Virus record (IMG/VR): IMGVR_UViG_3300042922_000344
Location: 1-47,838 of that record
Direction: 5' to 3' (one strand)
Source of the DNA: a virus
DNA length: 47,838 nucleotides
Each line of letters begins with the position of its first letter. Position 1 is the first letter of the stretch. Shown one piece after another: positions 1 to 47,838 of this stretch. The position numbers were made by a program, and so were the translations under genes. The notes under the pieces are model-generated. The model was not told where the DNA came from and ran no database searches. It worked only from the letters and a program-made list of their open reading frames with translations.

Positions 1-14
1 TTATTATAGCCTAT

Positions 15-42
15 TTATTGGGAAAAACCCAACAACCAATAA
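15..42. repeat. Nested inverted repeats in the junction region
   Basis: TTATTGG (15-21) is the reverse complement of CCAATAA (36-42), with TGGG/CCCA (19-22, 28-31) nested inside. In the circular molecule this is further enclosed by GGGCCG at 47700-47705 and CGGCCC at 49-54. The shape is typical of an origin, centromere or protein-binding stem; which one cannot be told from sequence. Confidence 0.5.
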
Positions 43-88
43 GCCAAACGGCCCGCTGACCCAAAAACCCTGACTTTTAGAAGTGTCT

Positions 89-106
89 CGCGCGCACGTA
101 CGCGCG
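89..106. promoter_or_regulatory. GC-rich palindrome upstream of the partition operon
   Basis: CGCGCG-CACGTA-CGCGCG is an 18-bp palindrome with one mismatched pair, 32 bp before the start of the tandem RHH gene. It is a candidate operator or part of a parC-like centromere; plasmid actin-type loci usually place parC upstream of the operon. Function is inferred from position only. Confidence 0.4.
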
Positions 107-137
107 AACCATCAAGGGAGAGGAGCGGACTTTTGTT

Positions 138-470
138 TTGAAAAAACACGATATCAAATTTGCTGTGACTGTTGACGACAAACGAAAATTGATGCTGATG
201 GCATTTGATACGGATCTCTCGTTAACGCAATTTTGCTCGCAGCTTGTCCGGGAAGAACTTGTAAGATATCGCATGTATTCGAAAATAGCTTACCCAACTA
301 ATGGAGTGCTTATACATGTCAAATTGGAGGATGATTATTTTAAGATGGTGCAAACGTTGGCTGTGCAGTGGTTGCTGCCCTATCGCCAAGTTGTACATCG
401 ACTGGTAACTAACTATCTCAAAGAACCGAATCCAATTGACGTAATGGTAATTTCTTATACGGATCTTTAA
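138..470 (+). CDS. Tandem ribbon-helix-helix protein, partition-linked
   Basis: 110 aa with a TTG start, chosen because AGGAGCG lies about 11 bases upstream and no other in-frame start fits. The product appears to contain two ribbon-helix-helix units: residues about 7-43 (strand KFAVTV followed by two helices ending LVREEL) and about 56-93 (strand VLIHVKL followed by two helices ending LVTNYL). A single chain with two RHH units could bind an operator as a pseudo-dimer. It is the first gene before parM/parR, with only 38 bp to the parM start, so it is probably the operon's regulator or an extra centromere-binding adaptor. The RHH assignment rests on the pattern of strand and helix residues, not on a database match. 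Confidence 0.6.
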   Translation: MKKHDIKFAVTVDDKRKLMLMAFDTDLSLTQFCSQLVREELVRYRMYSKIAYPTNGVLIHVKLEDDYFKMVQTLAVQWLLPYRQVVHRLVTNYLKEPNPIDVMVISYTDL

Positions 471-474
471 ATGT

Positions 475-491
475 GTGGTCCAATGTACCAC
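475..491. promoter_or_regulatory. Inverted repeat before parM
   Basis: GTGGTCCA-A-TGTACCAC, 7 of 8 arm positions complementary, lies between the tandem RHH stop codon (470) and the parM ribosome site (496-502). It is a candidate binding site for one of the neighbouring RHH proteins. Confidence 0.4.
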
Positions 492-508
492 AAAACGGAG
501 GTAATATC

Positions 509-1477
509 ATGCAAAGTTCTGCTTTTATTGATTTAGGTTACGGATGGAGCAAAGGAATTGGGAATGGAAAACAGTTTTTTGAACCATCCGTGGTTGGAGA
601 CGCACGGCCATTGATGGATGAGCAGCAACGCGACGGGGATATGATCTACCATGATGATAATCAAACACTCTTTGTTGGCAGTCTTGCTCTGCGGCAAAGC
701 AAGATTCGTTACAATAGCACAGGCGAAAATAAAGCTGAAACGTGGACAACAGCCATTATTCTCAAGACGGCGCTTGCTAGCTTGTCCCCCACCGGTCCAG
801 TTAACCTCATTACAGGATTGCCTGTAGACTATTATATGAAGCAAAAAGAATCGATGGCGCAATTGATTGACGGATTAAATATATCCGGTGCGTACAAAGT
901 AAAATTCGCCAGGCAACATCAACTAGTTCGCTCCAATCCGCTGATTGCCCATTATAAGATCGTTCCGCAGCCGTTTGGCAGCGCGATGGACTATCTCTTA
1001 GATGGTCATGGCAATGTCGTGCGTATGGACGACGCCAAGAAGTCAATACTCGTGATCGATGTTGGCTACTACACACTCGACCTGCTCGAATTGGACGGCA
1101 TGGAGATTGGTAAGAATAGCCGGTCACCACATGGATTAGGCGTGGACACTGCTTACAACCTATTACACGGCTATCTCGTAGATATGATTGGTCGCGCGCC
1201 GGAGCGTTTTGAAATGGACCGCTATGTGCTTGCAGGTGAATATGCCGGTTATGACATTCGCCCACTTATCAAACACGCGTTTCAGGCACTTGCACAGCAA
1301 ATTTTATTAGAGATTGACAGCTTATCAAGCTATTACGAGTTATTTTTATTAACCGGGGGCTGTGCTCCGACAATTAAAGAGTTTATCGATCTTCCAAACT
1401 TGGTTGTGCTCAAAAATTCGCAGTTTGGCAACGTTCGAGGATACGGGAAAATTGGGGCACGGTTATGGTCGAAGTAA
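509..1477 (+). CDS. parM: ParM/StbA-type actin-like plasmid segregation ATPase
   Basis: 322 aa. This ATP-driven filament former pushes sister plasmids apart through its ParR-centromere partner. The actin fold is shown by phosphate-1 motif DLGYGWSKG near the N terminus, phosphate-2 motif VIDVGYYTLDLLELDG in the middle and the adenosine motif LLTGG towards the C terminus. The ATG at 509 is chosen over a GTG at 473 because CGGAGGTAA precedes it at the right distance. It overlaps the ParR-like gene by 13 bp, as expected for a co-translated partition pair. Its presence implies stable extrachromosomal inheritance. Confidence 0.88.
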   Translation: MQSSAFIDLGYGWSKGIGNGKQFFEPSVVGDARPLMDEQQRDGDMIYHDDNQTLFVGSLALRQSKIRYNSTGENKAETWTTAIILKTALASLSPTGPVNLITGLPVDYYMKQKESMAQLIDGLNISGAYKVKFARQHQLVRSNPLIAHYKIVPQPFGSAMDYLLDGHGNVVRMDDAKKSILVIDVGYYTLDLLELDGMEIGKNSRSPHGLGVDTAYNLLHGYLVDMIGRAPERFEMDRYVLAGEYAGYDIRPLIKHAFQALAQQILLEIDSLSSYYELFLLTGGCAPTIKEFIDLPNLVVLKNSQFGNVRGYGKIGARLWSK

Positions 1478-1701
1478 TCCGTGTGCGGCTAAGGAAAAAG
1501 AAAGACGATGATCTGCGTACGGTGTTCGAAGGATTGGCTGACGATCGAAGCGATGTGATACGCGCAGCATTGAGGGCATACCTATTTAACCAGCCAGAGC
1601 CTTCGACGATATCCACTAAGCCTGTCCCAAGGTTAGAAAAGAAGGAAAAGCCAGACGAAGCGGTCACTGGTGGATTAGATGATCTTTTGGGAAACTTTTA
1701 G
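1465..1701 (+). CDS. parR: ParR-like centromere-binding adaptor
   Basis: 78 aa overlapping the end of parM. The N-terminal part (VIRVRLRKKKDDDL, then two helices to about residue 42) fits a ribbon-helix-helix DNA-binding domain. The C-terminal tail is disordered and ends GGLDDLLGNF, a short hydrophobic/acidic tip of the kind ParR uses to dock on ParM filaments. Position directly after parM, size and architecture all support ParR; the family is too divergent to identify on sequence alone. Confidence 0.8.
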   Translation: MVEVIRVRLRKKKDDDLRTVFEGLADDRSDVIRAALRAYLFNQPEPSTISTKPVPRLEKKEKPDEAVTGGLDDLLGNF

Positions 1702-1863
1702 CAAAATGGCAAAAATCCGCCTAAAACAGCGCTAAATACGATAAAAAGCGACCGTATTGACAGCGCGTAACCGTTATTTCTGCTAAAAATGCGATTTGCA
1801 CGATCTAAACGGATTATGGATAATGGTCTTGTGAGGGAATCGGTGTGGAGACTCTTAACATAG
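1702..1863. other. Non-coding spacer after parR
   Basis: About 160 bp with no supported ORF. I see no clean iterons or DnaA boxes. It is AT-biased with scattered short matches such as GCGCTAAA/GCGCGTAA, and could contain part of the partition site. Confidence 0.4.
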
Positions 1864-1904
1864 AAAATACTCATCTGCCTTGAGTAAGCGGATGGGTATT
1901 TTTA
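1864..1904. terminator. Bidirectional terminator between parR and the WYL-like gene
   Basis: AAATACTCATCTGC and GCGGATGGGTATTT form a 14-bp stem (G-U pairs allowed) around a short loop, followed by TTTT on the plus strand and preceded by AAAA, so it can end both the rightward parMR transcript and the leftward 2281-1902 transcript. Confidence 0.75.
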
Positions 1905-2084
1905 TGCGCTCCGAATGCGCTGATGTGCCAAGATGCCGCCTTTGTTGAATACACGAACCATACGGCGCGTGTAGCAATATGCCTTAATGTACGTGTCATT
2001 GCACTCAATCACGCGAATATGTCGCTTTGAAAATGTGCCGTCCTTCGCCATATAGATGATTTCTAAGATGTCGCCGCGTCTCAT
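1902..2084 (-). CDS. Small WYL-domain-like protein
   Basis: 60 aa. The sequence (IEIIYM-AKDGTFSKRHIRV, then YIKAYCYTRRMVRVF) resembles the core of WYL domains, ligand- or nucleic-acid-sensing modules usually attached to HTH regulators. Here it stands alone, and its ATG overlaps the stop codon of the LexA-like DNA-binding gene (ATGA). The two may act as a split regulator: DNA binder plus sensor. The family assignment comes from pattern recognition and is moderately secure; the joint function is inference. Confidence 0.55.
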   Translation of the reverse strand: MRRGDILEIIYMAKDGTFSKRHIRVIECNDTYIKAYCYTRRMVRVFNKGGILAHQRIRSA

Positions 2085-2281
2085 GGAATTACTCTCAATG
2101 TCCGTGGGCAGCCGTGCTCAAAGTTAACACGCCCATCCTTCTTTAAACGCTCCAAATGCCCTTGTACGGTACTCGTAGACTTGAGATTAACTGCAACTGC
2201 CAATTCTCGTACAGACGGTGGATAGCCCTTCTCTTTGGTCAAATTTTCAATTGCATCTATGATCATTTCTCTTCTTTTCAT
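2081..2281 (-). CDS. LexA N-terminal DNA-binding domain protein (no peptidase domain)
   Basis: 66 aa matching the LexA winged-helix domain along nearly its whole length: KRREMIIDAIENLTKEKGYP, then PSVRELAVAVNLKSTSTVQG, then a closing HLERLKKDG. The Ser-Lys autocleavage domain is absent, so RecA cannot inactivate it by LexA-type self-cleavage. The ATG at 2281 is chosen because GAGGTG lies 6 bases upstream. Two LexA-type boxes lie in front of the gene, so it probably autoregulates and competes or cooperates with host LexA. Overlaps the WYL-like gene by 4 bp. Confidence 0.85.
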   Translation of the reverse strand: MKRREMIIDAIENLTKEKGYPPSVRELAVAVNLKSTSTVQGHLERLKKDGRVNFEHGCPRTLRVIP

Positions 2282-2299
2282 CTTCATCACCTCATATTA

Positions 2300-2328
2300 A
2301 TTATAACGAACATTAGTTCTATTTTCCA
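2300..2328 (-). promoter_or_regulatory. Leftward promoter with LexA-type box 1
   Basis: On the minus strand TGGAAA (2323-2328) and TATAAT (2300-2305) are spaced 17 bp. The LexA-type box CGAACATTAGTTCT (2307-2320) fills the spacer. It drives the LexA-like/WYL pair. The box matches the Gram-positive SOS box pattern CGAAC-N4-GTTCG except at the outermost base. Confidence 0.72.
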
Positions 2329-2336
2329 GTATAAAA

Positions 2337-2358
2337 AGAACATTTGTTCGTGTATAAT
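2337..2358 (+). promoter_or_regulatory. Rightward promoter with LexA-type box 2
   Basis: LexA-type box AGAACATTTGTTCG (2337-2350) lies directly upstream of a TATAAT (2353-2358). No good -35 is visible. A bound LexA-type repressor would block this promoter, which serves the gene at 2377. Confidence 0.7.
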
Positions 2359-2376
2359 ATGGATGAGGTGAATATT

Positions 2377-2748
2377 ATGAATGAATCTCCAAACTGGCCG
2401 ACTGAGGAAGAAGAACAATTAATCCAAGAGTATATGTTCCTGCCAGCTATACGAATGGCGTTAGAACGTGACAGGAAACGTATTCAGGCCGCTAAGACTA
2501 AGTTTGAGCAATGTTACTTATTTACAATAGACGAAGCCATTCACCGTGTCACACAGGATATGAATAAAAACAAGAAAAAATTATTTGATCTTGGTATTAA
2601 GCCGAAACGCAAAGACTGGTTTAGCTATGATGTGACCACTCGTGGACGCATATTTGACATAACCTACCACAAAAATAATGCAGCCGATTGGATTAATGAG
2701 CGAATTAAAGATTACTTGATTAACCAGAGTTACTTAATAATAGATTAG
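2377..2748 (+). CDS. Unknown protein, predicted SOS-controlled
   Basis: 123 aa, not recognised. It is charged and helical-looking with no membrane segment. The ATG at 2377 follows GATGAGGTGAATATT. Expression is probably controlled by the LexA-type box overlapping its promoter, and the gene is divergent from the LexA-like/WYL pair. That context suggests a damage-induced effector, for example one that promotes prophage induction, but nothing in the sequence gives a biochemical function. Confidence 0.7.
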   Translation: MNESPNWPTEEEEQLIQEYMFLPAIRMALERDRKRIQAAKTKFEQCYLFTIDEAIHRVTQDMNKNKKKLFDLGIKPKRKDWFSYDVTTRGRIFDITYHKNNAADWINERIKDYLINQSYLIID

Positions 2749-2776
2749 ATCCCCGGTGATGGAGATATTTTTTTAT
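2748..2776 (+). terminator. Weak intrinsic terminator
   Basis: ATCCCC-GGTGAT-GGAGAT stem with one mismatch, followed by A and seven T residues, just after the stop codon at 2748. Confidence 0.55.
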
Positions 2777-2804
2777 AAAAAATGCTGAAAATGGTTTACT
2801 TTTC

Positions 2805-2822
2805 TACTACATGTAGTATAAT
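2805..2822 (+). promoter_or_regulatory. Promoter with 14-bp palindromic operator, copy 1
   Basis: The perfect palindrome TACTACATGTAGTA (2805-2818) overlaps a TATAAT at 2817-2822. The same palindrome recurs at 3320-3333 in front of the next gene, so both promoters are likely controlled by one regulator. The TACA..TGTA core recalls BlaI/CopY-type operators but without their usual 2-bp spacer. Confidence 0.65.
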
Positions 2823-2854
2823 AAAAGAGTAGAAAAGATAAGGGGCGACGGAAA

Positions 2855-3262
2855 ATGACTATTAAAAAAATGATTGAAGCAATAAATAAACTTGCTGATG
2901 ATTGCTATTATGACTATGATGTAATGGGTGTAAGATTCGAGGACAAGGACCGTGAAGTTAGTGAGGAAATTGCTGAAAATAGCCGACATAACGAAGACAG
3001 AGACGACGAAAGAGAGTTTCCGGAATATGGAACAGATGAATATGAAGAAATGGAAGAACTTGACGGTGTGAGTGCATGGGAAGTTGAAAGCCCATTTATC
3101 AACGATCTAAAATATATCGGTCTTGATAAAACAATTGAAAAAGCCGGGTTTATCACTGATCATTGCTATTTTATCGCCGGAAATTATGGTAGAAATAATG
3201 AGACGGGTGATGTTGGCGAAGTTGTTATCAAGAACGCAAAAGTCATTGCAAAGTTATTTTAA
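2855..3262 (+). CDS. Highly acidic protein, unknown (possible DNA mimic)
   Basis: 135 aa with about 35 Asp/Glu against 16 Lys/Arg, most concentrated at residues 30-75. ATG after AAGGGGCGACGGAAA. No recognised domain. It has its own promoter/operator and its own terminator (3262-3287), so it is an independent cassette. Small, strongly acidic phage proteins are sometimes DNA-mimic anti-restriction or anti-defence factors, but that is only a hypothesis here. Confidence 0.75.
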   Translation: MTIKKMIEAINKLADDCYYDYDVMGVRFEDKDREVSEEIAENSRHNEDRDDEREFPEYGTDEYEEMEELDGVSAWEVESPFINDLKYIGLDKTIEKAGFITDHCYFIAGNYGRNNETGDVGEVVIKNAKVIAKLF

Positions 3263-3287
3263 TCCTCCAATCGGAGGATATTTTTTT
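3262..3287 (+). terminator. Intrinsic terminator after the acidic gene
   Basis: Perfect 7-bp stem ATCCTCC/GGAGGAT with AATC loop, followed by a run of T. It overlaps the stop codon. Confidence 0.85.
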
Positions 3288-3319
3288 AGATAAATGGTAA
3301 TAAATCTATTGCTTTAGTT

Positions 3320-3337
3320 TACTACATGTAGTAATAT
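3320..3337 (+). promoter_or_regulatory. Promoter with 14-bp palindromic operator, copy 2
   Basis: TACTACATGTAGTA at 3320-3333 is identical to the copy at 2805, with TAATAT (3332-3337) as the probable -10. It lies upstream of the two-gene unit 3372-4264. Confidence 0.6.
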
Positions 3338-3371
3338 ATAGACATGGAAGGAAAACAGGGGGAGTGATCTA

Positions 3372-3794
3372 TTGTCCGACGAATCAAAACAAACCGAATA
3401 CAATCGTAATTGGCGTAATAAAAATAAAGATCGCCAGCGTTATCTATCTAAGCGATCTACTGCTCGATCATTTATTAATAAAGACGCCGATTCGGCTGAT
3501 TTAATTAATCTATCCAACCTTATTAATGATAGGTGGAAAAAAATGAATCGTTATGAAAAACTGAATGTGCTTAACTCGACACTTTTTGACTGGGAAGGAA
3601 AAGAGTTACGCACTTTAGAAAACCCTTACATTGATGGCGAACAGGGACAGCGTCCTTATTATCGCGCAATCGCTTTAGATGCCGAAGAAAATGAACATGA
3701 AGTGATTTGGGATGTATTTGATGGTTGGGAAGACATCACGGATGAATCCTCTATTTGTGACTGGGACAATCCGATAAGTGTGACTAAATTATGA
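3372..3794 (+). CDS. Hypothetical accessory protein
   Basis: 140 aa with a TTG start after GGGGGAGTG. A basic N-terminal segment (EYNRNWRNKNKDRQRYLSKR) precedes a helical stretch. The C-terminal half (PYYRAIALDAEENEHEVIWD, later CDWDNP) is acidic and looks like a small folded domain seen in other hypothetical proteins. It overlaps the AP2-type gene by 4 bp (ATGA), so the two are co-translated. No function assigned. Confidence 0.7.
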   Translation: MSDESKQTEYNRNWRNKNKDRQRYLSKRSTARSFINKDADSADLINLSNLINDRWKKMNRYEKLNVLNSTLFDWEGKELRTLENPYIDGEQGQRPYYRAIALDAEENEHEVIWDVFDGWEDITDESSICDWDNPISVTKL

Positions 3795-4264
3795 CTAGGC
3801 GTGCTATTGACTTAACCAGTAAAAGATTTGGCAAGTTAGTTGCTCAATATCCTATAGCAGAGCGCCGTAGGGGTCGTGTTGTCTGGCATTGTCAATGTGA
3901 TTGTGGAAATACAATTGATGCTACTGTGACCGAACTAAACAGAGGCGATACAACGTCATGTGGTTGCTTAAAAAAAGAAATGAATAAACGAAATCTGCGT
4001 GATCAATATGATAATAAACGTATTGATAATGTCGTCAAACCCTTGTTTAAAGATAAAACACCACGAAAGGATAGTACAGTTGGATACCGTGGTGTATCAA
4101 AATACTATACGCGTATAACAAAAGAGTTGCGCTATCGCGCTTGGATAACGGTAAACGGCAAACGGCATTACAAAGCCGGGTTTAAAACAGCTGAGGAAGC
4201 CTACTACAATGGCAGATTGGTCCTAGAACAAAAATATTTGCCATTTAATCACGAAAATAAATAA
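3791..4264 (+). CDS. Zinc-ribbon/AP2-type DNA-binding protein
   Basis: 157 aa. The N-terminal part carries a zinc-ribbon-like arrangement (WHCQCDCG ... TSCGC, about residues 35-57). The C-terminal part (GYRGVSKYYTR ... YRAWITVNGKRHYKAGFKT.EEA) resembles the AP2 DNA-binding domain of phage proteins and homing endonucleases. No HNH nuclease core is present, so it is more likely a regulator or a degenerate homing-type protein. It could be the regulator acting on the TACTACATGTAGTA operators upstream, which is untested. Confidence 0.75.
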   Translation: MTRRAIDLTSKRFGKLVAQYPIAERRRGRVVWHCQCDCGNTIDATVTELNRGDTTSCGCLKKEMNKRNLRDQYDNKRIDNVVKPLFKDKTPRKDSTVGYRGVSKYYTRITKELRYRAWITVNGKRHYKAGFKTAEEAYYNGRLVLEQKYLPFNHENK

Positions 4265-4269
4265 GTATG

Positions 4270-4312
4270 TACCCCCAACCGGGGTTTTGTTATGTATCCC
4301 GGCATAGCCGGG
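4270..4312. terminator. Double terminator between converging transcripts
   Basis: ACCCC-CAACC-GGGGT followed by TTTG (about 4270-4288) can end the rightward unit. A second stem CCCGGC-ATA-GCCGGG (4298-4312) lies just past the stop of the leftward holin gene. Together they separate the converging accessory and late transcripts. Confidence 0.65.
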
Positions 4313-4326
4313 TATGAATCATTATG

Positions 4327-4620
4327 TTATTTTGTATCTGCTGTATTGTCGCGTGGCTTGTGGTAGCCGAGTGCTTGCGCGCTGTCGCTTAAACCAGCAG
4401 TCGTTGGGTCGTTAACCGCATGCCAAACACTTACAATCACCAAGCCAAGCACATATGGATTTTTAATCGCTGCCATTAGCGTGTTGCCGAGGATGACCCA
4501 AGATGTCAGGTCTTTAAGTGTGATTCCGGTGTATGCCAAGATTGGTAGGATCACCGACAGCGCCAATTGTGCGATAAATACAGGGTTTTTAAAGCGTACC
4601 AACCAGTTAATGTTTTTCAT
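4327..4620 (-). CDS. phi LC3-type holin
   Basis: 97 aa small membrane protein beginning MKNINWLVRFKNPVFIAQLA, the recognisable start of phi LC3 family holins, with hydrophobic segments at about residues 13-35 and 53-67 and a hydrophilic C terminus (HKPRDN..). It would permeabilise the membrane and release the endolysin at the end of infection. Last gene of the leftward late transcript. A second membrane lysis protein (5709-5960) sits on the other side of the lysin. Confidence 0.87.
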   Translation of the reverse strand: MKNINWLVRFKNPVFIAQLALSVILPILAYTGITLKDLTSWVILGNTLMAAIKNPYVLGLVIVSVWHAVNDPTTAGLSDSAQALGYHKPRDNTADTK

Positions 4621-4621
4621 A

Positions 4622-4801
4622 TTAATTCACTCTCCTAATGGGTAAATAGTATCTTTCTGTTAATTGAGCATAGTTTCCATCGTCCGTAAAAGTAGCTAGA
4701 TATTTTTCGATGTCCTTGTTGGAAAAAGGGCTCCTCGATGTAATTTCTGTAATTACATCCCCCGACTTATGGCGGACAGTAAGGTAATATATTTTATACA
4801 T
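4622..4801 (-). CDS. Small unknown protein between lysin and holin
   Basis: 59 aa. The ATG overlaps the lysin stop (TAATG) with AAGGTGAT upstream, so it is translationally coupled to lysin. Soluble-looking, no recognised domain. Position suggests a lysis accessory or regulator, which is inference only. Confidence 0.7.
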   Translation of the reverse strand: MYKIYYLTVRHKSGDVITEITSRSPFSNKDIEKYLATFTDDGNYAQLTERYYLPIRRVN

Positions 4802-5667
4802 TAGAACATCACCTTCCAAGTTTTTTCACCGACAATGCCATCGGCGGACAGTCCATGACGACGCTGGTAAGCTTGTACCGCTTTTTTAGTTGCTGGGCCA
4901 TAAATACCATCCGCTTTAACGTTTACCGCATTTTGGACGCGCTGAACGTCTTTTCCACGGCTTCCTGCTTTGATCAGATGGCCGGGGTAGGCAACAGCAG
5001 ACTTTGCTGCCGCCTTTTTCTTGGCTGGGCTTTTTTTAAGAGCAGTCAACGTTTTGGGCCCGACAATGCCATCGACAGAAAGTTTGTGTTTGGCTTGGAA
5101 ATCTCGCACGGCCGCGTTTGTTTTCGGGCCTGTCAGGCCGTCTACATCTAGTTTATAGCCGAACTTGTTTAATAGACTCTGATACTCTTTAACTGCCGCG
5201 CTGCCCTTTGTGGACGGCTTAGACGTGTTTCCGGGTGCTTTTTCTCCGCCGACTACATCGTACAACTCAAAATGCGGATAATCCTTAAAACTGCGCCAGT
5301 CACCGCCCCACTTGAATCCCTCTGCTTTCATGGCGCTGATGACTTTCCGGAAAGGGCCGTTAACATTCCAGCTAACTGTTCGGCCGTCTGCACTGTACAA
5401 GCAAAGATCGACTGCAACGCCGTAGTTATGGTTAGACTGTCCGCCCCGTGCGTTGGTGACAATCTTGCCGGGCTTAGTACGGCCAATTGCATATAGTGCG
5501 TCTTGTTCTGCCTTAGAGCGATAGCCCTGCGCCACGCAGATATAGATGCCTTGCTTTGCGAGCTTTTTGATTACGGCACGTGTTTTATTCGCAACGTCTG
5601 CGCGTAGTCCATTAACATCTAATTTGCGGTTTGCCTTGCTGATTAACCAATCTACTGATAAAGTCAT
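4801..5667 (-). CDS. Endolysin: M15 peptidase with two peptidoglycan-binding domains
   Basis: 288 aa. Residues about 1-140 form an M15-type L-alanyl-D-glutamate/D-Ala-D-Ala peptidase, with the metal-binding signature SNHNYGVAVDL and a downstream PHFEL. Two PG_binding_1-type repeats follow: about 155-212 (ending DGIVGPKTLTALKK) and about 227-288 (ending DGIVGEKTWKVMF), separated by a Lys/Ala-rich linker. It cleaves host peptidoglycan at lysis. No signal peptide, so it depends on holin. ATG follows AAGGAGAGTGG. Confidence 0.92.
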   Translation of the reverse strand: MTLSVDWLISKANRKLDVNGLRADVANKTRAVIKKLAKQGIYICVAQGYRSKAEQDALYAIGRTKPGKIVTNARGGQSNHNYGVAVDLCLYSADGRTVSWNVNGPFRKVISAMKAEGFKWGGDWRSFKDYPHFELYDVVGGEKAPGNTSKPSTKGSAAVKEYQSLLNKFGYKLDVDGLTGPKTNAAVRDFQAKHKLSVDGIVGPKTLTALKKSPAKKKAAAKSAVAYPGHLIKAGSRGKDVQRVQNAVNVKADGIYGPATKKAVQAYQRRHGLSADGIVGEKTWKVMF

Positions 5668-5687
5668 TTAAACCACTCTCCTTATAA

Positions 5688-5734
5688 TTTTTAAAATAAA
5701 AACAGCACTCACCTATTGGGAGGTAAGCGCTGTT
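5688..5734 (-). terminator. Leftward terminator between BhlA-type gene and lysin
   Basis: On the minus strand AACAGCGCT/AGTGCTGTT form a 9-bp stem (one non-Watson-Crick pair) followed by TTTATTTT. It overlaps the 3' end of the BhlA-type gene, so lysin expression needs read-through or a promoter in the 30-bp gap. Confidence 0.65.
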
Positions 5735-5960
5735 CAATACCATCTAACTTTGTCACAATTATGTCGTATTTCTCGCTGAACTCGCTGAGAACTTTTGTCT
5801 GTTCATTCACTAGCTTATTAAGGCGTTTCTCGCGATCTTGAGCATCGTGTTCTCTCTCATGAGCTTCTTTTCTATACGCATATAAGAGCCATACAAAAAC
5901 AAGCGCCCACGGTCCTTGTGTAATAAAATACTGTACAGTTTCAGTTTCCACTCCTGCCAC
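5709..5960 (-). CDS. BhlA/UviB-type holin-like protein
   Basis: 83 aa with a single N-terminal hydrophobic segment (ITQGPWALVFVWLLYAYRKE) followed by a charged coiled-coil-like tail, the standard layout of BhlA/UviB bacteriocin-type holins. Start is probably GTG at 5960; a second GTG at 5951 is possible. It lies directly upstream of the lysin and may be a holin, pinholin or lysis-timing partner of the phi LC3-type holin. Confidence 0.8.
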   Translation of the reverse strand: MAGVETETVQYFITQGPWALVFVWLLYAYRKEAHEREHDAQDREKRLNKLVNEQTKVLSEFSEKYDIIVTKLDGIEQRLPPNR

Positions 5961-6002
5961 CCCTCATCACATGATCAGTCATCCTTTCAATCCATTTTCG
6001 CA

Positions 6003-6026
6003 AAATAAAAACGCCTTATCGGCGCT
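6003..6026 (-). terminator. Leftward terminator after the tail endopeptidase gene
   Basis: CGCC-GATAA-GGCG on the minus strand followed by TTTTTATTTT. It lies 16 bp past the stop at 6042. Confidence 0.75.
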
Positions 6027-6041
6027 GTAATCGATATTAAA

Positions 6042-7586
6042 TTATGAAAATGAACCACCACCTCCATCGAGAGCATCAAGACGGCTTTCTATAGACTGTA
6101 ATCGCTGTTCTAATGCATCCCTTTGCGCTTGTGTCCAGTGTGCTACTGTATCTGACGTGTGCGTGTCAAACTCCTCTTTTGATGCCTGTAAGACGTCCTC
6201 AACATTGTTTAGACAGACATCCGTTTTGTCCACTTGATGTGGATTGTTATGATCAAGTAAGTGATCCTGCAAGTCGTCGTATGCCGCCTGCTTAATGTTG
6301 TCAACAAGTGACAACCCGACCTGTGACTTAGTGACGTGGTGTGGATTGCTGGTATCGCTTGTATGGCTCTCAAACTCATCATCAGTCACATATCCTTGTA
6401 ATTTGTCGTCTACATCCCCTGATGAAACACCGCTATTCCACTTTTGGCGCTCTACATCAGTGATGTGCCGGACATTATCCTCAAGATGTTGTGTTAGCGA
6501 TTGCTGTTGCTGCGTGATTTCAACCTGTGCATTATCAACTGCCTGATTTGCGGCAATGACGCTACTGCTTAACTGTGTCACTCGCTGTCCTTTTTTTTGC
6601 AGGGCTGCAATGTTCCGTGTGATATCACTTTGAAAATTTCCTAATTCCAATACCGGAGACTTAGACGGATCTTCAGGATAATCTTCAATACTCATGATAC
6701 GAGGTTGCAAGTCAACATCAATACCCTTGAGATCGTAAATGCACCAGATAAAATCTCCCCATGTAAAATTATGCAGCTTCAGTCCATTTTTCTTGAGTTC
6801 TTCATACTCGACTTTAGCACTGTATTTCCCATCATTAAGGAATGTTTTAGCATAATCATCAAGATTACCGGTATTATTGTATCGCTCATCCTTCTTGACC
6901 AGTTTATAGACGCGGTCAAATGCATTGATATTAGGTGATTGAACTGTTACTGATGTTGTCGGATTTCCTTCTTCGTCTAATTCTCCGAACATCGTTACTT
7001 GAGTAACAAGATCATTTGTATCGTAATCATCTGAGAATGTTCGCAAGTTATGTCCATGTCTGAATTGAGCGTCTGTTACAGTACCGATCATTACAGCGAT
7101 AACAAGGTGTGTATCAATCGGGCGATATTCAAAGACATATCGATCACGCAGCTGCTTGAACAGGTTAATCGACTGATCCATGCCGAAATTATCAAACTGC
7201 TCTGATCCAAAGTCGCCGATGATCTCATAAGTAATACCAGTACCAGCTAATACGATATCAAGCCACTCGTTCAACGGTTTCTGTGCCGTGTATGATTGTT
7301 CAACAGTTTGTGCTTTTAAACGATCGTACATGTCGTGATTGGCAGTGATCTGTTTAGTAACGGATTCTCCATCGGGTTCTCGCTCACAGTCATCCACAAC
7401 GTACAATTCCCCATCACACTCAATGCGTGATTTATTATTTAGCACATCGAATTGCGCAGCATTACGATCCGTTCTATCAATTAAAAAAGACAGCGAATAT
7501 TCGCCGTCTACTGATCGTTTTCGAACACAATCATATACGCTTGTTAATGGTTCGATTTGGCCGGATAGAGAATGTAAAACAAGCAT
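6042..7586 (-). CDS. Prophage tail endopeptidase / baseplate hub (Tal-like)
   Basis: 514 aa. The N-terminal part (LHSLSGQIEPLTSVYDCVRK and following) matches the Gram-positive siphovirus tail-associated hub proteins annotated as prophage endopeptidase tail. The C-terminal third carries fibre-type repeats (SNPHHVTKSQVGLSLVDN, then NNPHQVDKTDVCLNNVED) and a coiled coil ending in a Gly-rich tip. It forms the tip of the tail and helps penetrate the wall. The ATG at 7586 is chosen over 7607 because AGAGGTGATTCC precedes it. Unusually, it is separated from Dit by a fibre gene and a cargo island. Confidence 0.82.
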   Translation of the reverse strand: MLVLHSLSGQIEPLTSVYDCVRKRSVDGEYSLSFLIDRTDRNAAQFDVLNNKSRIECDGELYVVDDCEREPDGESVTKQITANHDMYDRLKAQTVEQSYTAQKPLNEWLDIVLAGTGITYEIIGDFGSEQFDNFGMDQSINLFKQLRDRYVFEYRPIDTHLVIAVMIGTVTDAQFRHGHNLRTFSDDYDTNDLVTQVTMFGELDEEGNPTTSVTVQSPNINAFDRVYKLVKKDERYNNTGNLDDYAKTFLNDGKYSAKVEYEELKKNGLKLHNFTWGDFIWCIYDLKGIDVDLQPRIMSIEDYPEDPSKSPVLELGNFQSDITRNIAALQKKGQRVTQLSSSVIAANQAVDNAQVEITQQQQSLTQHLEDNVRHITDVERQKWNSGVSSGDVDDKLQGYVTDDEFESHTSDTSNPHHVTKSQVGLSLVDNIKQAAYDDLQDHLLDHNNPHQVDKTDVCLNNVEDVLQASKEEFDTHTSDTVAHWTQAQRDALEQRLQSIESRLDALDGGGGSFS

Positions 7587-7607
7587 GGAATCACCTCTTT
7601 TATGCAT

Positions 7608-7633
7608 GAAAAAAAGAGCCCTGTTAGGCTCTT
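7608..7633 (-). terminator. Leftward terminator closing the cargo island
   Basis: AAGAGCC-TAACAG-GGCTCTT with seven paired bases on the minus strand, followed by TTTTTT. It lies between the unknown gene 7645-8217 and the tail endopeptidase start, insulating the two-gene cargo from the tail genes. Confidence 0.82.
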
Positions 7634-7644
7634 AGTTTGAAAGA

Positions 7645-8217
7645 TTATAGAGTTTCTTTTTTAACGAACCCCTCAATACTTGGCAAAGGATTATCAACAT
7701 ATTCTTTTATTTTTAGAAAGATCGCCTTATCTAGTCCTAAGTTCTTTAATAACCCTAAATAATCCTTCATAAAGGCATAATATAATCCTTTACCTTCAGG
7801 CTCTTCGAGAACTTTGACAATGTAAAATTCCCGGATATTTTTATACTTTTCGGCGTTCGTTCCAATAATATTACTTGGTAGTGGCAAGGTAAAATCATCC
7901 CTTAAATCAACATAATTACGGATGGTTCTATTGTCACTCACATCTTTAAATAAATTTTCAAATCCTTTTCCCTTATTTAATACATCAGCATGTCGATTAA
8001 TAACCATATTTTCAAATTTTTGCACCGCATATTTAACCCGTTCAAGTTCCCTTTGCTCTTTTTCTCTCTCTTCTTTTTGGACCAAAAATTTACTTAGCTC
8101 AAAACTTTTCTTTTCAAACTTTGAACTATTTGCTTGTGCTCTATAAGTTAGAAAAGTCAATACTGCAATAATGACCGCATTTATAACGGGCACCCAAGTA
8201 TTTATCCAAGTAGTCAA
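7645..8217 (-). CDS. Unknown membrane-anchored coiled-coil protein (moron candidate)
   Basis: 190 aa with a TTG start after GGGAAGGT. One N-terminal membrane segment (about residues 8-26, VPVINAVIIAVLTFLTY) is followed by a Lys/Glu-rich coiled coil (about 34-75) and a soluble domain. No recognised family. It is AT-rich compared with the flanking tail genes and ends at a strong terminator, so it looks like a separately acquired gene expressed apart from virion genes. A role in superinfection exclusion or host conversion is plausible but unproven. Confidence 0.72.
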   Translation of the reverse strand: MTTWINTWVPVINAVIIAVLTFLTYRAQANSSKFEKKSFELSKFLVQKEEREKEQRELERVKYAVQKFENMVINRHADVLNKGKGFENLFKDVSDNRTIRNYVDLRDDFTLPLPSNIIGTNAEKYKNIREFYIVKVLEEPEGKGLYYAFMKDYLGLLKNLGLDKAIFLKIKEYVDNPLPSIEGFVKKETL

Positions 8218-8304
8218 AGCGATACCTTCCCCTCTTATAATTGACTAATATTTTACAATTAAAGAGAAGGTAATTGCAATACAATTTGTTGCGCAGTAGT
8301 GTCC

Positions 8305-9030
8305 TTATTGAACATACTTTTTTATTATCTTAGTCCAAACCTTATAACCTGATCCGTTCAAATGAACGCCATCAACTGTATATTCAGGGATTAGCATTCC
8401 ATTGTTAACGAATGATGGATGTAGATTTACGTAATGCACTTCTTTTTTATGTGATAATTTTTTAAGCAACGAATTTAGCGACTCTATATCAGCATTTGTA
8501 ACAGGTCGTTGTGACGGATAATTTTTATGGTACATTTTTTCATTGACAGGCAAAATACTTTGAACGTAAATATTGGTATTCGGCGATTGCGTTTGGATAG
8601 TCCCGACAATCTTTTCATAATTGCTGATAATTGTTTCTGGAGTAATTCCAGCAATAAGATCATTTACCCCGATCATAATGAATAACTTGTTCGGTTTTCC
8701 TTTTACAATTTCACTTAATCTGTCAAGTAAACCAGTTGTTGTATCCCCACTTATTCCCCTGTTTACAACGTTAGGTCTTTTTAATTCCTCATTCCATTGT
8801 CCAAAATCAGTTAAGCTATCGCCAAAAAACACAATGCTTTTATTACTGATCGATAAGGATTCATACTCGCTTTTTTCTATATAGTGATTAAGAAGGAAAG
8901 ATCTGTTACTTGATTTTTGAAATATATAAGAAAGTCCACCCTTATGATAAATAAAAAGCCCTCCTGCTGAAATCAGCAGGATATTTAATGCCATGGAAAT
9001 GATTAATAAGATACGGTATTTTCCTTTCAC
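8305..9030 (-). CDS. Membrane-anchored SGNH/GDSL hydrolase
   Basis: 241 aa with a GTG start after GGGGGATTG. Residues about 5-28 form an uncleaved-looking signal anchor. The catalytic domain shows all SGNH blocks: block I FFGDSLTDFG (Ser), block II NRGISGDTT (Gly), block III IGVNDL (Asn) and block V VDGVHLN (Asp/His). It is therefore an extracytoplasmic esterase or deacetylase acting on the host envelope. It lies in a two-gene AT-rich island between tail genes, next to a tail protein that ends in another SGNH domain. Likely lysogenic conversion: it could alter the receptor that the tail enzyme also targets. Confidence 0.85.
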   Translation of the reverse strand: MKGKYRILLIISMALNILLISAGGLFIYHKGGLSYIFQKSSNRSFLLNHYIEKSEYESLSISNKSIVFFGDSLTDFGQWNEELKRPNVVNRGISGDTTTGLLDRLSEIVKGKPNKLFIMIGVNDLIAGITPETIISNYEKIVGTIQTQSPNTNIYVQSILPVNEKMYHKNYPSQRPVTNADIESLNSLLKKLSHKKEVHYVNLHPSFVNNGMLIPEYTVDGVHLNGSGYKVWTKIIKKYVQ

Positions 9031-9124
9031 TAGACAATCCCCCGTTTAAAGATATATACCTATTTTACTCCTTTATCCTACGAAATAAGATAAATCACAA
9101 GATTAATTATGATAAATTGAATCA

Positions 9125-11128
9125 TCATATCGATTTAAGAAAACCTATCAATCGATTAGCGATTCTTCTATTGCCGACCGCGTTAGGGTGCAATCCGTCA
9201 ACAGTGAAATAGTTTCTCTGTATTTCGTTGTGACCATTATCCATTCCACTCACAGAATATAAATCCAAAACTGGTATTCCATGATACTCTGCACGGTCAA
9301 TAATCGCATCGCGAAAATCTTTAAGCGTAAAACCGAGAGCGTTTGGATCATCACTACTATGCCCATTATAAAACTGACTGTATGGCGTGATAAAGACAAT
9401 TTCTTTTCCTAGATATTTGTTTAGCAATCCTGCCATCAAAACATTAAGAGCACCCTTAAAATTAGTTGGATCTGGGCTTTCATCATCGTTTCCAAGAGGT
9501 ACAGTCTCATGCCAATAATCATTGGTGCCACCGAAAACTATGATTAGATCCGCATCATCATCCATGCTCTGGTAGCGTTCTACAAACGAGTCATTTCTGC
9601 CTGATGTTTGAGTTATTAACGTCCCACTGATTCCATAATTTCTAATCACATCGGCACCTAAAAACTTAGAAATTATATCAAGATAGCGTTGGTCAGGCAT
9701 ACTTGTCCCCACGCCAAACATTATACTGTCTCCTAGTGCGTTGATTTTACTAGAAAACCACCGATTAAGTACGTTAATCACTTCATTTGAGAAAGCATTA
9801 AAAGGAGTCAGCCCCCATTTAAGCTGAAATCCATAACGCATGTTATCATCAATATGATCATTTTTGACAATACATAAGCTTTCTATATTTTTATAGCTAA
9901 AATTGACCCGTAAATAAGCAGCACTATCTGGTATAGATACTGTCATTAATAATGATGATCCTGCAATTGATGATAGAAATGATTGATCCGATTTATAAAA
10001 CGCTCCAGCATAGGTAAGAGGATTACCGCTATCATCTTTACAATCAAATGAAATAATATCTCCCACATTAACAGGAATGAAATCACTAATTCCAACTGTA
10101 CCATTTGGTATCAATGACCCAGTGTTATCAACATATATATCATGTGTAACTTTCGATCTATCAAATAAATTATAAATTTTTTGATAATCAGATAATTTAA
10201 TTGATTCAATAGTTTTATCTTTATATCGTTCTGCAACGAGCCAATTAATAGAGCCACCATATGGAACATATTCATCCGGTAAGTGACCGATAAAAATCAT
10301 TGTATTATTTAGCTTACCATTGGCAAAATTTATCCTTAAATACTGAGCTGATGCCGGCGCCTTAATAACTTGAACGTCTCCATCTCCAGATATACCTGAT
10401 AAAAATGTTTTGTCAGAAGTATAGAAAGCGCCCGCACTGGATAAAGTATTACCACTATCATCAAGTATAGGAAAAGCATAAGATTGCCCAGCAACAACTG
10501 GAATAAAGTCGCTAATGCTTATTAGAGTACTGGTAACTATTTGACCTGAATTATAATCCACATAGCAATTTTTTGTTATCGCAGTCGGATCAAACAAGTT
10601 TGTACTAACGTCTGGTGTCACTGTATTAATATTTTTAGGGTTAATTGCGCCATTTGATACGGTTAGTCCCTGATATAGTCCCACATCTCCCCAGATAGAA
10701 CCATTCCACATCATTGTATGAGCACCATCTGTAAAAGAACTATCAAGTACGAGCATTGGGCCTTCTGTACCTGTTGGATAAGCTGTATTTAACGCAGAAA
10801 TCGAATAAAATAATTCTTTAGGAGCACCGTTCCCTATCATTGACAGTAATTGATCAACATATGTTTGATTCGCCTTTTCCGCCAACTGCGCAGCAGTGTC
10901 CGACTGATTTTGGTCAACTTTTTCGTTGATTTCAGCATCTTTTGTGTCCAAACGATTTTTCAATGTCGTATAGGTATTTCCACTGCCATCTACTCGAGCC
11001 TGGGCAGATTCCGGACTGCTGTCTCCATCGATAACCAACTGATCAATTTGCTTTTGCTGATTGTCGATCGCTTCAAGACGTTTTTTTATTTCCAACCCAA
11101 TTTTGTTTGTTCTGATCGGTTCGGTCAT
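9125..11128 (-). CDS. Tail fibre / receptor-binding protein with C-terminal SGNH hydrolase
   Basis: 667 aa after TAAGGAGGT. The N-terminal 100 residues are helical and coiled (tail attachment). Two tandem repeats of about 125 residues follow, each starting NLFD and containing ISDFIPV, SAGAFY or YAGAFY, and SFLS/TFLS, probably carbohydrate-binding beta modules. The last 210 residues form an SGNH esterase: INALGDSIMFG (Ser block), NYGISGT, FGGTNDYW (Asn block) and VDGLHPN (Asp/His block). It probably deacetylates or cleaves a host surface glycan during adsorption. Located between Dit and the tail endopeptidase. Confidence 0.83.
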   Translation of the reverse strand: MTEPIRTNKIGLEIKKRLEAIDNQQKQIDQLVIDGDSSPESAQARVDGSGNTYTTLKNRLDTKDAEINEKVDQNQSDTAAQLAEKANQTYVDQLLSMIGNGAPKELFYSISALNTAYPTGTEGPMLVLDSSFTDGAHTMMWNGSIWGDVGLYQGLTVSNGAINPKNINTVTPDVSTNLFDPTAITKNCYVDYNSGQIVTSTLISISDFIPVVAGQSYAFPILDDSGNTLSSAGAFYTSDKTFLSGISGDGDVQVIKAPASAQYLRINFANGKLNNTMIFIGHLPDEYVPYGGSINWLVAERYKDKTIESIKLSDYQKIYNLFDRSKVTHDIYVDNTGSLIPNGTVGISDFIPVNVGDIISFDCKDDSGNPLTYAGAFYKSDQSFLSSIAGSSLLMTVSIPDSAAYLRVNFSYKNIESLCIVKNDHIDDNMRYGFQLKWGLTPFNAFSNEVINVLNRWFSSKINALGDSIMFGVGTSMPDQRYLDIISKFLGADVIRNYGISGTLITQTSGRNDSFVERYQSMDDDADLIIVFGGTNDYWHETVPLGNDDESPDPTNFKGALNVLMAGLLNKYLGKEIVFITPYSQFYNGHSSDDPNALGFTLKDFRDAIIDRAEYHGIPVLDLYSVSGMDNGHNEIQRNYFTVDGLHPNAVGNRRIANRLIGFLKSI

Positions 11129-11140
11129 TTTTGTACCTCC

Positions 11141-12034
11141 TTACAGATACAAAAAAGGGAAGTCGAATGATATCTCGAAACTTCCCTGCGTACCTGTTAA
11201 TTTAAACTTGTTTTCTCCAGGTGCCAACGTGATCAGCTTGTGGTTCGTGTCGCCAAAAATTGACGATCCATTCTTTCGGCTAAACACGCCATCAAGCACA
11301 ATCGCATCATCAGCGCCGCTTTCGCCATCGTAGTGCCATTCATCGCCAGTCGTCTCGTTCGTGATCGTTAGTCCACTTGATACACCTTTGTAAGTGATCA
11401 TGAGATCAATAAACCGTGGATCAATCACAGCATCGCCTAAATTCCAGATTGAGAACTCTGTTTCCATGTGATCATAGCTGAAATCAATCAGATTGCCATC
11501 AGCGTCCTCTAAGGGAATGTTTTGGCTGAACTGCCATAGTTCGGATTCTAATGTAAATAGGTCTGTCAGAGAGCCAATAGAGAAGGCATACGGCATGAAC
11601 GTGACCATTGGAATGGTAGCAATTGAAACTGATGGCCCCTTATCCTCAAACGCAATCCTGTCTGACAGTCGCAAATCTTTCCATCGGCGTCCCGGGTTGT
11701 CCTCGTCAATGATGCTGAATGGCTTTTTACTATCGAATAGACGCAGTACATTCGTTTTTAAGAGTGCGAGATTGTACTTTGTTTCTTCGACGAGCATAAA
11801 CCGTGCAACCATATTGCGCGATCCATAAGTGGTGCCACCACGATCCTGCACGCCGTCAGCGCCAGGAATAGAACCACCGGTATTGTTGATTGGTGTCGGC
11901 GAATCAACATCAAAACTTAAAAAAACAAGATCCTGTATTTCGTCTAAGCGAATCGGATCCTGTCCTTCTCGTTCCAAGATTAAAGTTGTGTCATTGGCAC
12001 CGGTCAGTGCTTTGAAATCAGCCGAATACTGCAC
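11141..12034 (-). CDS. Distal tail protein (Dit, Sipho_tail family)
   Basis: 297 aa. Recognised by the N-terminal LDEIQDLVFLSFDVDSPTPI, by GRRWKDLRLS in the N-terminal half and by a C-terminal galectin-like segment ending SFEISFDFPFLYL, together with its place right after the tape measure. Dit forms the ring joining the tail tube to the baseplate. GTG start with GCAGGTGA upstream; overlaps the tape measure gene by 17 bp. Confidence 0.85.
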   Translation of the reverse strand: MQYSADFKALTGANDTTLILEREGQDPIRLDEIQDLVFLSFDVDSPTPINNTGGSIPGADGVQDRGGTTYGSRNMVARFMLVEETKYNLALLKTNVLRLFDSKKPFSIIDEDNPGRRWKDLRLSDRIAFEDKGPSVSIATIPMVTFMPYAFSIGSLTDLFTLESELWQFSQNIPLEDADGNLIDFSYDHMETEFSIWNLGDAVIDPRFIDLMITYKGVSSGLTITNETTGDEWHYDGESGADDAIVLDGVFSRKNGSSIFGDTNHKLITLAPGENKFKLTGTQGSFEISFDFPFLYL

Positions 12035-14840
12035 GTTGATTCACCTGCTTATCCTGCAGTTTATTAATGTCATCAATAACTGCTTTTGCTAACGTTTTGG
12101 AACCGACTTGCAGATTGATAATCGCCGGCCGTTTACTCAGTTCCGTCTGCTCCATGCTCGCCGTTACCTCTTGCTGTACGCTATCTAATCCGCTTGTCGA
12201 CAATTGGCTAGAGTAACTAAAGTCTGTCTGCTGTGGCGCAATTTGAGCCGCCTGCGCCATTCCCTGCGATGCCGATGCCACTTTGCTTTGCATACCGGCA
12301 ATACCATTCACAAGACCTTGACCGGTCATTTCGCCGACCCAGGCCATAAAACGAGATGGTGAATGGATCCCCAAAGCGCTCTGAATCTTTCCTTTAATGT
12401 TCCCAGCGATAGACATGATCTTGCTACCAACCGCACTAGCGAGTGAGCCAATCCCGTTGATTAATCCTTGGATGATGTTCTTGCCAATGCTAAATAGGTT
12501 AATCGCTTGCAGTGGATTTTTGATGAAGCCTACAACAGCACGGAAAGCTGAACTTGTAGCCGATTTTATGGCGTTCCAAGCGCTGCTGATTCCGCTTCTC
12601 ATGCCATCAACAAGCCCAATTACAGTACTTTTTATTCCACCCCATACTGATGATGCAACCCCTCTGATTGCTCCCCAAACAGCACTAGCAGCCGATCGGA
12701 TTGCATTCCAAGCTGAAGATAATCCACTTTGCAGTGCACTGGCCACGGCGATAATCACGCTCTTTATGCCATTCCAAATGGATGATGCAGCCACTTTGAT
12801 TCCGTTCCAAACGGCCACGACAACAGTTTTAATCACATTCCAAGCAGCAGAAAACAGTGTCTTATAAGCGTTCAATTCGCCAATAAAATATGCTTTAATG
12901 GCACCCCAAACAACAGATGCCACTGCTTTTATACCAGTCCATACTGCAGATAAAACGCTCTTAATCGTATTCCAAACGGCTGTGAACACCGTTTTATAGG
13001 CATTTAATTCAGCAGTAAAATAGGATCCTAGAGTATTCCATACGGTTGATGCAACTGATTTTATACCATTCCAAAGACCGGATAAGAATGATTTAATGCC
13101 ATTCCACGCTGCAGAGGTTGCAGATGTAATAGCACTCCATACTCCGGACATCATGGATACAAAACCATTCCACAACGAAGCTCCGGCGCTCACAATTGTG
13201 CTCCATAATCCTTTCAAAAATGACCAAATCGAATCCCAATTATTGATAATTATCGCAACTAACAACGCACCGGCAGCGGCAAGGAGAACCGGCCATGAGA
13301 CGAGAAAGGCTAAGAATCCACCCACAGCTCCGGCAATTGCACCTACAACGGTGATTAGTACCCCGATAACTGATGTGACTGCCATAATAGTAGGGGCAAG
13401 CGCAACGAATACTCCGATTACAGAGACAATAACCGCAATGATACTTGCTATAATTGGATGAGCTTTTAAAAATGAGCCAATCATTTGCGTAAATGGAACA
13501 AGAAACTTAAGTACAGCCGCTCCAACTGGAGCAAAGCCAACCGCTAAAGCTCCGATAATCTGAACTACGTTGCCAATAACAGAGATAACAGCTGGTGCGT
13601 TTTGTTTCACATAACCAATAAATTGTTGAAATTGTTTGTTCTGCCCTAACGTCTGCCCCCACGTCTTAAACGAGTTTGTCATACTGACAAGTGATGTCAT
13701 CATATCAGCTGAAGTAGATCCGAACGCCGAAAACATGCCCACGATGCCTAATGATAAGTTACCAACAATTTTCAGCAATTTAGGGCCATTGGTCGTTACA
13801 TAGTTAATGAAATTTTGAAACGCCTTCGATTTACCTACTGTCTCTGTCCATTTTAGAAACGATTGAGACATACCAAGCAATCCATTGCTCATTTTCTGTC
13901 CAAGTGGAACAAATGCCGTAAATAGATTCATCATTCCAAGCAGGAAGTTCATTCCTGCTTTGCCCATTGTTTCAAGGTTCGGGCCAATTGTCTGACCCAA
14001 TACCTTAAAAAAGTTAATAGCATCGGAAGATTTAAGCCCTTCGTTTAGTGAATTGACGAGATTTTCCACCGCTTGTGTGACTCCTTGAAAAGTGGGCTTA
14101 AGCATAATAAGAACATCTGACAGTGCACTTAATGCTTTTGTATAGATGCTGACCGTCTGAGACTTGAGTGGGTCTGTAATGCCTTGCCATACCTGTTTCA
14201 ATTTCTGGCTGGCTTCATAAGCGCGCTGCTCGGGCTTGTCCATACTATCCAAGATTGTTTTCTGCTGCTGCAACAGCTTATTACGTTCTTTAAGATCTTT
14301 GGTCATGTCAATCTTACTCTGTAGATCAGACATCTTTTTCATCTTTTCGAACATATCGCCCAAATTAGCAGAAGCAACCGCACTAAAAGCACCAATTCCG
14401 GCTCCTGCCATAGCGAACGAAGTTCCCAGTGCTGCGGCGCCACCTGCAGCCACGCCAAGAATCGGACCAAGTGAACCAATGCCAGCTACTAAAGATGCAA
14501 TAGCCGGAACGCCAGCGGAACTAATGGACAGTGCAAAGCCAGAGATAACACTTTGTCCAACTGTTCCAAATGTACGTATTCGAGTGGCTAAGCTATCTAA
14601 ATCATCTCCGAATTTATCCCATCGTTTATCTACTTTGGCATGAATCTCGACAGTTTTGTCTCTTATTGACTTTAGCTCTGCCTTAACTTCAGCTATTTTC
14701 GTAGTCACCGGTCTGATATTTCCGTCGATATCTATTCTGTTTCCAGTCGCGGTAGTGTGCATGATTTTGCTCACTTCAGCCATCTTTGCTTTAAACTCGC
14801 TGATCTTCGCTCCGACAAATGCCGTCAGGTTCTTATTCAT
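12018..14840 (-). CDS. Tail tape measure protein
   Basis: 940 aa after AAGGAGGGTGAGCC. The N-terminal half is Ala/Gly-rich and helical with hydrophobic stretches (for example about residues 110-160 and 460-530). The centre carries many repeats of the type W-x-x-I-K-S-x-x-S-x-x-W (about residues 545-780), the usual tape-measure signature. It sets tail length and is injected ahead of the DNA; the length predicts a tail of roughly 140 nm by the usual 0.15 nm per residue rule. The repeated coding produces antisense open frames that are not genes. Confidence 0.93.
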   Translation of the reverse strand: MNKNLTAFVGAKISEFKAKMAEVSKIMHTTATGNRIDIDGNIRPVTTKIAEVKAELKSIRDKTVEIHAKVDKRWDKFGDDLDSLATRIRTFGTVGQSVISGFALSISSAGVPAIASLVAGIGSLGPILGVAAGGAAALGTSFAMAGAGIGAFSAVASANLGDMFEKMKKMSDLQSKIDMTKDLKERNKLLQQQKTILDSMDKPEQRAYEASQKLKQVWQGITDPLKSQTVSIYTKALSALSDVLIMLKPTFQGVTQAVENLVNSLNEGLKSSDAINFFKVLGQTIGPNLETMGKAGMNFLLGMMNLFTAFVPLGQKMSNGLLGMSQSFLKWTETVGKSKAFQNFINYVTTNGPKLLKIVGNLSLGIVGMFSAFGSTSADMMTSLVSMTNSFKTWGQTLGQNKQFQQFIGYVKQNAPAVISVIGNVVQIIGALAVGFAPVGAAVLKFLVPFTQMIGSFLKAHPIIASIIAVIVSVIGVFVALAPTIMAVTSVIGVLITVVGAIAGAVGGFLAFLVSWPVLLAAAGALLVAIIINNWDSIWSFLKGLWSTIVSAGASLWNGFVSMMSGVWSAITSATSAAWNGIKSFLSGLWNGIKSVASTVWNTLGSYFTAELNAYKTVFTAVWNTIKSVLSAVWTGIKAVASVVWGAIKAYFIGELNAYKTLFSAAWNVIKTVVVAVWNGIKVAASSIWNGIKSVIIAVASALQSGLSSAWNAIRSAASAVWGAIRGVASSVWGGIKSTVIGLVDGMRSGISSAWNAIKSATSSAFRAVVGFIKNPLQAINLFSIGKNIIQGLINGIGSLASAVGSKIMSIAGNIKGKIQSALGIHSPSRFMAWVGEMTGQGLVNGIAGMQSKVASASQGMAQAAQIAPQQTDFSYSSQLSTSGLDSVQQEVTASMEQTELSKRPAIINLQVGSKTLAKAVIDDINKLQDKQVNQRAVFG

Positions 14841-14843
14841 GGC

Positions 14844-15272
14844 TCACCCTCCTTTCTTTTGAAATGACGATCTGTTCAAAGCATTTTTCAATCGCTGATA
14901 TCGATCATGGTCAAGTGCCGTCCGTCCCGATGATTCTTTCCAGTTGCTTAACTGCCGGTCAATTCGTTTGTGCGCTTCTTTTTCATCAAACATTTTGCGT
15001 TTTCGTGCACGCTTCGCGTTGGTGGCATAGCGATTAAACATAGCTCCCGTTGCCATACGATCGTATTCATCAGCCTGAGCATGCTGTGCGCCACGACAAA
15101 AAGCCTTGAACTCATTTGGAGTCCAAGACATGATTAAATCGGGGTCATATACTTTTAATAGGCGTGCTGCATCGGAAAAAATTTGCTGATAATCAGTTAC
15201 GCGAGAATCTCTTTTCTCTGGTCTGTTAACATTTTCTTGGCCAGGTTCGCTTGCTTCACTTCGTCCTTTTTC
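14844..15272 (-). CDS. Tail assembly chaperone, frameshift extension (gpT-like)
   Basis: This reading frame is open from before 15314 to 14844 and has no convincing ribosome site, and it lies in the -1 frame of the preceding gene. A -1 slip near 15266-15272 would fuse it to the upstream ORF to give a product of about 268 aa. This is the G/GT arrangement found between tail tube and tape measure genes in long-tailed phages. The extension is basic and rich in Arg/Lys/Glu, as expected for a part that coats the tape measure during assembly. Confidence 0.75.
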   Translation of the reverse strand, partial: EKGRSEASEPGQENVNRPEKRDSRVTDYQQIFSDAARLLKVYDPDLIMSWTPNEFKAFCRGAQHAQADEYDRMATGAMFNRYATNAKRARKRKMFDEKEAHKRIDRQLSNWKESSGRTALDHDRYQRLKNALNRSSFQKKGG

Positions 15273-15649
15273 TCCTCGTCTACCATTTTGTCGATCGAGT
15301 TCACGTTTTTCCAATATTCGCGAAGCTGGAGTTTGAAAAAACCCGATTCATCAAGCGCCTTGAACGACTCTTTAAATAGCCGTTCCGTCCCTTCTGATTC
15401 AACCACGACTTCAAGAGCGTCGTTGATATCATCACAGATCGGTTGATCTTTTTTGAGGTAAGCAAGTGCGCAATCCCAAAAAGCTGATAGGCCACGTGTA
15501 CGATAGTTTAGCAGATCTTCATAAATCTTTTCAAGACCTGTGTTTCCTTCTTTTTTATCCTTAGGCGCATATTTTTCATTCGCTCTTTTATCAAATGCAA
15601 AAGCGAGTTTAGCTTCATATTGTTTTTTTTTGATATTTAAAATTGGCAT
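15197..15649 (-). CDS. Tail assembly chaperone (gpG-like)
   Basis: 150 aa between major tail protein and tape measure genes, helical and charged. Position and the overlapping downstream frame identify it as the unshifted tail chaperone. Starts MPILNIKKKQYEAKLAFAFD, ATG at 15649. Confidence 0.8.
   Translation of the reverse strand: MPILNIKKKQYEAKLAFAFDKRANEKYAPKDKKEGNTGLEKIYEDLLNYRTRGLSAFWDCALAYLKKDQPICDDINDALEVVVESEGTERLFKESFKALDESGFFKLQLREYWKNVNSIDKMVDEEKKDEVKQANLAKKMLTDQRKEILA
15266..15272 (-). other. Candidate -1 ribosomal frameshift site
   Basis: On the minus strand the zero-frame codons are GAG AAA AAG GAC, giving the heptamer GAAAAAG. The A-site codon can re-pair perfectly after a -1 slip (AAG to AAA), while the P-site first base mismatches. 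It lies 69 bases before the gpG stop and inside the overlap. The span 15649-14844 plus one repeated base is divisible by three, as a -1 fusion requires. Confidence 0.45.
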
Positions 15650-15668
15650 GAGTTAACCTCCATATAAT

Positions 15669-15692
15669 TAAAAAATAGGGGATTTCTCCCCA
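15669..15692 (-). terminator. Leftward terminator after the major tail protein
   Basis: GGGG-AGAAAT-CCCC on the minus strand followed by TATTTTTT, 5 bp past the stop at 15697. It probably lowers expression of downstream tail genes relative to the abundant tube protein. Confidence 0.75.
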
Positions 15693-15696
15693 TTGA

Positions 15697-16440
15697 TTAA
15701 GCAGTTACTGTTACTTCACAAGTTGCAGTTTTAGTCTGATCAGCGTTAGATTTCACTGTGATTGTAGCTGTTCCAACAGCTACAGCAGTTACAAGACCGC
15801 TACTAGATACCGTTGCAATAGCCGGATCACTTGATACATAGGATACTGTCTTATCGGTTGCATCAGCCGGTTGAATTGTCGATGTCAACTGTTGCGTACC
15901 ACTAACTGTCAGAGATACTGTCGTCGGTGCCGCAGTTAAGCCTGTAACCGCAATTGCTCCTGTCTCTCCTGGAGTTTCAAATGCATACTGAGCCAGTTCA
16001 ACAACTTCCGGATCCAAGTCCATTTCTCCGTCTTGAGACTGTCCCTGCACTTGAATTGACACATCACATTCTGCAAATCCATCAGATGGAAATGAAGGGT
16101 TAAATTCTTCGATCAGTACATACGCAAAGGTTGCATCGTGTTTCCCATTAGCATTAGCGTCAACGTTGACTTCCCACATTTTCAATTTCTTATGATTTTT
16201 GCGCGCATCTTTAAGCAGCTTCTGACCACCATCTTCAGTAGCCATAAAGAATGTCATATCTGCGCTTTCTTCATCTTGTGCATATTCAAGAACGCGGCCA
16301 TTTTTCGTTTGTTCGTCAGCTAGATCACCGGCATAATCGTGTGATCCATCTGTTTGAAATCCAGGAAACAACGCATCAGATCCAACCGGCGCTGAAGTAT
16401 CTTGAAATAAAAAGATGATCTTTTTACCGCTTACTGGCAT
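15697..16440 (-). CDS. Major tail (tube) protein with C-terminal Ig-like (Big2) domain
   Basis: 247 aa. Residues 1-155 resemble TP901-1-type tail tube subunits (MPVSGKKIIFLFQDTSAPVG at the start). The last 80 residues form a bacterial Ig-like group 2 domain (VSLTVSGTQQLTSTIQPADA, then VSYVSSDPAIATVSSSGLV). Such a domain decorates the tail surface and may give weak binding to cell-surface glycans. Gene order (connectors, tube, chaperones, tape measure) supports the call. Confidence 0.9.
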   Translation of the reverse strand: MPVSGKKIIFLFQDTSAPVGSDALFPGFQTDGSHDYAGDLADEQTKNGRVLEYAQDEESADMTFFMATEDGGQKLLKDARKNHKKLKMWEVNVDANANGKHDATFAYVLIEEFNPSFPSDGFAECDVSIQVQGQSQDGEMDLDPEVVELAQYAFETPGETGAIAVTGLTAAPTTVSLTVSGTQQLTSTIQPADATDKTVSYVSSDPAIATVSSSGLVTAVAVGTATITVKSNADQTKTATCEVTVTA

Positions 16441-16453
16441 TTTGTTTACCTCC

Positions 16454-16885
16454 TCATAAAATCCAAAAATTTAGTTCCAAAATTCCGTGTTTCGATTTGC
16501 CATCAATGTCTGTAATTACATCTGGACGTCCCGGAACAAATCGAGCAATAGTAAAGCCACCCTCAAGCGAGAGTGGCGTTTTCAAAGCTTCAAAGATTAA
16601 GTTCATTAGGTCATAGGTTTCCTTGTGCCCTGCATACCGGCTGTAGGTGTTTAGCGTCATCGTGATGTTCTCGCCGAATGATGACTTTGTATCAAACTCA
16701 TTGTTGGTCGATAAGTCAATTTGAACATATGGAAAGACTGTCGGCTTTGCGTTCCCAGTCGTGTCAATGTACTCCAGTGGTACATCATCAAACACGCCGA
16801 CAACCTTGCTCATCAATAGCTGATAGCTTGTCAGTTTCTGAAAAATAGCCTTTTGCAAAGCGAACAAAGACGTCCGCACAGGCAT
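16454..16885 (-). CDS. Tail terminator / minor tail protein
   Basis: 143 aa. The ATG at 16885 overlaps the upstream stop (TGATG). The sequence (FPYVQIDLSTNNEFDTKSSF, TMTLNTYSRYAG) resembles DUF3168-type tail completion proteins. It would cap the tail tube at the head-proximal end. Assignment relies on gene order plus moderate sequence recognition. Confidence 0.75.
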   Translation of the reverse strand: MPVRTSLFALQKAIFQKLTSYQLLMSKVVGVFDDVPLEYIDTTGNAKPTVFPYVQIDLSTNNEFDTKSSFGENITMTLNTYSRYAGHKETYDLMNLIFEALKTPLSLEGGFTIARFVPGRPDVITDIDGKSKHGILELNFWIL

Positions 16886-17316
16886 CACCCCAATTTGTTC
16901 ATGGCACTTGCGAAGTGCATAGATCCAGAAGTCATAGCCTTATCAAAGAAGTGTGTTGCACGCATACCGCGAGTCATAACCCACCTGCCAAGTTCTTCGC
17001 TGTAGTACACCCACGGAATTTTCTTAGCTGATGAACCGCCTGGTCCAGATGCGTAAATTCCTGTTCCATAATTAACATAAATCCCATATGAAGCGTCTAC
17101 ATGTACAATAGCAGTCAATCCATCATCGAAATAGTCAGCTTGGATTGATTTTTTCAAATTACTTGTATCAGTTGGAGCATTAGCTTTGGCAATAGACACA
17201 ATCATCTCGGCTGTTTCGGCAATTACTCTTTTTACTTCTGCAATATACTGTTTCTCAAACTTCTCAATGGTCAATTCGAACCCCTTATCGCCATACGTGA
17301 CACGACCTTTAGCCAT
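16885..17316 (-). CDS. HK97 gp10-like tail completion protein
   Basis: 143 aa. Contains the family pattern of an N-terminal helix rich in AETAEMIVSIAKANAPTDTS followed by LKKSI and YGIYVNYGTGIYA (the 'VEYGT' motif), typical of HK97 gp10. It acts in head-tail joining or neck assembly. Overlaps both neighbours. Confidence 0.87.
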   Translation of the reverse strand: MAKGRVTYGDKGFELTIEKFEKQYIAEVKRVIAETAEMIVSIAKANAPTDTSNLKKSIQADYFDDGLTAIVHVDASYGIYVNYGTGIYASGPGGSSAKKIPWVYYSEELGRWVMTRGMRATHFFDKAMTSGSMHFASAMNKLG

Positions 17317-17680
17317 TTAGCTCATCCCCAGTCACTTGGATCAGCATTTTTTCATGTTGTCCTCCTTGATCGAGCGGACGGCTCTTAATCGCAACGATGG
17401 GCCCATCATCAAGTAGTACACGCATATTTGGCTTGATATCCGTCCGGTACGGAAAATAAATCTCCTTGTTGATCGGATTGACTGTCTGCCCGGCTTGTCC
17501 AAATTCCTGACCGGATATGTCCGTTACGAGTGCCGGATAAGTTCCAGGATCACCGTCAATATTCGTCCATCCACCATCAATCCAACCACCGGCACCATCC
17601 GAAACAAGGCCTTGCTTCTGAAAAATGATCTTATGAGGAAACTCATCATAGGGACTGAAATTCATCTTCGTCATAAGCAT
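17309..17680 (-). CDS. Head-tail adaptor / head closure protein
   Basis: 123 aa, ATG after AAGGTG. Beta-rich with the signature PHKIIFQKQGLVSDGAGGWI near the N terminus and KPNMRVLLDDG later, as in SPP1 gp16/HK97-type head closure proteins. Overlaps the gp6-like gene by 10 bp. Confidence 0.82.
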   Translation of the reverse strand: MLMTKMNFSPYDEFPHKIIFQKQGLVSDGAGGWIDGGWTNIDGDPGTYPALVTDISGQEFGQAGQTVNPINKEIYFPYRTDIKPNMRVLLDDGPIVAIKSRPLDQGGQHEKMLIQVTGDELNG

Positions 17681-17991
17681 CGGAATCGCACCTTTTTATA
17701 AGGGCGCAGGAGCTTCGCTACGCTGCCCGGAAGTTCTGTGTTAAAAGAATACGAGACATTGCCTAAAGACCGAGATTTCAAGCGAGAATCGCCCATATCG
17801 AATTCCAAAGCTTTAGCCAAGTAACGAATGATTCCGGATGGCAGATTGCTAATGTCGAATGTGTTGTTGCACTGCTCTTGCACATCATCGACAATCAGCG
17901 GAATCACAATATTAAGATAGTCATCCTTCGAATTGTCTGCGATGCCAAGCATCACTTTTATTGTATTGAGCAAATCGGAAGGCACGGCCAT
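17671..17991 (-). CDS. gp6-like head-tail connector
   Basis: 106 aa. Starts MAVPSDLLNTIKVMLGIADN with later DDYLNIVIPLIVDDVQEQCN, the pattern of phage gp6-like connectors. ATG at 17991 follows GAGGTGGTC; an in-frame TTG at 18009 has no ribosome site. It forms the first ring under the portal. Confidence 0.85.
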   Translation of the reverse strand: MAVPSDLLNTIKVMLGIADNSKDDYLNIVIPLIVDDVQEQCNNTFDISNLPSGIIRYLAKALEFDMGDSRLKSRSLGNVSYSFNTELPGSVAKLLRPYKKVRFRCL

Positions 17992-18001
17992 AATGACCAC
18001 C

Positions 18002-18193
18002 TCACTCAATTACTTTTTGTTTTTCGTAGTCCTCAACAAGAGCAGCATCAACTAGTGCTGATTCGCCTTTCTTGTATCGCTTGTCGTTGCCGCATTTCAC
18101 ATTTTTAGTGAATGTAACCTTTTTGCGTTTTGGCTTGCTTTCTTCCGGAGTAGTTTGCTCCGTTTCCTCTGCTGTTTTTACTTCTTCAGCCAT
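18002..18193 (-). CDS. Small protein between capsid and connector
   Basis: 63 aa after AGGAGG. Glu/Thr-rich N terminus, then a basic stretch (KPKRKKVTFTKNVKCGNDKR) and YKKGESALVD. Many Firmicute phages carry a similar short gene after the capsid gene. No function is established. Confidence 0.72.
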   Translation of the reverse strand: MAEEVKTAEETEQTTPEESKPKRKKVTFTKNVKCGNDKRYKKGESALVDAALVEDYEKQKVIE

Positions 18194-18206
18194 TTATAAA
18201 ACCTCC

Positions 18207-19247
18207 TCAGGCAACAGTTGCCACAAAAATTTGATCGATCGTTTCAAAGGACGGAAGCGTGATCTCAGAAACTTTAGTTATTTTGTTCACCGGATCCGCT
18301 TCATCATAAGTCGTGATTGCGACACCAGTATTCACGATGCGCACTTGTGCCGATGTAGCACCGGCCATGAGGTCAGCTTCTTCAGGCGTATTTCCATAAT
18401 ATGTGCTGCCAAGGTTTCCAGCTGGGATCAGAGAGATCTTGTCATCCGGGAAGAAGTTCTTTTTTGCACCTGTTTCGTCAATGAATTTGTTGTTGTATAC
18501 CGCAAATGTCATGCTAAGTTTGTTTGTGAGATATTGCTGCAGCATGCTGTTCGTTACAATGATGTTCTGACCTCCGATCGGATTCATATCCAAGCGAATG
18601 CTCTTGTTCGCCATCAGATATCCCCATGTTTTCCGGGATACGATCGCACGAGCAGGACGTACACCCGTGTCATCCTCAGCCGTGTCCTGCCAAGCAATGA
18701 TGTCTTGGATCGGCGTAGAGTTTTCAGTGTCGCTCCATCTAGCCGTATCAGTCAGAGTTTCTTTGTGTTCATCAGACATCTTGTAGTCATAGTCCAGTGC
18801 CTGTCCATTTGCTGAGATAGCAATCTTTCCGGTAGACAGCAGCTGCATAATCATCCGTTCCGGCTGCACATTGGCGCCTTTAACGAGATTGCCTGCATCA
18901 TCAAAAATCTGTGTAATGATTGCATTGACCGCCGGGCTGTTTTGGTTCTGTGCGAATTTCAGCAGTTCCTGGCGCAGGCGTTCCTTAACGGTCATAGATT
19001 CCTTGAAAAACGGCATTTCCGTCTGAATTTCAGAAAGTCCGATGCGATCACGAACCGTTGCCTTTGCATCAAAAGCAGACGGTTTCAGAGCGATTGGAAG
19101 ACCTGACGCGCCTTTAATCCAGCTGAGATCCAATCCAAGCTGTTTCTTTGCCGGAAATAGTGTTGCTCCGAGATAGGGTACTTGTGGTTGAGATTCGACG
19201 TACGCGCCGATGTCATTTGCGTTGACAAGATCAAAAATACTAGCCAT
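18207..19247 (-). CDS. Major capsid protein (lambda gpE-like, E family)
   Basis: 346 aa. Begins MASIFDLVNANDIGAYVESQ and contains ARAIVSRKTWGYL and NIIVTNSMLQQYL, characteristic of the phage major capsid protein E family with an HK97-type fold. The ATG at 19247 is chosen over 19256 because AAGGAGG lies 10 bases upstream instead of abutting. Preceded by decoration and scaffold genes in the usual order. Confidence 0.92.
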   Translation of the reverse strand: MASIFDLVNANDIGAYVESQPQVPYLGATLFPAKKQLGLDLSWIKGASGLPIALKPSAFDAKATVRDRIGLSEIQTEMPFFKESMTVKERLRQELLKFAQNQNSPAVNAIITQIFDDAGNLVKGANVQPERMIMQLLSTGKIAISANGQALDYDYKMSDEHKETLTDTARWSDTENSTPIQDIIAWQDTAEDDTGVRPARAIVSRKTWGYLMANKSIRLDMNPIGGQNIIVTNSMLQQYLTNKLSMTFAVYNNKFIDETGAKKNFFPDDKISLIPAGNLGSTYYGNTPEEADLMAGATSAQVRIVNTGVAITTYDEADPVNKITKVSEITLPSFETIDQIFVATVA

Positions 19248-19262
19248 TGTTTTCATTCCTCC

Positions 19263-19640
19263 TTAGGAAATAAATGTGATTTGTTTGAGTGCTGCAGTTT
19301 CTTCTGCTGTTGGTGCTACTGGCAATTTCGCTGTGTCGATAAATCCATGAATGACAGCCGTTCCGGATGCTGCGCCATAGGTTACGTCAACGTCTGTGAG
19401 CAGGACGCCCTCAGCATTAGATACCAATGGTGCTCCGGTTGATGTTGCTTTTACCGCTTTGACTGTGCTGTTGCTAAGAAAACCACCGCCGATAATTGTG
19501 CCGGCCGGTACAATCTTCTTGCCGTCCGCATTTGCTACAATCCCTGCATCATCCACAGTTACCGAAATGGCAACATAGTGATCTGCGAATTTTAGAATCT
19601 CTTTCGTGTTCGTATAATCTGTTTGATCAAATTTACTCAT
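19263..19640 (-). CDS. Capsid decoration protein (gpD-like)
   Basis: 125 aa after AAGGAGGT. Beta-rich sequence with VPAGTIIGGGFLS and ATSTGAPLVSNAEGVLLTDV, a pattern found in head decoration/stabilisation proteins located between scaffold and capsid genes. Probably a trimeric outer capsid cement. Confidence 0.75.
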   Translation of the reverse strand: MSKFDQTDYTNTKEILKFADHYVAISVTVDDAGIVANADGKKIVPAGTIIGGGFLSNSTVKAVKATSTGAPLVSNAEGVLLTDVDVTYGAASGTAVIHGFIDTAKLPVAPTAEETAALKQITFIS

Positions 19641-19653
19641 CTGTTAAACCTCC

Positions 19654-20271
19654 TTAATTCTCGTTAAAATAGTTTTTCTGTGCCTGTTGCATCTGTTCGT
19701 TGTTCTGCTGATTTGCTTCTGCCAGCTTCTTACCAAACTCACCGGCTTTATCAGTTCCACCGCCATGATTTACATGGCGTCCGCTCGCCTGAAACTTAGC
19801 GTCAACGCCCGCTTGAACAGCCGTGTTGAATGTTTCTTCCAGCTTGCTAAGGTTCGCTGTGGTTGCTTCCTCGTTCTCGCCAATGAAGAAGTCTAGCACT
19901 CCCTTAGGCAAGCCTTTTTCATCAGCCACCTTCAATGCCGAGTTGACGAGTTTCTCACGTGTACGTGCCTTCTCTGCGTCCTCAACCTGTTTCCGTAGCT
20001 TCTCAATCTCAATCTGCTCCGGAGACTTGCCGGGATTGCGCTTTTTGACCTCTTCCTCCACCAACGATGACAGATTATTCTGCTTCCAAGTTTCAAGGCC
20101 CTTTGTAAAATGTTGATCAAGTTTCGGCTGAATCAACTTGCGCCCTTCTTCGGTATCAAGAAGCCCTTTTAATCCGTCAACAGATGGCTTAGAAAGTTCT
20201 CCGAGATATGCCGATACATCAGAATCACTTTTATGTTCATTCAGCCATGTTTTTATTTCGTTTAAGTCCAT
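19654..20271 (-). CDS. Capsid scaffolding protein (DUF4355-like)
   Basis: 205 aa. ATG at 20271 follows AGGAGGAATTCAACA; the frame stays open upstream but without a ribosome site. Highly charged and helical with a long coiled coil (about residues 70-120, QIEIEKLRKQVEDAEKART) and a Gln/Asn-rich tail. This composition and the position before the decoration and capsid genes mark a scaffold protein that guides procapsid assembly. Confidence 0.85.
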   Translation of the reverse strand: MDLNEIKTWLNEHKSDSDVSAYLGELSKPSVDGLKGLLDTEEGRKLIQPKLDQHFTKGLETWKQNNLSSLVEEEVKKRNPGKSPEQIEIEKLRKQVEDAEKARTREKLVNSALKVADEKGLPKGVLDFFIGENEEATTANLSKLEETFNTAVQAGVDAKFQASGRHVNHGGGTDKAGEFGKKLAEANQQNNEQMQQAQKNYFNEN

Positions 20272-20353
20272 TGTTGAATTCCTCCTGAGCCTTGCAGTAC
20301 GCGCCTGCAAGTCTGTTTTTCCGTCTTTTAATGACTTCCGGCAGGTCAAAGGG

Positions 20354-20380
20354 CATAAAAAATAAGCCTTATCGCGGCTC
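20354..20380 (-). terminator. Leftward terminator before the capsid genes
   Basis: AGCC-GCGATAA-GGCT on the minus strand followed by TATTTTTT. It separates the portal/MuF/small-gene block from the scaffold-capsid block, so the latter needs read-through or a promoter at about 20290-20350. Confidence 0.68.
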
Positions 20381-20423
20381 AAACGAGATTAAAAGGATCA
20401 CCAGTCCTCTCTAGGCATATCAC

Positions 20424-20639
20424 CTATGATTCATCGTAAATGTCACACATGTATTTCTTTGCTAATTCAAGCATCCCAAGCTGTTCGTGTAATGGGATTG
20501 TTGACCATCCAACATCAAACTCACCTGTTTTGCGATTTCGAATGATTATAATAGCATCGCTGTAATTCTCTGCACCTTTAAGAAAGTTCTCTAATATGTC
20601 TTTTGGTGTGTCACACATTTTATGGATTTTAGCCATCAT
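20424..20639 (-). CDS. Small hypothetical protein
   Basis: 71 aa. Contains a beta-strand segment SDAIIIIRNRKTGEFDVGWS and a C-terminal helix. Starts with tandem ATGs (20639/20636) after AGAAGTGAT. Last gene of the small cluster behind the MuF protein. Function unknown; a candidate cognate or immunity protein by position only. Confidence 0.65.
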   Translation of the reverse strand: MMAKIHKMCDTPKDILENFLKGAENYSDAIIIIRNRKTGEFDVGWSTIPLHEQLGMLELAKKYMCDIYDES

Positions 20640-20641
20640 AA

Positions 20642-20755
20642 TCACTTCTTATTGAATTTTTTACGTGCGTGGCGTTCACCTATATCCCATCCGATAAAAG
20701 CAGCAGGGATACACAAAATGGCTGAAAGAATGGAAATGATGATTGTATTAGCCAT
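20642..20755 (-). CDS. Short single-pass membrane protein
   Basis: 37 aa. ATG after GAGGAGTGATCACA. A hydrophobic helix (IIISILSAILCIPAAFIGW) is followed by a basic tail (ERHARKKFNKK), giving N-out/C-in topology by the positive-inside rule. It lies in the small-gene cluster downstream of the MuF protein. Confidence 0.68.
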   Translation of the reverse strand: MANTIIISILSAILCIPAAFIGWDIGERHARKKFNKK

Positions 20756-20972
20756 TGTGATCACTCCTCAAAATAATGGATTCAAAGATTCGCTTATGAT
20801 TTACTTTGTCGCACCATATCAGAAATGTTGATGGAGAACAGCCGTGAAACTCTTTGCAATGATGTTTAATACAGTAGTTACCATCCATAACTCCAATACG
20901 TCCAAGAAAGATGTGAAACTTATAGCTGCTCAAGTGTAATAATCGAGAAATTGCATGTTTGAACCTTTTCAC
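20748..20972 (-). CDS. Small Cys/His-rich protein
   Basis: 74 aa. A GTG start overlaps the upstream stop (GTGA) and has AAGGAGAG 6 bases upstream. The segment CIKHHCKEFHGC plus a later Cys could bind zinc. No recognised family; co-translated with the membrane protein upstream. Confidence 0.6.
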   Translation of the reverse strand: MKRFKHAISRLLHLSSYKFHIFLGRIGVMDGNYCIKHHCKEFHGCSPSTFLIWCDKVNHKRIFESIILRSDHNG

Positions 20973-21262
20973 TGCAATCTCTCCTTCACATCTCGCATCA
21001 TTTTTGAATTGATCCCCATCATCCTCATCATCAGTGCGAACGGCCATAGAGCAATGGTCAGCAATGAAATGGTGACAACATAAATAAGGACAGCGAGCAT
21101 TCTCTGTTTATCGCTGTCTGCCATTTCATCTGTAGATGTGGAAATGATTTCTTTCATCTTTTCTTTCTTAAACGCTTGAGTGAACCAAAATAATGTTCTT
21201 CCTTTCAATGTCAGTGCCGAATAAATCATGCCGGTAATGGCGTAGATCAAGAACCATTTCAT
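20969..21262 (-). CDS. Two-segment membrane protein, unknown
   Basis: 97 aa with hydrophobic segments near residues 3-20 and 62-83 and a charged loop between. ATG at 21262 overlaps the upstream stop (ATGA) after GAGGAGAG. Part of a tightly coupled cluster of small genes directly behind the MuF protein. Confidence 0.65.
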   Translation of the reverse strand: MKWFLIYAITGMIYSALTLKGRTLFWFTQAFKKEKMKEIISTSTDEMADSDKQRMLAVLIYVVTISLLTIALWPFALMMRMMGINSKMMRDVKERLQ

Positions 21263-21402
21263 CACACATCTCTCCTCACGATTCCCTTCGTCTCCTTGAC
21301 CAACTTATCACCTTTAAAGACGCGGCGAATCACGTAATAGGCTTGTTCTTCCGTTACCACTGTTTTTCCGTCAATTGAAAGATAAATGGTTTCAGTACTC
21401 AC
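21262..21402 (-). CDS. Short hypothetical protein
   Basis: 46 aa with a GTG start after AGGGTGATAACA. Sequence begins VSTETIYLSIDGKTVVTEEQ. It overlaps the start of the membrane protein gene by one base, which supports it being real. Function unknown. Confidence 0.62.
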   Translation of the reverse strand: MSTETIYLSIDGKTVVTEEQAYYVIRRVFKGDKLVKETKGIVRRDV

Positions 21403-21414
21403 TGTTATCACCCT

Positions 21415-21645
21415 TTAATACAGTCTGTCTTCATAACCTTCAGGGACTGCAACAGGTTTGTCCTGCTTTATTCGATCGTCGATAAAATCAGATAAGCGTT
21501 TTGCTCCTGACAGCGAGAAATCATATCCACTTCCAGATGTCATTTCCGTGTACTCGTAAATAGGGAAAATAGCATCAAAGTGTGTTTCGTATTTACTGAC
21601 AGCCTTGTTTATTATTTCCCATGCGCCATTTTCTGCGTGAAACAT
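21415..21645 (-). CDS. Small protein directly downstream of the MuF protein (immunity candidate)
   Basis: 76 aa. ATG one base after the MuF stop, so translation is probably coupled. Acidic with no membrane segment. In MuF-type toxin loci the gene immediately downstream often encodes immunity, which makes this the first candidate here; no motif confirms it. Confidence 0.65.
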   Translation of the reverse strand: MFHAENGAWEIINKAVSKYETHFDAIFPIYEYTEMTSGSGYDFSLSGAKRLSDFIDDRIKQDKPVAVPEGYEDRLY

Positions 21646-21646
21646 G

Positions 21647-24142
21647 TCAATCACCAGCCTTCAACATATCATCAACGATATTTTCCCATGTTTTTACTGC
21701 GTTCGGGAATATTTCGTTCAGCAGAACATAGCTTTCTTGACTTGCTGCTATTGATTCTGCAACATGAGCAAAGAATTCAGCCTCGGCATGTCCAGCTTTG
21801 TTGTAATACGTTTTCCCATGCCCGGAACCCAATGGATTATCCCTCAACGTGAACGGTGTTGATTCATAAATATCAGACAGGATAGATATTTCATTGCTAT
21901 CTCTGCTGTATTTTTTGGTTATTTCTTTTTCAAACTTTTCGAAGTTTGCCTTACTCTTATTTAATATGCTATAGGCTTTATCGTTCCATTCTGCCCTTTC
22001 AGCACGTTTTCTTGGACGTTCGCCAAGATCTTCAACCATTGGCAAATCCTTACCATTGACATATTCCCATAGGTCACGATTAATTGTTTCTCTTAACTTA
22101 TATTTTGGCATAGCTGACATTACTGAAACGTATTCACTTATTTCAATTGTCTTTTTGTTGTGTTTCGCCTTTATTTTATTTCCAGTTGGATATAGGCTCT
22201 TCCCGGTTATCGTTCTTAGTCCAATGTTATCAAAAGCATGCCCGATCTCGTGGTAGACTGTTTGCAATGGATTGTCAACTTTGTCTCCATCAAAATCGAC
22301 TTGAGCAAGCTGTACAATAGAACCATTTGTATATGCCGTTTCATTTTTTAACTGTTTAAATTCCATTTGATCAGCGTACTTTTCAAATAGAGACCGTATT
22401 CGTTCATCTTGCATCCCATTCAAATGTTCAGCAAATTTATTGTAATTGTCTTCCCCTACTTTTTCTTTCATGTCTGTTTTGGCAATGCTGATGTCAGCGA
22501 GTAATTTAGGCTTTTCATCATCATTGTCATTACCTAAATCATGACCACTCTTAATACCATACTTTTTCAAAACTGAGTAGCGCTCGGGAAAGAACATTTC
22601 AACCGTTCGCCGTTCGATACTGTCCGGGCTCCAATGGTATGAAATGGTTTCAGCAACATCTTCATAGATGTCCGTTTTGGCATAGTCTGTGATGTGTGCA
22701 GCGTCTTTCTTAGCCGCTTTCTTCCAGTCTTTTAAGAACTGATCGCCTAGCGTTTCTTGGAGCGCGTGAGCCGTCTCATGGCGGACGATTCCGGCTAATG
22801 TTTTGTCTCTGGTATCACGATTAAGCCAATCATTGCGGTACATTTCGATGTTCTTGGTCTCAAGGCCGTACCCTCCGGAAGCGTTGTTGAACACTGTATT
22901 TCCTTCTTGATCGTACATGTCAAGCAGGTGAATTTCCTTGATAACACCTTGATGTTCTTTCGGCACTTGATTGATGTACTCTTTCACATCGTCGACGCTG
23001 AGCGTTTGAAGGCTGGTATCCAAGTCAACCGGCTGAATAATTGGAATACCTGATGAATTATCAATCACAGCTGCTCGTTCGGAATCGTCCGGCATCTTGA
23101 TTGTCGGTCCTTGTTTTGGTGCTGCTTTCTTCTTGCCGGTTAACCACTCATCATATGGCTTAAATGGAATCGTCACATTCGGCGCTTTAATTTCCTTTTT
23201 TGCCTGCTTTTCAGCCTGTTTCTCGGTCATTCCATCTTCCATATACTTATCTATCCGGTCGGCTAGCTTCTGCTGATAGGCAGCGTCCTGATAGTCTCTA
23301 GCGTTGCGCGTATCGGGTAGCTTTCCGTTCACCTTCATAATCACAGTACAACGGCACCGACAATCTTGACTCGCCACGCCCCACAAATGTGGGCCTTTTG
23401 CTTTCAACCCGTGGATATGAAAATAGCCTTTCTCATCTGCATCCTGTCCATCTAATTTGCGGTGATCAGGACGCGTTTTCATATCCAATGTAGAAAGCCA
23501 TACAGGCACTAGATTAGCGTGCTTCTTCGCCTTTTCTGCACTGTCTAGGCGTGCCTGTGTCTGCACCCGACCACCTTCAGTGACGGCAACATTCCGAGCC
23601 TTCGACTTGCTGAATCCGACCGCTTTTTGAATACGAGTTGCCATCTGCGCGTAGCTTTCTCCTGCTATCAGGCTTTGCGACATTTCCAAGTTGATACGGT
23701 TAACAATGTCATTCCGGTGGCTTTCCATCAGCGATGGCAGTGTCAGCTTAGGAATCGGATTCTTAACGGCTGCTTGGATAACGGATAATGACGGGATTGA
23801 AGCGGCCATAGCTGACTGAGCTGCTAACTCGTACAAGTATGACGACTTCATAAAGTCCTGCAGGTAAATGTTCTCCATCATGCTTTGCAATCCAGTGAGC
23901 AGGTATTGATATTGCTCTGTCATCTGTGAAGCAATCAGCGACATTTCCTGCTGAAAACGGCTGTACTTGTTCATATCTGTCCAAGTCAGCTGACCATCTT
24001 CATTTGAGTATTTCTGATACATGTTCGCAATTTGGTTAAGAATCGTTTTGAGACGTGTGGCGAATGTTTTATCAATGTCGCTTTCAGCATTTTTAATGAC
24101 CTTATCTAATTCAGCATCAATAGACTGTTGATTCACTGCCAC
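21647..24142 (-). CDS. MuF head protein fused to two HExxH zinc-peptidase-like regions
   Basis: 831 aa, about twice the usual length for a MuF/SPP1 gp7 minor head protein. Residues about 140-272 form the MuF region (VTEGGRVQTQARLDSAEKAK ... HRKLDGQ ... SQDCRCRCTV). After a Lys-rich linker, residues about 375-530 hold HETAH (455-459) with a candidate third ligand in DIYEDVAE (491-498). Residues about 590-831 hold HEIGH (631-635) with AEAEFFAHVAES (786-797). Both look like gluzincin-type metallopeptidases, the second resembling anthrax lethal-factor-type domains. The MuF part places it inside the head, so the C-terminal part may be injected with DNA. Start is GTG 24142 or GTG 24136. Confidence 0.85.
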   Translation of the reverse strand: MAVNQQSIDAELDKVIKNAESDIDKTFATRLKTILNQIANMYQKYSNEDGQLTWTDMNKYSRFQQEMSLIASQMTEQYQYLLTGLQSMMENIYLQDFMKSSYLYELAAQSAMAASIPSLSVIQAAVKNPIPKLTLPSLMESHRNDIVNRINLEMSQSLIAGESYAQMATRIQKAVGFSKSKARNVAVTEGGRVQTQARLDSAEKAKKHANLVPVWLSTLDMKTRPDHRKLDGQDADEKGYFHIHGLKAKGPHLWGVASQDCRCRCTVIMKVNGKLPDTRNARDYQDAAYQQKLADRIDKYMEDGMTEKQAEKQAKKEIKAPNVTIPFKPYDEWLTGKKKAAPKQGPTIKMPDDSERAAVIDNSSGIPIIQPVDLDTSLQTLSVDDVKEYINQVPKEHQGVIKEIHLLDMYDQEGNTVFNNASGGYGLETKNIEMYRNDWLNRDTRDKTLAGIVRHETAHALQETLGDQFLKDWKKAAKKDAAHITDYAKTDIYEDVAETISYHWSPDSIERRTVEMFFPERYSVLKKYGIKSGHDLGNDNDDEKPKLLADISIAKTDMKEKVGEDNYNKFAEHLNGMQDERIRSLFEKYADQMEFKQLKNETAYTNGSIVQLAQVDFDGDKVDNPLQTVYHEIGHAFDNIGLRTITGKSLYPTGNKIKAKHNKKTIEISEYVSVMSAMPKYKLRETINRDLWEYVNGKDLPMVEDLGERPRKRAERAEWNDKAYSILNKSKANFEKFEKEITKKYSRDSNEISILSDIYESTPFTLRDNPLGSGHGKTYYNKAGHAEAEFFAHVAESIAASQESYVLLNEIFPNAVKTWENIVDDMLKAGD

Positions 24143-24152
24143 ACGCCTCCTT

Positions 24153-24356
24153 TCATTTGGTTAGTACTTCGTAAAGGTTGATATATTTGTCTAATAACTC
24201 AGCTGCTACACATTTTTCACAGTTATCAAGCGATTTGTTAATACTCTCATCAAGATGATGGAGAGTCGCAAACGCTTCTTCACACGCTTTTTCAAATTGA
24301 TCGTCGGTTTCATCAGTGGTCATAACCCCTGTTTTCTCATCATAATTGACAGGCAT
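24153..24356 (-). CDS. Small hypothetical protein after portal
   Basis: 67 aa. ATG overlaps the portal stop (TGATG). Acidic, with a helical Cys-containing segment (LDNCEKCVAAELLDKYINLY). Unknown; placed between portal and MuF genes. Confidence 0.68.
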   Translation of the reverse strand: MPVNYDEKTGVMTTDETDDQFEKACEEAFATLHHLDESINKSLDNCEKCVAAELLDKYINLYEVLTK

Positions 24357-25759
24357 CACGTTTCACCTTCCTCGCTTTGACTAGGCTGATTGTTTGGATC
24401 AACCGGTGGCAGATTCGCCGCGTATTCGTCTTTCTCTTTCTGCATCTCTTCTAGTTCTTTATCGACATCAGGCACAAATGATAGCTGTGACAGCCGTGTA
24501 CGCTCGCTGACACGTCCCTGCAGCTGTGCAGATGTTGTTGCTTCAGAAGCTACATCAGCCGGAAGGTTGCGAGTGAAAGTGAATGTCACACCTAGATAGT
24601 CATCTAAAGCGCATAGCCCCTTCTTTGCCCATGCTGAACAGAGCACTTTGAATTGGTATCGAAGTGCTGATGTGAATTTTCGCTCCATGTTGATGCACTT
24701 ATTTTCTAGTGCAAGCAATTTGAATCGCATAGCTACACCACTTTGGTTCCCTGCAAATTCCTCATCACCAAAGTTTACCGATTTGGCATATCGTAGGATA
24801 TTTTGTTCAAGCCGGTTAAGATGATGCTCAATCAAGTCATCGTTTACCTCTTTATTGAGATACTTAATATCCTGGTTCTCATCATAGAGTTCAAAGATAC
24901 CCGTCTTTTTCAGCTTTGCTATATCCTCTTCATCGAGGTCAGCGCCTTTGAGTACCAAGTAAGCTAGTCGATACTGTTCGATCTCGTTGCTTGCATCGCT
25001 AAGTGTGCGGTCATAGGCGTCAATCAGGCTTAATACCTTCTCTGCATCGCCCTTTTGCTCTTGATTGTTTGGAACGCCAAACAAAGGGTTATAGTCAAAT
25101 AGGTGTTCCTTTTGGTCTTTAAGCTGTAATCCGTCTGATTCATCATCAAAATAGTAGACATCTGTTTCGTCGTAGAACTCCACATAAAGGTGTGATCCTT
25201 TGTCGGCATCATCCAATCGGTAATAGTAGAGTGAGTAATCCGGATGTGTGATGTCCTTGCCGATGAATACCACATGCCAAGGCTCGATGTCCTCAATGTT
25301 CGGCTTACCTTCTGTGTCGATATAAGCAAGACGCGCCGCATATCCACAGATCGCCGCATACTTTCCACATTCAGCATCTTGATCGGCTGAATTGCTCCGC
25401 AACAAAAAGTCTTGAATCTCCTGTTTCCACGTGTCCTTTGCGTTGTCTGCCCTATACGTGATCGGATGACCAAACATATAGCCAACCTTGGTGTCAACTA
25501 TCTCTGAATCAAAACTGTTATTGAGCATGTTATTTACTTTGTCATCAAGACGAAAGACGTTTTTAGATGGCCCGGCTCCGTAATCGATCGGTGATCGATT
25601 AAAGATCTTCGGCCCGTCTTTCTGGTCAGCAATATAGCGATGATAAAGCCGCTTCATCCGTTTATGATCGGCTTTGTGATCGCTGATGATTTCTTGTACT
25701 GTTTCAACCGTGATGCCATTTTCTTGAATTCTCTTGATATATTTAATAAATGGATTCAT
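24356..25759 (-). CDS. Portal protein (SPP1 gp6-like)
   Basis: 467 aa. Sequence features of SPP1-type portals: MFGHPITYRAD near residue 95, EPWHVVFIG, SLIDAYDRTLSDASNEIEQY, and LEQNILRYAKSVNFGDEEFA followed by SGVAMRFKLLALENK. It forms the dodecameric DNA entry ring and terminase docking site. Overlaps the TerL gene by 17 bp. Confidence 0.93.
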   Translation of the reverse strand: MNPFIKYIKRIQENGITVETVQEIISDHKADHKRMKRLYHRYIADQKDGPKIFNRSPIDYGAGPSKNVFRLDDKVNNMLNNSFDSEIVDTKVGYMFGHPITYRADNAKDTWKQEIQDFLLRSNSADQDAECGKYAAICGYAARLAYIDTEGKPNIEDIEPWHVVFIGKDITHPDYSLYYYRLDDADKGSHLYVEFYDETDVYYFDDESDGLQLKDQKEHLFDYNPLFGVPNNQEQKGDAEKVLSLIDAYDRTLSDASNEIEQYRLAYLVLKGADLDEEDIAKLKKTGIFELYDENQDIKYLNKEVNDDLIEHHLNRLEQNILRYAKSVNFGDEEFAGNQSGVAMRFKLLALENKCINMERKFTSALRYQFKVLCSAWAKKGLCALDDYLGVTFTFTRNLPADVASEATTSAQLQGRVSERTRLSQLSFVPDVDKELEEMQKEKDEYAANLPPVDPNNQPSQSEEGET

Positions 25760-26981
25760 CGTTTTCCCTCCTTCCTATCCTGCGCTGTGCTGGACGATTA
25801 TTCGTGTATATTCCGTATCTGAGAGCGTCGAGTACGTCGTCCCACAGCTTCACAGGTTCGCCGGTCGTTTCGTTCCACACATACATATAAATTTCTTTTT
25901 TAAAACGCTGTACACGTTCATTGACGATAAATAGCTTGTTTTGTTTAAACAGTCGAGCGACTTCTTCAATCCCTGCGATTCTCGACTTGTCTCCGTTAAT
26001 TGCACGAATATGTTCCCGTCTTAACCGTTTAATGTGTTCTGGCCGCGCTGTATCGCAATAAAAATGGATGTTGCCGTAGCGCTCTTTCACGCCCATTGCA
26101 ACATCCACCCAATAATCAATTTCTTCATGCTGTTTTGCATGTTCTTCGATTAAATAAAAATCTCCTTGATCATCTTCACCGATCACGACGATGGCGCCAT
26201 AGTGCTCATAACCAAAATCGACACCAGCAAAATATTTTACAAAGTTTATATCTTTCAACTTCGATTCGTTGACGTAATGAATTTTTTGATTGAAGTCCTT
26301 GTAGACAACGCCTTCAGCGGCGCACCAGACACCATTGATGTCGCGATCATAAAACATTCCGCTTGGTGTTGTGGCTTTTATGTTTTCCCTGTACCGTTCA
26401 TTGAGAAATGTATTGTCATCAAGCACATAATGAAAATCAACAATGCTTTTATCTGGATTGTCAATGTAATCACGTTTCAACCAATGTTCTGGCTGATCCG
26501 GGTTGGTATCAATCAGAAGCCTTGCACCAGTCGCTGAACAGCGCGACTTAATTTCGTTGAATACTTCTTCGTTAGCCAATGACGCTTCGTTGACATATGC
26601 GCCATAAGCCGTCATACCACGAATACGGCTTAAATCATTGATCTTGCTGTGCCCGGTGCAGACAACAAGCACGCCGAATAACTTGAATCGGTTGTACTTG
26701 TCCATATGAAAGCCGATTCCGTACTTGTTAGTCAACTCAATCATGACGTTCTTCGCCAAGTTTCCCAAATTGGCACCAGCAAGAATATACTGTGGATTTT
26801 CTACTCCCTCATTTGTCGCTATTCGTTTGACACGCTTTAATTCATATAGGAATAGATCATTGTCAACCACCGTTTTTCCCGTTCGCTTGGCGCCGTGATT
26901 AATCAGCATGAAAAAATCATGATTAAACGCATACCGGAGCACCTCTTGCTGTTTCGGCGTATATAGTTTATTCAGGCTCAT
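25743..26981 (-). CDS. terL: Terminase large subunit
   Basis: 412 aa. ATPase Walker A HGAKRTGKT near residue 30 and Walker B region YGAYVNEASL. The nuclease domain has FAGVDFGYEHYGAIVVIG (first Asp) and FYCDTARPEHI (second acidic site). Resembles PBSX XtmB/SPP1-type enzymes, which use headful packaging. ATG at 26981 follows GAGGAGG inside the end of terS. Confidence 0.93.
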   Translation of the reverse strand: MSLNKLYTPKQQEVLRYAFNHDFFMLINHGAKRTGKTVVDNDLFLYELKRVKRIATNEGVENPQYILAGANLGNLAKNVMIELTNKYGIGFHMDKYNRFKLFGVLVVCTGHSKINDLSRIRGMTAYGAYVNEASLANEEVFNEIKSRCSATGARLLIDTNPDQPEHWLKRDYIDNPDKSIVDFHYVLDDNTFLNERYRENIKATTPSGMFYDRDINGVWCAAEGVVYKDFNQKIHYVNESKLKDINFVKYFAGVDFGYEHYGAIVVIGEDDQGDFYLIEEHAKQHEEIDYWVDVAMGVKERYGNIHFYCDTARPEHIKRLRREHIRAINGDKSRIAGIEEVARLFKQNKLFIVNERVQRFKKEIYMYVWNETTGEPVKLWDDVLDALRYGIYTNNRPAQRRIGRRENDESIY

Positions 26982-27714
26982 TAGTGAACGCCTCCTCGAG
27001 CTTGTCAAGGAGATTTCCTAGCTTGTCCTCTGTCTTTGCTCCGGTATCCGTTGTAGCCCGTATCTGGTCAATACGAGCCTGAACAAGTTCAAGCTTATGA
27101 TGACGTTCGTCAAATTCGTCAGTGATCTGTAAGAACTGTCTAATGGATGTCCTTAACTCACTAATCGCTCTGCTTTGAGCATTTAAAAAAGCTGCCTGTT
27201 TTTCATAGGCGAACCTTACTTCGTATTTATCAGCACCAGAATCACCCCATCCAGATTGGCTTTGCTCCTTAGATAAGTCATCAGCATTATTCACAAGCAT
27301 AATTTTCTGTGAACGAATGATTGCAGTGTACTGAATAACAATTTGATCCCAAAGCAAATCCTCTGGTTTTCTTCCAGCGATTGTTTCCATAATCTCTTTA
27401 TATTCTTCCGGCAGATACTTGGAAAGAAAGCCGAATTTCTCAGCAGCTTTGTTCCGTTTGGCAAATTGGTTTTTCGGGTTATGGTTGCCACTTCTCTTGC
27501 TCGGCGCACGTGCCTGCTTCTTACCTTTCTGTTTCGGAGTACTCCGTTTATCCGTTTGGAGTACTCCGTTCCAATTGTCTTTTGACTTCCATCCTCCAAT
27601 TGTCTTTTCGGGGACTTCTAACTGTCTTGCTATCTCACGATTCGTGATCTCGCCTTTACATTCTTTCCACATCTTAAAGGCTTCATCACGCCGGGGATCT
27701 CTTTTCCTTGGCAT
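26968..27714 (-). CDS. terS: Terminase small subunit (XtmA/YqaS-like)
   Basis: 248 aa. N-terminal HTH (FKMWKECKGEITNREIARQL, EVPEKTIGGWKSKDNW) is typical of PBSX XtmA-type TerS. A basic linker (STPKQKGKKQARAPSKRSGN) and a C-terminal oligomerisation/TerL-binding region follow. It selects phage DNA at pac. Two palindromes within the gene (27535-27567) are candidate pac/TerS sites. Confidence 0.9.
   Translation of the reverse strand: MPRKRDPRRDEAFKMWKECKGEITNREIARQLEVPEKTIGGWKSKDNWNGVLQTDKRSTPKQKGKKQARAPSKRSGNHNPKNQFAKRNKAAEKFGFLSKYLPEEYKEIMETIAGRKPEDLLWDQIVIQYTAIIRSQKIMLVNNADDLSKEQSQSGWGDSGADKYEVRFAYEKQAAFLNAQSRAISELRTSIRQFLQITDEFDERHHKLELVQARIDQIRATTDTGAKTEDKLGNLLDKLEEAFTNEPE
27535..27567. 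repeat. Paired palindromes within terS (candidate pac site)
   Basis: CGGAGTACTCCG (27535-27546) and GGAGTACTCC (27558-27567) are perfect palindromes with centres 22 bp apart, two helical turns, so a dimeric protein would see both on one face. pac sites of headful phages commonly lie inside or next to terS. Confidence 0.5.
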
Positions 27715-27749
27715 TACATGTCACCACACCTCCATGATCGGATTGATGA

Positions 27750-27941
27750 TTATTTCAAGTTGTTCACGCCAGCATTAAAATAGATGTTCAGTGATACACC
27801 GACGATCATCAGTAAAATTCCAATTGCAATAAGCGTCAGCTTCAACCATACTTCAAGTTGAACAGTCAACGGAGAAAGTATTAATGCTGTTCCTAATGGA
27901 ATCAAGACTATTGATATCATGAACACAATTAATAGCATCAT
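27750..27941 (-). CDS. Small two-segment membrane protein
   Basis: 63 aa from ATG 27941, which overlaps the upstream Cys-rich gene's stop (ATGATG). Two hydrophobic helices (MLLIVFMISIVLIPLGTALI and about residues 33-55). A longer reading from 28016 is open but overlaps the Cys-rich gene in another frame, so the shorter form is preferred. Function unknown. Confidence 0.58.
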   Translation of the reverse strand: MMLLIVFMISIVLIPLGTALILSPLTVQLEVWLKLTLIAIGILLMIVGVSLNIYFNAGVNNLK

Positions 27942-28057
27942 TGTCTTTTCTCTGCTTTCCATCCATTCTTCTTCACACACCTCAGGAACGGGCACAGCCC
28001 TTCCCGATCCAACCATATACATCCTTTACAGCCATGCTCAGGGTCTTTTATTTTCAT
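27938..28057 (-). CDS. Short Cys-rich (zinc-ribbon-like) protein
   Basis: 39 aa, ATG after GTAGGACAGAGAA. Two Cys pairs, CKGC and CPFLRC, could form a small zinc knuckle. Overlaps the start of the membrane protein gene by 4 bp and the end of the 35-aa membrane peptide by 20 bp. Unknown function. Confidence 0.6.
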   Translation of the reverse strand: MKIKDPEHGCKGCIWLDREGLCPFLRCVKKNGWKAEKRQ

Positions 28058-28145
28058 TTCTCTGTCCTACAATTCCGGATACACATAAAAATATCCACGT
28101 GATATAAAGCAGCGTCAGCCACGGATGATCATAAATGGGTTCCAT
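28038..28145 (-). CDS. Short membrane peptide
   Basis: 35 aa, ATG after AAAGGTGCTGATAAAG. One hydrophobic helix (PWLTLLYITWIFLCVSGIVG) then a basic tail. First of three overlapping tiny genes upstream of terS. Confidence 0.58.
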   Translation of the reverse strand: MEPIYDHPWLTLLYITWIFLCVSGIVGQRNENKRP

Positions 28146-28164
28146 CTTTATCAGCACCTTTGTA

Positions 28165-28194
28165 TAAAATAAAAGGACACCAGAATAGGTGCCC
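28165..28194 (-). terminator. Leftward terminator after the ArpU-type gene
   Basis: GGGCACC-TATTCT-GGTGTCC (one G-U pair) on the minus strand followed by TTTTATTTT. It separates the early operon from the late genes, the expected place for late-regulator-dependent control. Confidence 0.8.
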
Positions 28195-28259
28195 TTGTCC
28201 GTTCATATAATTCTCACAATATCAGTTTAACAGGATAATCTTTCCTGTTTATGCCAACC

Positions 28260-28715
28260 TTATGCCATGTCTCTGCCAAATGTCTGCCATTCTTCCTCAT
28301 ATACCTCTATCCGGAGTGCGAACGCTAGACAAATCAGTGCTTTTTCCTGCTTACGGTAATAATTTCTCTCTGAATAATTCATCTTCATGCTCACTTGCAG
28401 GTTGGAATCAGCATCCAACAAGAAACGTTCACGGATCAATCTTTGATGATCTACCTTCAGCCGCTGAATCGCCGCATTGACGCGCTCAATGTACTTCTCC
28501 CGATATACCTGACTATCCACATTATAGACTGCACAATCCTCTGTGTCGCTGTGAAATTCGTTTGTATTGCTTCCTGGTGTCAGGCAATAGGCAGGTGTTA
28601 TCTTTGGCTCTCTGAAGTTTGGAACACTTAACCGGTAGTATTGATATTTCTCTAGGGCTATTTTCGCTGCTCTGACTGTTTCATCTGTATCTATGTCTTT
28701 GAGTAGGCTTTGCAT
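28260..28715 (-). CDS. ArpU-type late transcription regulator
   Basis: 151 aa. Matches the ArpU/RinA-like late regulators by length, by position directly before terminase and by the C-terminal sigma-like helices (RLIRERFLLDAD, MNYSERNYYRKQEKALICLA). It likely activates the leftward late promoter between 28145 and 28260 or allows passage of the terminator there. The ATG at 28715 follows GGAGGGG. Confidence 0.83.
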   Translation of the reverse strand: MQSLLKDIDTDETVRAAKIALEKYQYYRLSVPNFREPKITPAYCLTPGSNTNEFHSDTEDCAVYNVDSQVYREKYIERVNAAIQRLKVDHQRLIRERFLLDADSNLQVSMKMNYSERNYYRKQEKALICLAFALRIEVYEEEWQTFGRDMA

Positions 28716-28734
28716 ATCGGTTATCCCCTCCATA

Positions 28735-28785
28735 TGGTAGAATGGAACATATGATTGGTTCGGAGGGAATCCGGATCTTTTTTTA
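28735..28785 (+). ncRNA. Short plus-strand promoter/terminator cassette C
   Basis: An extended -10 (TGGTAGAAT, 28735-28743) within a TCCAT-N8-ATGGA inverted repeat is followed about 15 bases later by the stem TTCGGA-GGGAA-TCCGGA (28759-28775) and an eight-T tract. It would make an RNA of about 35-40 nt pointing away from the leftward arpU-type gene. No coding capacity. Confidence 0.5.
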
Positions 28786-28799
28786 TTTAGTCATCTTTT

Positions 28800-29018
28800 T
28801 CAACTTTGATATTCATTCCACTGGGCAACATTTTGTGATCCGAGAACCCGTTTGACTGTTGATTCATCGAGCTTCACCAGTTCATAAGTTTCACTAACAA
28901 TGAACCAATTTTTAATCTTAGTCCTATATAGAGTTCCTTTTATATTCATAACCCATGCTTCACATATCTTTTCTGCTTTATCTGAATCGTACAATTTTCC
29001 ATTAATTATTTTTTTCAT
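28800..29018 (-). CDS. Small hypothetical early protein
   Basis: 72 aa. ATG at 29018 is preceded by TTGGAGGAAAAA. Soluble with mixed charge; contains WVMNIKGTLYRTKIKNWFIV. Unknown. Confidence 0.68.
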   Translation of the reverse strand: MKKIINGKLYDSDKAEKICEAWVMNIKGTLYRTKIKNWFIVSETYELVKLDESTVKRVLGSQNVAQWNEYQS

Positions 29019-29049
29019 TTTTTCCTCCAATTGTTGCGTCATAGTGTCG

Positions 29050-29190
29050 TTATTCACTTAAACAGAGTCTTAAAATTTCAGTGGCTAGACGGCACAGCTG
29101 CTTTTCCTGCATTTCGTCCCGTTCTTGAATCATTTTATCGAGTTCGTTCATCATGGTATTTAGTTTCTTGTCGAATTTCTTTTGATTCAT
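29050..29190 (-). CDS. Short helical hypothetical protein
   Basis: 46 aa, ATG at 29190 with GGAG 8 bases upstream. Almost entirely charged helix (NTMMNELDKMIQERDEMQEK), probably a small coiled coil. The 62-aa reading from 29238 has no ribosome site. Confidence 0.6.
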   Translation of the reverse strand: MNQKKFDKKLNTMMNELDKMIQERDEMQEKQLCRLATEILRLCLSE

Positions 29191-29227
29191 AGCCATCGCT
29201 CCTTCTCCATAGTGTCGAACTGTGCCA

Positions 29228-29455
29228 TTAAATTTCATCTAGCATAGCTTGAATCTTGTAGTAATCGTCATTCATCAGGTTATTGTTTTCTAAGGTTTCT
29301 AAAGCTAAGCCAATCGCCTTTTGATGAACCTCTAAAGCTTTGATAAGCCAATCTTTTTGTGCTTTAATGTTACCTGTATCGAATACTGTTCTTTGTTTTA
29401 AAATATAAAGCCATATAGAATCGTCATATCTCTTAATTTCTTGTAAATCCACCAA
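29228..29455 (-). CDS. Small hypothetical early protein
   Basis: 75 aa from TTG 29455 after AAGGAG (GTG at 29461 or 29452 possible). Helical, no recognised domain. Confidence 0.62.
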   Translation of the reverse strand: MVDLQEIKRYDDSIWLYILKQRTVFDTGNIKAQKDWLIKALEVHQKAIGLALETLENNNLMNDDYYKIQAMLDEI

Positions 29456-29477
29456 ACTCACTCCTTCGCTTTAGCTG

Positions 29478-29606
29478 TCAACCGCGCCATTCTTTCCACC
29501 CGTCTGCCTTCATCCGCTCAACAATCCTCTGCTTGTTTGGCTCGTAGCTCCAAACTTTGTGCCGTCCTTCTTTGCGGTAAAGTATTACCCAACGTTTCCA
29601 TGTCAT
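29478..29606 (-). CDS. Short basic protein after RusA
   Basis: 42 aa, ATG overlaps the rusA stop (ATGA) with GAGGTGG upstream. Trp/Arg/Lys-rich (WKRWVILYRKEGRHKVWSYE), possibly nucleic-acid binding. Unknown. Confidence 0.62.
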   Translation of the reverse strand: MTWKRWVILYRKEGRHKVWSYEPNKQRIVERMKADGWKEWRG

Positions 29607-30028
29607 GGAACCACCTCGTCCAATTCAAAGATTTTCGCTTCAATTCGTGGCTCGTCGCTATAATATTCTTTAGCGTTCAGTTCCACAATCTGATTGTCAT
29701 CTTCCCAAATAATGCCGTTCATCGCGTCCAAAATAAGCTTTATTTTGTTGTCGATATCCGGCTTAACCGTAGGACGAATCATTCCCTTTGATTTGGCTTC
29801 TCTCTCCTTCTTACTAAGGCTCTTTTGCATCTTTCGATAGATTGTAAGGTTAACGCTGATCGCTCCGTTAAACGGCTTCTCGTGCGTCAGAAGGCGAATC
29901 AATTTCTGCATGTCTTTTTTCTCTTTGGCATTCGGGTTATAGGTCGTTGTCTTATGTGTAAATTTATTTGTTACAGTTCGTGGACGACCTTGTCCGTGAT
30001 AGTCGCCTGGGATGGTTAATTCAATCAC
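29603..30028 (-). CDS. rusA: RusA-like Holliday junction resolvase
   Basis: 141 aa. The family signature KPDIDNKIKLILDAMNGIIW carries the catalytic Asp residues, with GQGRPR near the N terminus and IWEDDNQIVEL downstream. It cleaves Holliday junctions and branched replication intermediates before packaging. GTG at 30028 follows AAAGGAG and overlaps the preceding stop (GTGA). Confidence 0.92.
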   Translation of the reverse strand: MIELTIPGDYHGQGRPRTVTNKFTHKTTTYNPNAKEKKDMQKLIRLLTHEKPFNGAISVNLTIYRKMQKSLSKKEREAKSKGMIRPTVKPDIDNKIKLILDAMNGIIWEDDNQIVELNAKEYYSDEPRIEAKIFELDEVVP

Positions 30029-30339
30029 TGAATCCACTCCTTTTGACGTAGACGTTCGGGATACATTACCTTTCCAGGAGGTCCATATTTCTTATGGCAT
30101 TCATCAAGATCCATGAAATAGGTATTGACCTCACCATTCACAGACAATAGCTTACGTTCAAACGGTCGCTTCTTCGGTCTATTGCCTTTCCCCTTTGGTG
30201 TGCTCACCGCTTCTTCTAGTGTCCAATGCTGAACGATCACGCGGTTGCTCACGTTGCTTTGGTTCAGATGATTCTGCTCCATTTGTTTGAGCATTTCACC
30301 GTCTACTAATTTTCCACGTACTCGGAATGGTTTAAGCAT
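30025..30339 (-). CDS. Hypothetical early protein
   Basis: 104 aa between dUTPase and RusA genes. Basic middle (TPKGKGNRPKKRPFERKLLS) followed by VNTYFMDLDECHKKYGPPGK. Not recognised; overlaps both neighbours, so it belongs to the same operon. Confidence 0.7.
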   Translation of the reverse strand: MLKPFRVRGKLVDGEMLKQMEQNHLNQSNVSNRVIVQHWTLEEAVSTPKGKGNRPKKRPFERKLLSVNGEVNTYFMDLDECHKKYGPPGKVMYPERLRQKEWIQ

Positions 30340-30854
30340 CAGTAATTCACCTCTTGACGATGATGATTTACAGCATTTTTCTTGAAATATTGCGCCTCGA
30401 TCTGTTCATCGGTGAAGCCTAATCGATTACCTAGTCTTAAAAGTCCGAACACCATGTTTGCATAATGAATGAGTGTTTTATAGCCGCTGCTTTCGCCATA
30501 TTCCGCAATATCTACAAATAGGCAATTGAATAAGCCGGTAATTCCGACATTAGCTTTTGCAAATCCCCGAATATCTTCAACATCATCATTAATGTCAATA
30601 TCATCATCTTCAAGACCAATGCTCAACGCAAAGTGTAGGCAATCAACAAACTCATCCAGAACTCTCACATCATCTCGTGTCGTGTGCTCTTTCCAGTATT
30701 TCCACTCACCCTGTACCTCTTGCGCAAGTTCGCCCAATTCCACATTCAGAGCAAGGATTTTATTTGGCAGCAGGTTCATGCCCTGCAAGCCTTTCTTTTC
30801 GATTATGTCAGCGTCCAATTTGGCTTGTGCTTCATAGAGTTTTGCTAGATTCAT
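30339..30854 (-). CDS. All-alpha dimeric dUTPase
   Basis: 171 aa. Metal-binding helices NVELGELAQEVQGEWKYW and VLDEFVDCLHFALSIGLE carry the E-x2-E and E-x2-D motifs of dUTPase_2/MazG-type enzymes. It hydrolyses dUTP to dUMP, keeping uracil out of phage DNA. ATG at 30854 follows GGAGGAAGCACTCA. Confidence 0.88.
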   Translation of the reverse strand: MNLAKLYEAQAKLDADIIEKKGLQGMNLLPNKILALNVELGELAQEVQGEWKYWKEHTTRDDVRVLDEFVDCLHFALSIGLEDDDIDINDDVEDIRGFAKANVGITGLFNCLFVDIAEYGESSGYKTLIHYANMVFGLLRLGNRLGFTDEQIEAQYFKKNAVNHHRQEVNY

Positions 30855-31215
30855 TGAGTGCTTCCTCCAATTCATCAATAGTTTCACTGACATATCTCGG
30901 AACTTCTTCGCAATCTCCTTGAATGTCGTCCTTAATGATTTCTATATATTCTTTGTACAGTTCATTCTCCGCTCTCAGCCGTTTATTCTCTTCATTCAGC
31001 CGATCATTTTCATCGTCGAGTGTAGAATTTTTATCATCCAGAATATCGTTTTCTGCGTCTAGGAGTTCCACTTCTTCAAGCAACTCATCAATATCGATGA
31101 TCACTTGATAATGGTCTTTTTGGTAAGCTTGAAAAAACATGATTGAATTAATTCCACCAGTGGCTAGTCCTTTGTATCCGTATCGTTCTTTGATTTCTTC
31201 CAACCGATCAGGCAT
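30832..31215 (-). CDS. Coiled-coil protein, unknown
   Basis: 127 aa. A long leucine-zipper-like coil occupies about residues 45-95 (ELLEEVELLDAENDILDDKN and onwards) with the heptad pattern of Asp/Glu/Asn. ATG at 31215 follows GGTGATCAGG. No enzyme motif. Overlaps both neighbours. Confidence 0.72.
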   Translation of the reverse strand: MPDRLEEIKERYGYKGLATGGINSIMFFQAYQKDHYQVIIDIDELLEEVELLDAENDILDDKNSTLDDENDRLNEENKRLRAENELYKEYIEIIKDDIQGDCEEVPRYVSETIDELEEALNESSKTL

Positions 31216-31573
31216 CCTGATCACCTAGCCAATCCTTAACGTCAGGATGCTCTTTGGCGATGATTTCGGTAGCCCTAATAATTCCTTTTTTCCACCCGTC
31301 ATACCAAAGCCGATCTTCCGGTTCACTCTCTTCGTCCTTCAGCATCTTTCTAAGTTCTTCTCTCGCAGACATCGGATTGACGATCTTCTTGCCGCTTTTC
31401 AAGGCGGCGATCCAATCAGATATATCATCAAGATCAGCCATTCTAAACTTACAATTTTCCATTGTTATGATACTTACCTTTATAAGCGATGATGGAACTG
31501 CGTCACCGTCGTTTAAAATGCCTAAAACAACTGGATCAATTCTCTTTTTCAACACATACACATCTTCATTCAT
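31208..31573 (-). CDS. Hypothetical early protein
   Basis: 121 aa from ATG 31573 after GGGAGCAAGAGCG. The C-terminal part (AREELRKMLKDEESEPEDRL and YDGWKKGIIRATEIIAKE) is a helical module repeated in several phage early proteins. Function unknown. Confidence 0.7.
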   Translation of the reverse strand: MNEDVYVLKKRIDPVVLGILNDGDAVPSSLIKVSIITMENCKFRMADLDDISDWIAALKSGKKIVNPMSAREELRKMLKDEESEPEDRLWYDGWKKGIIRATEIIAKEHPDVKDWLGDQDA

Positions 31574-31871
31574 CGCTCTTGCTCCCTTCAATCATCTGTA
31601 ATGCAGCTAAGCAGATTGCCATCGGCGCAGTGTCCGCTTTTTCATTAGCAAATCGTAAGTAGGCATAATATTTCCCATTGAGAGTGTTCTTTCTTAAATA
31701 CCGAAACCCGAAGTGTTCAGCGACTTCCCAAGCGTCCTTCATGTAACCATGCGGTTGCCAAGCTTGCCAGTTGCACCCTTTCTCGTAACGAACTAGAACA
31801 ATAGGGTTATCATTCATAACTTCGTATCCCATCGCCTCCGCCAGTTTGCGGTCAATTTCGATATTAGTCAT
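31566..31871 (-). CDS. Phage ABA-sandwich-type small protein
   Basis: 101 aa. The pattern of an N-terminal helix (IDRKLAEAMGYEV), a central AWEVAEHFGF and the C-terminal ADTAPMAICLAAL is shared by a widespread family of small phage proteins (BC1872-like, phage ABA sandwich domain). Biochemical role unknown. ATG at 31871 follows GGATATGGTG. Confidence 0.75.
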   Translation of the reverse strand: MTNIEIDRKLAEAMGYEVMNDNPIVLVRYEKGCNWQAWQPHGYMKDAWEVAEHFGFRYLRKNTLNGKYYAYLRFANEKADTAPMAICLAALQMIEGSKSDE

Positions 31872-32146
31872 CACCATATCCCCCTCTCTCGTGGCTCTAT
31901 TTTCCCTTTTGATCTCAAATCGAGTATTAGCACTGCTATATCTGTTTGCGTCCGTCTAAACGTCTGTGAGAGCCGCATAAGTGATGCGCCGGAGTTCCAC
32001 AGCTTGATAAATTCTGCAACTTCATCTTTGCTCCATTGAAAATCAAATCCTTCGCCTGCAATGTACGTCTCACCGCGTTTACGTGGCATCCACTGCTTAA
32101 TGAGACGGGATTCGGTGATATTGTTGAACGGTTCTGCCATGGCCAT
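31871..32146 (-). CDS. Helix-turn-helix-like early protein
   Basis: 91 aa. The C-terminal half (WSKDEVAEFIKLWNSGASLM, RLSQTFRRTQTDIAVLILDL) resembles a SANT/HTH DNA-binding module. Start ATG 32146 or 32140. Possibly a regulator of the early operon. Confidence 0.68.
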   Translation of the reverse strand: MAMAEPFNNITESRLIKQWMPRKRGETYIAGEGFDFQWSKDEVAEFIKLWNSGASLMRLSQTFRRTQTDIAVLILDLRSKGKIEPRERGIW

Positions 32147-32150
32147 GTGA

Positions 32151-32561
32151 TCAGCCTTCTTTCAGAAGATCGCTATTTTCATGGATATTGCCGATGACTT
32201 CCGCTGAAATTACTTTTTCATCTTTGCACCACATGACACACCAGCCGAACGGATCAAAACAAGCTAATTTTTCGTTATAGGTGACAGGAACGGATTTTAT
32301 AAATTGTTCAAATCCGCTTCTGTAACCACCTCTAACAACCACATTCACGATGTCCCCTTCGTAAATCTCTCGTCCGTTCTTGTCTTTCAATCCGGTAAAC
32401 TGCATCAGAACACGAGGTTCTTCGCCAAAGTTTTCTTCATGGGCGAATCTCCATCCGACCATGTCATCAAAGTCCTCACGCTCGCCATAACTCATGCCGT
32501 GACCTTTTCCGTACATTTCTTCACGATGTTTATCCCATTCGCGAAATTTTATCTCTCGCAC
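32151..32561 (-). CDS. YopX family protein
   Basis: 136 aa from GTG 32561 (VREIKFREWDK, the standard YopX beginning), with AGGGAGAG upstream. The diagnostic LMQFTGLKDKNGREIYEGDI lies in the middle, followed by a beta barrel. The family is common in Firmicute phages; function is unknown. Confidence 0.88.
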   Translation of the reverse strand: MREIKFREWDKHREEMYGKGHGMSYGEREDFDDMVGWRFAHEENFGEEPRVLMQFTGLKDKNGREIYEGDIVNVVVRGGYRSGFEQFIKSVPVTYNEKLACFDPFGWCVMWCKDEKVISAEVIGNIHENSDLLKEG

Positions 32562-32688
32562 GCTCCACACTCTCCCTAACCGTTTTTTCAAGATTCTGAT
32601 ACCAAACTTCATCGTCGCACTCCACCATGTCCCCTTGTGGGATGCATCGGAAACATCCGGGGATTGGTTCTCGCCATTTATGGAGCAT
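32530..32688 (-). CDS. Short Cys-containing protein overlapping yopX
   Basis: 52 aa from ATG 32688 after GGTGAACGGA. Contains CFRCIPQGDMVECDD and a charged helix. It overlaps the YopX start by 32 bp in another frame. Moderate support from the ribosome site and reading-frame continuity. Confidence 0.52.
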   Translation of the reverse strand: MLHKWREPIPGCFRCIPQGDMVECDDEVWYQNLEKTVRESVERARDKISRMG

Positions 32689-32693
32689 TCCGT

Positions 32694-32891
32694 TCACCCT
32701 TCCCCAAACGCGTCTTTAAATGTTCGAATCATGATTTTTAGTCGTTTTGCCCGATCATCATCCGACATCTTTTGCTCATGTTTTGGATTACAAATCATCC
32801 GTATCTCTGCATGTTGGCATTCATCGCAAGCAGGCTCTCCGTATCGTGTTCCTGTGGCTTCTTGTTCCTCGCAAAAGTAGCATTTAGGCAT
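32694..32891 (-). CDS. Small zinc-finger protein
   Basis: 65 aa from ATG 32891 after AAAGGGTG. Two CxxC pairs (CYFC and CDEC, residues about 4-24) should bind one zinc ion; the rest is a basic helix. Probably nucleic-acid or protein binding. Confidence 0.7.
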   Translation of the reverse strand: MPKCYFCEEQEATGTRYGEPACDECQHAEIRMICNPKHEQKMSDDDRAKRLKIMIRTFKDAFGEG

Positions 32892-32896
32892 CTTTT

Positions 32897-33109
32897 TCAC
32901 CCTTTCATCAGCATCATGTTTCCAATGCCGCCTACTCTCATTTGTTCATCCACTTGAAACCAGCGCTTGCCACCTCGTTGAACAACAATTCCTTCATAGG
33001 CAATGCCACGTGGAGAAAAGATTGTTGCTTTATCTCCGACTTTCACACGCTGCCCTATATAGTCATGTGTTGGTATGCGAAATGATGGATCATTTTTGTA
33101 TGTGCTCAT
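32897..33109 (-). CDS. Small beta-barrel-like hypothetical protein
   Basis: 70 aa; ATG overlaps the helicase-loader stop (ATGA). The stretch QRVKVGDKATIFSPRGIAYE followed by GIVVQRGGKRWFQVD looks like a small SH3-type barrel. Unknown. Confidence 0.68.
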   Translation of the reverse strand: MSTYKNDPSFRIPTHDYIGQRVKVGDKATIFSPRGIAYEGIVVQRGGKRWFQVDEQMRVGGIGNMMLMKG

Positions 33110-34029
33110 TCGTGCATCCCTCTCTGGCTTGGTCCTTCAAATACGAAACAACGCTCATAAGCCATGCCCTTCAATAGTCGATCTGCCGCAGCGTAGCCAA
33201 TCCGTTCAGCCAAAGATGCTTTATCCTCATTACTCGAGAAGATGATTGGCTTACGTGACCGATACCGCGAATCAATGATCTGATAGTAAAGATTCTCTTT
33301 GGATTCTGACGGCTTCGCTTTGCCGATGTCATCCCATACAAGAACTTCTGTCCTCTGAACGCCGTTTAGCAGCTGTCTGAGCCGTTCTCCTTGGTCATTC
33401 ATCATCTTGGCTTGTGTAAGTTCATCCATGAGCACAGCGTCCGCTACGACCAGTACACTGTATCCTCGCTTGAGCAATCGCTTAGCTGACGCAACTTGAA
33501 GATGCGTTTTACCGATGCCGAAATTGTTATGCTCTGCCTTCGCCTGTGCTTTCTCAGCCATCGTTTGCAGATTACGTATGTTCTGCTCGCCAAATGATGC
33601 GATAAAACCGAAACTGTTATTCTTGCTATCTTTAATTGAATCAAAGTCTCTGAGATAGTCGGTAATCTTTTGATACATGTCACGCTGCCATTGAAATTCC
33701 TGACGAAAGTTCGTGAACTGTGCTTCTTTAAATTCATCCGGAATCATAGAGTCTTTAAAAAGGTTGTCCATACGCGCTTTCTTCACGCATTCGCATTCTC
33801 CATAGATTGGTGTGTACCACCATTCACCGTTTTTGTGCTTCTTGTTCTTCTCGATTTCAGCGCCTTGTTTAACAATCACCACACCGGTGTCTTTGCAGAT
33901 TGGGCAATCATAATCAGTTCCAGACGGCTTTTGCGGCTGCGACTTCTTTGAGTGATTCTTCATAACTTTTTGCTGCAGGTCGGCCATGATAGCTTCGAAT
34001 GTTTGAAACGTTGGCTCTCTTTTTGCCAA
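33106..34029 (-). CDS. DnaC/DnaI-like helicase loader ATPase
   Basis: 307 aa from TTG 34029 (ATG 33987 is the alternative). An N-terminal zinc-binding segment (CPICKDTG ... GECECV) is followed by an AAA+ domain with Walker A NNFGIGKTHLQ, Walker B VLVWDDIGK and sensor IIFSSNED. It loads the replicative helicase onto the phage origin with the DnaD-like initiator, whose gene it overlaps by more than 100 bp. About 20 Lys/Ala/Gln-rich residues are inserted just before the P-loop, which is unusual. Confidence 0.88.
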   Translation of the reverse strand: MAKREPTFQTFEAIMADLQQKVMKNHSKKSQPQKPSGTDYDCPICKDTGVVIVKQGAEIEKNKKHKNGEWWYTPIYGECECVKKARMDNLFKDSMIPDEFKEAQFTNFRQEFQWQRDMYQKITDYLRDFDSIKDSKNNSFGFIASFGEQNIRNLQTMAEKAQAKAEHNNFGIGKTHLQVASAKRLLKRGYSVLVVADAVLMDELTQAKMMNDQGERLRQLLNGVQRTEVLVWDDIGKAKPSESKENLYYQIIDSRYRSRKPIIFSSNEDKASLAERIGYAAADRLLKGMAYERCFVFEGPSQRGMHE

Positions 34030-34705
34030 GCTGATCAGTCCTTTCCGTTTCATAGGCCTGCGCTTGTTCTAGTGTTCTAACCTTTTTGTTAAACCAGTCT
34101 TTTAAAATGCTCTTCACATAGCCAAATGACCGTTTATTTCGTTCTAATGAAATTTCCATAGCATATATAAGAGCATCAGGTTCAACGTCATTAGACCAAC
34201 TTGCGATTTGTTCACCAACAAACGATGAAATCAATCCGAAGTTATTTTCATAAAATTTAATGACTTTTGAGATACCGTCGTCGGTATTTTTGTTATTCAT
34301 TTCTTGTTCTTCTAAGTTCTTATTATTAGGGTCCATTTTTTGGACTACCCGTGGTCTACTTTTTGGACTGGGGTGGTCCATTTTTTGGACTACACCTATA
34401 TCAAATAAATGATAAATATTGCTCTGATGATTTCCCTTTTCAGATATGCGATATTCTTTAACAACGAGTTTCATATTGATAAGGCGATTCATCGAATCAA
34501 TAATTGTTTGTTTTGAATTGCAACAGCAGTATTTTTGTAATGTTGGTAGTGACGGAAATACGCTGCTTTTACCAAAACTAAATTTGATCATGGACATGTA
34601 GAGCAACTTATCAACCGGGCGCTGAAATACCTCTGATTCGAAGATACGATTGTCAATCTGTGTGTATGGAATATCGAACGTTCTATGCAGTTCGTTTGCC
34701 ATCAT
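33914..34705 (-). CDS. Replication initiator with HTH and DnaD-like domain
   Basis: 263 aa from ATG 34705, which overlaps the upstream stop. The N-terminal winged-helix (SVFPSLPTLQKYCCCNSKQT, MNRLINMKLVVKEYRISEKG) is followed by a linker containing two VVQKMD repeats, encoded by the origin iterons. The C-terminal DnaD/DnaB2-like helices are FYENNFGLISSFVGEQIASW and DALIYAMEISLERNKRSFGY. It binds the origin and recruits the helicase loader encoded next. Confidence 0.87.
   Translation of the reverse strand: MMANELHRTFDIPYTQIDNRIFESEVFQRPVDKLLYMSMIKFSFGKSSVFPSLPTLQKYCCCNSKQTIIDSMNRLINMKLVVKEYRISEKGNHQSNIYHLFDIGVVQKMDHPSPKSRPRVVQKMDPNNKNLEEQEMNNKNTDDGISKVIKFYENNFGLISSFVGEQIASWSNDVEPDALIYAMEISLERNKRSFGYVKSILKDWFNKKVRTLEQAQAYETERTDQLGKKRANVSNIRSYHGRPAAKSYEESLKEVAAAKAVWN
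34330..34393. repeat. Origin iterons inside the initiator gene
   Basis: Three repeats: GGTCCATTTTTTGGACTAC at 34330-34348 and 34375-34393 (identical) and a diverged GGTCTACTTTTTGGACTG at 34353-34370. Spacing is 23 and 22 bp. Each perfect copy contains the palindrome GTCCA-N5-TGGAC. Position in the linker of the initiator gene is where many Gram-positive phages keep their origin. Confidence 0.75.
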
Positions 34706-35256
34706 GAATCGCCAACTTTCGGTGAAATAGACGATTCGATCATTTGGAATACATCTTCTGCACATTTTCTCGGATCGTTATAAATTTCACTACCGGTAAA
34801 GTGCATTGTCTTATAGCCTTCCATTTGAATGTTTCTATCGCGCTCTTTATCATGTTTTGCTTGTTCTTTTGTCTTTTCATGAAAGTCATGACCATCACAT
34901 TCAACGATGACCCTAACAGATTCTTTATTATTGGTTTCGAATATTTCTGCGATAAATATGTCTGCTCTGTATTTGTGCCCATTAGCAAGTATTTCTTTTT
35001 GTGTTTGTGGAAAAAAGTCTCTGGCATATTGATAATTAAGAAGATCAAGTTGCTCTTTAATTGATCTGAATAAAACGAACTCAATTGGTGAATCACAGTG
35101 TTCATATTGGGCAATTAGTTGTGCCATTTCTGCGTAAATTTCCGGATAAATAGTCTTTTTCACTATTTCAGGGTATTTAGCAATTCGCATAGACAACTCC
35201 TTTATCGAATCGCCCATTTGCTCAGCATTTTCACAATCATCCATTTCTCTGATCAT
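34702..35256 (-). CDS. PD-(D/E)XK nuclease-like protein (Vsr/DUF559-like)
   Basis: 184 aa from ATG 35256 after GAGAGGGCATGATGCA. The C-terminal half has the core of a Vsr/DUF559-type endonuclease: SPIEFVLFRSI, HKYRADIFIAEI (Asp), RVIVECDGHDFHEKTKEQAK (E-x-D/H region) and MHFTGSEIYNDPRKCAEDV. It is likely to nick or cut DNA. Co-translated with the initiator gene (ATGA overlap), which suggests a replication or recombination role. Confidence 0.75.
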   Translation of the reverse strand: MIREMDDCENAEQMGDSIKELSMRIAKYPEIVKKTIYPEIYAEMAQLIAQYEHCDSPIEFVLFRSIKEQLDLLNYQYARDFFPQTQKEILANGHKYRADIFIAEIFETNNKESVRVIVECDGHDFHEKTKEQAKHDKERDRNIQMEGYKTMHFTGSEIYNDPRKCAEDVFQMIESSISPKVGDS

Positions 35257-35260
35257 TGCA

Positions 35261-35587
35261 TCATGCCCTCTCGTCCCAACCATCCCGGTAATAACCGGGG
35301 CCGTATCTCATTTCAAATTTCCGTTGCCAGTAATTAATCAGCTTTTGATGTTCCTGCACGTTTTGATGGCATTTCCAACACAGCAACACTCCATTTGTCA
35401 GAACGCCCCTGCCGCCTTGTCCACGGCCTTTAACATGATGGATTTGCAATCCCACATGACTGCCGCACATTTGGCATTCATCGTTGTCTCTTTCTCTGAT
35501 TTGATTCCGTACACGGTTGTTAAATTCTGAACGCTGTCCCCATGTGGGTAATCTGCGTTTAAATTTAGGCTTTGGAACTGCTGGCAC
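35261..35587 (-). CDS. HNH endonuclease
   Basis: 108 aa from GTG 35587 with GGAGC 8-9 bases upstream. The HNH core is CQMCGSHVGLQIHHVKGRGQ, then LTNGVLLCWKCHQNVQEH, with two CxxC zinc pairs. Early-region HNH proteins of this length may be involved in replication or in homing; packaging HNH genes normally lie beside terminase, which this does not. Confidence 0.85.
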   Translation of the reverse strand: MPAVPKPKFKRRLPTWGQRSEFNNRVRNQIRERDNDECQMCGSHVGLQIHHVKGRGQGGRGVLTNGVLLCWKCHQNVQEHQKLINYWQRKFEMRYGPGYYRDGWDERA

Positions 35588-35771
35588 GATGATCACGCTC
35601 CATTTTCATTAATGCCGGAAAGCAATTATTTTCAATCGACCGTTCAATTTCCAATGCTTCATGAAATGTATAGCCTTCATCGTCAACAAGACCTGCTAAA
35701 CCAGCGACAATCAGCTTCATTCCCACGCTTTTGTTTAATCTTTCTTGAAACTCGCTTATCGGTATCCCCAT
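35565..35771 (-). CDS. Small hypothetical protein
   Basis: 68 aa from ATG 35771 after GAGGAG. Helical, hydrophobic centre (MKLIVAGLAGLVDDEGYTFH). Overlaps the HNH gene by 23 bp. Unknown. Confidence 0.65.
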   Translation of the reverse strand: MGIPISEFQERLNKSVGMKLIVAGLAGLVDDEGYTFHEALEIERSIENNCFPALMKMERDHRASSSKA

Positions 35772-35776
35772 CGTTT

Positions 35777-36151
35777 TCACTCCTCTATCTGCTTTTCATC
35801 AAGCAATCCAACGTGATAAGCGGTTTCTGCAACTTTATGATTAACAAGCTGACCATTTACGGTGTTTGCATAAGGAGAAATTTTTCTACTCACCGGTTCG
35901 TACCAACCCGTTTTCATTTCTCTATCTGTAAAGTCATCCGAGTTCAAAATAATAGTTTTGCACGAATTTGAATCATATTTGATCTTCATTTCCGGTCCTA
36001 TTTCAGTAGAACCACAATTTTCACAGTGATAAGGGCCACATTGCACACTGCCTACACCAACGTCTACCCAATCACATTCACATTCTGCTCCACAGTAAGG
36101 GCATTTCATTGTTGGCTCGTCATATGCCGTCGAATATCCCAATTCATTCAC
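35777..36151 (-). CDS. Lar-like restriction alleviation / zinc-ribbon protein
   Basis: 124 aa. The N-terminal zinc ribbon (MKCPYCGAECECDWVD, then CGPYHCENCGSTEIGPE) resembles Lar-type restriction alleviation proteins and related phage zinc ribbons. The C-terminal half is unlike Lar (WYEPVSRKISPYANTVNGQL). ATG 36151 after AAGGAGTGA; ATG 36109 is possible. The anti-restriction role is a family-level suggestion. Confidence 0.62.
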   Translation of the reverse strand: MNELGYSTAYDEPTMKCPYCGAECECDWVDVGVGSVQCGPYHCENCGSTEIGPEMKIKYDSNSCKTIILNSDDFTDREMKTGWYEPVSRKISPYANTVNGQLVNHKVAETAYHVGLLDEKQIEE

Positions 36152-36300
36152 TCCTTCTCACACACAATCCAATATGGCTTGTGTATTCTAATTGGCTTCA
36201 TTCCTGGTTCCATCTTCTGCAGATAGTTGGTCACAACTTGTTTAAATTGATCCTGTGGCAATGACCAGAAGCTATATGGAATACTGCGTTGATATTCCAT
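36148..36300 (-). CDS. Short hypothetical protein
   Basis: 50 aa; the ATG overlaps the upstream stop (TAATG) and its own stop overlaps the next start, so it fits the operon exactly. Basic and aromatic (IPYSFWSLPQDQFKQVVTNY). Unknown. Confidence 0.66.
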   Translation of the reverse strand: MEYQRSIPYSFWSLPQDQFKQVVTNYLQKMEPGMKPIRIHKPYWIVCEKE

Positions 36301-37238
36301 TAGAACGGAAGATCATCGTCACTAATGTCAATTGGCTTACCTTCATTAGCAAATGGATCTTTGTTTTCTGCAGACGGCTTTTTTACCTCTGGTTTCGGAT
36401 CTTCCTTCTGTGGCTCAGTTTGTGTACGATTGCTTTCTGCTGTTTTCTTAGAAGCGTCGAAAATGGTGTTGATCGCCTTTTTTATAATCGGATCGGTTCG
36501 ATCTGCATCTTTTAGCCATTCAAGATAGCTTCTGTCCGAACGGAATAGGTCTTTCAGACTTTGTCCTTTGTGCTTACCAAATTTCAGCTGAATGTTTCCG
36601 GCATCTTCAAGTGTCATATTTTCTGTGTGCTCGGCTTGCGCAAACTGTTTCATGTCCTCAATATCTTGAGTAAATATTTCTGATAGACTAGCCACGGTCA
36701 ATGTTGCATCAATCTGTGAACGTTTTTTTGCCATTTTTAGAATCGTATTGGCAAGACTGAACGTATCGTCATTTTCGATACGATATTTTTTTTGACCATA
36801 ACCATTAGTGCGTGATTTCAGAGTTGAAATATCAATACCTGACGGAACATCTTCTTCTTTTACCAAGCGCCAACGGTACTTGTCTTCTTTAGAATTGCAA
36901 CTGCCTAAGCCTTCTGTTATCTTTTGACCACTTTTTAACAATGTGCATTTGAACGTGAAAGCAAAAACGCCTTTTTCGTAGTCCTCAATCTTTTCTACAA
37001 GGTTATATTCGCTTGTAATCCCAAACAGCATGAGAACCTTCTCCGCACCGGGTTTAAGCAGCGTAGGTTTTCCTGTTCCCGGAATAACGTCATAGTCGTG
37101 ACCGGACTTCAATGTGCTTTGAATAACCGTTTGAAGTCGTGCGATCTTGCTCAATGTTCCTTGGACGGAACCTACATCAATTTCATCAATGAGTGACAAT
37201 GGATTAGTTTGCGGCTGTAGTTCTGTTTCTGGCATCAT
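36300..37238 (-). CDS. SSB-tailed recombination/ssDNA-associated protein
   Basis: 312 aa from ATG 37238. Residues about 45-200 match a phage family with the motif HDYDVIPGTGKPTLLKPGAE and SCNSKEDKYRWR, usually found in recombination/replication clusters. Residues about 220-270 (FGKHKGQSLKDL ... YLEWLKDADR) resemble the ExoX C-terminal/DUF3820 DNA-associated module. The protein ends with a disordered linker and DISDDDLPF, nearly identical to the SSB C-terminal tip that recruits repair enzymes. It is therefore likely to work on single-stranded DNA beside Gp157. Confidence 0.7.
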   Translation of the reverse strand: MMPETELQPQTNPLSLIDEIDVGSVQGTLSKIARLQTVIQSTLKSGHDYDVIPGTGKPTLLKPGAEKVLMLFGITSEYNLVEKIEDYEKGVFAFTFKCTLLKSGQKITEGLGSCNSKEDKYRWRLVKEEDVPSGIDISTLKSRTNGYGQKKYRIENDDTFSLANTILKMAKKRSQIDATLTVASLSEIFTQDIEDMKQFAQAEHTENMTLEDAGNIQLKFGKHKGQSLKDLFRSDRSYLEWLKDADRTDPIIKKAINTIFDASKKTAESNRTQTEPQKEDPKPEVKKPSAENKDPFANEGKPIDISDDDLPF

Positions 37239-37255
37239 ATTGATCAATCTTCCTT

Positions 37256-37741
37256 TCATCTGATTTGTAATGACTTGCTCTGTTCAAGATGTGCGCCCCT
37301 AACGGTCTTTCCGTCAGGTGTTTTTAATAATGCTGTCAATCCGCTTTTGTCGATTGTTTCCACTGTTTTAATGAATTCTACTGGGATCATATTTTCATCA
37401 GTTATAACAACGTGTGGCGCGTTAAATCGCGTGCTAACCGTGAAGCGTTGTCCCTTAACCTTTGGCATCTTTGCTTTCTCAAGCGAATCAAGTAAATGTT
37501 GTTTCAATCGCTTCACATTGTTTTCATAGGTCTGTTTCCGTTTGGATAGACGGTCAATCTCTGCTTTCAAACCAGCCGTGTCTTTCTCTATTTCCTTTAT
37601 AACAGCCGCAGTTGCTTCTGCTTTGACTTCAATCGCATCATGAATACTTTCCAACGTGTCGGATAATAGAGTGCTGTCAACGTCCTCTGCAACGTCTAGG
37701 AGCTGTCTATATTTGTCGGTCAATTCGTACATCGTAGGCAA
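37256..37741 (-). CDS. Siphovirus Gp157-like (Gam-like) protein
   Basis: 161 aa with TTG start after AAAGGGG. A long coiled coil (about residues 45-95) followed by KAKMPKVKGQRFTVSTRFNA and IPVEFIKTVETIDKSGLTAL is the Gp157 pattern. Related proteins sit beside phage recombination genes and one was linked to phage resistance in Streptococcus thermophilus. Probably a DNA-end or ssDNA accessory factor. Confidence 0.85.
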   Translation of the reverse strand: MPTMYELTDKYRQLLDVAEDVDSTLLSDTLESIHDAIEVKAEATAAVIKEIEKDTAGLKAEIDRLSKRKQTYENNVKRLKQHLLDSLEKAKMPKVKGQRFTVSTRFNAPHVVITDENMIPVEFIKTVETIDKSGLTALLKTPDGKTVRGAHLEQSKSLQIR

Positions 37742-37763
37742 TTTGATTTACCCCTTTCGCCCA

Positions 37764-37830
37764 TGTTATAATGGGCATATAAATTATTCTTGTTGATTGA
37801 AGATCGCCGTCCTCACACGGCGGTCTTTTT
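37764..37830 (+). ncRNA. Short plus-strand promoter/terminator cassette A
   Basis: Extended -10 TGTTATAAT (37764-37772) lies in the perfect inverted repeat GCCCAT-GTTATA-ATGGGC. About 30 bases on there is a stem GATCGCCGT/ACGGCGGTC (37802-37825) and a T5 tail. It would give an RNA of about 50 nt on the strand opposite to the early operon, ending inside the 3' end of gene 37813-37983. Confidence 0.52.
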
Positions 37831-37983
37831 ACTTTCTTGAAACGCTTTAATGAACGCTTGATAGCTGCTTGAATCCCGAAATTTGAACACCGGTCGTCCT
37901 CCACGATCAAATCCAATACTTCCACCGTGTTCCACTAACAATTGCTGTGCTTGCAAGTCTTGCATGAATGGATAGTTACGCAT
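37813..37983 (-). CDS. Small hypothetical protein
   Basis: 56 aa from ATG 37983 after AAAGGAGTTGGAAAC. Sequence MRNYPFMQDLQAQQLLVEHG then FDRGGRPVFKFRD. Unknown. Its 3' end carries the cassette A terminator on the opposite strand. Confidence 0.68.
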   Translation of the reverse strand: MRNYPFMQDLQAQQLLVEHGGSIGFDRGGRPVFKFRDSSSYQAFIKAFQESKKTAV

Positions 37984-37997
37984 GTTTCCAACTCCTT

Positions 37998-38156
37998 TCA
38001 AATAAGTTCTGCGTTTAAATCTTCAATGCGTGCTTGCCTGTCGTTAATACGTTCTTGCAATTCGTCAATTTCATCTTTTAACCGGTCACGTTCTTCAATA
38101 ATTGCCGACTTGCTATCTGGCTGTGGTGGTCTAAAACGATCCATTACCGGTGGCAT
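37998..38156 (-). CDS. Short coiled-coil protein
   Basis: 52 aa, ATG after AGGAGGGAGGGACAGG. After a Pro-rich start, an uninterrupted charged helix (IIEERDRLKDEIDELQERIN) predicts a coiled coil. Unknown. Confidence 0.68.
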   Translation of the reverse strand: MPPVMDRFRPPQPDSKSAIIEERDRLKDEIDELQERINDRQARIEDLNAELI

Positions 38157-38526
38157 TCCTGTCCCTCCCTCCTAGTGGCTCATTACCCACCGCTGATGTG
38201 ACAACCTACTCCATAGATTCCATGGACGACACAGTTAGTTCACTATTTCAGCAAACCGACCGTTGCATACGCCAGTTGTCATCATCAGCGCTAGGTATGA
38301 GCGAGTAAACTTGTTACCTGAGCGCACAAACTAGATGCAGTACCTAAAGCGAAACAATTAAAAAGAAAGGAAGTTTGGTTTTCACCTCTTTCCATTTTTT
38401 ATTTGACTTCCACGCCGCAACTTAGGAAGTATGGGGGCGTCCCACTCCTTTATTGGATTTGCGTGTGGCTGCCATCATCAGGCACCGAGCACCACCCCGG
38501 CACGACCGGATTGCTCCGGTTTCGGC
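38157..38526. other. 370-bp gene-free stretch in the early operon
   Basis: No convincing ORF on either strand; minus-strand frames of 17 and 34 codons lack good ribosome sites. Visible structure: CCGGA-TTGC-TCCGG at 38506-38519, and on the minus strand GGAAGT...ACTTCC followed by TTTCTTTTT (about 38365-38410). It could be an untranslated leader or a structured RNA in an otherwise densely packed operon. Confidence 0.5.
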
Positions 38527-39051
38527 TTATGCCGTTTGCTTTCGCTTATCTTGCTCTTTCAGCAAATCTGCATATTTTTCTGTGTAATCAATTTCGCTAA
38601 TTTCAGTTAGCCATTTAGTTGCTCCACTTGGAACGAAGTCCGTTTTCATGTACAGACGTCCATCAAAATCTCGGTACCCTTCTGATGTTTGCCCACGCAA
38701 GCGAAACATGCCGTATCCAAAACGCAAATCCGAAATAGATTGGTAGTCATCGAGTCCAAATTTTTGCAAGATTGAATTGAAAAATTCTCTAAGCTGCTTC
38801 GTACCTTTTCCTGTCTTTTTTAAAAAACCATTTTGTTTGAATAGCTTTTGATTATCGGCATTGAATTTGACAAGCACTTCTGGAGGGAATGCTAATGTCG
38901 TCGTCAAATACATTGACTTAATTTCTTCACCCATGTGTACACCCATAGCGACCATCACCTTGTTCCATTCATGAGACTGCTTCCATTCTTTTTTAACAGC
39001 TTCGTCAAACTTAGTTCCTGCTTTTGATACATAGCAGTGTGTTTCTCCCAT
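38527..39051 (-). CDS. Hypothetical early protein
   Basis: 174 aa, ATG after GAGGAGGAAAGAAC. Soluble, mixed charge; contains FGYGMFRLRGQTSEGYRDFD and LRLREFF-like helices. Not recognised. It lies between a non-coding stretch and cassette B, so it may be a separately regulated unit. Confidence 0.72.
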   Translation of the reverse strand: MGETHCYVSKAGTKFDEAVKKEWKQSHEWNKVMVAMGVHMGEEIKSMYLTTTLAFPPEVLVKFNADNQKLFKQNGFLKKTGKGTKQLREFFNSILQKFGLDDYQSISDLRFGYGMFRLRGQTSEGYRDFDGRLYMKTDFVPSGATKWLTEISEIDYTEKYADLLKEQDKRKQTA

Positions 39052-39076
39052 GTTCTTTCCTCCTCTGCCCCATTTG

Positions 39077-39141
39077 TGCTAAAATGAGGTTATATATCCT
39101 AATGATTTGTGTTGGAGTCTCCGTTGGCCCGGAGGCTTTTT
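39077..39141 (+). ncRNA. Short plus-strand promoter/terminator cassette B
   Basis: Extended -10 TGCTAAAAT (39077-39085) overlaps the inverted repeat CCCCATTT-N6-AAATGAGG, and is followed by GTCTCCG-N6-CGGAGGC (39117-39136) plus five T. The predicted RNA of about 50 nt is antisense to the end of the 44-aa gene 39099-39233. Confidence 0.5.
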
Positions 39142-39233
39142 CGTTTATCAATCCATCCGTCTACAAACCCATAGATTGTGACAATTGCCATCGCTCCGAC
39201 TATGGCCGCCCATGCGCCTGCTGTTAGTGCCAT
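39099..39233 (-). CDS. Short membrane protein
   Basis: 44 aa, ATG after TAGGAGTTGATTGGGA. One hydrophobic helix (AGAWAAIVGAMAIVTIYGFV) and a basic tail. Unknown. The cassette B terminator lies inside its 3' part on the other strand. Confidence 0.63.
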   Translation of the reverse strand: MALTAGAWAAIVGAMAIVTIYGFVDGWIDKRKSLRANGDSNTNH

Positions 39234-39239
39234 TCCCAA

Positions 39240-39509
39240 TCAACTCCTACCAAATAAGTAATTGTTCCGCTTAATCCATTGTTCCGTGGTCAGAAACACA
39301 TCCGCTTCTTCCTTACGCTTGGTCATGTCGAAGATGGCTTTAATACTGTTTTCTGTCGCGTCTAACCACTGATAGGCATCTTCAACCTGTCCGTTTTCGA
39401 GCAAACACTTAATCCGAGTGGCAAGGGTATCAAGACAATTCAGTTCACGCTGCGCGTTGGCGTAGTCTGTCGGCAAAAGACGGGACTTTAATTCGTCAGT
39501 TAGGTTCAT
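39240..39509 (-). CDS. Hypothetical early protein
   Basis: 89 aa; overlaps the HTH gene by 4 bp (ATGA). All-helical (LNCLDTLATRIKCLLENGQV). Unknown, probably co-translated with the regulator upstream. Confidence 0.7.
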   Translation of the reverse strand: MNLTDELKSRLLPTDYANAQRELNCLDTLATRIKCLLENGQVEDAYQWLDATENSIKAIFDMTKRKEEADVFLTTEQWIKRNNYLFGRS

Positions 39510-39994
39510 CGCTTGTGCTCCTTCCGCTGCTGATTGTGAATCTTAACCAGTTCCTTGTGATTCAAACCAAACTGTTCCTCATAAACGCCACGTGCTACGC
39601 TCGCTACCTCAATCACGTCTGTAATCTCATGCCATGCCTTTTCTAACGGCTCTTTGTCCGGTTCTCTCATAAATGTGTAGACATTATTCAATGCTCTCAT
39701 AGCCTCCTGTAAGTCCTTTTGAAGCCGTTCTTTTAATCCGGCAGGCGACAGGTCAATAGTTGGATCTAGCTTCGTGATGTTCGATATGTAGCCTCCCGAC
39801 CGTTCATCAATAACTTCCAGTGCTAAACGCCAATTAATGGAGGCTATTGCAGCATCATGTGCTTCGCTTAACTTCTCTTTCCCTGATTCAGCACGAGAGA
39901 TAATCGCACGATCAACATGTAAATGTTTGGCTATAAATGATTGCGTTGTTCCGGTTAAATCGCGGTACTCTTTAATCACGTCACCCATTGCCAT
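39506..39994 (-). CDS. XRE-type HTH protein
   Basis: 162 aa from ATG 39994 with AAAGGAGGTG at ideal distance. The N-terminal HTH (VIKEYRDLTGTTQSFIAKHL, DRAIISRAESGK) is a Cro/CI-type domain. The C-terminal half is helical. A probable early-operon regulator, distinct from the immunity repressor. Confidence 0.8.
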   Translation of the reverse strand: MAMGDVIKEYRDLTGTTQSFIAKHLHVDRAIISRAESGKEKLSEAHDAAIASINWRLALEVIDERSGGYISNITKLDPTIDLSPAGLKERLQKDLQEAMRALNNVYTFMREPDKEPLEKAWHEITDVIEVASVARGVYEEQFGLNHKELVKIHNQQRKEHKR

Positions 39995-40032
39995 CTTCAT
40001 CACCTCCTTTCTCACAGGAACATTCTTCCAAT

Positions 40033-40121
40033 GTGACCAATTTTTGATAGATAATATAAGAGTAGTCAGGTAAGGCTACAAGGTTATCGGTTATCCCTAC
40101 TTTGCCGGATTTGGTAGATCC
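40033..40121 (+). ncRNA. Short plus-strand promoter/terminator cassette D
   Basis: GTGACC (40033-40038) and TATAAG (40055-40060), spacing 16, are followed by the perfect stem TGCCGGAT-TTGGTAG-ATCCGGCA (40093-40115) and CTTTTTCT. The minus strand of the same gap carries TTGTAG-17-TATATT, a candidate promoter for the HTH gene at 39994. The RNA would be about 50-55 nt. Confidence 0.5.
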
Positions 40122-40237
40122 GGCACTTTTTCTCTATTCTTCTTAACAAGACGAGGGATTGACGTTTTGAGAAAAAACCGAGCTATTTCTCGGCGTGTAT
40201 GCTCTGGAGATGTTCCAAAAATGATAGGTTCAAGCAT
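40097..40237 (-). CDS. Short basic protein coupled to the antirepressor
   Basis: 46 aa from ATG 40237, which overlaps the antirepressor end by 8 bp and has AGGCAGGTGT upstream. Basic and helical (PEHTRREIARFFLKTSIPRL). Unknown. A longer frame to 40312 lies inside the antirepressor gene and is not needed. Confidence 0.62.
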   Translation of the reverse strand: MLEPIIFGTSPEHTRREIARFFLKTSIPRLVKKNREKVPDLPNPAK

Positions 40238-41018
40238 TCGATACACCTGCCTTTTGTACCGAAATTCCGTACTTGATGGCAAATTCTTTGACGACTGCGA
40301 CATAGATTTCAATTAATCGTTTGTCATCAGCGATTACATCCAACTTGCTGAGCTTATCCCGTTTCGATTTGTTGACACCTTCATCCGCCATGCGACGACG
40401 TTTGTTTGTCAATCTAGTTTCGAGGTTGAATCCACCACGGCGTTCGACTTCTTTGTAAATATCGTGGCGCACCGTTTGATGTGCTTCGTATCCACCTAGA
40501 TTGCGGGCCATTCGGTTTATAAGATTAGTAGAATCTTTGCGCCATTGGACTGAGTTGAGAGAAACAACATTTTTGATTCCGTCTATTCTTATTTCAAGTT
40601 CGCTTTGCTTACGTTCAATGTTTGCAACCGCCGTAAACATGTGACCGAACATTTGCATCTGTGGACTTAAATCATCTAGTTTTACTTGGTTTGGATTGAA
40701 ATAATTCTCTTCAAGGTGATCAAATTGTTCCCAAGCTTTATCTGTTCCAAGAAGTTTGCAATGACGACTCGCACCACGATGCGTCCATAGATAAAGGCTT
40801 GAAGCATTTTTTCCAACGAGGTCGCTTTCAGATACCTCGTTCTTAAACTGTTTCAGTTGCTCACCAACTAAGAAAATAAAATGTTTTCCTTTTTCAAACT
40901 TTGATGAATTACGATTAAAATTTTGTTTAATTCTTTCTGGTGTTGTTTCATATTGTTCAGCCAATTGATCCGTAGTTAAAACGCGCTTATTTTTGTAATT
41001 AACAACCTGTGGTTCCAA
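40230..41018 (-). CDS. ORF6N-type antirepressor
   Basis: 262 aa, TTG start right after the Cro-like gene's stop. The ORF6N DNA-binding domain is clear: YKNKRVLTTDQLAEQYETTP, IKQNFNRNSSKFEKGKHFIF, LYLWTHRGASRHCKLL. The C-terminal half is helical and charged. Such antirepressors bind or titrate the phage repressor and push towards lytic growth. It is the second gene of the leftward early transcript. Confidence 0.87.
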   Translation of the reverse strand: MEPQVVNYKNKRVLTTDQLAEQYETTPERIKQNFNRNSSKFEKGKHFIFLVGEQLKQFKNEVSESDLVGKNASSLYLWTHRGASRHCKLLGTDKAWEQFDHLEENYFNPNQVKLDDLSPQMQMFGHMFTAVANIERKQSELEIRIDGIKNVVSLNSVQWRKDSTNLINRMARNLGGYEAHQTVRHDIYKEVERRGGFNLETRLTNKRRRMADEGVNKSKRDKLSKLDVIADDKRLIEIYVAVVKEFAIKYGISVQKAGVSNA

Positions 41019-41255
41019 TTAGATTGCCTCCCGTTCCATTTTGTTCTTTGTTTCTAAGAAGTTTTCATCAAAAAAATATGCTGTCGGCAAATTAAGTGCT
41101 TTACAAATTTTTTCGTATTCATCGGTTTTAATCGCTTGCTGATTCGTCATCATCCTTGAAAACTTAGAATCGTCAATGGATGATCGTTCTGCAATAAAAC
41201 CAAATTTTAGACCATTCTCTTCGATGTATTGGCGAATACGATTATTTATTTTCAT
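41019..41255 (-). CDS. Cro-like HTH regulator
   Basis: 78 aa after GGGAGGTGATGAT. An XRE-type HTH fills most of the protein (LKFGFIAERSSIDDSKFSRM, YEKICKALNLPTAYFF). First gene of the leftward early operon, divergent from the repressor, hence the Cro role. Probably binds the 17-bp operators at 41271-41373. Confidence 0.85.
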   Translation of the reverse strand: MKINNRIRQYIEENGLKFGFIAERSSIDDSKFSRMMTNQQAIKTDEYEKICKALNLPTAYFFDENFLETKNKMEREAI

Positions 41256-41270
41256 ATCATCACCTCCCTG

Positions 41271-41373
41271 TTCTTACTATCTAAGAACCTTACATACATA
41301 ATATAATTCTTACTTTCTAAGATGTCAATACTTTTTTCATATTATCTAGGAATTTATTCTTTACAACTAGGAA
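41271..41373. promoter_or_regulatory. Immunity operators: four 17-bp palindromes
   Basis: O1 TTCTTACTATCTAAGAA (41271-41287), O2 TTCTTACTTTCTAAGAT (41307-41323), O3 TTCATATTATCTAGGAA (41336-41352), O4 TTCTTTACAACTAGGAA (41357-41373), plus a half site ATCTAAGAA at 41384-41392. Consensus TTCTTA-N5-TAAGAA. Repressor and Cro-like protein are the expected ligands. Confidence 0.85.
41300..41328 (-). promoter_or_regulatory. Leftward early promoter (PR-like)
   Basis: On the minus strand a perfect TTGACA (41323-41328) and TATATT (41300-41305) with 17-bp spacing. Operator O2 exactly fills the spacer, so repressor binding would shut the promoter. Confidence 0.85.
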
Positions 41374-41385
41374 TGAGGTTATAAT
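41357..41385 (+). promoter_or_regulatory. Repressor (lysogenic) promoter
   Basis: TATAAT at 41380-41385 with a weak -35 (TTCTTT, 41357-41362, spacing 17) that overlaps operator O4. It drives the rightward repressor-ImmA-cargo transcript. The half operator at 41384-41392 overlaps the start site, suggesting autoregulation. Confidence 0.65.
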
Positions 41386-41406
41386 CTAAGAAATGAGGTG
41401 AAACGA

Positions 41407-41853
41407 ATGTCTGTTCTATCTGAACGGTTAAAATCAGCCAGAGATCATAAAAATCTTAAGCAGACTCAAGTTAAGGAAAGAACAGGAATCAACAATAAAA
41501 CTCTAAGCGGTTATGAAAATGGAGTTAGCATTCCTGATCCCGACACCTTAACAAGGCTGGCTGATTTGTACGAAGTATCAACGGACTATTTATATGGACG
41601 TACAAACGATCCAAGGCTAAGGGTTGACGGAATGCCATTTCTCAATGAAAAGGACGAAAACGATATTGCAAAAAGAATGAAACAAATTAGGGAAGATTTA
41701 AAGAAAGGGAGCGATGGAGAATCAATAGCTTTTTATGGAGAACCTTTATCCCCTGAAGCAACCGAATCACTTTTGCAGTCATTGGAATTTATTGAAAGGC
41801 AAACAAAACTAATTAACAAGAAATATATTCCTAAGTCACGCCGTCAGGAGTGA
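41407..41853 (+). CDS. immR: ImmR/CI-type phage repressor
   Basis: 148 aa from ATG 41407 after GAGGTG. The N-terminal XRE HTH (LSERLKSARDHKNLKQTQVK, NKTLSGYENGVSIPDPDTLT, YEVSTDYLYGRT) is like ICEBs1 ImmR and SPbeta-type repressors. The C terminus is a short helical region, with no LexA-type autocleavage domain. Inactivation is therefore expected through the ImmA-type peptidase encoded next. Confidence 0.88.
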   Translation: MSVLSERLKSARDHKNLKQTQVKERTGINNKTLSGYENGVSIPDPDTLTRLADLYEVSTDYLYGRTNDPRLRVDGMPFLNEKDENDIAKRMKQIREDLKKGSDGESIAFYGEPLSPEATESLLQSLEFIERQTKLINKKYIPKSRRQE

Positions 41854-41858
41854 TTTCA

Positions 41859-42278
41859 TTGTCAAAACACATTGATGACATAATCAGCGAATTAATTAAT
41901 AAGTACAATACAAATAATCCATTAGATATTGCAAAAAAAATGAATATAAATCTAATTGAATTTACTCTTGATAAAGAACTTTGTGGATACTACCGTTATA
42001 TTAGAAGAAACAAATATATCATAGTCAATAATTCATTGGTTGATTCTATGAAATTATTTGTCATCGCGCATGAATTAGGTCATGCCATATTACACCCTAG
42101 AATTAATACTTACTTCTTACGCAGATACACCCTATTTCCAGTTGGCCGAATTGAAAATGAAGCAAATGAATTTGCAACAAAATTACTTATCAGGCTTTAC
42201 GAACTGCATGAAGGCATCACTAAAGAAAATTTATTAAAAAATTGTGGCATTCCGCCAGAAATGGCTAGATTCATATAA
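41859..42278 (+). CDS. immA: ImmA/IrrE-type metallopeptidase
   Basis: 139 aa from TTG 41859 with AGGAG 8 bases upstream. Zinc motif FVIAHELGHAILHP is diagnostic, with a later NEANEFATKLL carrying the third ligand. In ICEBs1 the ImmA protease cleaves ImmR after DNA damage or quorum signals. The arrangement here is the same, giving a cleavage-based induction switch. Confidence 0.9.
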   Translation: MSKHIDDIISELINKYNTNNPLDIAKKMNINLIEFTLDKELCGYYRYIRRNKYIIVNNSLVDSMKLFVIAHELGHAILHPRINTYFLRRYTLFPVGRIENEANEFATKLLIRLYELHEGITKENLLKNCGIPPEMARFI

Positions 42279-42290
42279 ATGGAGGGTTAA

Positions 42291-43883
42291 ATGTTGCGAA
42301 TCAAGGATAAATGGTATTATTCAACACCACTTATATCTTTATTAATTGCGTTTTGGTTTTTCGTCATACCTGGGATAATTGGAATCATTCTTCTTATTCT
42401 ACAAATGAAAAGCAGAAACAAAGTCATGAAAGAATTTGGACTTATTGATCTTGAAAACATTAATAAACAGATTTCGGATAAAGAAAAATTATCCCATGAC
42501 TTGGAAGAAAAGATTAGCAAGTTGTCATCTGAACTCAAAACTAAAAAAAACGAATTGGAATCATCTAAGAGAGAAATAAAATTTATAAAAGATACATTGA
42601 ATGATTTAGAAAATGAAAAGAAAAACGAAATTAATATTGTAAAACAGATCAATTCTGAAAAAGAGCAGCTTGTTAAGTTAAAAAATGACAACAATAAATT
42701 GTCTGACCAGATTAAAGAAAATGAAAAATTGATCAAAGAATTTTCTTTAACAAATGACGAAATAGCCGCAGCAAAAAACGAATTGAAGGAATTAAAAGAT
42801 AAAATTATAGAAACTAACGAGGAAGTTCTTAATCAATCATTTGGATTCTACGAACCTCATTATCATTTTGAAAACTCTGAGCAATATCAGGAAAAATTAA
42901 AAGAAATCAGAATGAAGCAAAAACAAATTGCCAGAACAAAAGAAGCTGTTGATTATTATGATAATTGGACACTTGATGGTAGCAAGCAAAAAGGACGGGC
43001 AATGAATAACGATAATATCCGTCTTGCTTTGCGGGCCTTTAACAGCGAGTGTGATACAGCGATTAACAAAGTTAAGTTTAATAATGTTGAGACTTGTGAG
43101 AAGAAAATAAATGCATCTTACAAAGCAATAAACAAGGCTAACCAGCGAAACCGAATAGAAATCAAAAAAGAATACTTAGCTTTAAAATATGACGAACTAT
43201 ATCTCGCTTATGAATATGAGCAGAAAAAAGAAGAGGAAAAAGAAGAACAACGACAACTTAAAGAGCAAATGCGTGAAGAAGCAAAAGTTCAACACGAGAT
43301 CGAACGTGAGAAAAAGAAAATTGAGAAAGAAGAACAACATTTCAGTAACGAATTGAAGCGTTTGAGAACCGAAGCTGATAGTGCTGAAGGCGAATCCAAG
43401 ATGGACTTACTTAATAAAATCGAAGAACTGGAAACTGAGGTTCAAGAGCTCGCAAAAGATAAAGAAGATATATTCAATCGTGAGAAGAACACACGCGCTG
43501 GCTATGTATACATTATTTCCAACATCGGTTCTTTTGGCGAAGATGTTTACAAAATAGGTTTAACACGTCGCCTGGATCCTACAGAACGTGTAAAAGAATT
43601 AGGTGATGCATCCGTCCCATTTACTTTCGATATCCATGCAACTATATTTAGTGATGACGCTCCTGCCCTCGAAGCAGCATTACATAGAACGTTCGATGAT
43701 CGACGTTTAAATAAAGTTAATCATCGAAAAGAATTCTTTAGTGTTACTCTTGATGAAATAAAGTCTGTAGTAGAAAAGAATCATAACAAAACAGTAGAAT
43801 ATACAAAACTTGCAGAAGCACAAGAATATCGCCAATCCCTTGCCATTGCCAAAAAGGAAAATATCAGTCAAAACGTCGGATAA
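42291..43883 (+). CDS. Membrane-anchored DUF4041-GIY-YIG (T5orf172) protein
   Basis: 530 aa after GGAGGG, 12 bp behind immA. Layout: hydrophobic N-terminal hairpin (about residues 14-38), long coiled coil (about 50-180), DUF4041-like region (FGFYEPHYHFENSEQYQEKL ... NSECDTAINKVKFNNVE), second coiled coil (about 310-400) and a C-terminal T5orf172/MUG113 GIY-YIG domain (AGYVYIISN ... YKIGLTRRLDP ... AALHRTF ... KEFFSV). Membrane-attached coil plus nuclease domain suggests action against incoming DNA. It is co-transcribed with the repressor, so it should be made in lysogens. Defence is an inference from context and domains. Confidence 0.85.
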   Translation: MLRIKDKWYYSTPLISLLIAFWFFVIPGIIGIILLILQMKSRNKVMKEFGLIDLENINKQISDKEKLSHDLEEKISKLSSELKTKKNELESSKREIKFIKDTLNDLENEKKNEINIVKQINSEKEQLVKLKNDNNKLSDQIKENEKLIKEFSLTNDEIAAAKNELKELKDKIIETNEEVLNQSFGFYEPHYHFENSEQYQEKLKEIRMKQKQIARTKEAVDYYDNWTLDGSKQKGRAMNNDNIRLALRAFNSECDTAINKVKFNNVETCEKKINASYKAINKANQRNRIEIKKEYLALKYDELYLAYEYEQKKEEEKEEQRQLKEQMREEAKVQHEIEREKKKIEKEEQHFSNELKRLRTEADSAEGESKMDLLNKIEELETEVQELAKDKEDIFNREKNTRAGYVYIISNIGSFGEDVYKIGLTRRLDPTERVKELGDASVPFTFDIHATIFSDDAPALEAALHRTFDDRRLNKVNHRKEFFSVTLDEIKSVVEKNHNKTVEYTKLAEAQEYRQSLAIAKKENISQNVG

Positions 43884-43895
43884 GGAGTGATCAAA

Positions 43896-44834
43896 ATGCT
43901 ATCGCCAAAAGATGTTCGATCTTCTCTAAAACCATTTGTAGGGAGCATGACAGCATTCAATAATTCGGATGCTTTATCAAAAATATTATTTGATGATGAA
44001 ATAATTGAATTAGCCGGTCAGTGGAAAGTTGGCAATATCGCCGTTCTTACAAAACAGAGACTAATATTTTTTGAAGGCACGTTTAAAATAAAACAAGAAT
44101 TGTATGATCGGGATAAAATTAAGGACTTTCATACCGAACGCACGACAAAGCGTGATTATTTGAAATTCATCTATGATGAAAAAGACATTGTGTATCCAGT
44201 TGACCGATCAAAAAAGATAACTGACTTTGCAATAGCATTAGAAAAAAAGTTGGGGTCTGTTCATGAGGAAGATCATGGGATTAAAGAAAAAGTCTATTTA
44301 AAAGGTAAAACAAGCGTTGGTCTTGACATAATCAATGGTGCTGATCAATTAGAATTTAAAGCACAAATATGGTATGTAATGTATCAAGAGGAACCAGGTG
44401 AAGTTAAATTTGCAACCGAATCCAGATTACCAATAGGAGAATCCTTCAAACTGATCGGTTTTGATCGAACAGAGAATTTCAAACGAAGCATCAGCAATAT
44501 TATTGGTGCCGCTGCACTTGGAAGAATATACGGTACAGCAGGAGCAATAACCGGCGCTATAGCTGCTCAAAATACAGGAAAAGACTTTTCCACCGCGTCC
44601 ATTCTTTTGCAACGTGAAAACGGTGAACGATTTATACTTATTGTTAAGTGTAATCAAGACACATTGAAACAACTTCAAGCATTCATTCCTACAGTTGTAA
44701 AAAATGAGGAAAAACAAACACCGTCTGTCCTTTCCCCTGCCGATGAAATCAAAAAGTTTAAAGAACTACTTGATATGGGTGCCGTCACTCAAGACGAATT
44801 TGACGCTAAGAAAAAACAGCTATTGGGGCTGTAA
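43896..44834 (+). CDS. PH-like domain and SHOCT domain protein
   Basis: 312 aa from ATG 43896 after AAGGAGTGATCAAA. Residues about 25-120 look like a bacterial PH-type domain (NIAVLTKQRLIFFEGTFKIK). The centre has a Gly/Ala-rich stretch (NIIGAAALGRIYGTAGAITG AIAAQ in sequence), and the last 32 residues are a SHOCT oligomerisation motif (ADEIKKFKELLDMGAVTQDE). Such combinations occur in membrane-associated stress or defence proteins. Tightly spaced in the repressor-driven operon. Confidence 0.8.
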   Translation: MLSPKDVRSSLKPFVGSMTAFNNSDALSKILFDDEIIELAGQWKVGNIAVLTKQRLIFFEGTFKIKQELYDRDKIKDFHTERTTKRDYLKFIYDEKDIVYPVDRSKKITDFAIALEKKLGSVHEEDHGIKEKVYLKGKTSVGLDIINGADQLEFKAQIWYVMYQEEPGEVKFATESRLPIGESFKLIGFDRTENFKRSISNIIGAAALGRIYGTAGAITGAIAAQNTGKDFSTASILLQRENGERFILIVKCNQDTLKQLQAFIPTVVKNEEKQTPSVLSPADEIKKFKELLDMGAVTQDEFDAKKKQLLGL

Positions 44835-44836
44835 TT

Positions 44837-44971
44837 ATGTCAAAGAAAACTAATGAACCTGATGGTTGCATGGGCTGTTTTACCGGAGTATTGGCAATCC
44901 CATTTTTATTAATTCCTGCAATTATTATTATGGCCGTTATATGGTCGCTCTGGCATTGGATATTTGGTTAA
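44837..44971 (+). CDS. Short single-pass membrane protein
   Basis: 44 aa beginning 2 bp after the SHOCT gene stop, so translation is probably coupled. N-terminal CMGC, then a hydrophobic helix (TGVLAIPFLLIPAIIIMAVI) ending WSLWHWIFG. Partner membrane component is likely; function unknown. Confidence 0.68.
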   Translation: MSKKTNEPDGCMGCFTGVLAIPFLLIPAIIIMAVIWSLWHWIFG

Positions 44972-45032
44972 TTGCCGCTCATGTGGCATACATATTGTTA
45001 GTCTATAATTCTATTGTGCTGGAGATGAAACG

Positions 45033-45458
45033 ATGCAGCTCGGAACAATACTTCTTGCTGACAAGTTTATAAATGACGGAAAAGACTCAGCAATCATTAA
45101 TTTTGTCGGACAGTTCATTTTTAAACAATTACCAAAAAACCGCACTTTTACTATAGTTTTTACCCTTCTTGACACTAAAATAGGTGACAAGTATAACGTA
45201 CATGTAACCATAACAGATCCATCAAAAGAAGAGATTTTTGAGGGTACTATAAATGAGGTGCCACTAACTAAAAATATGAAATTAGCTCATGGTAAGTTAT
45301 TAAGTGGAGTTGTTTCGGCAGTATGTCCCCAAGTAACTTTTAAAAAAGCTGGAATATATGATGTTAACGTATTTGTCGAAAATATCACAAGCGATGAAAG
45401 GACTGCTGATCAGTGCCATTTCGCTGTTGAGGAAGTGACTTCGACAAATGGAAAATAA
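45033..45458 (+). CDS. Beta-sandwich hypothetical protein (DUF6941-like)
   Basis: 141 aa, ATG after GGAGATGAAACG. Beta-rich: LLADKFIND, FTIVFTLLDTKIGDKYNVHV, VTFKKAGIYDVNVFVENITS. The layout resembles the DUF6941 family of small soluble proteins. A possible weak promoter TATAAT lies at 45004-45009. Overlaps the next gene by 11 bp. Confidence 0.68.
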   Translation: MQLGTILLADKFINDGKDSAIINFVGQFIFKQLPKNRTFTIVFTLLDTKIGDKYNVHVTITDPSKEEIFEGTINEVPLTKNMKLAHGKLLSGVVSAVCPQVTFKKAGIYDVNVFVENITSDERTADQCHFAVEEVTSTNGK

Positions 45459-45852
45459 AAAGGTTGTCAGTCTACAAGGATTCAAGTTTTCCTCTGCATC
45501 CTCAAACAATGGGAATAAGAATAATTTTTATGAACTGGAACCTAAAAAGGTTTATAATGAAGCTAGTTATGAAACGGCTGTCACAAAATCATCTGGAGGT
45601 GACGATGGAATGGACGGAAACGATTATGTAAAACACCGCGAATTAAAAGATGAGTTGACTAATCTTCGTACTGAAATCGGCCTTCAGTTTGAGAATCAAT
45701 ATTTAAAAATCGATAAACTTATTAACGATAAATCAGCTGAGGATCGAAAAGAAAGAAAATCAGATAAGCACTGGATCATTGGCACTTCGATAGCAACAAC
45801 AAGCGTCATTGTAGCTATCGCTAGTATCATATTAGGAATTGTCCTACATTAA
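45448..45852 (+). CDS. C-tail-anchored membrane protein, unknown
   Basis: 134 aa. A Ser/Asn-rich disordered N terminus, an amphipathic coil (VKHRELKDELTNLRTEIGLQ) and a C-terminal membrane helix (HWIIGTSIATTSVIVAIASI). The topology puts the N terminus in the cytoplasm. Last gene of the repressor-driven operon, followed by a strong terminator. Similar small anchored proteins act in superinfection exclusion in other prophages, a suggestion only. Confidence 0.7.
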   Translation: MENKKVVSLQGFKFSSASSNNGNKNNFYELEPKKVYNEASYETAVTKSSGGDDGMDGNDYVKHRELKDELTNLRTEIGLQFENQYLKIDKLINDKSAEDRKERKSDKHWIIGTSIATTSVIVAIASIILGIVLH

Positions 45853-45867
45853 ATAAGCGTTCATGTC

Positions 45868-45890
45868 GCCGCTAACGCGGCTTTTCTTTT
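45868..45890 (+). terminator. Intrinsic terminator closing the lysogeny operon
   Basis: Perfect GCCGC-TAAC-GCGGC stem followed by TTTTCTTTT. It separates the cargo operon from the integrase. Confidence 0.88.
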
Positions 45891-45900
45891 ATGCATAAAA

Positions 45901-45914
45901 AGAACATACATTCG
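45901..45914. promoter_or_regulatory. LexA-type box upstream of the integrase
   Basis: AGAACATACATTCG differs at one core position from the box at 2337 (GTTCG to ATTCG). It lies 18 bp before the integrase start, just after the terminator. SOS control of excision is possible but the box is imperfect. Confidence 0.4.
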
Positions 45915-45932
45915 TTTAAGGAGATGATTAAA

Positions 45933-47372
45933 ATGAACTGTGCCTTATACATTCGCGTTTCAACAACGGAACAAGCTGAGGAAGGCTATTCAATCAGTGC
46001 TCAAAAGCAGCGCCTATCCGCATATGCCCAGTCACAGGACTGGGACATCATTGGTCTGTATGCTGATGAAGGTATATCCGCCAAAGATATGAACCGTCCC
46101 GATCTACAAAGAATGATCCAAGACATTAAAGACGGCCATATTGATGTAGTGCTTGTCTATAAACTTGATCGACTTACACGATCCGTCCTAGATCTTTATG
46201 AGATATTACAAATATTCGATAAGTACGATTGCAAGTTTAAGAGTGCTACAGAGGTCTATGACACGACAACGGCTATTGGTAGACTATTTCTAACTTTAGT
46301 AGCTGCACTCGCCCAGTGGGAACGCGAGAACCTAGGGGAGCGTGTACGCTTTGGCATGCGTGAAAAAGTATGGCAAGGAGAATGGCATGGGGGTACCGCC
46401 CCTTTTGGATACAATGTGATTGATGGAAAACTTGTTATCGATGAAAAAGAAGCAATGGTCGTACGTAAAATATTTGATTTATATACCGCTGAAGGACTTA
46501 GCGATCGTAGGACTGCATTAGAATTAAACGATCTTGGCTATTTGACGAAAAAAGATAAGTTTTGGAACGAAATAAAAGTTGCTCGTATTCTTAAAAATCC
46601 AGTCTATATTGGAAAATTTAGATGGGATACAAAAGGAAGTAGGAAAGATTATTTTGTATCTGATGGTGCTCCAAAGTTCATTGATGAATCTACATTCTAT
46701 AAAGCTCAGAAGTTAAGATCCGCTCGAAGCATCGTTCATGGACGACAGTCTACCAGCAATTATTATTTCAGTGGATCATTACGTTGTGCGCGTTGTGGGT
46801 CGCTTTTGAAAGGTGTGGCAACGTTTCACGGCAAAAACAAGTTTAAACATTATCAATGCCGAAAACGAACGATAAAGCAATGTGATCTTGGAACTATAAG
46901 TGAAAGACTATTTGAAAAGGCATTTATAAGCTATTTATTAGAACATTATCCTCCTCACTTTGATGAAGAAGCAAAAAATGAAATTGCGGCTTCCGCTGAA
47001 AATACCAATAATGAAGAACAAGACAATTTACATTCGGAATTAGACCGCATCATCAATCGTCGAAAGAAGTGGCAATATGCATGGGCAAATGATGATATCA
47101 GTCAAGAAGAATTTAAGGCACGCATGAAAGAAGAACACGAGCGAGAAGAAGCAACAAAAAAACGATTATTTGAATTAAACGCTGACGAAAACAAACAATT
47201 AAATTATGAACAAATTAAGGCGTACCTTGATTACTTTGAAAACTGGGATGAATTAAGTGATATTGAGAAAAAGCAACATATCCAACTTATGATTGAGTAC
47301 ATCATCGTGGATAAAGTTGATTCAGGCCCACTTGATGATCGAGTAAAGATAAAACAGATAAAATTTAGGTGA
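45933..47372 (+). CDS. int: Large serine recombinase (phage integrase)
   Basis: 479 aa from ATG 45933 after AAGGAGATGATTAA. Resolvase domain with catalytic Ser10 (ALYIRVSTTEQAEEGYS), GISAKDMNRPDLQRM and YKLDRLTRS. Recombinase domain FGYNVIDGKLVIDEKEA, RRTALELNDLGYLT. Zinc ribbon CARCGSLLK ... YQCRKR ... C, followed by a coiled-coil control region. TP901-1/A118-type enzyme that integrates at attB and, with a directionality factor, excises. A strong attP candidate follows the stop codon. Confidence 0.94.
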   Translation: MNCALYIRVSTTEQAEEGYSISAQKQRLSAYAQSQDWDIIGLYADEGISAKDMNRPDLQRMIQDIKDGHIDVVLVYKLDRLTRSVLDLYEILQIFDKYDCKFKSATEVYDTTTAIGRLFLTLVAALAQWERENLGERVRFGMREKVWQGEWHGGTAPFGYNVIDGKLVIDEKEAMVVRKIFDLYTAEGLSDRRTALELNDLGYLTKKDKFWNEIKVARILKNPVYIGKFRWDTKGSRKDYFVSDGAPKFIDESTFYKAQKLRSARSIVHGRQSTSNYYFSGSLRCARCGSLLKGVATFHGKNKFKHYQCRKRTIKQCDLGTISERLFEKAFISYLLEHYPPHFDEEAKNEIAASAENTNNEEQDNLHSELDRIINRRKKWQYAWANDDISQEEFKARMKEEHEREEATKKRLFELNADENKQLNYEQIKAYLDYFENWDELSDIEKKQHIQLMIEYIIVDKVDSGPLDDRVKIKQIKFR

Positions 47373-47425
47373 TTGTTGCCTATTATAACTCTGGGTAGAG
47401 CCAACGTTATAGTAGACAACAAACA
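47370..47425. other. Candidate attP for the serine recombinase
   Basis: GTTGCCTATTATAAC (47375-47389) and GTTATAGTAGACAAC (47406-47420) are inverted, 13 of 15 matched, with a 16-bp spacer; partial symmetry continues to 47370/47425 (17 of 21). Size, central spacer and location right after int match attP of large serine integrases. The central bases would be 47397-47398 (AG). Confidence 0.7.
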
Positions 47426-47474
47426 GTCATATTATGCCACCAATATCATACCTATAAAACATGGAGGTGATGTG

Positions 47475-47645
47475 ATGGCAAAGCACGGATTGAATACCAC
47501 GTTTGATGCAGACATATACCAGTCTTTTAAAAGGAAGTGTGATCAGAATGGTTTTGGCATGAATGAAGTGTTACAACTGTTTATGGTTGAGTACATCAAT
47601 GGAAATTATGAGGTTGAGAAAACAATGTCATTGAAAAAAATGTAA
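47475..47645 (+). CDS. Small ribbon-helix-helix protein
   Basis: 56 aa, ATG after TGGAGGTGATGTG. NTTFDADIYQSFKRKCDQNG, then MNEVLQLFMVEYINGNY is a clear RHH pattern (strand, helix, helix), Arc/MetJ-like. It lies between attP and the junction region, the third RHH protein around the partition locus. It could be a regulator, an excision factor or a second partition adaptor; no toxin gene is adjacent. Confidence 0.75.
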   Translation: MAKHGLNTTFDADIYQSFKRKCDQNGFGMNEVLQLFMVEYINGNYEVEKTMSLKKM

Positions 47646-47647
47646 AA

Positions 47648-47683
47648 GGCAACCCGATCCCCTACCACAGATCACGGATTGCC
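47648..47683. repeat. Inverted repeat downstream of the small RHH gene
   Basis: GGCAACCCG (47648-47656) pairs with CGGATTGCC (47675-47683), 8 of 9 matched. No T-run follows on either strand, so a simple terminator is unlikely. It lies at the edge of the non-coding junction region that probably holds the partition or replication site. Confidence 0.45.
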
Positions 47684-47711
47684 TACCTTGTCAGCACGCG
47701 GGCCGACACGC

Positions 47712-47838
47712 TTATTATAGCCTATTTATTGGGAAAAACCCAACAACCAATAAGCCAAACGGCCCGCTGACCCAAAAACCCTGACTTTTAGAAGTGTCTC
47801 GCGCGCACGTACGCGCGAACCATCAAGGGAGAGGAGCG
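47712..47838. repeat. Direct terminal repeat, copy 2 (circularisation overlap)
   Basis: Exact copy of bases 1-127. In the circular molecule there is only one copy, and the ribbon-helix-helix gene at 47475-47645 lies about 200 bp upstream of the gene at 138. Confidence 0.93.

Follow-up and report, generated by a model that had tools for sequence, protein, structure and literature searches.

The window, meaning the whole 47,838-nt stretch of viral DNA that was analysed, carries an actin-type partition cassette on one side of a probable attP and a large serine integrase on the other. The cassette runs from an Arc-like gene through a non-coding leader and the gene of a 110-aa protein to parM and a candidate parR, and it shares the molecule with the genes of a siphovirus (Table 1).

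Table 1. Features of the window, with their positions and the basis of each assignment
Feature	Position	Strand	Basis or remark
Conserved non-coding leader	1..137; on the circle 47646-47711 then 1-137	+	Invariant hairpin and octads
Probable parC/operator, octad array	28..69	+	Duplicate copy 47739-47780 in terminal overlap
Conserved 110-aa protein, upstream of parM	138..470	+	phrog_5779
ParM, actin-like ATPase, 322 aa	509..1477	+	Pfam, PHROG and PDB profiles
ParR candidate, 78 aa	1465..1701	+	Position, size, conservation
Siphovirus structural module, major capsid to tape measure	12018..19256	-	
Portal, terminase large and small subunits	24356..27714	-	
DnaC-like helicase loader	33106..34053	-	
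DnaD-like helicase loader / replication initiation protein	33914..34765	-	Temperate-phage type
Lysogeny control: HTH repressor-like gene and IrrE/ImmA-type M78 protease	41407..42278	+	
Exchangeable integration module (integrase and attP)	45929..47425	.	Homologous flanks on both sides in L005
Large serine integrase, 479 aa	45933..47372	+	Resolvase, Recombinase and Zn-ribbon domains
Probable attP, 50-bp imperfect palindrome	47373..47422	.	Directly after integrase stop codon
Arc-like small protein, 56 aa	47475..47645	+	phrog_3180, 7e-6

Partition genes, leader and octads

ParM is matched by the Pfam family ALP_N (6e-21), by a PHROG partition protein over its full length (2e-47) and by the PDB profile of pCBH ParM (6e-10). 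The nucleotide motifs DLGYGW, DVGYYTLDLL and LTGG, corresponding to phosphate-1, phosphate-2 and adenosine, are kept in nearly all relatives. The protein is under purifying selection, with a dN/dS of ~0.05-0.08 among the nearer relatives, in some pairs of which synonymous sites are near saturation. The ParR candidate, whose gene overlaps parM by 13 nt, is conserved in the relatives with a basic N-terminus and a C-terminal LDxLL..F motif. Its resemblance to RHH proteins is weak (a Pfam RHH_1 match at E=0.045, below the cut-off, and weak PDB profile matches) and its fold prediction is not confident (pLDDT 58), so the assignment rests on position, size and conservation. Of the actin-type partition pair that a sequence-only reading had placed at 509-1701, ParM is upheld by its profile matches, while ParR stands as a candidate.

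The 110-aa protein upstream of ParM is predicted to form a strand-helix-helix unit twice, which may represent a tandem RHH-like fold; the prediction and the fold model are both of low confidence. The dN/dS of its gene is ~0.05-0.09, and here too some pairs approach saturation at synonymous sites. The Arc-like gene was considered as a recombination directionality factor, a role that is disfavoured because a change of integrase type leaves the gene in place beside the partition cassette. Beyond parR, a LexA-type DNA-binding domain that stands alone, lacking the protease part, is encoded on the minus strand at 2081-2281; S. kofuensis has kept it too, likewise downstream of parR.

The leader between the Arc-like and 110-aa genes is 73-91% identical to the leaders of closer relatives. 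Within it, upstream of the parMR operon, lie six CC dinucleotides at an exact spacing of 8 bp. Elsewhere in the window this octad pattern does not recur, and 100 shuffles failed to produce it; it occurs once in each of the five cassette loci compared, only upstream of the partition cassette. In the relative STSJ-5, whose ParM is 61% identical, the bases between the CC steps have changed and the 8-bp period is kept. The array is predicted to be parC and, with it, the operator, and probably serves as both. The leader gave no significant match in Rfam, and the covariation term was unfavourable to its being a covarying RNA; only hairpins and octads are therefore claimed, and no new RNA.

The circle and its integration module

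Positions 1-127 are 100% identical to 47712-47838, the sole end overlap of the contig, which leaves a circle of 47,711 bp. Since 127 is a usual assembler k-mer, the terminal 127 bp can be read as a circular-assembly overlap. A second IMG/VR contig of 13,470 bp, L004 (3300042923_001063, from metagenome 3300042923), spans the join unbroken, following the window from 41036 to 47838 and then from 1 to 6794 at 100% identity. The exact k-mer-like overlap and this independent contig rule out a biological repeat, and as L004 crosses the join without a difference, the circle is real as an assembly product. The claim of a circular contig made from the 127-bp overlap is thus borne out. Circularity does not show an episome, because permuted packaged DNA or replicating DNA assembles in the same way; the contig could be lytic or virion DNA.

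The siphovirus gene set that had been read on this circle is likewise present, with genes for packaging, particle, tail and lysis: both terminase subunits, portal, major capsid, tape measure, major tail protein and endolysin. The M78 protease beside the HTH repressor-like gene probably controls lysogeny through repressor cleavage. The window is best read as a complete temperate siphophage with site-specific integration as its route to lysogeny, and its relatives suggest a Sporolactobacillus-type host. At the DNA level, window 23000-47838 was without a match in the phage collection. The early gene region holds a Type II hammerhead ribozyme (38463-38527, minus strand; 47 bits against a gathering score of 37). 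Inside the tail module a GDSL/SGNH hydrolase is encoded at 8305-9030 on the minus strand; the S. kofuensis prophage encodes a relative of it (39%).

The serine integrase matches phrog_95 at 8e-139, and its best phage relative is that of Anoxybacillus phage A403 (52%). All three domain types are present, so that the full integrase of the sequence-only reading, which had given 45933-47425 for integrase and attP candidate together, proved complete. The attP candidate pairs at 19 of 25 positions, the best among all 50-bp windows of the contig. In 20 Markov-chain shuffles the best palindromes scored 15-19, and as one of them reached 19, the location of the candidate, right at the integrase stop codon, carries as much weight as its score.

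A close mosaic relative, L005, which is 99.5% identical over the terminase region, helps to place the site. Its DNA homology with the window ends at 45928, just before the integrase start, and resumes at 47426. In place of the serine integrase and attP, L005 carries a tyrosine integrase with paired GCGGTCA-type (arm-type) repeats on either side. This break in homology indicates that integrase and attP were exchanged as a unit and also locates the probable attP. The swap from serine to tyrosine integrase is precise and leaves the partition cassette intact. A search for attB with the 13-bp core CTCTGGGTAGAGC gave no exact match in any of 28 family genomes, and none of the nearest serine-integrase relatives has a matching attP.

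Integrated relatives in Sporolactobacillus

In a genome scan and family searches, the high-identity cassette was found in Sporolactobacillus only, in 3 of 28 family genomes and 2 of 300 sampled genomes of the order; Anaerobacterium chartisolvens holds a 40% ParM relative. The S. terrae prophage interrupts comGA: the part of the gene for the C-terminal half lies ahead of the Arc-like, 110-aa, parM and parR genes, and that for the N-terminal half comes after the tyrosine integrase, ~49 kb away. The prophage of STSJ-5 lies between bioY and rpsI, and a copy of the rpsI 3' end is present at each of its edges; the integrase occupies one edge and parR lies near the opposite one, the cassette being inverted. 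The S. kofuensis contig of 41,775 bp begins in the 3' half of a tRNA, continues with the cassette and ends just past the integrase. Inspected by eye, the anticodon loop of this tRNA reads Arg-TCT. Another contig ends with that tRNA half as well, so the integrated and excised states are indistinguishable there. The relatives are chromosomal at two clear sites (S. terrae and STSJ-5) and one probable site (S. kofuensis).

Further details of these prophages were observed. That of S. terrae (L006, contig G001:C34) breaks comGA within the MIMIGEIRDEE segment, and a different prophage (L065), with a 45% related serine integrase, also ends in comGA; with two unlike prophages ending there, comGA looks like a recurrent attachment gene. 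The S. terrae tyrosine integrase (L020-L021) has an in-frame stop; this prophage may thus have lost the ability to excise, unless the stop is a draft error. The left attachment region of STSJ-5 (L025, G003:C3, ~11309-11503) holds a copy of the integrase 3' end together with the rpsI 3' end, a sequence arrangement that reads as the footprint of an earlier or tandem integration.

In the five related elements the cassette always lies at the att-bearing end opposite to the integrase, though the integrases differ. The five loci share ancestry, and their shared position does not amount to five independent observations, the inversion in STSJ-5 notwithstanding. Structural genes vary widely among the cassette-bearing Sporolactobacillus prophages. 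The att-adjacent cassette in all relatives, its retention through the integrase swap and the conserved octads had all been missed by the sequence-only reading.

Proposed role and known systems

On balance, the window is probably a temperate phage of the integrating kind, in which ParMRC acts on the excised circle. Such a role is suggested by the full-length ParM with its nucleotide motifs and purifying selection, the octads, the integration of relatives and the retention of the cassette through integrase exchange. SrpMRC, which stabilises SXT/R391 ICEs, offers a precedent, its authors holding that partition is needed only in the transient excised state (PMC4489591). ParR would bind the octads, perhaps aided by the upstream small proteins, and ParM filaments would capture the ParR-octad complex, moving and segregating the phage circle. 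Partition would act while the circle is extrachromosomal, just after infection or after excision, and would keep the circle until it reintegrates or the lytic cycle starts. In the integrated prophage the locus would be idle or repressed.

A possible, if somewhat unlikely, alternative is that the cassette forms a lytic-cycle cytoskeleton like AlpAC, which would anchor the circle once it is excised and replicating, or move it, perhaps to the membrane, and raise phage DNA yield without distributing the circle to daughter cells. AlpC, the product of the first CGP3 ORF, is induced early upon excision, and phage copy number falls by half when it is lost (PMC4446434). Bacillus phage vB_BboS-125, which lacks an annotated integrase, has a close ParM homologue, and distant ones occur in many SPO1-like Bacillus phages, so a phage ParM need not mean prophage segregation. 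Gene order separates the two cases: in CGP3 the adaptor precedes the actin gene, an order from which its authors argue against segregation (PMC4446434), whereas here parM precedes parR and an iteron array lies upstream, as in plasmid ParMRC. By analogy, this arrangement would tilt the balance towards segregation.

A more tentative proposal, and a rather doubtful one, is that the att-anchored ParMRC guards a non-lytic, reversible excised state resembling active lysogeny, in which comGA, for example, would be restored; selection on the cassette would then be independent of the integrase. If this were true, the prophage could exit and re-enter the chromosome through cell divisions.

Partition genes are usually read as a sign of a plasmid prophage, and the sequence-only reading had called the molecule a phage-plasmid. 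A true phage-plasmid with an optional integrase, whose lysogen is mainly a circular plasmid that integrates at times, would fit a circular contig backed by a second one, and ParM-like and RHH genes mark the plasmid prophages of Bacillus cereus group phages (PMC8026635, PMC6669507). Permuted virion or replicating DNA, however, also yields circular contigs. Moreover, relatives with the same cassette are integrated, two of them chromosomal and the third bounded by a tRNA half, and no plasmid replication initiator was found among the proteins scanned, larger non-structural ones included. The sole replication genes found are the DnaD-like and DnaC-like pair, of ordinary temperate-phage type, so a stable plasmid prophage is unsupported and the phage-plasmid label is improbable on this evidence. 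An undescribed initiator or an RNA-based origin may be present, the latter being known in mycobacteriophages (PMC7157519). At the DNA level, the parMR region (window 1-2400) has no match in 72,556 plasmids. A circular contig with parM is insufficient to name a phage-plasmid. It is very unlikely that the cassette is passenger cargo with no current role, acquired at the att end when excision was imprecise or cassettes were exchanged. Prophage ends often carry cargo and the cassette is rare, but the low dN/dS of ParM and the 110-aa gene, the conserved octads and retention through integrase exchange all speak against it.

The sequence-only reading was right to place ParMR and a serine integrase together with a set of phage genes on one circle; the rarity that it attached to partition with integration needs qualifying, since their co-occurrence has precedents (PMC4489591, PMC4446434, PMC4490671). 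The combination of partition and integrase on one phage has already been noted: a glacial phage has ParAB and an integrase (PMC4490671), and a C. difficile chromosomal prophage has phage-plasmid features (PMC10993401). No description of an att-anchored ParMR cassette with octads retained through integrase exchange was found in the literature searched. Two cultured strains, S. terrae DSM 11697 and S. kofuensis NRIC 0334, carry relatives, so that active segregation of the excised circle, a role proposed for SXT/R391 ICEs, can be tested directly in an integrating phage.

A comparison with known systems shows which parts are shared. SrpMRC likewise belongs to an integrating element and has an actin-type parM followed by parR, upstream cis repeats and a position near the integrase. 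It differs in that srpMR share the int operon, while the phage parMR lies across attP from int with a leader of its own; in addition, its carrier is a conjugative element and no phage, SrpR has no recognisable domain, and the binding repeats differ (PMC4489591). CGP3 AlpAC of Corynebacterium glutamicum resembles the present locus in its integrated prophage, actin-like first ORF, DNA-binding adaptor and upstream cis repeats, and differs, beyond its gene order, in that its shown role is replication and CGP3 is cryptic (PMC4446434). Phage vB_BboS-125 has the closest ParM among deposited phages (51%) and a ParR-like gene downstream (52%), but no upstream octads, and its remaining genes are unlike those of the window (an annotated tail sheath, for example).

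Plasmid prophages of the Bacillus cereus group (B83, phiS58 and others) are siphophages that also combine ParM with a small RHH adaptor. Unlike the phage described here, which has a large serine integrase, a probable attP and DnaD/DnaC-like replication genes, they are plasmids, and B83 encodes a RepA-like initiator together with Xer-type recombinases (PMC8026635, PMC6669507). The cluster A mycobacteriophages with parABS are also temperate phages with partition, and the parS of RedRock consists of eight copies of an 8-bp motif, a repeat reminiscent of the octads. Their system is of the ParA type and takes the place of the integration cassette (PMC7157519); in contrast to this mutual replacement, partition and integration coexist in the present phage.
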